A DNA stretch of 32,617 nt from Bacteroidota bacterium (lineage in GTDB: Bacteria > Bacteroidota > Ignavibacteria > Ignavibacteriales > Ignavibacteriaceae), in contig JAKAGZ010000031.1 in the NCBI GenBank assembly GCA_021815365.1, positions 1 through 32,617 on the forward strand, given 5' to 3'. Shown here in pieces: positions 1 through 32,617 of this stretch. The position numbers and the translations under genes were made by a program. Every line of letters starts with the position of its first letter. Position 1 is the stretch's first letter. The notes under the pieces are model-generated. The model ran no database searches and was not told the origin of the DNA. It saw only the letters and a program-made list of their open reading frames with translations.

Positions 1-545
1 ACACCGGGTAAAGCAAAATAGCCAATGTAAGAAAGATAAAAACCGTAGATGATAGAGAAGACAGCATATTCAAATACTATTCTCTCTTTATTTCTTAACA
101 GGAAAAGACAAAGTAAAATCGGGAGAAGATAAAAAATTCCGTAGATGATCTGGAGTATTTCGGTTAAAAGAGGGAAGGCGATCTTCTGCAGGGTTTGTGT
201 CGGGTTTGTTCCAAACATCCAGTGATCAATTTTTATAAAAAGCCAGTCATAGTCCTGCGGTCTGATGGGGTGAATCATAAAATATAATTCTTTAAATGTC
301 AGCAGGACAAGAGGAGCGATGTACCAGTAGTGAAAAATTTTTATGATCGTGCTTTCATATTTCTCTTCGAGGTAAGTAATAATGAATATAAGTGATATTA
401 CACCAATGTTCATTATTATAAGCCGGTCCCATTGAGGTATCCGTTCCAGGAAAATCAGATTTACAAAGCTGAGCAGTATGAAGAAGACAATGATCACGAG
501 GTCAAATGCCTTCGTCTTAATTAAAAGAGATCTGATATTTCCCAT
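1..545 (-). CDS. PAP2 / Aur1-like integral membrane protein (partial, C-terminus outside window)
   Basis: An open frame runs on the minus strand from an ATG at 543-545 to the window edge, giving 181 codons of a polytopic membrane protein beginning MGNIRSLLIKTKAF. At least five hydrophobic segments are visible (roughly residues 13-33, 43-58, 70-86, 125-147 and 157-178). The hydrophilic loop between the third and fourth carries HPIRPQDYDWLFIKIDHWMF, followed by a proline-bounded helix. This arrangement, and the terminal YIGYFALPG, resemble the PAP2_3 / inositol-phosphorylceramide-synthase-like branch of the PAP2 phosphatase superfamily, which handles lipid phosphates in the membrane. The diagnostic catalytic histidine motifs would lie beyond the edge, so activity is inference. 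It follows rsmA after a 32-nt gap and may be its downstream operon partner. Confidence 0.6.
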   Translation of the reverse strand, partial: MGNIRSLLIKTKAFDLVIIVFFILLSFVNLIFLERIPQWDRLIIMNIGVISLIFIITYLEEKYESTIIKIFHYWYIAPLVLLTFKELYFMIHPIRPQDYDWLFIKIDHWMFGTNPTQTLQKIAFPLLTEILQIIYGIFYLLPILLCLFLLRNKERIVFEYAVFSIIYGFYLSYIGYFALPG

Positions 546-577
546 CTGTTAAAATTAATTTAATAAAACCGGGCTGT

Positions 578-1366
578 TCATTTATTTTTTTTACTGCGGG
601 CAAATTCAGCAAGCCTCAGAAAGTCATCCCGGTCAAGCTGCTCAGCACGGAGAGACAAGTCAATTCCGCTTTCCGTAAAATTTAATTCGTTAAATATACT
701 ATTACTCAGTGAATTTTTTAAAGTTTTTCTTCTGTTGCCAAAGGAAGCTTTTACTATCTGAATAAAACTTTGTTTCTCTTCTTCAGAAATATTGAGCTGC
801 TTAAAAACCAGGTGAACTACCGCGGAGTGAACTTTTGGCTTGGGTAAGAAAACGTTCGGCGAAACTTTGAAACAGTACTTTACTTCCGCAAAATAATTTA
901 GTAACACAGATAAAATCCCATAATCTTTCGTACCTTTTTTGCCTGACATTCTTTTTGCTACTTCGTGCTGAACCATCAATACAGCATCTTTAAGGATATC
1001 ATTAAATTTAATGAGATGAAAAAGAATCGGCGAAGTTAGATTATATGGAATATTGCCGGCGATTTTTAATTTGTCTCCGGCATTTTTCTTTAGTTCGTTC
1101 AAATCAAGTTTAACAAAATCACCGGTGATAAGCTTAAGCTGAGGAAATTTTAATTTCAGGTCATCGGCTACTCTTTTATCAATTTCAACTGCTGTAAGTG
1201 AAGGCACCCGTTCTAATATCTTTTCAGTCAGTGCGCCGAGACCCGGTCCAATTTCTACGATCTGATCCTCAGGCTGAGGATTAATTGTGTCTACAATTTT
1301 TTTAATGATGTTCTTGTCTACCAGGTAATTCTGTCCGAATCTTTTTAATGATTTTATTTTTTGCAT
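578..1366 (-). CDS. rsmA: 16S rRNA (adenine(1518)-N6/adenine(1519)-N6)-dimethyltransferase RsmA/KsgA
   Basis: This 262-residue protein has the full length usual for KsgA. It dimethylates the two adjacent adenines in the helix-45 loop of 16S rRNA with S-adenosylmethionine, late in assembly of the small ribosomal subunit. Visible signatures are GQNYLVD at residues 11-17, the SAM-binding glycine loop VEIGPGLGALT at 37-47, the acidic residue ending motif II (EID, 61-63), and the catalytic NIPYN at 105-109 that holds the target adenine. The C-terminal part carries the SFGNRRKTLKNSL segment typical of the family. The ATG at 1366 starts directly before the conserved N-terminus. It lies 82 nt downstream of the ABC-F gene in the same direction. 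Identification is secure from the motifs. Confidence 0.96.
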   Translation of the reverse strand: MQKIKSLKRFGQNYLVDKNIIKKIVDTINPQPEDQIVEIGPGLGALTEKILERVPSLTAVEIDKRVADDLKLKFPQLKLITGDFVKLDLNELKKNAGDKLKIAGNIPYNLTSPILFHLIKFNDILKDAVLMVQHEVAKRMSGKKGTKDYGILSVLLNYFAEVKYCFKVSPNVFLPKPKVHSAVVHLVFKQLNISEEEKQSFIQIVKASFGNRRKTLKNSLSNSIFNELNFTESGIDLSLRAEQLDRDDFLRLAEFARSKKNK

Positions 1367-1448
1367 AGCTGCTAAGTTTACTGGTTTTTACCTGTTACAT
1401 CAGAATAAATATTATCTAACACAAATAAAATACATATAGAAAAGATTG

Positions 1449-3398
1449 TTAAGAGAATTGAGATTCAATCTTCTGTAATTCATCAGATAATCTTGACCAT
1501 TCAGCTAATTTAAAGTTAAGGTCTTCTTTCACTTTATTATACTCAAGTGTTGTTTCTTTAGCTGTTACCGGGTTCGAATAAATTTTTACATCCGCAAGTT
1601 TGTTCTCTAACTCACTTTCTGCTTCAACTAAACCCGAAATTTGTTTTTCGAGTTCCCCTAATCTGTCGTTAATACCCTTAGTTGCGCGGAATTTTTTTTG
1701 CCTGAGTTCAGCTTCAACCCGTTTCTTTTCTTTTCTTGAAATATTTTCATTAGCAGAATCTGTCTTCTGGTTAGCTTCCTGGCTGTAGTTTATCTCTTCC
1801 TGTCTTTTTGTGATGTAATAATCTATTCCACCTGAATAAATTTTTACAGAGCCTTTCCTTATATCAACCACTTTATTGACTATAGGTTTCAAAAAGTCAA
1901 TGTCGTGTGAGACAAGAATAAGAGAACCGGTAAAATCAATTAGAGCCTGCTGCAAAATTTCCTTTGAAGAGATATCAAGGTGGTTTGTCGGCTCATCTAA
2001 AATTATAAAGTTTGCTTTTGTCAACAGGATTTTTGCAAGCGCGACCCTGCTCTTTTCTCCTCCGGAAAGGACACCCACTTTCTTAAAAACATCATCCCCG
2101 CTGAATAAAAAAGAACCAAGCAGTGATCTTAATTGCCCGAGTGTTTTCCCTTCAGCAACTCCTTCAACAGTGCTGATTATATCTGATACAGGGTCAAGAT
2201 TGTCTGCAACATCCTGGGCATAATAAGAAATAATTGTGTTATGCCCCAGAATCCTCTGACCGGAATCGAAGCTGATTTCACCAGCGATAATTTTTGCAAG
2301 GGTTGTTTTCCCGGCTCCGTTTGGACCAACAAAAGCAATCTTCTCTCCCCTGGCAACTGTAAAATCAATATCGCTGAATACTTCATTCTTGCCGTAAGAT
2401 TTGGCGACAGATTTTAATTCTATATTTATTTTACCGCTTGGTGGCGGAGGGGGAAATCTTATATATATCTCGTCTTTGCTTTCAGGTAATTCAATCAACT
2501 GAATTTTTTCTAATTGTTTTAATCGGCTCTGCACTTGTTTTGCTTTTGTGGCTTTATACCTGAACCGTTCGATGAATCTTTCTGTCTCTTTAATTTTTTT
2601 CTGCTGAAGCTGGTACTGGTTTTCGAGAAGCGAATCTCTCTCTGTTTTGTATTTCAGGTATGCGTCATAATCGCCATTAAAGGTATTAAATTTTGAAAGG
2701 AATATCTCAAGAGTTTTTGTTGTTACTTCGTTAATAAAATGTTTATCGTGAGAGACAATTAATAATGCGCCGTTATAATTTTTCAGGAAAGCGATAAGCC
2801 ATTCAAGCGAATCAAAGTCAAGGTGGTTGGTGGGTTCATCAAGCAGTAAAATATCGTTTTGCGAGATAAGAATTTTTGCCATAGCAATTCTCATCTGCCA
2901 GCCGCCGGAAAATTCGTCTGTCAGTTTTTCAAAATCATTTTCCTCAAACCCAAGCCCTTTCAGAATTTTTTCTGCCCTTGCTTCAGCACTGTACGAGTCT
3001 AATTCCTCAAGGCGGTGATGAACCTCACCAAGTTGATGGATAAGGTCATTATGTTCTTCTTCGGATAATTTTGGATCTGAGAGAAGATCAGTTATTTCAG
3101 TTTCTTTGTTACGGAGGTTTATAATATCTGTCAGTGCTGATTTAGCTTCATCGAGCAGCGTTTTACCGTAGTGAGTAACATTATCCTGCGGAAGATAGCC
3201 GATCGTGATGCCTTTTTGTTTTTGAATTTTTCCATTTTCCGGCTGAAGCTCGCCGTTTATTATTTTTAATAAAGAAGATTTGCCGGTTCCGTTTGCGCCG
3301 ACAAGGGAAATTTTATCTCCGGAATTTATTCTGAAGCTGACATCCCTAAAAAGATATTTACCATTGAACTGAAGTGAAATTTTAGTGAGATCAATCAT
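1449..3398 (-). CDS. ABC-F family ATPase (Uup/YdiF-type, soluble, two ATPase domains)
   Basis: The 649-residue protein has two ABC ATPase domains and no membrane segments, as expected for ABC-F proteins, which bind the ribosomal E site and affect translation or antibiotic protection. The first Walker A is GANGTGKS at residues 34-41, with the SGGWQMR signature and the LLLDEPTNHLDFDS Walker B. The second copy has GPNGAGKT, SGGEKSR and ILDEPTNHLDISS. The inter-domain linker (about 245-310) is basic and helical (KYKTERD, KAKQVQSRLKQLEK). A charged C-terminal extension (about 540-649) looks like a Uup-type coiled coil. A proline run (FPPPPPSG) precedes the second domain. Which ABC-F subfamily it belongs to, and whether it confers resistance, cannot be decided here. 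It starts 32 nt after the PorZ-like gene stops and is probably co-transcribed with it. Confidence 0.93.
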   Translation of the reverse strand: MIDLTKISLQFNGKYLFRDVSFRINSGDKISLVGANGTGKSSLLKIINGELQPENGKIQKQKGITIGYLPQDNVTHYGKTLLDEAKSALTDIINLRNKETEITDLLSDPKLSEEEHNDLIHQLGEVHHRLEELDSYSAEARAEKILKGLGFEENDFEKLTDEFSGGWQMRIAMAKILISQNDILLLDEPTNHLDFDSLEWLIAFLKNYNGALLIVSHDKHFINEVTTKTLEIFLSKFNTFNGDYDAYLKYKTERDSLLENQYQLQQKKIKETERFIERFRYKATKAKQVQSRLKQLEKIQLIELPESKDEIYIRFPPPPPSGKINIELKSVAKSYGKNEVFSDIDFTVARGEKIAFVGPNGAGKTTLAKIIAGEISFDSGQRILGHNTIISYYAQDVADNLDPVSDIISTVEGVAEGKTLGQLRSLLGSFLFSGDDVFKKVGVLSGGEKSRVALAKILLTKANFIILDEPTNHLDISSKEILQQALIDFTGSLILVSHDIDFLKPIVNKVVDIRKGSVKIYSGGIDYYITKRQEEINYSQEANQKTDSANENISRKEKKRVEAELRQKKFRATKGINDRLGELEKQISGLVEAESELENKLADVKIYSNPVTAKETTLEYNKVKEDLNFKLAEWSRLSDELQKIESQFS

Positions 3399-3430
3399 TT
3401 ATAATTAAACCCGGGAAAGCACGAAAATTT

Positions 3431-5674
3431 TTATTCACGAAGGATTGCAACTTTACCAGCAATAGTATTATTTCCATCTTTATCGTACGCTACAACAATG
3501 TATATTCCGCTTCCGACCAGATTTCCGTTATCATCTCTGCCATCCCAATAAGCAACTCTGCCGCCCGGGGAAGAAAATTGACGGACAAGTTTTCCTGAAA
3601 TAGTTAATATTTTTATGTCTGAATCTTTTACCAAACCTTCTATTGTAAGCTGATTGCTTCCGCTTTTTAACTTAAATGGGTTTGGATAAAAAAACAAACT
3701 GGTAAAAGATGACTGAGGATTTTCTGCAGGTGTTTTAAGAGCAGTGATTCCGTTGTTAGTGCCAACATAAACCGTTCCGCTTTTCTGATCAACAGCAAGG
3801 CTGACGATTTGATCCGATAAAAGCGGGCTGTTTTTTGTGTTGAATGCTGCAAGTAGATCAGAGCCGTCAGAATTTACTAAGAGCAATCCTTCGTTTGTTC
3901 CGACCCACTTTCTATTCAGAGCATCAACGGCAAGGCAATTGATTGTCTGCTGCCTTAAAATAAAAACCGAACTTATTTTTAATGATCCGCTGCCCGAAGC
4001 AGAGATTGTATTCAGGTTTGTAATAACATTCACGCCGGCACTTGTACCCACCCACAGATCTCCGCGTTTGTCTACCACTAATGAGTTAATAACGTTGCTG
4101 TTCAATCCGTTTGATGTTGTTAAATATCCGGAGATATCATCGTTTGTATTTGTTAAAGTTCCGTTCTCATTGAAGTAATAAAGCCCGGCTCTTCTGGAGT
4201 CCTGACTGTTATACCATTTAGTATTGTTGTTGTCGATAACAAGGTTATTGTGGAAACCTAAAGATAACCCCGCTTCGGCTTTATTTAGGAAATGAAACCA
4301 GTTATTATCCGCTGTTAATACACTTAGTGTTTTGCCATCGCCTGGTGCAAAGTTAAGTACCCATAAATTGTTTTTAGAATCAACACCGAAGCCTGTGATA
4401 ACAAGAAATTTAGGATTCTCAGGTATACCAACAAGACCTGTTCCCGTAGTATCGAACGATGTTACCTTAGTTCCTGTGACCTTAGAAAATCCAGAACCCC
4501 AGTTCCCGAGATAAATCGTGTTATCTGGTGCAGCATAAACACTATAGTAGTCATTTGTGCGTAGTGAAGAAGTGTTTGATGTGTTATAGTTAGTCCACTT
4601 GGTTCCGTCAAATTTATAAAAGCCAACACCGCGCCCGTCTTTGCCGCTTGCAGACCAGAAATTTCCGTTGCCATCAACTGTTATTGAGGGGAACTGATTT
4701 GCAGCCGGTCCGTTTGGTAAAATATAATTTGATTGTCCTTGCCTGGAAACAAGGAAAATTCCTGTTGTGCTGGCACTAATTACCCCAAGGTCTTTTGATA
4801 GTGCAAGTCTGTTGAGTTGAGAAGTCGAATTTTTAATCGGTGTTACAGAACTATTCTTATAGGAATAAATAATATTATTCGCAAGAATCAAAAGTGAATC
4901 TCCTGAAACAAGAATATCATTCACATTATTATTGTTGAATTGAGCGATATATGATGACCAGGAAGAACCATTAAAAACAGCGAGACCAGCAGCAGTTGCT
5001 GCAATAATATTTCCATTGTACTGAACTACCTTATTAATATTATTTGAAGGCAGACCATTAGCAGTAGTGTATACATTCCATGATTCGGGTGCAGTAAGAT
5101 TAGTAGTGCCTGTTTTTTGAACAGCTAACCCGAATTGTGTGCAGACGTAAAACAAGCCCGCTCTAAATGTGCTGTTAACTTTTATGTTTGAAGTCAGACT
5201 GCCAAACTTTATAAATGTATCAAAGAAGACTAAATTTTTTGCATCAATAATCGAAACACCAAAATCGTGAGAAACAATAACAGTATCGCCTGACACTTGC
5301 ATGTCGTTTATTTTATTGCTGCTTCTTCCCGAATTAAAAATGTCAAGTATTGTTTTAATATTTTTTGTTGATGGATCATAGACGCTTATAGTACCATCTG
5401 AACTGCCAAACCAGGTCTTTCCGTAATTATCTATTGCAACAGCAGAGAGTGAGATGCTGTTAAGCCCGTCAACTTTATTTAAAGTAGAAAAAGAATTGTC
5501 TGTTGAGTTATAAAAAAATCCTCCGCCCGTTGTTGCAGCCCAGACACCCTGCGAAGTTGACTTAATATCTGATATGTCTTTCATATCAGTATAATTCCTG
5601 AAGTTTGTTGCTTGCTGCGGAAGTGAAACAAAGAATAACGATAGAAAAAGAAAAGCAAATAAAGTTCGATACAT
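3431..5674 (-). CDS. PorZ-like type IX secretion protein: beta-propeller repeats plus C-terminal sorting/FlgD-like domain
   Basis: The 747-residue protein starts with a signal peptide (MYRTLFAFLFLSLFFVSLPQQA). It continues with many blade-like repeats of the type GVWAATTGGGFFYN, KTWFGSSDGTISVYD, DLWVGTSAGVNVI and KWVGTNEGLLLV, consistent with two seven-blade propellers. It ends in a domain of about 85 residues that begins FFYPNPFKLKSGSNQLTI and contains the turn RVAYWDGRDDNGNLVGSGIYIV. This architecture and length match PorZ of the T9SS attachment complex, which binds A-LPS at the cell surface and is itself exported by T9SS. Two-component-regulator-type propeller proteins share the blade pattern, so PorZ is the best but not the only reading. 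There are 142 nt without a gene upstream, so it may have its own promoter; no sorting-signal lysine cluster is visible at the very end (GKVAILRE). Confidence 0.65.
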   Translation of the reverse strand: MYRTLFAFLFLSLFFVSLPQQATNFRNYTDMKDISDIKSTSQGVWAATTGGGFFYNSTDNSFSTLNKVDGLNSISLSAVAIDNYGKTWFGSSDGTISVYDPSTKNIKTILDIFNSGRSSNKINDMQVSGDTVIVSHDFGVSIIDAKNLVFFDTFIKFGSLTSNIKVNSTFRAGLFYVCTQFGLAVQKTGTTNLTAPESWNVYTTANGLPSNNINKVVQYNGNIIAATAAGLAVFNGSSWSSYIAQFNNNNVNDILVSGDSLLILANNIIYSYKNSSVTPIKNSTSQLNRLALSKDLGVISASTTGIFLVSRQGQSNYILPNGPAANQFPSITVDGNGNFWSASGKDGRGVGFYKFDGTKWTNYNTSNTSSLRTNDYYSVYAAPDNTIYLGNWGSGFSKVTGTKVTSFDTTGTGLVGIPENPKFLVITGFGVDSKNNLWVLNFAPGDGKTLSVLTADNNWFHFLNKAEAGLSLGFHNNLVIDNNNTKWYNSQDSRRAGLYYFNENGTLTNTNDDISGYLTTSNGLNSNVINSLVVDKRGDLWVGTSAGVNVITNLNTISASGSGSLKISSVFILRQQTINCLAVDALNRKWVGTNEGLLLVNSDGSDLLAAFNTKNSPLLSDQIVSLAVDQKSGTVYVGTNNGITALKTPAENPQSSFTSLFFYPNPFKLKSGSNQLTIEGLVKDSDIKILTISGKLVRQFSSPGGRVAYWDGRDDNGNLVGSGIYIVVAYDKDGNNTIAGKVAILRE

Positions 5675-5816
5675 TAAACTTGTCCTGATAATTGGAGCTG
5701 TGCAGATAATTTTTTTTATTTCTTCAGTTAATATAAAAAAAACCGTTCAATATAACTTTGTTTTCTCCAATAGGAGGGATTCCCAAAGGCAAAAAGCCGC
5801 TTTAAAAAATGTACAG

Positions 5817-6281
5817 TTATTTAATTTTTTTCATAACGTCAGCCATTTCAAGTGCTGCAAGTGCAGCATCCCATCCTTTGTTGCCATCTTTACCACCCGC
5901 CCTTTCAACTGCCTGCTCAATAGTGTTTGTTGTAAGAACACCGAAGATTACCGGCAGTGTGTGTTTAAGAGAAACCTGCAAAATGCCGCTGCTCGCAGCG
6001 TTTGCGACGTAATCGAAGTGAGGTGTCTCTCCCCGTATAACTGCACCAAGACAGATGATTGCATCATATTTATTTAATGAGGCAAGTTTTTCTGCAGTGA
6101 CTGGAATTTCAAATGCGCCGGGAACTTTGACCAGATCTATATTCTCATCGTCAATGCTGTTTTCTTTTAAACAATTCAGAGCACCCTGGAGTAATTTCTG
6201 CCCTATGAACTCGTTAAACAAACTGAGAATGATTGCTATCTTATAATCTTTACGCGAATGTTTTCTCTTCAGGGTTTTCAT
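5817..6281 (-). CDS. ribH: 6,7-dimethyl-8-ribityllumazine synthase
   Basis: The 154-residue protein is of normal RibH length. It condenses 5-amino-6-ribitylaminouracil with 3,4-dihydroxy-2-butanone 4-phosphate in the penultimate step of riboflavin synthesis, usually as a 60-mer or pentamer. Conserved pieces are VPGAFEIP (53-60), GAVIRGETPHFDYV (79-92, with the catalytic His at 88), GVLTT (114-118) and ERAGGKDGNKG (126-136). The start at 6281 fits the family N-terminus, with a basic leader before the first strand KIAIILSLFN. It follows the PHP-domain gene by 21 nt on the same strand. No FMN riboswitch fits in that short gap, so expression probably comes from the upstream regulator operon. Confidence 0.97.
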   Translation of the reverse strand: MKTLKRKHSRKDYKIAIILSLFNEFIGQKLLQGALNCLKENSIDDENIDLVKVPGAFEIPVTAEKLASLNKYDAIICLGAVIRGETPHFDYVANAASSGILQVSLKHTLPVIFGVLTTNTIEQAVERAGGKDGNKGWDAALAALEMADVMKKIK

Positions 6282-6302
6282 AATTCAATTTTAAATTTTC
6301 TT

Positions 6303-7169
6303 TTAAGCAGTTGAGTTACCGGTTTGCTTATCCTCCGGCAAGCTGTAGGTATGGTTAAGTCTTTTTTTCATTGCCTCCAGTGCGAAGAGGGAAGTGTAAT
6401 ACTTACCAAAATTCTCATCGTCATTTCTTTGTCCGCCGTGATAATCCGATCCGCCCGATTCGAGGAGAAAATATTCACTGACAATCCCTTTATAGAATTT
6501 TATTTTCTGAGGTGTGTGTGAAGGATGGAATACTTCGATTCCATCTACTCCGGCTTCAATTAATTCTTTTAATATTTCTTCAGGCATAAAACCCGGGTGA
6601 GCAATAAAAGATAACCCCCCCGCATCTGTAATTATTTTATAAGCGCTCTCGGGCGAAAGATGAACTTTCTTTTCATAAGCCGGGCATCCGTTTCCGATGT
6701 ATTTATTGAAGGCTTCGTAATAAGAAGAAACAAGACCTTTATTCACCATTGCCAGTGCAATATGAGGTCTGCCGATGGCAGAATTTTTTGAAACAGAAAT
6801 AATATCTTCGAAAGTCAAACGCAGTCCCAGCTTTTCTAATTTTTTTATTATTCTCTCTGCACGTTTTATTCTTTCTTCACGAAAAAAATTCAGATACCTT
6901 TCAAATTCTTTGTTGAACGGATCTACAAAATATCCGAGAATATGCACCTCTTTGCCATTAAATTCAGAACTGATTTCAACGCCGGGTATGACCTCAATTC
7001 CTGATTCTTTGCCTGACATTGTTGCTTCAGTAATTGCATTTACTGTATCATGGTCTGTAATACTTATTGCGTCAAGACCAAGCTCTTTTGACTTTTTAAT
7101 AATTTCGGCAGGCGTGTAGATTCCATCCGAATATGTTGTGTGAATATGTAGATCAACTTTCCCGTTCAT
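6303..7169 (-). CDS. PHP-domain metal-dependent phosphoesterase (TrpH/YciV-like)
   Basis: The protein has the PHP metal-site signatures in order: DLHIHTTYSDG near the N-terminus, SITDHDTV, a VEIS strand with its glutamate, IAHPGF and GGSDYHGG near the C-terminus. Length (288 residues) and motif order fit the TrpH/YciV group, whose characterised members hydrolyse 3',5'-nucleoside bisphosphates or short RNA 5' ends. I placed the start at 7169, not at the in-frame ATG at 7181. The 7169 ATG overlaps the regulator's TGA as ATGA and has an AGG-containing sequence 6-8 nt upstream, while the 7181 ATG has no Shine-Dalgarno-like sequence. The gene is therefore probably translationally coupled to the Crp/Fnr gene. 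Exact substrate is unknown. Confidence 0.85.
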   Translation of the reverse strand: MNGKVDLHIHTTYSDGIYTPAEIIKKSKELGLDAISITDHDTVNAITEATMSGKESGIEVIPGVEISSEFNGKEVHILGYFVDPFNKEFERYLNFFREERIKRAERIIKKLEKLGLRLTFEDIISVSKNSAIGRPHIALAMVNKGLVSSYYEAFNKYIGNGCPAYEKKVHLSPESAYKIITDAGGLSFIAHPGFMPEEILKELIEAGVDGIEVFHPSHTPQKIKFYKGIVSEYFLLESGGSDYHGGQRNDDENFGKYYTSLFALEAMKKRLNHTYSLPEDKQTGNSTA

Positions 7170-7855
7170 TTTACCTGACATAGTTCTTTGAATTTTTCAT
7201 AGTGCGTGACAATTAGTTTCTGACCGTCAAACATGATCAGCCCTTTCTTAGCAAAAGAATGAAGAGTACGGGAAATAGTTTCCCTTGAAGTGCCAGCCAT
7301 ATCAGCGAGTTCCTGTTGAGCAGGGATATTTTCAATCTCAATTCCGTTATTCTTAATTTTTCCCAGGTAATCAGCAAGCTGTATAATTACAGACGCAACT
7401 TTTCCTTCAGATGCCTTGAGCGAGAGACATCTTATTTTTTGGTTAGATATTCTGAGCTGCTTTGTTAGTTCGTTGAGTATTGCAATTGAAAATTCAGGTT
7501 TAGTTTTTAATAAGCTTATAAGATCACCGCTTTTTATTATAAAGATTTCAGAATCATCTACGGATGTTATATTTATTTGTGGAAACTGCCCTTCGAGTAT
7601 AGCAGTGTCGCCCCAAAATTCAGATTCATTCAGAAAGCCGAGAGTCAGCTCGTCTCCTTCGTTATTCATTTTTGAAAGTCTGAGCTGACCTTTAAGAACA
7701 TAAATTAAAGCTGACTCTGATTGGTTCTGAAATAAAATAACGGAATCTTTTTTATAGAATTTTCTGCTGCCAAGCTTTATGATCTCAACTAAAATGTTGT
7801 CATTAAGGTTGGAGAAAAGAGGAATATTTTTTAAAAAAGTAACATTTTCTTCCAT
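7166..7855 (-). CDS. Crp/Fnr family transcriptional regulator
   Basis: This 229-residue protein has an N-terminal cyclic-nucleotide-binding-type beta roll (about residues 8-125: FKKDSV-like turn, ALIYVLKGQLRL, GEFWGDTAI-like turn read here as ESEFWGDTAILEG), a dimerisation helix (about 125-150) and a C-terminal winged helix. The recognition helix is in AQQELADMAGTSRETISRTLHSFAKKG (about 179-205), very close to the Crp/Fnr consensus. The phosphate-binding cassette lacks the usual RxS pair for cAMP, and there is no N-terminal cysteine cluster for an Fe-S centre (only Cys143 and Cys226). The effector is therefore unknown. It heads the PHP-ribH transcript, and a candidate promoter lies 30-65 nt upstream. 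Autoregulation, or control of the divergent glycosyltransferase gene, is possible but not shown. Confidence 0.92.
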   Translation of the reverse strand: MEENVTFLKNIPLFSNLNDNILVEIIKLGSRKFYKKDSVILFQNQSESALIYVLKGQLRLSKMNNEGDELTLGFLNESEFWGDTAILEGQFPQINITSVDDSEIFIIKSGDLISLLKTKPEFSIAILNELTKQLRISNQKIRCLSLKASEGKVASVIIQLADYLGKIKNNGIEIENIPAQQELADMAGTSRETISRTLHSFAKKGLIMFDGQKLIVTHYEKFKELCQVK

Positions 7856-7887
7856 AAAACTTGTCTTCTGTTCAAATAAAATAAAAA

Positions 7888-7919
7888 GTAATATAGTTTC
7901 GAAGCCTTAGAAAGTCAAA
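7888..7919 (-). promoter_or_regulatory. candidate Bacteroidota-type promoter for the Crp/Fnr gene
   Basis: On the minus strand TTTG (7919-7916) is followed after 20 nt by TATATTAC (7895-7888). This resembles the Bacteroidota housekeeping pattern TTTG-N19-TAnnTTTG, although the last two bases of the -7 box do not match. It would leave a leader of roughly 25-30 nt before the ATG at 7855. AT-rich DNA gives such matches by chance, so confidence is low. Confidence 0.3.
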
Positions 7920-7936
7920 TAAAACAGTATAAGGCT
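7903..7936. repeat. inverted repeat (7-bp arms) across the candidate promoter
   Basis: AGCCTTA at 7903-7909 and its exact reverse complement TAAGGCT at 7930-7936 are separated by 20 bp. They lie in the 220-bp region between the divergent regulator and glycosyltransferase genes and bracket the TTTG box of the candidate promoter. It could be an operator. It is not a canonical Crp (TGTGA-N6-TCACA) or Fnr (TTGAT-N4-ATCAA) site. Confidence 0.3.
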
Positions 7937-8075
7937 AGAAAAGAAGCAGGGTTCTAAAGTAAGTTTATACTAAAAAGATTTGAAAAGCTTTAGAGCAAAT
8001 TTTCATCAGGATAAAAATATAAATAAATTTGAGACAGCTAAATACTTTTGGATTTACTTCATAACAGCATATAGG

Positions 8076-9584
8076 ATGATAAAATACTTCTTCCGTAATA
8101 AAAACCGCGTAGTTGCCGGAATAGCTTCCTTTATGCCAATTCTTTTTTCATATTTATTATTTCCGGACTTTATGGGAGATGATGCATATATACATGTTGG
8201 TTTTATTAAAGGGTTGATTAGTACCGGAAAATTTTCTTATGCAGGCGAAATAACTTACGGCTCTACCTCACCGCTATGGGTTATCTTTGGATTTATATTT
8301 TCGAAAGTATTTTTATATCCTGAAGTTTCAATAAGGATCTTATGTGCCCTTTTTACTTTTTTCACTATCTATATTTTTTATATAACTCTTCTCGATGAAA
8401 ATATAAACGAAAAAATTTTTTACGCGTCATTACTTTCGATTACCTTCAATCCATTTTTTTTAAAGTGGGCTATAAGTGGAATGGAAACTACTGCTGCAAT
8501 GACTGCTTTACTTGTTGTTTATAATCTGAACAAAAAAGAATTATCAGGCTTAACCTGGCTGTTTATGGGAATTATTTTTGGACTTTCGATTCTTCTGCGC
8601 CCCGAGTTTGCTGCCTTCTTCGTTCTGTTTTTACTTTATGATTATTTTGCTCTGCCTGCTGCAAGGAAACGATTATTTCATACAGCGGCTGTCTGCCTTC
8701 TGATCGTTTTTGCCTGGTTATATTATGCATATCAACAGTTCGGTACAATGATACCAAATACTTATGCTGCGAAGGCTGGAAATGGTTTAATTACTTTAGA
8801 TCGTAACGCACTTGTCAGGGATACAAAAGTGCTGATTGCCGGCAACGTCCCGGAAATTTTTTTATTGTGTATTTTAATTTTATATGTTACATCATCTCTG
8901 GTTAAAAATAAAAATTTTAAATTCGTACTGAAAGAATATTTTAACTTTATTAAATCCAATAAAATTTTATTGATTTTATTATGGACTTTTGGTTTTTATA
9001 TATTCTATATTTTAAAAGATGTAACGATCATTTCAAGATATTCTTTGATCCTGGTTCCTCCAATAATTCTTTTCTCGGCAGTTACATTTAATTTTTTCTC
9101 ACAGAATTTTACAGCTAAAACCATGAAAATCGTTTTAGTATTGTATTTAACATCTATTGTACTTTCATACGGATATTTAACTTTTAATGTTGTGAAACCT
9201 TCGAATAATAATTTTGTACAGGGGTTTCAAAAAACTTATAAGCATATTGCTTCAATTATTAGAAATGAATCAAAGGGGAACAATATGTCAGTTGCAGTTT
9301 CAGATGTTGGTATAATAGGTTGTTACTCCGGTGCAAGAATTGATGATTTGGGTGGGCTTGTTGATCGCACAAGGTTTGATTTCAATTCAGATAAAGAATA
9401 CATATCTTACAAAAAACCTGATTTTATTATTTTGAGGGGGGAAGCAAATATTAACAATATTCTTCCAAGTGATGCCAGATACAAAACCATTTATCAAAAA
9501 TATGTTCCTGGTTTCAGCATTAACGATCCCGCTACCCGCCTCATTTCTCTTTATAAAATAATTTATTACAACGGAAAAAATTAA
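8076..9584 (+). CDS. GT-C type integral membrane glycosyltransferase (ArnT/AftB-like)
   Basis: A polytopic protein with about ten hydrophobic segments. After the first membrane helix comes FMGDDAYIHVGFIKGLI, the acidic DD-containing first loop of GT-C glycosyltransferases, which use polyprenyl-phosphate sugars and act on the outer side of the inner membrane. It is followed by ITYGSTSPLWVIFG, also typical of arabinosyl/mannosyl GT-C enzymes. A soluble C-terminal part (about the last 110 residues) contains SDVGIIGCYSGARIDDLGGLVDRTRF. Donor and acceptor are unknown. Start is uncertain: I chose the ATG at 8076 because it sits just before the first membrane segment; an in-frame TTG at 7980 would add 32 residues without a convincing ribosome-binding site. 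It converges with the glycan operon, with only 21 nt between the stops, so a role in the same surface structure is possible. Confidence 0.8.
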   Translation: MIKYFFRNKNRVVAGIASFMPILFSYLLFPDFMGDDAYIHVGFIKGLISTGKFSYAGEITYGSTSPLWVIFGFIFSKVFLYPEVSIRILCALFTFFTIYIFYITLLDENINEKIFYASLLSITFNPFFLKWAISGMETTAAMTALLVVYNLNKKELSGLTWLFMGIIFGLSILLRPEFAAFFVLFLLYDYFALPAARKRLFHTAAVCLLIVFAWLYYAYQQFGTMIPNTYAAKAGNGLITLDRNALVRDTKVLIAGNVPEIFLLCILILYVTSSLVKNKNFKFVLKEYFNFIKSNKILLILLWTFGFYIFYILKDVTIISRYSLILVPPIILFSAVTFNFFSQNFTAKTMKIVLVLYLTSIVLSYGYLTFNVVKPSNNNFVQGFQKTYKHIASIIRNESKGNNMSVAVSDVGIIGCYSGARIDDLGGLVDRTRFDFNSDKEYISYKKPDFIILRGEANINNILPSDARYKTIYQKYVPGFSINDPATRLISLYKIIYYNGKN

Positions 9585-9605
9585 TTACTGGCATTTCTAA
9601 GAAGT

Positions 9606-10049
9606 TTACATTGAACTTTTGAGTGTTACCTCTTCAATCCACACCTGTATTTTTGCCATGATCTGATCTCTCAGAATTCTTGTCTTATCCAGAATTTCCT
9701 CATAACTTCCCGTGAAAGCGGAAGGATCTTCAAAGCTCCAGTTTATTTTTTCTGATATTCCCGGGAATACCGGGCATCTTTCCGAAATGTGGGCGTCACA
9801 AACAGTGATTACATATTGGTACAATTTCCCCTGTCTGTAAAAATCGAAAACATTTTTTGTTTTATTTCCTGAAATATCAATTTTGAGTTCTTTCATTACT
9901 CTTATTACGTAAGGGTTTAATGTACCCACTTCAAGTCCGGCACTTTCCGCTTCAAATTTATCACTTCCTAAAATGTTCAGAAAAGTTTCTGCCATTTGGC
10001 TGCGGGCGCTGTTATGGGTGCAAACAAAAAGCACTTTTATTTTATTCAT
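9606..10049 (-). CDS. arsC: ArsC-type arsenate reductase (thioredoxin-linked, LMW-phosphatase fold)
   Basis: The 147-residue protein has the anion-binding P-loop VCTHNSARSQMAE with nucleophile Cys10, and the two further cysteines (Cys84 in ITVCDAH and Cys92 in ERCP) of the thioredoxin-coupled ArsC class, which reduces arsenate through a cysteine relay. The acidic catalytic loop appears as WSFEDPSAF. Low-molecular-weight tyrosine phosphatases of capsule operons share the fold but carry CxGNxCRSP and lack the relay cysteines, so ArsC is preferred. The gene is last in the glycan operon, starting only 3 nt after the hydroxylase gene's stop. No arsR, arsB or acr3 neighbour is visible, which makes the setting odd for arsenic resistance. 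Confidence 0.85.
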   Translation of the reverse strand: MNKIKVLFVCTHNSARSQMAETFLNILGSDKFEAESAGLEVGTLNPYVIRVMKELKIDISGNKTKNVFDFYRQGKLYQYVITVCDAHISERCPVFPGISEKINWSFEDPSAFTGSYEEILDKTRILRDQIMAKIQVWIEEVTLKSSM

Positions 10050-10052
10050 ATT

Positions 10053-10841
10053 TTAGATGTCGTCTTTTGTAAATTTTCTAAAGGCATACAACTGTTGGCT
10101 AAAATAATTTTTGGGAAAATTCAAATATGATAATCCATAAAAAGATGGTTTTTTATTCTCTGGGAGGTAAGCTGTTCCAAATAGCCAATCCCACAAAGCT
10201 AATTTGGTCCCGAAGTTTTTGTTATAAGATTCTTCATCCTTATCTGCGTGATGCCATCTGTGCATTTCCGGACCATTAATAAAATATTGAAGCCAGCCGC
10301 TGCGTACGTTAATATTAGAATGAATATACATTCCCCAAACTGCGTCAATAGTTCCTTTTATTATTGCAACTTCCGGAGCAGCTCCCAGAAGAACAACAGG
10401 TGCAAATTCAACAGTTTGATTTATTAAAATTTCCAGCATGTGTGATTTAGAACCTGCAAGCCAATCAACGTCAGTGTTGCTGTGATGTGCCTCATGTATT
10501 CGCCAGAAAATCTTTGACTTGTGCTGATACTTGTGGAACCAGTAAATATAAAAATCATGTATTACGAAAAAGAAAATTATCTGTGTCCACACAGAAAAAC
10601 CAGAAATTATTCTCAACCTTGAAAGAGTTGTAATATCATCCATAAACTGAGTAAGATAAGAAATAAACAACCCCATTAAAAAATTTTGAGCAAGGGAATA
10701 AAAGATAAAATCCTGAAAAAAACCCTCCCTGAAAAATTTTTGTCCCTTTTTATATGGAAATAGTCTTTCAAGTGAAATGATTGTCAGTGATGCAACAACA
10801 ATAAAGGCTGTGCAGAAAAATCTTATTGAGTTAATGTTCAT
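10053..10841 (-). CDS. sterol desaturase / fatty acid hydroxylase superfamily membrane protein
   Basis: The 262-residue protein has four or more hydrophobic segments and the complete histidine ligand set of the integral-membrane di-iron hydroxylases: HDFYIYWFHKYQH (His95, 103, 107), HEAHHS (His116, 119, 120) and HRWHH (His194, 197, 198), with further His at 134 and 174. Members use O2 and two electrons to hydroxylate or desaturate sterols, fatty acyl chains, carotenoids or alkylglycerols. The family alone does not give the substrate. Its ATG shares one base with the stop of the NeuB-type gene (TAATG), so it is translationally coupled to the sugar pathway. That suggests it modifies a lipid that receives or anchors the glycan; this last point is inference. 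Confidence 0.88.
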   Translation of the reverse strand: MNINSIRFFCTAFIVVASLTIISLERLFPYKKGQKFFREGFFQDFIFYSLAQNFLMGLFISYLTQFMDDITTLSRLRIISGFSVWTQIIFFFVIHDFYIYWFHKYQHKSKIFWRIHEAHHSNTDVDWLAGSKSHMLEILINQTVEFAPVVLLGAAPEVAIIKGTIDAVWGMYIHSNINVRSGWLQYFINGPEMHRWHHADKDEESYNKNFGTKLALWDWLFGTAYLPENKKPSFYGLSYLNFPKNYFSQQLYAFRKFTKDDI

Positions 10842-11749
10842 TAAGCAATTTTGTGAATTGTTAAATTTAATTTTGTTTTTCTCAATTTATTTCTGGCTCC
10901 AAGTTCACTTTCATAAACCCTTTTTACACCGTCGCCAATGGCTTTTTCAATATCCCTGATGTTGGAAATTAACCTGTGCATTCCGACAATTTCTACAGAA
11001 GCTGCCTGATCCGTTCCCCACATTGCTCTATCAAGGGTTATGTGTCTTTCTATAAAAGAAGCTCCTAAAGCTACGGCGGACCAGGTTGGAGCGAGGCCGG
11101 TTTCGTGACCCGAATAGCCGATTGGTGTGAAGGGATATTTTTTCTTCAACGTAGAAATCATCATAAGGTTTAAATCTTCGTTTTTGCATGGATATGCTGA
11201 AGTTGAATGTGCAATCATAAGTTTATTTAAGCCTAAAATATCAACCGCTGTTTCAATCTCTTCCATTGTTGACATACCTGTTGACATAATTATTGGTTTG
11301 CACAAGGACTTATGTTTTAACAATAATTCATGATCTGTTATTGAAGCAGAAGCGATTTTATAGAGCAGCGGATTGAAACACTCGATAAAATCAACTGCAT
11401 TTTCATCCCAGCAGGAAGCGAACCATATAATATCTTTTTCTTCACAATATCGGACTAACTGTGCAAACTGATCTTTATCGAACTCTACTTTATGTCTATA
11501 GTCTATATATTTCATTCTTCCCCACGGTGTGTCCCTTTCAACATTCCATTGATCGTACGGTACGCACAATTCGGGGGTTCTTTTTTGAAACTTTACTGCA
11601 TCACATCCTGCAAAAATAGCACCGTCTATCATTTTTTTTGCAATTTCAACAGAGCCGTTATGGTTAATTCCAATTTCTGCAATTACAAAAACAGGCTCAT
11701 TATCTCCGATATATCTGTTACCAACTTTTACTTTTCTTTCTTTGTTCAT
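10841..11749 (-). CDS. NeuB-family (N-acetylneuraminate synthase-like) PEP-condensing synthase without SAF domain
   Basis: The 302-residue TIM-barrel protein carries NeuB/PseI/LegI signatures: IAEIGINHNG (23-32), VKFQKR (52-57), IMSTGMSTMEEI, MIAHSTSAYPCK, GYSGHETGL and ERHITLDRAMWGTDQAAS. The family condenses phosphoenolpyruvate with an aldose (phosphate) to a 3-deoxy-2-ulosonic acid. Standard NeuB proteins are about 340-350 residues because a C-terminal SAF (antifreeze-like) domain closes the partner's active site. Here the chain ends soon after the barrel (NLTIHKIA) and no SAF domain follows, in this gene or as a separate frame. A GGGAG sequence 8 nt before the ATG supports the start. Context makes it the core synthase of the operon; the aldose substrate is unknown and probably not ManNAc, since no epimerase gene is present. 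Confidence 0.88.
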   Translation of the reverse strand: MNKERKVKVGNRYIGDNEPVFVIAEIGINHNGSVEIAKKMIDGAIFAGCDAVKFQKRTPELCVPYDQWNVERDTPWGRMKYIDYRHKVEFDKDQFAQLVRYCEEKDIIWFASCWDENAVDFIECFNPLLYKIASASITDHELLLKHKSLCKPIIMSTGMSTMEEIETAVDILGLNKLMIAHSTSAYPCKNEDLNLMMISTLKKKYPFTPIGYSGHETGLAPTWSAVALGASFIERHITLDRAMWGTDQAASVEIVGMHRLISNIRDIEKAIGDGVKRVYESELGARNKLRKTKLNLTIHKIA

Positions 11750-11781
11750 TTACTGCGCTCCCGATTTGAATTTCAGAATAA

Positions 11782-12312
11782 TTATTTTTTTTGTTTAAGT
11801 TCTATAATTAATTCGGCAAACTCTCTGAAAGCCCCGTTACCACCGCTATTCTTGCAAACAAAATCAACAACCTGTTTTACACTTTTCATTCCATCAGATG
11901 GTGCAGCAGTTAACCCGGCTAACCTTAAAATTTCAATATCATTTTCGTCATCGCCTATATAGGCTATATTCTCTTTTTTTAGTTTGTGCTTTCGCAGGAT
12001 TTTCTCCAGCACCAATTCTTTCTTTTCTGCATTGTGATATAATTCTTTAATCTTAAGTTTCTTTGCTCTTTTTTTAATTAATGCCTGTCTCTCTTTAGTG
12101 ATTATTCCTGTTTCTATATTCAGAATATTTCTGAGTCTTTCTACTCCCATACCATCTCTAACTGAGTATCTTTTTAATTGCTCGCCCTTGTCTGAATAAT
12201 AAACGCAGGCGTCAGTGAGCACCCCGTCATTATCAGTAAGAACCAATTTAATTTTCTTTGCCTTTTCTGCCAGCTTTCCAACAGCTAATTTTTTCCTTAC
12301 CAGATTGTCCAC
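11782..12312 (-). CDS. KdsC-type HAD phosphatase (3-deoxy-ulosonate phosphate phosphatase-like)
   Basis: HAD-superfamily C0 member with LVLTDNDGVLTD (nucleophile Asp and acid/base Asp), VRDGMGVERL, GIITKERQALIKKRAKKL and YIGDDENDIEIL, in the order and spacing of KdsC/YrbI phosphatases. These remove the phosphate from Kdo-8-phosphate or, in sialic acid pathways, from nonulosonate 9-phosphates. It directly precedes the NeuB-type gene, so it probably dephosphorylates that synthase's product. The start is unclear. The frame opens with an ATG at 12351 that would overlap the SDR gene by 55 nt with residues unlike the family. I chose the GTG at 12312 (176 residues); no ATG lies between it and the conserved core. 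Confidence 0.85.
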   Translation of the reverse strand: MDNLVRKKLAVGKLAEKAKKIKLVLTDNDGVLTDACVYYSDKGEQLKRYSVRDGMGVERLRNILNIETGIITKERQALIKKRAKKLKIKELYHNAEKKELVLEKILRKHKLKKENIAYIGDDENDIEILRLAGLTAAPSDGMKSVKQVVDFVCKNSGGNGAFREFAELIIELKQKK

Positions 12313-13106
12313 CCTCCGTCTATGATTAAATTCGCACCCGTCATATAACACGAGGCGTCGCTTGCAAGAAAAACAATGGCTCCATTATAATCTGTAACTG
12401 TTGCCATTCTTTTTAATGGGGTGCGCTCTGAATATTTCTTTACAAAAAATTCTTCCTGGTTGTTTTCTACACCGCCGGGTGAAAGGGAATTTACTCTTAC
12501 TGCCTTTTTTCCCCAATATGCAGCTAAAAATCTTGTAAATGAAATAATCGCTCCCTTGGTTACAGGGTATGCTGCTGTTTTATAAAATTTTTGTTTGCCT
12601 TCATTATTTTCGTATAGTGATTGATCAGGTGCAACAATTCCGTATGTTGAGGCAATATTAATTATACTTCCTGAGTTGGCTTTTGCCATTTCAGCACCGA
12701 GTATCTGAGAGCAGAGAAATGTTCCTGTAATGTTAATGTCCAGTGAGCGTTGCCATAGGTCCTGCGGATAATTTTCAAATTTTGTATTCTCAGCGGCATA
12801 GACAGGGTCTTCAAATTTTTCGTTTATCGCAGCGTTATTAACCAGCACGTCTATCTTGCCAAATTTTTCCAGGACTTTATCTCTCAGGTTTTTTACCGAA
12901 AGGTTGTTAGTTATATCTGCAGCTATACCGAGATTTTTCTTGCCGAGTAAGTCAGCAAAGTCTGTACATTCATTTTCATATAGATCGCAAACCACTACAG
13001 AAGCACCAGCTTCGGCAAGGGCAGTGCAAAAATTTTTGCCGAGTAAACCAAGCGCACCTGTAACAACCACAACTTTGTTTTCAAGGGAGAATAATTTATT
13101 TATCAT
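12297..13106 (-). CDS. short-chain dehydrogenase/reductase (SDR)
   Basis: Classical SDR of 269 residues: dinucleotide-binding TGALGLLG (16-23), acidic residue after the second strand (VVVCDLYE, favouring NAD(H)), LVNNAA (88-93), the catalytic Ser153 in INIASTYG, and the Tyr180/Lys184 pair in AAYPVTKG. The C-terminal end GANLIIDGGWTIW is standard. An insertion of about 20 residues between the catalytic Ser and Tyr (DQSLYENNEGKQKFYKT) is seen in polysaccharide-pathway SDRs. It overlaps the aminotransferase stop as ATGA and so is co-translated with it. A likely job is oxidation or reduction of one carbinol of the sugar precursor so that the aminotransferase can act; substrate unknown. Confidence 0.9.
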   Translation of the reverse strand: MINKLFSLENKVVVVTGALGLLGKNFCTALAEAGASVVVCDLYENECTDFADLLGKKNLGIAADITNNLSVKNLRDKVLEKFGKIDVLVNNAAINEKFEDPVYAAENTKFENYPQDLWQRSLDINITGTFLCSQILGAEMAKANSGSIINIASTYGIVAPDQSLYENNEGKQKFYKTAAYPVTKGAIISFTRFLAAYWGKKAVRVNSLSPGGVENNQEEFFVKKYSERTPLKRMATVTDYNGAIVFLASDASCYMTGANLIIDGGWTIW

Positions 13107-14470
13107 ACATAGTTTGGTTTAAAATCGTCAAATACTTTAACTACCTTTGGCTTGGTATTAAAATCGCCGATCTTTCTGAAAACAGGTTCCACAGGTTCTC
13201 CGTGCAGATATTTTTTTATATTTTTTTCTTCGACAGCTTTCTTAACAATCGGCAAAATCTCTTCATAGCATTTTAACAGGTAATATATATCGCTGTCCGT
13301 GTGAGAAAAACACATATTATGAAACCCTGCCCAGAGTACACCGCGCTTAATTAATTCCTGTTGAACTAAAGATTTTATCTCCAGTGGGTTGCCGGCTGAT
13401 TCGTCAAAGGTAACGACTGTTCTGCAATTAAAGCCCTTACATGTTGTATAGCTCATTCCCAGGTTGTTAGCAATACGATTGTAACCTATTTTTATTGTTG
13501 CGCCCTGTTCTGCTAAATATTCCGGTACTCTTTTTTCTTTCAGGATTCTTATCGTGGTTTTTGCCGCGGCTAAAGACAATGCTTCACCACCAAAAGTTGT
13601 AAAAAAGAAAGCTTCATTATCAAGCAGCCGCATTATTTCTTTTCTTCCAGTCAGGATTGAAAGAGGCATTCCGTTTGCAACAGCTTTTGAAAAGCAGGCA
13701 AGATCGGTTTTTATATTAAAGTATTCCTGCGCTCCGCCAACAGCTATTCTGAATCCTGTCCACATTTCATCGAAGATAAGAATAATTCCGTAGTGATTGC
13801 ATATTTCACGGAGTTCGTGCAAAAAATTGTTTTTTGGTTCATCGAATACGAATGGCTCGAGGATGACACAGGCTGTATCTGCATCTATGGAATCTATTAC
13901 AGATTGAATGTCGTTGTAGTTAAAAGTATATATAAGATTTTTGGTGAGTTCAGGTATGCCTTTGTTTCTTGAGGTTGATGCTATATACCAATCGTGCCAG
14001 CCATGATAACCACAACAAAGTATTTTATTCTTACCTGTATATGCACGCGCTAACCTGACAGCCGCAGAAGTAACGTCTGCCCCGGTTTTACTAAATCTTA
14101 CTGATTCTGCATTTGGGATAGTGCTTCTTATAATTTCTGCTACTTCAACTTCAAGAGGATGCATCAATGAGAAAGTAATTCCGTCATCTAATTGTTTTTT
14201 GATTGCATCATCTACTTCCGGATAAGTATAACCCAGAGAGAGAGGTCCGATTCCCATGTTAAAATCTATATATTCATTATCGTCAACATCCCAAACATGC
14301 GAGCCTTTACCTCTCCTGAGATATTTAGGTGCTATCCCTTTGACATGTTGTGTCGGGCCCTTTGCGAGAGTTTGAGTATAAGACGGGATTAACCCTGAAG
14401 CTCTTGCATATAAATATTCTGAATTTGTTATTTCGGGATAATCGTTATTGAAACAAACTTTGTTTGGCAT
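13103..14470 (-). CDS. class III PLP aminotransferase, glutamate-1-semialdehyde aminomutase-like
   Basis: The 455-residue protein has the fold-type I class III pattern: VWDVDDNEYIDFNMGIGPLSLG, a phosphate-binding SKTGADVTSAAVRLAR, CCGYHGWHDWY stacking on PLP, the acidic pair in LIFDEMWTGFR (about 234) and the Schiff-base Lys262 in CFSKAVANGMP. It most resembles GSA 2,1-aminomutase, but it is embedded in a sugar operon and has an extended, charged C-terminus. Housekeeping heme synthesis is therefore unlikely to be its role. Such homologues in glycan clusters act as sugar aminotransferases or aminomutases. A GAGG-TAGG tract just upstream of the ATG at 14470 supports the start; the gap to the transketolase half is 18 nt. 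Intramolecular versus intermolecular amino transfer cannot be decided from sequence. Confidence 0.88.
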   Translation of the reverse strand: MPNKVCFNNDYPEITNSEYLYARASGLIPSYTQTLAKGPTQHVKGIAPKYLRRGKGSHVWDVDDNEYIDFNMGIGPLSLGYTYPEVDDAIKKQLDDGITFSLMHPLEVEVAEIIRSTIPNAESVRFSKTGADVTSAAVRLARAYTGKNKILCCGYHGWHDWYIASTSRNKGIPELTKNLIYTFNYNDIQSVIDSIDADTACVILEPFVFDEPKNNFLHELREICNHYGIILIFDEMWTGFRIAVGGAQEYFNIKTDLACFSKAVANGMPLSILTGRKEIMRLLDNEAFFFTTFGGEALSLAAAKTTIRILKEKRVPEYLAEQGATIKIGYNRIANNLGMSYTTCKGFNCRTVVTFDESAGNPLEIKSLVQQELIKRGVLWAGFHNMCFSHTDSDIYYLLKCYEEILPIVKKAVEEKNIKKYLHGEPVEPVFRKIGDFNTKPKVVKVFDDFKPNYV

Positions 14471-14488
14471 AACCTACCTCATCAATTT

Positions 14489-15418
14489 TTAAAAAAATAC
14501 ACTGCTATGAACCTGTTTATTAAATTCAGCTAAAATTATTTTTGCAATATTTTCGCCATCAAACCCTTCATAAGAAATAGCATCGTTCAGCAGTGAAGGT
14601 TTGAACCATTTATTTTTAAGGCTGATCGGGAATACATTTGCCATTACACGGTTTTTAACGAGTATCTCGCTTACAATCGAAAATAATCCTCCTGTCAAAA
14701 AATGATCTTCAAGTGTAATAACCAAAGGGGATGAAGTGCAGGTTTTAAGGATAAGTTCCTCATCAATTGGTTTGAGCGTTCTTAAATTAATGACCCCGGT
14801 CAGGCGTCTTTTTGAATTTAAAATTTCTGAGGCTTCCATTGCTTGCCGCAGAAGTGTACCGAATGTTATTATGTTTATCTCGTAGCCAACTGAGATTATC
14901 TCTGCTTTACCGATATGAAAGTCTTTTTCATGATTTACAGGTGGTAAAAGATTATTATATCTTATGTACCAGGGGTTACGATCAAGCAATACTTGTTTCA
15001 GTCCTATCAGCATATCCTCAATATCGGACGGGCAAAAAATGTTCATTCCCGGGATTGTTCTCATTAAAGAAATATCTTCGAGTGCCTGATGAGTAGGCCC
15101 GTTCGCTTCCGAGAGAAATCCTGCTACTGCTCCGACAAGCTTTACCGGATAGCCGGGGATACCAATATCTGTTCGTATAAATTCAAAGGCGCGCATAGTT
15201 AAAAACGCAGAAAGTGCATGGCATACAGGTATCCTGCCTCTTTTTGCCAGACCTGCAGCCATGCCAACCATAGTTTGTTCGCTTATTCCAACGTCAATGA
15301 ATTTATCTTTGATCTCTTCAGGCAAGTTTCGAATAGCAGCACGGTTTTCAGCAGTCAGCACAATAAATCTTTCGTCAGTATTAACTAAATTCCGTAATAT
15401 ATTTTCGTAGGTCATCAT
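14489..15418 (-). CDS. transketolase C-terminal half (pyrimidine-binding subunit)
   Basis: This 309-residue chain matches the pyrimidine-binding and C-terminal domains of transketolase/DXS-like enzymes. It contains FIDVGISEQTMVGMAAGLA with the catalytic Glu47 that activates thiamine diphosphate, the GPTHQALEDISLMRTIPG loop and the SPLVITLEDHFLTGG segment of the third domain. Split two-subunit transketolases are common in bacteria and archaea, but such pairs inside biosynthetic operons often serve specialised two-carbon transfers. The ATG at 15418 overlaps the preceding half's stop (ATGATG, two consecutive Met), so the subunits are made together. Sugar donor and acceptor are not deducible. Confidence 0.93.
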   Translation of the reverse strand: MMTYENILRNLVNTDERFIVLTAENRAAIRNLPEEIKDKFIDVGISEQTMVGMAAGLAKRGRIPVCHALSAFLTMRAFEFIRTDIGIPGYPVKLVGAVAGFLSEANGPTHQALEDISLMRTIPGMNIFCPSDIEDMLIGLKQVLLDRNPWYIRYNNLLPPVNHEKDFHIGKAEIISVGYEINIITFGTLLRQAMEASEILNSKRRLTGVINLRTLKPIDEELILKTCTSSPLVITLEDHFLTGGLFSIVSEILVKNRVMANVFPISLKNKWFKPSLLNDAISYEGFDGENIAKIILAEFNKQVHSSVFF

Positions 15419-16269
15419 CTTACAAATAATGTTTCTGATTTAAGTTGTGAAATTTCTTGTGAGTGAAGCTCTGATAAGAGCATTTTAATTTCTTCATGCG
15501 TAAAGTTGCAAAACCATCTGTCTGCCTGTTGTTCGATGCTTGGCAGACCTTTTCCCCTGATAGTATCAGCAGAGATGACGCATGGTCTTCCGTCGTTCAA
15601 TGGTAATTTTTTAAATGTTTCGTCCAGGTAGTTAAAGTCATGTCCGTCACAGGTAAAATAATTCCAGCCAAAAGCTTCAAATTTTCTTTCGAGCGGTTCA
15701 AGCGGGATTAACTCTTCCGTTCTGACATTAGCCTGAAACTGGTTTCTGTCAATAATAACGATCAGGTTATCCAGCTTAAAAGCCGCTGCTATCAGCGTAG
15801 CTTCCCATACAGAACCTTCATTCAGTTCTCCATCTCCTAAAACAACAACTACTCTATTATTTCCTTTTTTCATCTTTATGTCTTTAGCAACGCCAATAGC
15901 AACAGACAGCAAGTGCCCGAGGGACCCGGAGTGAAATTCAACGCCTGGTATATGAACATTTGGATGCCAGTAAATAAAATCATTTACCGACAAATGGTTT
16001 TTCAGTCTTTCTTTCTGAATAAAACCTAATTCTGCAAGAGTACCATAAAGAGCAGGAACATCATGCCCTTTGGATAAGAAAAAATAATCACGGCTGGGGT
16101 CGTCCAGAAGGTGTTTATTAATATTTAAATAATTATGATAAAGGTAAACCAAAATATCCGTGCAGGATAACGAAGCACCCAAAAAACATCCGCCGTTTGT
16201 TGACATCCTTATTATATGTTCGCGGACTTTAAGAGAAATTTGTTTTAACTCATCAACAGATTTATTCAT
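15415..16269 (-). CDS. transketolase N-terminal half (thiamine pyrophosphate-binding subunit)
   Basis: The protein carries the diphosphate-binding domain of transketolase: FFLSKGHDVPALY (phosphate/substrate His), GSLGHLLSVAIG, and the thiamine-diphosphate/Mg motif GDGELNEGSVWEA ending in IIDRNQFQ. The DTIRGKGLPSIE stretch is also conserved. Length (284 residues) is right for the first half of a split enzyme. I chose the ATG at 16269, two nt after the cytidylyltransferase stop. An in-frame TTG at 16275 would give a 4-nt overlap and two more residues. It pairs with the next gene to form the complete enzyme and is placed between sugar activation and amination genes. Confidence 0.93.
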   Translation of the reverse strand: MNKSVDELKQISLKVREHIIRMSTNGGCFLGASLSCTDILVYLYHNYLNINKHLLDDPSRDYFFLSKGHDVPALYGTLAELGFIQKERLKNHLSVNDFIYWHPNVHIPGVEFHSGSLGHLLSVAIGVAKDIKMKKGNNRVVVVLGDGELNEGSVWEATLIAAAFKLDNLIVIIDRNQFQANVRTEELIPLEPLERKFEAFGWNYFTCDGHDFNYLDETFKKLPLNDGRPCVISADTIRGKGLPSIEQQADRWFCNFTHEEIKMLLSELHSQEISQLKSETLFVR

Positions 16270-16271
16270 TA

Positions 16272-17093
16272 TCAAACTACTCTTGTTTGTGCATTCGTAA
16301 TTGTTTTTAATTCAGTTAAATGGTGCCTGTACCAGTTTATCCCTGCATGCATGGCGTTAATTTCCTGCAAGTAAGGCTTCTCGGATAAAAGCATAAGAAT
16401 ATCATACATACTGAAATTATTTTTCATATTGTAAAGTTCATCGTAAACTTTTTTTATGAATACATAATCTTCTTCATAATCTATTGTCCACCTGTGGGTT
16501 GTTGAATAGTCTAGCCCGGTTTCCCAAGTCACATTCCCGATTCTGAATTTTTCAGGATTTTCCCAGATATAAGGGGTAGTATGTTCACGTTCAAAATTTC
16601 TGGCAGCATATCTCCATGCAGATTTTAAGCTTTCAATACTTATAACTTCAACATCGTTTCCATCGGGGTAAGTAGCCGGGTGAAGATTACTTATAAAATC
16701 AAACTTGTCGCTGTTGTCTAAATAAAATTTTATAGTTTTTGTAATTACTGAGGGGTCTATTAAGGGACAGTCAGATGGAATTTTAACTACAACATCGGCA
16801 TCGTACTTCAGCCCGATCTTATAATGCCTGTCCAGCAGGTCGGTGGAATGCCCCCTGTAAATTTCAATATTTTCATTTTTACAGAGGCTGTAAATGCAAT
16901 CATCTTTTTCTTCTTTAGTTGTAGCCACTACAACGGTGCCGCAAAGAGGTGATAATTTTACTCTTTCAACCATTCTTAGAATAAGAGGCTTTCCGGCAAG
17001 GCACATCATTACTTTGTTTGGTAATCTGCTTGAGCCCATTCGTGCCTGGATAACGGTTACTATATTTATCACTGATTTAGTTTTGTTATTCAT
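16272..17093 (-). CDS. cytidylyltransferase, SpsF/CMP-sugar synthetase-like
   Basis: A 273-residue nucleotidyltransferase of the SpsF/KdsB/NeuA superfamily. The CTP-binding signature is VIQARMGSSRLPNK (14-27), followed by VVATTKEEKDD, IYRGHSTDLLDRHY and the metal-binding VVKIPSDCPLIDP. In nonulosonic-acid and Kdo pathways such enzymes form the CMP-sugar after the phosphatase step; SpsF itself is tied to spore-coat polysaccharide. Substrate is probably the ulosonic acid made by the downstream NeuB-type synthase. It overlaps the glycosyltransferase stop as ATGA. Several Cys residues (56, 69, 74, 112) are not part of known family motifs. Confidence 0.88.
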   Translation of the reverse strand: MNNKTKSVINIVTVIQARMGSSRLPNKVMMCLAGKPLILRMVERVKLSPLCGTVVVATTKEEKDDCIYSLCKNENIEIYRGHSTDLLDRHYKIGLKYDADVVVKIPSDCPLIDPSVITKTIKFYLDNSDKFDFISNLHPATYPDGNDVEVISIESLKSAWRYAARNFEREHTTPYIWENPEKFRIGNVTWETGLDYSTTHRWTIDYEEDYVFIKKVYDELYNMKNNFSMYDILMLLSEKPYLQEINAMHAGINWYRHHLTELKTITNAQTRVV

Positions 17094-18142
17094 ACAAGTA
17101 CACCAAACGAGGCTTCATGGTTATTTGTCATCAGTTCTTTTTCAAAAAATTTATCTTTATATAGTTCTTCACTCAGATTAAAATTATTTTTGAGTAATTT
17201 CTTACCAACCATAGCAATATTTTTTGCAGACTGACCGCCATTTTGTATTGGCAGTAAACGTTTTAATTGATTGATATCGAACAATGAATAAACTTCTTTG
17301 TTAAGCGCTAACCCGATAAATACAACACTGGAATATGTCGTTATCAATGTCTCGCAATTTGCGATCATGTGATTAGTGTTGCCATCTTTTAAAACCAGTG
17401 CACCGGGTGCTGTTTTATTTATTTCTCTCTCTGCTCTTTCATGATTTTCATTTGGGTGAAGCTTAAATATCAGTTGTCTTCCGTTTGCGATCAGAAGACA
17501 ATTCCTGATAAATTCCTTCCTCTTTTCGAATTTCAGAGTTTCACGGGAGTCTGAGGTTGCTGCTAACACAAAATTTTTATACGGGAAATCATTCTTCAGA
17601 AATTCTTTGCAGTTATCAAAATTTGGAATTCCTGTAATTTCTATTTTTTCAGGCTTTGCACCTTTTCTTATAAATAGTTCTTTATATCCTTGAGAAGCCA
17701 CGCAAAATTTTGTATAAGCATTAGAAATTCCTGTTGTAGAAGTTCCTGCAATCCACGCCGGAAGGTTTAATTTTTTAACCAGGTAAAAAAGAATATTTTC
17801 ATGGTCAGTCATTCCTTCCTGTACCAGGACTATTTTTTTGTCTTTAATATTTTGTGGAATTAAAAGGTCGCTGCACGTAAAGACGAGATCATAATTATTG
17901 ATTTCACCATAAAAATCTATTTTTAGGTTATTTGAGGTAAGATATTCAATAGTCTTTAACCTGAATTGCCCGCCGAGAATTGTGTTATCAAGCAGCCCTT
18001 TTTCTGCAAACAGCCTTATTAGTCCATCTGAGTAATAAGGTGTGAAGTAACAATTATCTTCAAAAAAATATTGGGAGATTTTATGCATCATCGTTGTTTG
18101 GTTCATTGAACCACAGATGAAAAGAATGTTGTGCTTTCTCAT
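17090..18142 (-). CDS. GT-B type glycosyltransferase, CDP-glycerol/capsule transferase-like
   Basis: First gene of the operon, 350 residues. It shows an N-terminal Rossmann strand (NILFICGSMNQTTMMHK), VLVQEGMTDHEN (108-115 region), the GAKPEKIEITGIPNFDN segment typical of CDP-glycerol- and polysialic-acid-type GT-B enzymes, and FKLHPNENHERAE (His229-Pro230), the HP motif also found in KpsS/KpsC-type Kdo and sialyl transferases that use CMP-sugars. The segment ETLITTYSSVVFIGLAL fits the donor-binding part of the C-terminal domain. It has no clear membrane segment. In this context it probably transfers the CMP-activated product of the operon; acceptor unknown. The exact GT family is uncertain. 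Confidence 0.75.
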   Translation of the reverse strand: MRKHNILFICGSMNQTTMMHKISQYFFEDNCYFTPYYSDGLIRLFAEKGLLDNTILGGQFRLKTIEYLTSNNLKIDFYGEINNYDLVFTCSDLLIPQNIKDKKIVLVQEGMTDHENILFYLVKKLNLPAWIAGTSTTGISNAYTKFCVASQGYKELFIRKGAKPEKIEITGIPNFDNCKEFLKNDFPYKNFVLAATSDSRETLKFEKRKEFIRNCLLIANGRQLIFKLHPNENHERAEREINKTAPGALVLKDGNTNHMIANCETLITTYSSVVFIGLALNKEVYSLFDINQLKRLLPIQNGGQSAKNIAMVGKKLLKNNFNLSEELYKDKFFEKELMTNNHEASFGVLV

Positions 18143-18428
18143 TGTAAAAAAATATTTAATGTGGCGGAAAAATATTTTTTCAATGTTAAGTGATTATTAA
18201 CTGAATATTATTGAACTATTAATTAATTATAAGACCTGCATCCTGCGCTGAATTTTTTATGCTATTGTCTTAAACGATCAAAAAATGATGACTTTTTATA
18301 ACTTAACAATTTCATAATACCGGCTTAATACTTACTTAATATTGCCGGCTTAAGTTCGCATCCATAAAACGAATGAAACTGTAGTTAATATTCGTTGATA
18401 ATTTCTACATTGATAAATTTCAATTCAG
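18143..18428. other. 286-bp divergent intergenic region
   Basis: This AT-rich stretch separates the minus-strand glycan operon from the plus-strand receptor operon and must hold promoters for both. I found no convincing Bacteroidota promoter match, no open frame with a start, no RNA gene and no strong terminator hairpin. It contains a perfect 12-bp palindrome AAAAATATTTTT at 18169-18180 near the glycan operon start and the direct repeat listed separately. Confidence 0.6.
18320..18353. repeat. direct repeat CCGGCTTAA, 25-bp spacing, candidate operator
   Basis: CCGGCTTAA occurs at 18320-18328 and again at 18345-18353, a start-to-start distance of 25 bp, inside an otherwise very AT-rich divergent promoter region. 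Both copies lie on the same face to within a few degrees of 2.4 helical turns only approximately, so cooperative binding is not implied. Copies sit about 180 bp from the glycan operon start and 75-110 bp from the receptor operon start. Confidence 0.3.
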
Positions 18429-19148
18429 ATGAACTTAATCAGAAGAAAAGCTTTTTTTATCTCGGTCATATTTATAGTCTTTATGCACATGAGTCATGCA
18501 TCAAAAGAAATTTCTCCCCGTGATATTTCTGTGGTTCATCATAAGTTGTTTGATCCTCTGAATGTGCATCTAAAACTGCAGGGTATTGAATTAAAAGTTG
18601 AATTTGTCAATATAAATGAAGGTGCATTGTATTTATATAAAAAATTGTACGTGTTAAATGGTTTAGGAAAAATTATAAAGGTTAACAGGAAACAGTCTGA
18701 GAACAATTTTACCCAAGCTGTCTTTAACGAAGAGGATTTTATTCTGCAGTATGATGATTCAAGGAATAAAAAAAATACAGTTGTCAAATGTATAAAATCA
18801 CAGCACAGCAATGGTTCAGGCAAGCTAAACGAGTATAAGGGAGAACATAACCTTTTTGCATTTTCGAGGTCGTTTGAAGACTGGAGATTGAGTTATCAGA
18901 ATTTTGTTTCAAATGAACCCGCGGAGACTGAAAGTATATATTTTTCCCCTCAGCAAATACAAGAATCCCCGCTCAACAAACAACAAACAAACAACATTTC
19001 CCAATTAGTATCGTCAAATAAATTACTCCCAATGGCACTGACAGTTCCATTGCTTCATTACTTGACTCTAAGGGACAAATCATTTTTAAAACCAAAAACA
19101 AAGATTGAGAAGAGTATTAAAAACGAGATAAACAGGAAAAACAAATGA
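18429..19148 (+). CDS. unknown exported protein, first gene of TonB-receptor operon
   Basis: I do not recognise this 239-residue protein. It begins with a signal-peptide-like stretch (MNLIRRKAFFISVIFIVFMHMSHA, possible cleavage after SHA, no lipobox Cys). It then has a mixed beta-rich middle with short amphipathic strands (KLQGIELKVEFVNIN, EEDFILQYDD) and a Gln/Asn/Ser-rich stretch (about 180-200). Near the C-terminus is a hydrophobic segment (LLPMALTVPLLHYLTL) followed by a very basic tail (KTKIEKSIKNEINRKNK). The tail after a hydrophobic segment might be a second membrane anchor. Its stop overlaps the receptor start as ATGA, so it is co-translated and may assist receptor function, but there is no motif to prove this. 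Confidence 0.75.
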   Translation: MNLIRRKAFFISVIFIVFMHMSHASKEISPRDISVVHHKLFDPLNVHLKLQGIELKVEFVNINEGALYLYKKLYVLNGLGKIIKVNRKQSENNFTQAVFNEEDFILQYDDSRNKKNTVVKCIKSQHSNGSGKLNEYKGEHNLFAFSRSFEDWRLSYQNFVSNEPAETESIYFSPQQIQESPLNKQQTNNISQLVSSNKLLPMALTVPLLHYLTLRDKSFLKPKTKIEKSIKNEINRKNK

Positions 19149-21916
19149 AAATAAATTTTTTAACAATGGTAATATTGGTTATTGTTTTTACCATGTTTTG
19201 CCCGGCAGTTCAGGTATTTGCACAAAGTACCGGGACAATCAGCGGGAAGGTTGTTGATAAAAGCAACAACGATGCGCTGATAGGAGCTAATGTTATTGTA
19301 GAAGGAACTACCCTGGGTGCTGCTACCGACATTGATGGTTTTTACACTATAAAAAATCTGAAACCCGGCAGTTATAAGTTGAGATTTTCATTCATATCAT
19401 ATCAAAGCCTGACTGTTGAAAATGTCATTGTAATGGCAAATGAAAATACTGCTGTTAACGTCAGCCTATCTACCGATGTGACAACGTTAAAAGAAGTTAT
19501 AATAACTGCTGAAGCGTTAAAGACAACAGAAGCTTCTGTATTGAAAATCCAAAAAACTGCTGAAAATATTGTGGACGGAATCAGCGCAGAGTTGATCAGT
19601 AAAAATAACAGCTCAAATGGTGTTGATATATTGAAAAAAATGACGGGGGTCACAATTTCAGAAGGCAAGTATGCTTTCATACGCGGGATCGGCGACAGGT
19701 ATAACAGCACTCTGTTAAACGGCTCAACATTACCGAGTACAGATCCTGAAAAGAAAAGTTTTTCTTATGATATTTTCCCTGCGAGCCTTATTGAAAATGT
19801 AATTACAGCTAAGACTTTTACACCGGATGAGCCTGGCGATTTTTCCGGAGGCTTGGTACAAATTAAAACGATTGAATTTCCCACAGATTTTATTTTTAAC
19901 ATAAGCACTTCAGGTGCTTTTAATAGCATGACAACGGGGGAGAAATTCTTAACTTATTCCGGGGGCAGTAAAGATTTTCTTGGTTACGATGATGGTACAA
20001 GGGCAATGCCTTCAATGATTACTGCGATGAAAGTTGTAAGAGGGAACTATCCTGATTCTGCCTTAAATGTTTTTACTGGTTTATTTAAAAATAATTGGAG
20101 TCCGTATTCAGTCAATGCCCCGATGGATGGGTCATTTAAAATTGATATAGGGGATAAGTATGAGCTTGGAAGCAGCAGTGTATTTGGTTTTGTCGGTTCA
20201 TTAACATATTCGAACTCAGGTAAGAGTGAAAGGCTTCAGAAAAGTTTTTATGACTTTTCAGGTCCAAGATATTTATATGATGGAACCTCGAACACGAGGT
20301 CTGTCAACCTTGGAGCTTTGTTAAATCTGAGCTTTAAATTTGCTAATAAAAATAAAATCAGCTTCAAAAATATTTATAACCAGGATGCCGATGATATAAC
20401 AACTTTTTATAAAGGAGATTACAGATATTCTGACCAGTACAGGGAAATTACCTCGTTCGATTATATCTCCCGTTCGCTTCTTTCCGACCAGCTAATCGGT
20501 GAACATGAGATCGGAATGTTCAATGGCTTGATCTTTAAGTGGAACCTCAGCTATGCAGAATCAAAAAGAAATGAGCCTGATGCGCGGAGATATGTTTATG
20601 CAAGAAGCATTTCTGACCCTTCAGAGTCTCTTAGATTTCAACTGGACCCTTCAGGTAATACCAGGTATTATGGTGATCTCAAAGATCAAAATTATAATGT
20701 CAATCTGGATTTTATTTTTAAGTTGTTTAACGACCCCGAACTTCCTAAAATAAAAGTCGGGCTTGCATACAACAAAAAAGACAGAAATTTTTCAGCAAGA
20801 TCCTTTGGCTTTAGAAATATACCCGGTGGGAATTATCTTCATGAAGATTCTGTACTCCGGTCTCCTGTATACCAGATTTTTCAGCCAGAAAATATCGGCA
20901 ACAGATTTATCCAGGTTCAGGAGGTTACAAAATTATCAGATAGCTATCTGTCAAACCAGAAGATCAGAGCCGGTTATTTTATTTTCGACGCCACAGTCTT
21001 TAACAGGTTTAGAATTGTTGCAGGCGCACGTTTTGAAAATTCCACACAGGAATTAAACACAATTGATTTAAGAGATCAGCCGGTTAATGTTAAAAATACT
21101 TACAAAGATATTTTACCAAGCATTAATCTTACCTATTTACTTAATGACCGGATAAATATCAGAACAGCTTTCAGTATTACACTTGCCAGACCGGAGTTTA
21201 GAGAAATGGCTCCGTTTAGTTATTTTGATTTTATTGCTAACGAATTAGTGCAGGGGAACCCGCTGCTACAAAGAGCGCTGATAAATAATTACGACGTTCG
21301 TTTCGAAATATATCCCGGTCCCGGTGAACTAGCAGCACTTAGCTTTTTCTACAAAAGATTTAAAAGCCCCATTGAAGAAACAGTACAGGCTTCTGCAAAT
21401 GAGCCTATCAGGTCTTTTGTCAATGCTGATATGGCGACTAACTATGGGCTTGAAATAGAGCTTAGAAAGTCATTGACATTTATTTCACCAATCTTTGAAC
21501 ACCTTTCGTTTATAGGAAACGCTGCACTGATTAATTCAAGAGTTCAAATAAGCAATAACGTTTACCAACAGAGCGAAAGGGCTTTGCAGGGGCAAGCTCC
21601 ATATATTTTTAATCTCGGTTTGTATTATGATAATTATCACTTAGGTCTCAATACCTCTTTAACGTACAATAAGGTCGGGCAAAGAATTTCAAAAGTAGGT
21701 ACGAAAGACCTTGGCAACACTCTAGAAAAGCCTGTTGACCTCATTGACTTCACTATCTCTAAAACGGCTTTCGAGTTTCTAACATTCAGGTTTTCAGTTA
21801 AGGATATATTAAATCAGGATAGAATTCAGATACAGCAAGCCCCGTATGGTGATAAAGTAACCAGCAGGGAAATTAGAGGAAGAAATATTTCGTTCGGAGT
21901 TACTTATAAACTATAA
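19145..21916 (+). CDS. TonB-dependent outer-membrane receptor with N-terminal carboxypeptidase-regulatory-like domain
   Basis: The 923-residue protein has a signal peptide ending near VFAQ (residue 27). A carboxypeptidase-D-regulatory-like beta-sandwich follows (about 30-115: GTISGKVVDKSNNDALIGANV, TDIDGFYTIKNLKPGSYKLRF), then a plug domain (about 125-270: VDILKKMTGVTISEGKYAFIRGIGDRYNSTLLNG split over several strands, ASLIENVITAKTFTPDEPGDFSGGLVQI). A long beta-barrel with ILP-SINLTYLLNDRINIRTAFSIT-type strands ends in ISFGVTYKL. Such receptors import or help export large substrates using TonB energy. It is not a clear SusC (no SusD follows). It overlaps the unknown exported protein and is followed after 39 nt by a T9SS cargo, so the three genes form one unit. 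Substrate unknown. Confidence 0.9.
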   Translation: MKINFLTMVILVIVFTMFCPAVQVFAQSTGTISGKVVDKSNNDALIGANVIVEGTTLGAATDIDGFYTIKNLKPGSYKLRFSFISYQSLTVENVIVMANENTAVNVSLSTDVTTLKEVIITAEALKTTEASVLKIQKTAENIVDGISAELISKNNSSNGVDILKKMTGVTISEGKYAFIRGIGDRYNSTLLNGSTLPSTDPEKKSFSYDIFPASLIENVITAKTFTPDEPGDFSGGLVQIKTIEFPTDFIFNISTSGAFNSMTTGEKFLTYSGGSKDFLGYDDGTRAMPSMITAMKVVRGNYPDSALNVFTGLFKNNWSPYSVNAPMDGSFKIDIGDKYELGSSSVFGFVGSLTYSNSGKSERLQKSFYDFSGPRYLYDGTSNTRSVNLGALLNLSFKFANKNKISFKNIYNQDADDITTFYKGDYRYSDQYREITSFDYISRSLLSDQLIGEHEIGMFNGLIFKWNLSYAESKRNEPDARRYVYARSISDPSESLRFQLDPSGNTRYYGDLKDQNYNVNLDFIFKLFNDPELPKIKVGLAYNKKDRNFSARSFGFRNIPGGNYLHEDSVLRSPVYQIFQPENIGNRFIQVQEVTKLSDSYLSNQKIRAGYFIFDATVFNRFRIVAGARFENSTQELNTIDLRDQPVNVKNTYKDILPSINLTYLLNDRINIRTAFSITLARPEFREMAPFSYFDFIANELVQGNPLLQRALINNYDVRFEIYPGPGELAALSFFYKRFKSPIEETVQASANEPIRSFVNADMATNYGLEIELRKSLTFISPIFEHLSFIGNAALINSRVQISNNVYQQSERALQGQAPYIFNLGLYYDNYHLGLNTSLTYNKVGQRISKVGTKDLGNTLEKPVDLIDFTISKTAFEFLTFRFSVKDILNQDRIQIQQAPYGDKVTSREIRGRNISFGVTYKL

Positions 21917-21955
21917 ATTAATTTATTAACCAATTATTAACCAAAAGGAGACGTT

Positions 21956-24823
21956 ATGAAAAAACTTCTATTTCTCGTTCTGATAGTTCTGGGCGGTCTA
22001 TCTGTTTATGCACAAGATTCAACTTTAACAGGTAACATTACTACTAATACAGTATTATCATCAGGTAAAACCTACCTGCTTGATGGGTTTGTTAGAGTAA
22101 AAAGTGGGGCAACATTGACAATACCTGCAGGGACAAAAATCTACGGAAAGAGTTCATCACAAGGAACATTGATCATACAACCGGGAGGAAAGATAGATGC
22201 ACAAGGGACAGTAAGTAATCCAATAGTATTTACAAGTGAATTTGCAAAACCAGGCTCAACACAAGAGCCACAGAGAGGAGACTGGGGAGGGATAATAATA
22301 TTGGGTAAAGCGCCGATAAATGTACCGGGAGGGACAGCCGCCATAGAAGGTCCTGGAGATACTTATGGAGGCACAGACGCACAGGATAACAGTGGAATAA
22401 TGAAGTATGTAAGGATAGAATATCCGGGTATAGCATTTAGTCCTAACAATGAAATTAATGGGTTAACGTTTGGAGGGGTAGGCAGCGGTACAACGATAGA
22501 TTACATACAGGTGAGCTACAGTAATGATGATTCGTTCGAATGGTTTGGTGGTACAGTGAACTGTAAACATTTGATAGCATACAGGGGATGGGATGATGAT
22601 TTTGATACAGATTTTGGATATGAGGGTAAGCTTCAATTTTTAGTAGCGATAAGGGATCCGCAGGTAGCAGACGCACAGTCAGGGTCAAATGGATTTGAAT
22701 CGGATAATGATGGGTCAGGCTCAACGAATGCGCCGAGGACATCACCAATCTGGTGGAACGTTACACTGGTAGGTCCACAGGTAACGACAGATGCAGTATA
22801 TAATACAGATTTTAAAAGAGGAATGCATTTAAGAAGAAGTTCGCAAAATAAAATCCACAATGCTTTAATAATGGGATGGCCAACCGGAATAGTTATAGAT
22901 GGTGTTAATACTACAACAGATGCACAGAATGGAACGATGTATGTTAAACACAGCATCGTTTCAGGTTCAAGCAAAATTGTTGTTGACTCAGCAAGTTCGA
23001 ACGGTACGTTTAATCCAACAAGTTGGTTCACTAGTAATAGCAACATAACCTTTGCTACAAATGCTGAAGTTTTATTAAGAAATCCTTTTAACTTAGATGA
23101 ACCTAACTTTTTACCTAAGCCGGCGTCTCCGGTTTTCTCGGGAGCCGGAACTCCGCCAAACGATGGATTCTTTGATCAGACTGCTGCGTACATTGGCGCC
23201 TTTGGTTCTACCGACTGGACATCTGGATGGGCAAGATTCAGCGCTTCTTACAAGGGTGAAGTAATTCTATCAGGAAATATTACATCGAACAGAACTTTAT
23301 CTGCAGATTCCACCTACCTGCTTGATGGGTTTGTTAGAGTGAAGAGCGGGGCAACATTGACAATACCTGCAGGGACAAAAATCTACGGAAAGAGTTCATC
23401 ACAAGGAACATTGATCATACAACCGGGAGGAAAGATAGATGCACAAGGGACAGTAAGTAATCCAATAGTATTTACAAGTGAATTTGCAAAACCAGGCTCA
23501 ACACAAGAGCCACAGAGAGGAGACTGGGGAGGGATAATAATATTGGGTAAAGCGCCGATAAATGTACCGGGAGGGACAGCCGCCATAGAAGGTCCTGGAG
23601 ATACTTATGGAGGCACAGACGCACAGGATAACAGTGGAATAATGAAGTATGTAAGGATAGAATATCCGGGTATAGCATTTAGTCCTAACAATGAAATTAA
23701 TGGGTTAACGTTTGGAGGGGTAGGCAGCGGTACAACGATAGATTACATACAGGTGAGCTACAGTAATGATGATTCGTTCGAATGGTTTGGTGGTACAGTG
23801 AACTGTAAACATTTGATAGCATACAGGGGATGGGATGATGATTTTGATACAGATTTTGGATATGAGGGTAAGCTTCAATTTTTAGTAGCGATAAGGGATC
23901 CGCAGGTAGCAGATGCACAGTCAGGGTCAAATGGATTTGAATCGGATAATGATGGATCAGGCTCAACGAATGCGCCGAGGACATCGCCAACCTGGTGGAA
24001 CGTAACGCTGGTAGGTCCTCAGATACATTTAAATTCAATATATAACTCCGATTTTAAAAGAGGAATGCATTTGAGAAGAAGTTCTCAGAATAAAATAAAT
24101 AATACTATAATAGCAGGTTGGCCCATAGGAGTATTGATTGATGGGAAAAATACAACGACCGATGCTGAAAACGGAGGAATGTACCTAAAGAACAGCATAG
24201 TTGCAGGCTCATCAAAGAAAGTAGTCGATTCAACGAGTTCAAACGGTACATTTAATCCTGCAGGTTGGTTCAGTGCCAACAGCAACAGATCATTTACAAA
24301 CACTACTGATCTGTTGTTATATTCAGCATTTGATATTAATAACCCAAACTTCTTGCCAGCTCCAGGATCTCCGGTTTTAACCGGAGCCGGAACTCCGCCA
24401 AACGATGGATTCTTTGATCAGACTGCTGCTTACGTTGGTGCCTTTGGTTCTGCCGACTGGACATTCGGATGGGCAAGATTTAATCCTGATTCTACAACTA
24501 CAGATATAAAAGAGAAAAAACTTATAAACATAACTCCTTACAATTATGAATTAAGTCAAAATTATCCTAATCCTTTTAATCCTTCAACAAAAATAAGATA
24601 TTTATTGCCGGAAAGCGGATTAGTAAAGCTTGTAGTATATAACATACTTGGTCAGCAGATTCAGACGCTGGTCAATGAGAATAAATCAGCCGGAACGTAT
24701 GAAATAACCTGGAATGCCTCAAATCTGCCAAGCGGTATATATATCTATAGACTGTCCGTAGGATCCCTTTCAGGACAGACAGGGTCCTATGTTGTTGCCA
24801 AAAAAATGATTTTGATGAAATAA
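21956..24823 (+). CDS. T9SS-secreted surface protein with two 414-residue tandem repeats and type A sorting domain
   Basis: This 955-residue protein has a signal peptide (cleavage near VYA-QDS, residue 19) and two copies of a repeat, about residues 24-437 and 438-851. Each repeat opens with beta-helix-like text (YLLDGFVRVKSGATLTIPAG, GTLIIQPGGKIDAQGTVSNP) and continues through YVRIEYPGIAFSPNNEING, a Trp/Asp-rich stretch (FEWFGGTVNCKHLIAYRGWDD) and LRRSSQNKI. The C-terminus from about residue 863 is a type A sorting domain (YELSQNYPNPFNPST, then YNILGQQIQTLV and LPSGIYIYRLSVG). This marks it for T9SS export and attachment. AGGAG at 21946-21950 gives a good ribosome-binding site. The first parts of the two repeats are identical at DNA level. 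No enzymatic motif is visible; a binding or structural role beside the receptor is likely but inferred. Confidence 0.88.
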   Translation: MKKLLFLVLIVLGGLSVYAQDSTLTGNITTNTVLSSGKTYLLDGFVRVKSGATLTIPAGTKIYGKSSSQGTLIIQPGGKIDAQGTVSNPIVFTSEFAKPGSTQEPQRGDWGGIIILGKAPINVPGGTAAIEGPGDTYGGTDAQDNSGIMKYVRIEYPGIAFSPNNEINGLTFGGVGSGTTIDYIQVSYSNDDSFEWFGGTVNCKHLIAYRGWDDDFDTDFGYEGKLQFLVAIRDPQVADAQSGSNGFESDNDGSGSTNAPRTSPIWWNVTLVGPQVTTDAVYNTDFKRGMHLRRSSQNKIHNALIMGWPTGIVIDGVNTTTDAQNGTMYVKHSIVSGSSKIVVDSASSNGTFNPTSWFTSNSNITFATNAEVLLRNPFNLDEPNFLPKPASPVFSGAGTPPNDGFFDQTAAYIGAFGSTDWTSGWARFSASYKGEVILSGNITSNRTLSADSTYLLDGFVRVKSGATLTIPAGTKIYGKSSSQGTLIIQPGGKIDAQGTVSNPIVFTSEFAKPGSTQEPQRGDWGGIIILGKAPINVPGGTAAIEGPGDTYGGTDAQDNSGIMKYVRIEYPGIAFSPNNEINGLTFGGVGSGTTIDYIQVSYSNDDSFEWFGGTVNCKHLIAYRGWDDDFDTDFGYEGKLQFLVAIRDPQVADAQSGSNGFESDNDGSGSTNAPRTSPTWWNVTLVGPQIHLNSIYNSDFKRGMHLRRSSQNKINNTIIAGWPIGVLIDGKNTTTDAENGGMYLKNSIVAGSSKKVVDSTSSNGTFNPAGWFSANSNRSFTNTTDLLLYSAFDINNPNFLPAPGSPVLTGAGTPPNDGFFDQTAAYVGAFGSADWTFGWARFNPDSTTTDIKEKKLINITPYNYELSQNYPNPFNPSTKIRYLLPESGLVKLVVYNILGQQIQTLVNENKSAGTYEITWNASNLPSGIYIYRLSVGSLSGQTGSYVVAKKMILMK
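22106..22671 (+). repeat. 566-bp perfectly identical block, copy 1
   Basis: By direct comparison this stretch is base-for-base the same as 23348-23913 (offset 1242 bp, which is 414 codons). It encodes residues 51 to about 238 of the T9SS protein. Immediately upstream, three consecutive codons (Val-Lys-Ser) differ only at third positions. Downstream the copies diverge again by synonymous changes, and later by amino acid changes. Of 19 Ile codons in the block, 16 are ATA. Confidence 0.95.
23348..23913 (+). repeat. 566-bp perfectly identical block, copy 2
   Basis: Second copy of the identical block, encoding residues 465 to about 652 of the same protein. The first mismatch on the right is at 23914 (T, versus C at 22672, both Asp). 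On the left it is at 23347 (C, versus T at 22105, both Ser). Confidence 0.95.
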
Positions 24824-24859
24824 GTTTCCTGTTCTCTAATCTCGTCCTGTCTCAATCGT

Positions 24860-24889
24860 AAAGGCGTCTTGCCAGAGACGCCTTTTTTT
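24860..24889 (+). terminator. Rho-independent terminator after the T9SS protein
   Basis: AAAGGCGTCT (24860-24869), loop TGCCAG, then AGACGCCTTT (24876-24885) followed by more T. The 10-bp perfect stem with a T run lies 37 nt after the stop of the repeat protein and ends the receptor operon. Confidence 0.92.
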
Positions 24890-25028
24890 ATAAATGGAAA
24901 AATTAACAATTTCATTATACATAGTTCACAATTTCTTAATATCCATTTCTTAGGTTAACTATACAAAAAAAAATTCATTACTAATAAAGTTTAGAATTTT
25001 AAAATGTCAGGAATATCATATAGCCGGG

Positions 25029-26831
25029 ATGAAAGAAATAACTATTAGTGAAATAATCAAATCAAAGCGGCCTGCTTTCCTCCAAAAATTCCCTGCTTCT
25101 TTCAGAAACTTAGTCTTTAATCTTATTGCTGTAATTATTCGTCAGAATGAGATCAACAAATATTTAAGGAAATATAGTGATAAAAGAGGCTTCGAATTTA
25201 TTGACGAACTGTTTGACGATCTTGATTTTTCATTTCAGGTTTCTGATAAAGACAGACAAAAAATTCCTTCTGAAGGGAAACTGTTAATAGTTTCAAATCA
25301 TCCTCTTGGTGGATTAGACGGGCTTGTTCTTCTTAAGCTCGTTAGCGAAGTAAGAAGAGATGTTAAGATTATTGTAAATGATATTTTATTGAACATAAAT
25401 AATCTTAGTGATCTGTTCCTTCCTTATGACATATCAAATAAATCATTTCAAAAGGAAAACCTGAGCCTTATTGAAAGTGCTCTTAAAAGAGAGGAAGCTG
25501 TAATTATTTTTCCTGCAGGGGAAGTCTCCAGGCTGGGAATAAAGGGAATTAAAGACGGGATATGGCATAAAGGTGTTATTTATTTTTCAAGGAAGTTAAA
25601 TGTGCCTGTTCTACCTGTTCTTATTAAAGCAAAGAATTCGCTCATCTTTTACCTGGTTTCGTTAATTAATAAAGAGCTTTCAAAATACCTGCTGCCAAAT
25701 GAACTCTTTAATAAAAGGTTTAAAGTTATTACAATTAAAGTTGGTCATCAGATTCCTGCAAAAGTTTTTAACGGTTACCAGGGAAGGGCCCGCCACATAG
25801 TTAAACTCTTAAAAAAACATACCTATCTTCTTGGGAAAAATTCGAAGGAGCTTTTTATAACAGAGAAAAATATTATACATCCTGTCGACCGTAAATTGCT
25901 GAAAGCGCAGTTGAGAAAAGAAGATTTGCTGTTGACTACAAAAAACGGCAAAAAAATATTTTTAACCGATATTGTTAATTCACCTGACGTTGTCAAAGAA
26001 ATTGCCCGGCTAAGAGAAGTAACCTTTAGAAAAATCGGTGAGGGGACAGGCAGAAAAGCCGATACCGATAAATTTGACCAGAGTTATCAGCACATTGTTT
26101 TGTGGGATGAAAATGATATTGAAATTGTCGGATCCTACAGGATAGGTTTTTGTCGCGACATAATCCTGAAAAAAGGACTGAACGGACTGTATTCATCAAC
26201 TTTGTTCAACTATACAGGCGAGTTTGTTGATCTGTTGGATTACTCGCTTGAGCTGGGTCGAAGTTTTGTTCAGGCAAAATACTGGAATACGAACGCCCTC
26301 GATTATTTATGGCAGGGGTTAGGCAGAATTCTTTTGAACAATCCTGAGATAAGGTATCTCTTCGGTGCTGTGAGCTTGAGCAATACTTACCTTAAAGAAG
26401 CCCGGGAGATGATCGTCTTTTTTTATAAAAAGTGGTTCTCCGGCGGCAGTAATATGGCAGCAGCAAAGAACCGGTTTATAATTTCAGACAGAAGAATTGA
26501 GGAGTTAGAAAATATTTTTTCAGCAGATAATTACGATGCTGAATTTAAGACATTAAAAAATGTGCTCAGGGCTTATGGTTATTCTGTACCGGTTCTTTTC
26601 AGACAGTATACTGAATTGTGTGAATCCGGAGGTGTGGAATTTTTGGATTTCGGAGTTGACACGGATTTTCATAGCTGCCTGGATGCTTTAATACTTGTAG
26701 ATGTGGATAAGATAAAGCATGCGAAAAAAGAAAGATACATTTATAGCAGTAGCCTTAATGATAAAGTGAGTTTTGCTGAAAGAACTGAGTTTATAAATTT
26801 ACAAACACAAGTAGACAATTTATGCGAGTAG
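25029..26831 (+). CDS. bifunctional aminolipid acyltransferase, OlsF/GlsF-like (PlsC domain + OlsB-type N-acyltransferase)
   Basis: The 600-residue protein is a fusion. The N-terminal part (about 75-270) is a lysophospholipid-acyltransferase domain with SNHPLGGLDG (His-Asp pair near residues 91-97), DISNKSF, and the acceptor-binding FPAGEVSRLG (about 161). The C-terminal part (about 300-510) is an OlsB-type N-acyltransferase with EIARLREVTFRKIGEG, YQHIVLWDE, IVGSYRIGF, FVDLLDYSLELGRSFV and LDYLWQGLGRIL. Known fused enzymes of this kind (OlsF of Serratia; related Flavobacterium proteins) N-acylate an amino acid and then O-acylate the hydroxy-acyl chain, making ornithine or glycine lipids without phosphate. 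Whether the amino acid is ornithine or glycine cannot be told. The metallophosphoesterase gene overlaps its end by 10 nt. Confidence 0.85.
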   Translation: MKEITISEIIKSKRPAFLQKFPASFRNLVFNLIAVIIRQNEINKYLRKYSDKRGFEFIDELFDDLDFSFQVSDKDRQKIPSEGKLLIVSNHPLGGLDGLVLLKLVSEVRRDVKIIVNDILLNINNLSDLFLPYDISNKSFQKENLSLIESALKREEAVIIFPAGEVSRLGIKGIKDGIWHKGVIYFSRKLNVPVLPVLIKAKNSLIFYLVSLINKELSKYLLPNELFNKRFKVITIKVGHQIPAKVFNGYQGRARHIVKLLKKHTYLLGKNSKELFITEKNIIHPVDRKLLKAQLRKEDLLLTTKNGKKIFLTDIVNSPDVVKEIARLREVTFRKIGEGTGRKADTDKFDQSYQHIVLWDENDIEIVGSYRIGFCRDIILKKGLNGLYSSTLFNYTGEFVDLLDYSLELGRSFVQAKYWNTNALDYLWQGLGRILLNNPEIRYLFGAVSLSNTYLKEAREMIVFFYKKWFSGGSNMAAAKNRFIISDRRIEELENIFSADNYDAEFKTLKNVLRAYGYSVPVLFRQYTELCESGGVEFLDFGVDTDFHSCLDALILVDVDKIKHAKKERYIYSSSLNDKVSFAERTEFINLQTQVDNLCE

Positions 26832-27739
26832 CACACATTTCAGATATACATCTTAATACTTTTTTTAAAAATTCGAATCTTAAACAAATCAAATTCCTGC
26901 TCAGGTATGCACTTGAACAGAAATTTGATCACCTTGTTATCACCGGTGACCTGGTTGATAATGCTGATCAAAAAGACTTTGAAATACTAAGGAGCCTTTT
27001 CAGAAAATTTAATCTTCTGAATTCCGACAGGCTTTCCCTGGTAATCGGCAATCATGATATTTTTGGCGGTGCTCAAACACCGGAAGAAATTTTTACCTTT
27101 CAAGAGAAATGCAGGAATGTTGATTATGATAGAAAGGTCGAAGAGTTTTCAGAATATTTTTCTGAAACTTTCAAAGGTTGTGTTTATCGGAATAAAGAGA
27201 AAATTTTCCCGTATGCAAAAATTATAGATGATGTTCTTATTGCTGGTGTTAATTCAATAGCAAGATATTCAAAAGTCAAAAATCCCTTTGCTTCAAACGG
27301 TGTAGTTGAACCGGAACAACTGAACGAGGTTAAAAATATATTTAATGACTTTCGAAATTTTTGCAAGTACAAACTTTTACTTATTCATCATCAGTTCAAT
27401 AAAATTAAAATAAGTGAAGGTTCACCTAACAGCTTATGGCAGATCATTGAAAAGCAGACTATGAAGCTTAGAAAGAAGAAGAGGTTATTCAGTTTATTTA
27501 AGCAGCACGGAGTTGATCTTGTTCTTCATGGTCATTTGCACGAACAAAGGGAATACTATAGAAAAGGTATACGTTTTTTGAATGCCGGCGCATCTGTAAA
27601 AAATAATTTATACAGAAAACTATTTATAAATTTCATAGATCTGAAATCTTCGAAAATAAAAGTTAGTGTTCACTCAATCTCTGATTTTTCAAGAGAAAAA
27701 ATAGCAGAGTTTAATGTTCCGAAATTGGAGTTGATATAA
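26822..27739 (+). CDS. calcineurin-like metallophosphoesterase
   Basis: The 305-residue protein has the five metal-binding blocks of the family: SDIHLN (7-12), TGDLVDN (about 41-47), IGNHD (about 75-79), LLIHHQF and HGHLHE (about 236-241). There is no signal peptide or membrane segment, so it is cytoplasmic or peripheral. The ATG lies inside the end of the acyltransferase gene (10-nt overlap), implying coupled translation. Such phosphoesterases near lipid genes include UDP-2,3-diacylglucosamine hydrolase (LpxH) and cyclic-nucleotide phosphodiesterases. LpxH is shorter (about 240) and has a different pattern, so the substrate here is open. Confidence 0.88.
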   Translation: MRVAHISDIHLNTFFKNSNLKQIKFLLRYALEQKFDHLVITGDLVDNADQKDFEILRSLFRKFNLLNSDRLSLVIGNHDIFGGAQTPEEIFTFQEKCRNVDYDRKVEEFSEYFSETFKGCVYRNKEKIFPYAKIIDDVLIAGVNSIARYSKVKNPFASNGVVEPEQLNEVKNIFNDFRNFCKYKLLLIHHQFNKIKISEGSPNSLWQIIEKQTMKLRKKKRLFSLFKQHGVDLVLHGHLHEQREYYRKGIRFLNAGASVKNNLYRKLFINFIDLKSSKIKVSVHSISDFSREKIAEFNVPKLELI

Positions 27740-27766
27740 CTATAAACCAGACCTTGAGGTATTAGT

Positions 27767-27904
27767 ATGAAACAAAAAATGGAAGGTTTTTACGGTGTTG
27801 TTTTTATTAGTGTAATTTTACTTACACAGAGATTTGATGTTCTTCTGTGTATAGTAACTTTGCCGCTTTTAATCTTTTCGCTTCTGCAGTTTACAAAGCA
27901 GTAA
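27767..27904 (+). CDS. 45-residue hydrophobic miniprotein
   Basis: A short open frame begins MKQKMEGFYGVVFISVILL and ends LLQFTKQ. GAGG at 27755-27758, 8 nt before the ATG, is a good ribosome-binding site. Two hydrophobic stretches (about residues 8-20 and 24-42) are separated by TQRFD, suggesting a hairpin in the membrane. It follows the metallophosphoesterase stop by 27 nt. I do not recognise it. A chance open frame is possible because the region is AT-rich, but ribosome-binding site, spacing and composition favour a gene. Confidence 0.55.
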   Translation: MKQKMEGFYGVVFISVILLTQRFDVLLCIVTLPLLIFSLLQFTKQ

Positions 27905-27977
27905 TTTTGATGTAATAAAATCTTATCTGTTTTGCTTCCACTTTTAATAACTTAGTGAAAAACTATGGGGCGCTTTC

Positions 27978-28001
27978 CCTAAAAAACATTGCTTTTTTAG
28001 G
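27978..28001 (+). repeat. AT-rich hairpin upstream of the PpiD-like gene
   Basis: CCTAAAAAA (27978-27986), loop CATTGC, then TTTTTTAGG (27993-28001): a perfect 9-bp stem. It lies 73 nt after the miniprotein stop and 57 nt before the next start. It could be a weak terminator or mRNA leader structure, but no T run follows the stem. Confidence 0.45.
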
Positions 28002-28058
28002 CTCATGTGTCTATTTTAATCTCTTAAAATTTTATCAAATTCTGGAGAAAAATAAACT

Positions 28059-30146
28059 ATGGCAATGATGGCTAAGATGCGCAGTTTGGCGCCTGCCTTC
28101 ATTATTTCTGTAGGTGTGTTATTCGTTCTCTTTATGGTGATATCAGATTCCAGCGTTTTGCAGTCATTTGGCGGCAGAACAAATGATGTGGGTTCTGTAA
28201 ACGGCGATGAAATTTCATACCAGGAATTTTCTAAAATCCTTGACCAGCAAAGAGAGGCTCAGAAAAATCAGACCGGCAAAGATATTGACGAACAAAATAT
28301 GGATCAGTTCCGCGACCAGGTGTGGGATGCGGTTGTAACTCAAAAACTTTTAGAACAACAGATTAAAAAATACGGAATTACTGTTTCTGACCAGGAGATC
28401 AGGGATATTATATTAAGTGACAACCCGCCTGATTTTCTCAAGAAAAACTTTATTGATTCCACCGGCAGGTTTAATGAACAGTTATATAAACAAGCTTTGT
28501 TTGATCCGAGAAACAGTCAGGCTTTGATTCAGGCTGAAGATGTTGTCAGAGAACAAAGATTAACACAAAAACTCCAGAGTATGCTTCAGGCTTCTGTAAC
28601 TGTCAGTGAAGCAGAAATTAAAAGAAAATTTATTGACGATAACACCGATATAAAAGCAAGATACGTTTTAGTGGGATATTCTCAATTTCCTGATTCGATG
28701 TTCAGCATTTCAGATAACGAAATAAAAAGCTACTATGATGCTCATCTTGATAAATATAAAGTTGAAGAGCAGCGTAAGCTGAAGTATGTTTCATTCCCAA
28801 CCCTTCCTTCTGCTGATGATTCCAATGCTGTAAGAACAAACCTGGAAAATGTTGTCACTAGCTTTAAAAAAGATACTTCAAGTTTTAAATCTTACGTCGG
28901 GATTTATTCTTCTTCCCCTTATTCTAAAGATACTTTAGAGCTTATACAGTTTCCTCCTGATGCGCGGGATGCTATACTAAAAGCTTCAGTCGGCTCTGTT
29001 ATTGGTCCGCTTAAGGGCAATACAGGTTATGAGCTTTATCACCTTGTTGCAAAGTTACCGTCAAAAAATGTTTATGCAAAAGCTTCACATATTCTTGTTA
29101 AGAAGACCAGTGATGATAAAAAAGATTATGAAGAAGCTATGAATATATATAATCAATTAATCAAAGGAGCAGATTTTGCGACTTTAGCAAAACAAAGCTC
29201 AGCAGACCCGGGCAGCGCTGCCAGGGGAGGCGACCTTGGCTGGTTTAAAAAAGGGGATATGGTTCCTGAATTTGATAAAGCTGTATTTTCCGGGAAAGTT
29301 GGTGTGGTACAAAAACCAGTCAAGTCTAAATTCGGATATCACATTATTAAGGTAACAGGGAAATCAGAAAACAGATTTGTAGTTGAGAAAATTGTGTCGC
29401 CAGTCACTACCTCAGCTTCTACTAAAGATTCCAGGAAAAGCGCTGCGAGTGATTTTTCCTATCTTGCTCAAAAAGATGATTTTGTTAAAGAAGCTGCACT
29501 AATGCATTATGATGTTCGTGAGACTCCTCCATTTACGAAAGATGCTTTTATTATACCCGGTATCGGAATTAATAAAAGATTAATGGATTTTGCCTTCGAC
29601 AAAAGTTTGAATACTGTAAGTGATGTTTTTTCTGTGCAGAACGGTTTTATAGTTGTAATGATATCGGATGTTGTCAAGGAAAGAGTAAAAACTCTTGATG
29701 AAGTAAAGCCCCAGATAAAGGCTGAGATTCTTAAACATTTGAAAGAAGAAAAAGCAAAAGTTATTGCTGAAAGAATCAAAAAGCAGTTTGGTAATGATTT
29801 AAATAAGGTTTCTTCTTATTACGCGGGTATCAAGGTAGATACAACCGGTACATTTAAGCCATCAGGCATAGTGCCGGGTATCGGGAAAGATTATGCGTTC
29901 ATTGAGAAATCTCTTGATGCTGAATTAAATAAAGTGACTGACCCGGTAAAAGGATTAGCAGGTTATTATTTAATTGATGTTACACAGAGGACACCTTTTG
30001 ATCAGTCGAAGTACCAGATTCAAAGAAATAATTTACGAGATATAATTCTACAGGAAAAGCGAACTGCCTTCTTCAATGAATGGCTGGCAAAGATAAGGAA
30101 AGATGCAAAAATAGTTGACAACAGATACCTGTTTTATGGACAGTAA
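28059..30146 (+). CDS. PpiD-like periplasmic peptidyl-prolyl isomerase / chaperone (SurA_N + parvulin)
   Basis: The 695-residue protein is anchored by one N-terminal membrane helix (about 11-30, LAPAFIISVGVLFVLFMVIS). Next is a SurA_N-type chaperone region (about 45-200: VGSVNGDEISYQEFSKILDQ, VTQKLLEQQIKKYGITVS, RQGR-like NDNPPDFLKKNFI). A parvulin domain covers about 340-430 (KASHILVKKTSDDKK, FATLAKQSSADPGSAARGGDLGWFKKGDMVPEF, SKFGYHIIKV), and a long C-terminal chaperone part (about 450-690) follows. PpiD/SurA-type proteins fold envelope proteins on the periplasmic side, relevant here because several neighbours are outer-membrane or secreted. GGAG at about 28043 with 11-nt spacing precedes the ATG. 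A terminator follows. Confidence 0.9.
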   Translation: MAMMAKMRSLAPAFIISVGVLFVLFMVISDSSVLQSFGGRTNDVGSVNGDEISYQEFSKILDQQREAQKNQTGKDIDEQNMDQFRDQVWDAVVTQKLLEQQIKKYGITVSDQEIRDIILSDNPPDFLKKNFIDSTGRFNEQLYKQALFDPRNSQALIQAEDVVREQRLTQKLQSMLQASVTVSEAEIKRKFIDDNTDIKARYVLVGYSQFPDSMFSISDNEIKSYYDAHLDKYKVEEQRKLKYVSFPTLPSADDSNAVRTNLENVVTSFKKDTSSFKSYVGIYSSSPYSKDTLELIQFPPDARDAILKASVGSVIGPLKGNTGYELYHLVAKLPSKNVYAKASHILVKKTSDDKKDYEEAMNIYNQLIKGADFATLAKQSSADPGSAARGGDLGWFKKGDMVPEFDKAVFSGKVGVVQKPVKSKFGYHIIKVTGKSENRFVVEKIVSPVTTSASTKDSRKSAASDFSYLAQKDDFVKEAALMHYDVRETPPFTKDAFIIPGIGINKRLMDFAFDKSLNTVSDVFSVQNGFIVVMISDVVKERVKTLDEVKPQIKAEILKHLKEEKAKVIAERIKKQFGNDLNKVSSYYAGIKVDTTGTFKPSGIVPGIGKDYAFIEKSLDAELNKVTDPVKGLAGYYLIDVTQRTPFDQSKYQIQRNNLRDIILQEKRTAFFNEWLAKIRKDAKIVDNRYLFYGQ

Positions 30147-30169
30147 TGAGTTGTAGATTTACATTCCAC

Positions 30170-30200
30170 AACCCCATTTCTTCAAATGGGGTTTTTATTT
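30170..30200 (+). terminator. Rho-independent terminator after the PpiD-like gene
   Basis: AACCCCATTT (30170-30179), loop CTTC, AAATGGGGTT (30184-30193), then TTTATTT: a perfect 10-bp stem with a tetraloop and T run, 24 nt after the PpiD-like stop. Confidence 0.93.
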
Positions 30201-30249
30201 TTAAAAATAAATACTAAACTTAACAGCTAACTCTGATAAATTATTCTTT

Positions 30250-30972
30250 ATGAAAAAGATTTTTTTGTGTTTGATAATTACACCCGTTTTTTTTGTCAGC
30301 TCCTTTCCTCAATATAATAGGAATAAGTTCAGCTTTAGCGTTAATGGTGTTTATACAACAACAGCAAAAATTTATCTTCTGCCAAATTCTTCTGATCCTG
30401 TACTGCGGAACAAATTTACAGAAATAGATAATATTTTTAATCCAAGCCTTGACCTTCGTTATCTTCTCACAGACGAAATTATTGTTGGTCTCAGCACAGA
30501 ATATATGACAAAGACAACCGGGCTGGACAAAATTACTGTCTTCGCAAACAACAGCACTGTTTCAATCCCTGTACAGGATGGGTTTAAATTAATTCCTGTA
30601 GAGTTAACTATTTATTACTTGCTGCCGTTTTCTACAGAGCATTTTAAATTTTTGATGGGAGGAGGAGGAGGATATTACTTCGGCAGCCAAATAAGAAAAG
30701 CCGGAGACGTTGAGTCATCAACTCTCAGCCGGGATTTTGCATACGGTATTCACGTTGTTGTATCAATGGATTACCTGGTATTACCCTTTCTTTCCGTAAG
30801 GGCAGAAATGAAATTCAGGGATCCTGAATTTAAATTGACAAATGTCTATTCAAAAAATCCGGGAACCTACAATGGCATGATCATAACACTGCCGCAGAAC
30901 CAATTTGATTCCAGGATAAATGTTGATGGTATTACTTTTATTCTTGGAACTGTATTTCATTTTCAGATTTAA
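30250..30972 (+). CDS. putative small outer-membrane beta-barrel protein
   Basis: The 240-residue protein has a signal peptide (MKKIFLCLIITPVFFVSSFPQ) followed by alternating hydrophobic/polar strands typical of small outer-membrane barrels (FSFSVNGVYTTTAKIYL, LDLRYLLTDEIIVGLSTEYM, FKLIPVELTIYYLLPF, KFLMGGGGGYYFGSQ, FLSVRAEMKFRD). It ends ITFILGTVFHFQI with an aromatic-rich final strand. The family resembles bacterial OmpW/outer-membrane-beta-barrel domain proteins, but I cannot name a function. It sits alone between a terminator and aroK; no Shine-Dalgarno sequence is evident. Confidence 0.75.
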   Translation: MKKIFLCLIITPVFFVSSFPQYNRNKFSFSVNGVYTTTAKIYLLPNSSDPVLRNKFTEIDNIFNPSLDLRYLLTDEIIVGLSTEYMTKTTGLDKITVFANNSTVSIPVQDGFKLIPVELTIYYLLPFSTEHFKFLMGGGGGYYFGSQIRKAGDVESSTLSRDFAYGIHVVVSMDYLVLPFLSVRAEMKFRDPEFKLTNVYSKNPGTYNGMIITLPQNQFDSRINVDGITFILGTVFHFQI

Positions 30973-31060
30973 ACCATTCTCTTTAATTTTACCTTGGTAA
31001 TCTTAAAGTTCGATCAGTTTGCTTTTGCCAAATAAAGAGTTAATTTGAAATTCAAGTAAT

Positions 31061-31600
31061 ATGAAAACGAAAGTAGTTTTTCTTGCAGGATTTATGGGTT
31101 CGGGCAAAAGTACTATAGGGCCCATCCTGGCAAACACTCTTGGGTGGAATTTTTATGACCTTGATAAGGTAATTGAAAAAAAACATGGCAAAAAGGTTGC
31201 AGATATTTTTTTTGAAAAAGGTGAAGCAGGTTTTAGAATAATTGAAAGGGAAGTTCTTCAGGAAATAGCTTGTGGTACAAACCTTATTATTTCCCTTGGA
31301 GGTGGTACAATGGCTGATCAAAAAAATATAAATTTTATGAAGAAGAAAGGAAAGATCATTTTTCTTGAAGCAACAGCCGAATCATATTATCAAAGATTAA
31401 GATTTAAGGCTGATAGACCCATTCTTAAAGGTAAAAATGAGGAGTTGCTTCCGCCGGATGAGCTTAAAAAAAGGATCACTGAAATACTCAATTACCGGAA
31501 GAAATTTTATGACCAGGCTGACCTCTCGTTTAGGACTGACAATATTTCTATAGGGAAAACTGTGGAAAACATTTCCAGGATTATTTTGGAAAAATTTTAA
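31061..31600 (+). CDS. aroK: shikimate kinase
   Basis: The 179-residue protein phosphorylates shikimate at the 3-hydroxyl with ATP in the chorismate pathway. Signatures are the P-loop GFMGSGKS (10-17), the shikimate-binding YDLDKVIE (Asp33/Asp35 region), the FR with Arg59, the second substrate loop SLGGGT (79-83) and the LID arginine in FKADRPIL (about 119). Length is usual. aroB follows 21 nt after its stop in the same frame. Confidence 0.96.
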   Translation: MKTKVVFLAGFMGSGKSTIGPILANTLGWNFYDLDKVIEKKHGKKVADIFFEKGEAGFRIIEREVLQEIACGTNLIISLGGGTMADQKNINFMKKKGKIIFLEATAESYYQRLRFKADRPILKGKNEELLPPDELKKRITEILNYRKKFYDQADLSFRTDNISIGKTVENISRIILEKF

Positions 31601-31621
31601 CATATTATTGAAAATAAATTT

Positions 31622-32617
31622 GTGAAAAAATTAATTGTAAAAGCCGAAGATAAAGCATACCGCGTAATTATTGGTAAGGACTCTTTTTCCTATTTAACGG
31701 CTGAGATCAGGAAAAAGGGTCTGTATGAAAACATCTTTATAATTACAGATAAAAACATTTGGAAATTATTTTCGGGAAAAATTCTCAACTGGACCACCAC
31801 GGCTTCTTTTTCCAAAGTGAATGTGTATAAAATGAATCCCGGGGAATCGTCAAAGTCCTACCTTGAATTGAACAGGATTTATAGTTCTTTGCTCGATAAT
31901 AACTACAGCAGGGATACGTTAATATTAGCAGTCGGAGGAGGGGTGACAGGTGACCTTGCAGGTTTTGCAGCCTCTACATTTATGAGAGGAGTTCAGCTCG
32001 TTCACGTTCCGACCACACTTTTAGCAGATGTAGACAGCGCCATCGGTGGAAAGACCGGAATTAATTTTAATCACACTAAGAACATGATTGGAACTTTTTA
32101 TCAGCCGGAATTAGTGCTGATAGACACTGAGTTTCTGTCTACTCTTCAAGAAAGAGAAATTACTTCAGGGATAGGCGAGATAATTAAATATGCCTTTATA
32201 AGTACACCCGATTTTTTTGATTTCGTTTTTAAAAACCTTGATAATATCTATTCGAAAAATGCGGCGGTACTTGAAAAAGTTATTTATGAATCTGTAATAT
32301 TCAAAGCTTCAGTCGTATCAAATGATGAAAAAGAATCCGGGCTGAGAAAGATATTAAATTTCGGTCACACCTTCTCGCACGCTTACGAAAGTGTTTTGAA
32401 GTTTAATGTTAAGCATGGTGAAGCCGTTATAGCAGGAATAATTTCAGCCTTATATTTATCTAATATTTGTGGTTTTTTGAGCAAAGATACATTGGATGAA
32501 TTTCTTTCAAAATTGCTTTTTATAAAACTGCCCGCAGCTTTGAATAAACTTAATAAAGAAAGTGTTTATAACTTTATGATGAAGGATAAGAAAAACAAGG
32601 ATGGAAAAATCAGGTTT
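31622..32617 (+). CDS. aroB: 3-dehydroquinate synthase (partial, C-terminus outside window)
   Basis: The frame is open from a GTG at 31622 to the window edge (332 codons; complete enzymes have about 350-370). It converts DAHP to 3-dehydroquinate with NAD and a divalent metal, the second shikimate-pathway step. Visible motifs are GGGVTGDLAGF (about 105-115), HVPTTLLADVDSAIGGKTGIN (split here only for clarity: HVPTTLLA, then VDSAIGGKTGIN), EREITSGIGEIIKY with the metal-ligand Glu, LNFGHTFSHA and KHGEAV, with metal-ligand histidines in the last two. There is no ATG between the aroK stop and the conserved N-terminus; GTG is the best start, and no Shine-Dalgarno sequence is clear. Confidence 0.93.
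   Translation, partial: MKKLIVKAEDKAYRVIIGKDSFSYLTAEIRKKGLYENIFIITDKNIWKLFSGKILNWTTTASFSKVNVYKMNPGESSKSYLELNRIYSSLLDNNYSRDTLILAVGGGVTGDLAGFAASTFMRGVQLVHVPTTLLADVDSAIGGKTGINFNHTKNMIGTFYQPELVLIDTEFLSTLQEREITSGIGEIIKYAFISTPDFFDFVFKNLDNIYSKNAAVLEKVIYESVIFKASVVSNDEKESGLRKILNFGHTFSHAYESVLKFNVKHGEAVIAGIISALYLSNICGFLSKDTLDEFLSKLLFIKLPAALNKLNKESVYNFMMKDKKNKDGKIRF

Follow-up and report, generated by a model that had tools for sequence, protein, structure and literature searches.

Why would an aminolipid synthase gene overlap a metallophosphoesterase gene in a member of the Ignavibacteria? The pair lies in a 32,617-nucleotide stretch of a Bacteroidota genome (GCA_021815365.1, contig JAKAGZ010000031.1), hereafter the window. 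A preliminary description of positions 25029-27904 considered that a phosphoesterase has no known step in such lipid synthesis, and suggested regulation, headgroup removal from phospholipids, or a new lipid. Excerpts of PMC4796936 and PMC9239053 do give the phosphoesterase PlcP a known place in lipid remodeling under phosphate starvation. The suggestions pointed in the right direction but missed phosphate starvation, the best explanation; the boundaries enclosed the synthase-phosphoesterase pair but left out most of the system, including its larger partner, a sugar operon 7-15 kb upstream (Table 1). Gene content and promoter motifs make it reasonably probable that the window carries a Pho-regulated membrane-lipid remodeling island that responds to phosphate starvation. 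Lipid remodeling as the role of the island, taken by itself, is likely.

Table 1. Features of the window, with strand and basis of assignment.
Feature	Position	Strand	Basis or remarks
FA_hydroxylase-family membrane enzyme, OlsE-like	10053..10841	-	PF04116 107.3 bits; OlsE model 112.3/475
NeuB-family synthase	10841..11749	-	PF03102 249 bits
KdsC/YrbI-family HAD phosphatase	11782..12351	-	TIGR01670 141.5 bits, cut-off 106.95
Short-chain dehydrogenase (SDR)	12297..13106	-	PF13561 164.4 bits
PLP aminotransferase, glutamate-1-semialdehyde-aminomutase-like	13103..14470	-	PF00202 161.2 bits; PRK06209 381.3/486
Transketolase C-terminal half	14489..15418	-	PF02779 96.2, PF02780 59 bits
Transketolase N-terminal half	15415..16275	-	PF00456 98.3 bits
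Cytidylyltransferase, NeuA/KdsB type	16272..17093	-	PF02348 104.6 bits
GTc8, GT-B-fold protein, candidate CMP-ulosonic-acid transferase	17090..18142	-	motifs, fold, profile
Pho-box-like tandem 11-bp repeats ahead of GTc8 (sugar operon)	18173..18222	-	box scoring
Pho-box-like tandem 11-bp repeats ahead of 239-aa/TonB operon	18303..18341	+	box scoring
239-aa protein without family, TonB-dependent receptor, and T9SS-tailed protein	18429..24823	+	Pho-box-led operon
TonB-dependent receptor	19145-21916	+	
T9SS-tailed protein	21956-24823	+	
Pho-box-like tandem repeat ahead of olsF	24903..24930	+	score 14.5
olsF, bifunctional ornithine-lipid synthase	25029..26831	+	600 aa; O-acyltransferase PF19576 and GNAT PF13444
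MPE, calcineurin-like metallophosphoesterase, GpdQ/Rv0805-type fold	26822..27739	+	305 aa; Pfam, motifs, structure model
45-aa hydrophobic ORF	27767..27904	+	not conserved, left out of system

Both open reading frames were recovered as first called, including their 10-nt overlap (26822-26831). The upstream gene had been labeled OlsF/GlsF-like, and the first half of that label stands. The protein passes the curated equivalog for OlsF (NCBIfam NF052615, 705.4 bits versus a cut-off of 620), and the glycine-lipid models fall below theirs (GlsB, 218.8 of 300 bits; GlsA, 177 of 260 bits); we therefore assign it as OlsF rather than as a GlsA/GlsB fusion. Both parts of the fused acyltransferase-GNAT architecture score above cut-off (PF19576, 88.5 bits; PF13444, 79.9 bits), in the same domain order as in OlsF of Flavobacterium and Serratia, and the portion of a review consulted (PMC11631085) places Pfam 19576 at the OlsF N-terminus, matching the protein in the window. 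Unlike in those genera, the gene is tied here to a phosphoesterase and a sugar operon and is preceded by Pho-type boxes. The family is firm and, by extension to the substrate, ornithine lipid is probably the product.

The phosphoesterase (MPE) matches Pfam Metallophos (67.1 bits, cut-off 21.5) and has no apparent signal peptide. Its metal-binding motifs show little or no variation across 15 relatives, and the metal-site residues are complete (D8, H10, D43, N77, H78, H189/H190, H238, H240). The modeled structure matches known folds at Z 25.7-26.8, with GpdQ among the closest (Z 25.7) and also matched by sequence profile (E 2e-5). The calcineurin-like fold and full metal motifs place MPE with the class III, GpdQ-type metallophosphodiesterases, although identity to GpdQ and Rv0805 is only 17-24% by structure alignment and MPE sits among lipid genes. 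Descent from PlcP was rejected, as the LpxH model gives 17 of 134 bits and MPE falls outside the LpxH/PlcP branch; the S. meliloti LpxH-like protein, which we provisionally take to be PlcP, yields one short match (24 of 89 residues identical) and an hhalign probability of 88. Also rejected were identities as an antiphage phosphoesterase (68 of 420 bits) and as SbcD (27.1 of 77.65 bits). Nor does MPE appear to replace the HAD phosphatase: among 53 loci with PLP, SDR, and NeuB matches, it occurs in 1 of the 16 without a HAD match (L163) versus 14 of the 37 with one. The chances are about even that MPE cleaves phospholipids inside the cell, in the manner of PlcP. Plasmid-borne relatives (six records) show 22-23% identity across 62% of the query.

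The partner operon comprises nine genes (10053-18142) and, besides enzymes that would make and CMP-activate a sialic-acid-like (ulosonic) sugar, encodes a GT-B protein, GTc8, and an OlsE-like hydroxylase. PF03102, TIGR01670, and PF02348 all score above cut-off, as expected of a ulosonic (nonulosonic) acid pathway. NeuB, a KdsC-type phosphatase, and a cytidylyltransferase are held in common with the sialic and legionaminic acid pathways, whereas the split transketolase, the aminotransferase of glutamate-1-semialdehyde type, and the FA_hydroxylase are additions. The NeuB-family synthase missed the curated equivalogs for N-acetylneuraminate and pseudaminate synthases (246.2 of 399.65 and 196.2 of 340.25 bits), and the hydroxylase, a PF04116 member, fell short of the curated OlsE ornithine-lipid hydroxylase. 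No N-acetyltransferase was recognized in the operon by profile search. The enzyme families are firm, and from them the product appears to be a CMP-activated 2-keto-3-deoxy sugar acid; that this sugar ends up on a membrane lipid falls a little short of an even chance. Among open-licence papers we found none linking nonulosonic acid and ornithine lipid, none joining phosphate starvation, nonulosonic sugars, and glycolipid, none treating neuraminic acid together with Chlorobium, green sulfur bacteria, and lipid, and none treating neuraminic sugars together with green sulfur bacteria and sphingolipid. A neuraminic-type sugar was reportedly described by Jensen in 1991 in an aminoglycosphingolipid of Chlorobium. 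Jensen's work on the lipid is cited in PMC11762602.

The candidate for transfer of this sugar is GTc8. It has QEG and HP motifs 120 residues apart, with HP and the E and G of QEG invariant, and QEG stands at the place of the D/E-D/E-G motif that accompanies HP in bacterial sialyltransferases of GT38, GT52, and GT80 (part of PMC2169525), where E153 and H278 are 125 residues apart. Its fold, on the other hand, is led by UDP-GlcNAc 2-epimerases and NeuC (Z 16-17, rmsd ~4), and Pfam Epimerase_2 matches it weakly, below cut-off. GTc8 might then be a NeuC-type 2-epimerase that feeds the sugar precursor, with the true transferase located elsewhere. We regard this as unlikely, given the sialyltransferase-like motifs, a TagF-like polymerase as the lone PDB match by sequence, and an operon with no other transferase candidate.

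What might connect these genes is their promoters. Tandem 11-bp repeats of TTAACA type occur ahead of olsF, the sugar operon, and the TonB-receptor operon. The box was noticed by eye and scored later, so the p-values favor it, having been read off the same promoters beforehand. The first score of the olsF box was weak, in a range that single shuffles reach; after the weights were relaxed, so that position 1 tolerated A and T at position 5 counted 0.75, its score was reached by 0 of 300 promoter shuffles. The p-values, from first-order Markov shuffles of each promoter and uncorrected for many tests, are descriptive because the pattern was seen first and the weights were loosened afterward. As controls we used genes inside these operons, spacings other than 11, and the pattern read backwards. 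The signal arises at spacing 11 only. Across the 3.09-Mb genome a strict three-unit pattern matches exactly six times. Four of these matches fall between the sugar operon and the TonB operon and two lie ahead of a pst operon with PstS-like, PstC-like, and PstB genes; with at most one mismatch there are 15 matches versus 3 for the backwards control. In relatives, boxes at p<=0.01 precede the first genes GTc8 (31 of 73, the other 42 promoters having none at this level) and divergent MPE (14 of 16) but hardly any internal gene (CTP, 0/75; FAhyd, 0/31; SDR, 1/54; NeuB, 1/57; PLP, 2/62). Many relatives, Nitrospirae MAGs among them, have similar boxes upstream of MPE and of the sugar operon. In Stygiobacter electus, a cultured relative, the sugar operon has a strong box (L156), and neither MPE nor OlsF was labeled at that locus. 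The tandem 11-bp boxes are common to the island and the pst operon, as in a Pho regulon, and these motifs make phosphate control of the island highly probable. No PhoB above the curated cut-off was found in this genome, the best match reaching 227.7 of 296.2 bits. A second PstB above cut-off (G000:C66) belongs to an operon headed by a phosphonate-binding protein; the sole site near it is weaker and on the opposite strand.

The TonB-receptor operon presumably serves uptake. Its relatives adjoin an MPE or PstS gene in L061, L066, L068, and L079, and in L061 a PstS of family TIGR02136 adjoins MPE.

Linkage of synthase and phosphoesterase in relatives, which the preliminary description had put forward as a check, does recur beyond chance but is far from universal. 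OlsF is followed directly by MPE in L061 (30-nt gap), L175, L203, and L208, and the exact order of the window is limited to five loci; other relatives carry both genes within a common wider island in differing orders, MPE often divergent to the sugar operon and OlsF often last in it. Both flanks are available at 51 loci; OlsF is present in 11 of these, every one of which has MPE, while 36 of the 51 sugar operons lack MPE and 40 lack OlsF. In five other genomes MPE lies beside or near a GT4 glycosyltransferase gene, whose promoter is boxed in all five. Two of the GT4 proteins were scored and, below cut-off, look most like glycosyltransferases that act on lipids. Split OlsB-type and acyltransferase genes adjoin the same sugar operon in G093 and G120. 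Genes in relatives were called with our own ORF picker and tblastn (E<=1e-5); their start sites are therefore approximate, and lack of a label does not prove a gene absent. The 80 loci, the top-ranking ones of 564, are skewed to Ignavibacteria; seven contigs (L157, L173, L178, L186, L201, L206, L227) are in both locus sets and ancestry is common, so locus counts are not independent events. The rarity of the exact order, and the many sugar operons without either gene, would suit a chance adjacency of unrelated genes, but the constant presence of MPE wherever OlsF is linked, the same gene set under different orders, and the boxes in common render that very improbable.

Phosphate scavenging could account for part of the island. 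MPE would then be a cytoplasmic glycerophosphodiesterase or phosphatase, with the role of UgpQ on the fold of GpdQ, that frees phosphate from phospholipid already stripped of its acyl chains or from esters taken up by the cell, and OlsF would be a mere neighbor in the Pho regulon. The nearness of GpdQ by fold and profile, the Pho-type boxes, and the PstS, TonB-receptor, and pst genes close by in several relatives agree with this. The neighbors of MPE, however, are in some relatives the GTc8 operon and in others GT4 glycosyltransferases, a pattern reported for PlcP in excerpts of PMC4796936, and no glycerophosphodiester uptake genes were recognized adjoining MPE, where no dedicated search was made. 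We place scavenging alone on the unlikely side.

Alternatively, the sugar operon may decorate a surface glycan, LPS, or protein with anionic groups that contain no phosphate and substitute for it, having only Pho control in common with the lipid genes. Teichuronic acid plays such a role in Bacillus, and NeuB-type sugars are known mostly from surface glycans. The TagF/TagB-like and sialyltransferase-like features of GTc8, and the TonB and T9SS genes close by, fit this destination. Against it, the operon keeps one transferase-like gene plus the OlsE-like hydroxylase, no polymerase or exporter was recognized among its genes by profile search, and aminolipid synthases, in two gene forms, stand at its end. 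Surface decoration is thus a possibility to be taken seriously, although a doubtful one.

In the lipid-remodeling scheme that we favor, scarcity of phosphate would lead a regulator of PhoB/PhoP type to bind the tandem boxes and turn on all three units. OlsF would produce a phosphorus-free aminolipid, probably ornithine lipid. MPE, as a two-metal phosphodiesterase of Rv0805/GpdQ type, may convert phospholipid to phosphate and diacylglycerol inside the cell. The sugar operon would supply its CMP-activated sugar acid, and GTc8 may move this onto lipid, perhaps the diacylglycerol freed by MPE, to give an acidic or zwitterionic phosphate-free glycolipid. More tentatively, an undescribed glycolipid with a CMP-derived, possibly amino-bearing ulosonic headgroup, built by GTc8 on diacylglycerol from a GpdQ-like phospholipase C, could join the OlsF aminolipid in replacing phospholipids in Ignavibacteria, Kapabacteria, some other Bacteroidota, and some Nitrospirota.

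The closest known counterpart is PlcP-Agt remodeling in marine bacteria, Methylosinus, and Sinorhizobium, where, in excerpts of PMC4796936, a metallophosphoesterase is linked to glycosyltransferase genes with Pho boxes; remodeling of PlcP type yields phosphate-free lipids, ornithine lipid included (excerpts of PMC4796936 and PMC9239053). The island has Pho-type boxes, and the neighbors of its metallophosphoesterase are glycosyltransferase-like and may act on lipid. It differs in the type of MPE, PlcP being of the LpxH/PlcP branch, in the partner (the ulosonic-sugar operon with GTc8 or, in other genomes, a GT4 gene), and in the location of OlsF inside the island. No lipid-remodeling route of this kind was found described for these bacteria in the open-licence literature, and the ornithine-lipid passages in the part of PMC11129491 consulted concern other taxa than Ignavibacteria. 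If our reading is correct, the island represents a remodeling route from parts other than PlcP-Agt and a concrete place to seek a sialic-acid-like membrane lipid. It also provides a Pho-box model that can be applied to Ignavibacteria and their relatives, and it predicts a phosphate-stress role for a phosphoesterase family unnamed in Pfam and NCBIfam.

Remoter MPE relatives (~30% identity; family f20, taken as green sulfur bacteria) have a different conserved neighborhood in six of the six loci drawn (L091-L096). Parts of the pathway are kept there, and the box is absent in all three scored; four f20 genomes keep GTc8 and NeuB, with no close cytidylyltransferase seen. Among MPE relatives of the f9-like set, two of seven have a box at p<=0.01.

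The membrane miniprotein of the preliminary description exists as an open reading frame of 45 codons, starting 27 nt past the MPE stop with a GAGG-type ribosome site ahead, but its membership in the system is not supported. It has no match in Pfam or NCBIfam, and no relative was found in the 350 nt downstream of MPE in 32 other loci (28 with four twice-present contigs counted once). Small hydrophobic open reading frames of unrelated sequence follow MPE in 3 of these 32 loci (L066, L175, L229).

Gene calls bore out the two long genes with a 10-nt overlap. The first, introduced in the preliminary description as an OlsF/GlsF-like synthase, is OlsF by its curated equivalog model and has a PF19576 plus GNAT architecture, which agrees with the OlsF domain make-up in an aminolipid review (PMC11631085). 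The second encodes a metallophosphoesterase (MPE) with a complete metal-binding motif set, invariant or nearly so across 15 relatives. The 45-residue peptide is present as an ORF, but relatives were found in none of 32 other loci.

Features of the window
Feature	Position	Strand	Content or observation
ArsC-like gene	9606-10049	-	low-molecular-weight phosphatase fold directly behind sugar operon; TIGR02691, 106.3 of 174.3 bits
Sugar operon	10053-18142		GTc8, cytidylyltransferase, two transketolase halves, aminotransferase, dehydrogenase, HAD phosphatase, NeuB, fatty-acid-hydroxylase-family enzyme
GTc8	17090-18142	-	GT-B-fold protein, first gene of sugar operon
239-aa/TonB operon	18429-24823	+	
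T9SS-tailed protein	21956-24823		internal 1242-bp duplication: 22021-22320 vs 23263-23562, 93%; 23097-23238 vs 24339-24480, 85%
OlsF	25029-26831	+	
MPE	26822-27739	+	
45-aa ORF	27767-27904	+	

The synthase-phosphoesterase association is real, and the preliminary description posed the right question. The best-supported answer is phosphate-starvation lipid remodelling; its regulation is predicted from several sequence tests of one motif, and the putative chemistry of the island from homology and neighbourhood only.

OlsF scored over cut-off in 10 of 247 genomes of the phylum, six of which (G000, the genome of the window, and G236, G051, G031, G066 and G035) have an MPE relative on the same contig, no more than 10 kb away. 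In G047 and G240 the MPE relative sits on a different contig; G070 and G196 gave no match. MPE is divergent to GTc8 with OlsF last in the operon in G051, G031, G066 and G116 (OlsF cut by the contig end in G116), and divergent to GTc8 with no OlsF seen in the locus in G224, G074, G188 and G019; OlsF, MPE and the sugar operon all run in one direction in G236. Two genomes of another family (G093, G120) instead have separate GNAT (PF13444) and PlsC-type acyltransferase (PF01553) genes divergent to the sugar operon. This pair, with the make-up of OlsB plus OlsA, represents the association in a second form; in G120 the MPE relative lies on another contig. Across the neighbourhoods read, the sugar operon is the more constant partner.

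The best 80 of 564 loci from a GTc8 scan of a named genome collection include Ignavibacteria, Melioribacter MAGs, Stygiobacter electus, Kapabacteria, Chloroherpetonaceae and six Nitrospirae-named MAGs. Among these 80, MPE is divergent in 16 of the 75 loci with at least 1.5 kb upstream, and the 52 that extend 9.5 kb or more downstream contain OlsF (11), an SMR-type transporter (11) and co-directional MPE (3). Where both flanks are present (51 loci), MPE occurs in 15 and OlsF in 11, every one of the 11 with MPE. The sugar operon lacks MPE in 36/51 and OlsF in 40/51; it is thus often alone, which counts against a tight link. The OlsF-then-MPE order of the window recurs in L061, L175, L203 and L208; most loci lack it. 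Taking MAG binning as given, the Nitrospirae-named L165, L169, L183, L191, L192 and L223 also have the sugar operon, in places cut down to its first genes by a contig end; in L165, L191 and L223 an SMR-type gene follows the operon.

TTAACA-like hexamers repeat every 11 bp in upstream regions, the layout of PhoP/PhoB boxes in Bacillus and cyanobacteria. The box was seen first and scored afterwards, against Markov shuffles: the window has 6 sites versus a shuffle mean of 0.45, all before OlsF (1), GTc8 (3) or the 239-aa/TonB operon (2). The OlsF box scores 14.5, which single shuffles also attain. By this scoring, sites also lie upstream of an operon on contig C98 of this genome; it encodes a Pfam-less protein, a PstS-like protein, PstC-like matches and a PstB that passes its curated cut-off. 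A strict pattern has 6 exact matches genome-wide, four of them in the window and the other two before this pst operon, and 15 with at most one mismatch versus 3 for a backwards control.

Across relatives it is first genes that have the box, and seldom internal ones. At p<=0.01 in a first set of loci, it precedes GTc8 in 15/42 (loci with LPG_synthase_TM in front included), MPE in 10/14 and TonB in 4/7, versus 0/36 for the cytidylyltransferase, 0/26 for the FA_hydroxylase-family gene and 1/31 for NeuB. The second set gave 31/73 for GTc8, 14/16 for divergent and 0/3 for co-directional MPE, versus 0/75, 0/31 and 1/57 for the same three internal genes, 1/54 for the dehydrogenase and 2/62 for the aminotransferase. 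The four first-set MPE genes above 0.01 are those of the window and L061, which lie behind OlsF, and the near cases L073 (0.025) and L085 (0.08). Among spacings of 7-17, only 11 stands out (23/73 promoters reach the high score, against no more than 4 at any other spacing). A separate box precedes OlsF in the window, L061, L063, L069, L163 and L208 (0/300 shuffles); in the remaining 15 OlsF promoters that were scored, mostly inside the operon, there is none at p<=0.01. Five of the six Nitrospirae-named loci have a box before GTc8 (0/300 shuffles); L165 has none there, though PstC and PstS matches lie 9-11 kb downstream of GTc8.

With its NeuB-type synthase, KdsC-family phosphatase and cytidylyltransferase, the operon is predicted to make a CMP-activated ulosonic acid; scores fell short of both the NeuAc and the pseudaminic equivalog models, so the prediction stays at the level of this sugar class. 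Judging by the aminotransferase and the dehydrogenase, the sugar may bear an amino group; a scan of ten genes recognised no acetyltransferase. We infer a lipid acceptor because an OlsE-like hydroxylase, SMR or LPG_synthase_TM proteins, OlsF, MPE and phosphate control accompany the operon. Four genomes of family f20, presumably Chlorobiaceae, keep GTc8 together with an LPG_synthase_TM gene, and elsewhere a NeuB of 65-68% identity; no close cytidylyltransferase was found in them.

GTc8 could be an epimerase or a transferase. Its predicted GT-B fold (pLDDT 90.5) best matches UDP-GlcNAc 2-epimerases and NeuC (Z 16-17); TagF (Z 14.7) and a polysialyltransferase (Z 13.7) come next. Its invariant QEG and HP motifs, spaced 120 residues, are similar to the D/E-D/E-G and HP motifs described for bacterial sialyltransferases (PMC2169525), and proteins with a TagB domain have been suggested to transfer such ulosonic-type sugars (PMC7439481). 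We favour a CMP-sugar transferase over an epimerase.

The confident AlphaFold model of MPE (pLDDT 86.3) has about equally close matches in Lmo2642 (Z 26.8, rmsd 3.0, 254 aligned), Rv0805 (Z 25.9, 2.4, 231) and GpdQ (Z 25.7, 2.6, 238), with acid sphingomyelinase-like enzymes next (Z about 20); a modelled fold of this kind cannot by itself name the substrate. The sole LpxH-like protein found in an S. meliloti record, which we provisionally take to be PlcP, gave a short N-terminal match. One record, CP090106.1 (L231, L233), is titled S. meliloti plasmid pSymB; to judge from its size (3.72 Mb) and from genes like leuA, it may be a chromosome, or its label may have been swapped.

MPE lies directly behind a GT4 glycosyltransferase gene in G240, G055, G014 and G120, and divergent to a unit containing one in G243; a box precedes the GT4 gene in all five. 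The MPE/GT4 genes are followed by PstS, PstC-like, ABC and PhoU-domain genes in G243 and by PstS and PstC matches in G240. The two GT4 proteins scored (G243, G014) have N-acetylglucosaminyl phosphatidylglycerol synthase as best curated model, at 158.2 and 167.1 of 480 bits, far under cut-off. This setting resembles that of plcP, reported with glycosyltransferases and Pho boxes in PMC4796936 and PMC9239053. Hence it is plausible that MPE acts like PlcP; its identity as a PlcP is unsupported.

In five genomes a conserved protein of ~800 aa without a Pfam family is encoded close to GT4 and MPE (L080, 6839-9373; matches in L072, L077, L078 and L082), and distant MPE relatives of family f20 (L091-L096) sit in a different conserved neighbourhood. 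The internal duplication of the T9SS-tailed protein is probably recent.
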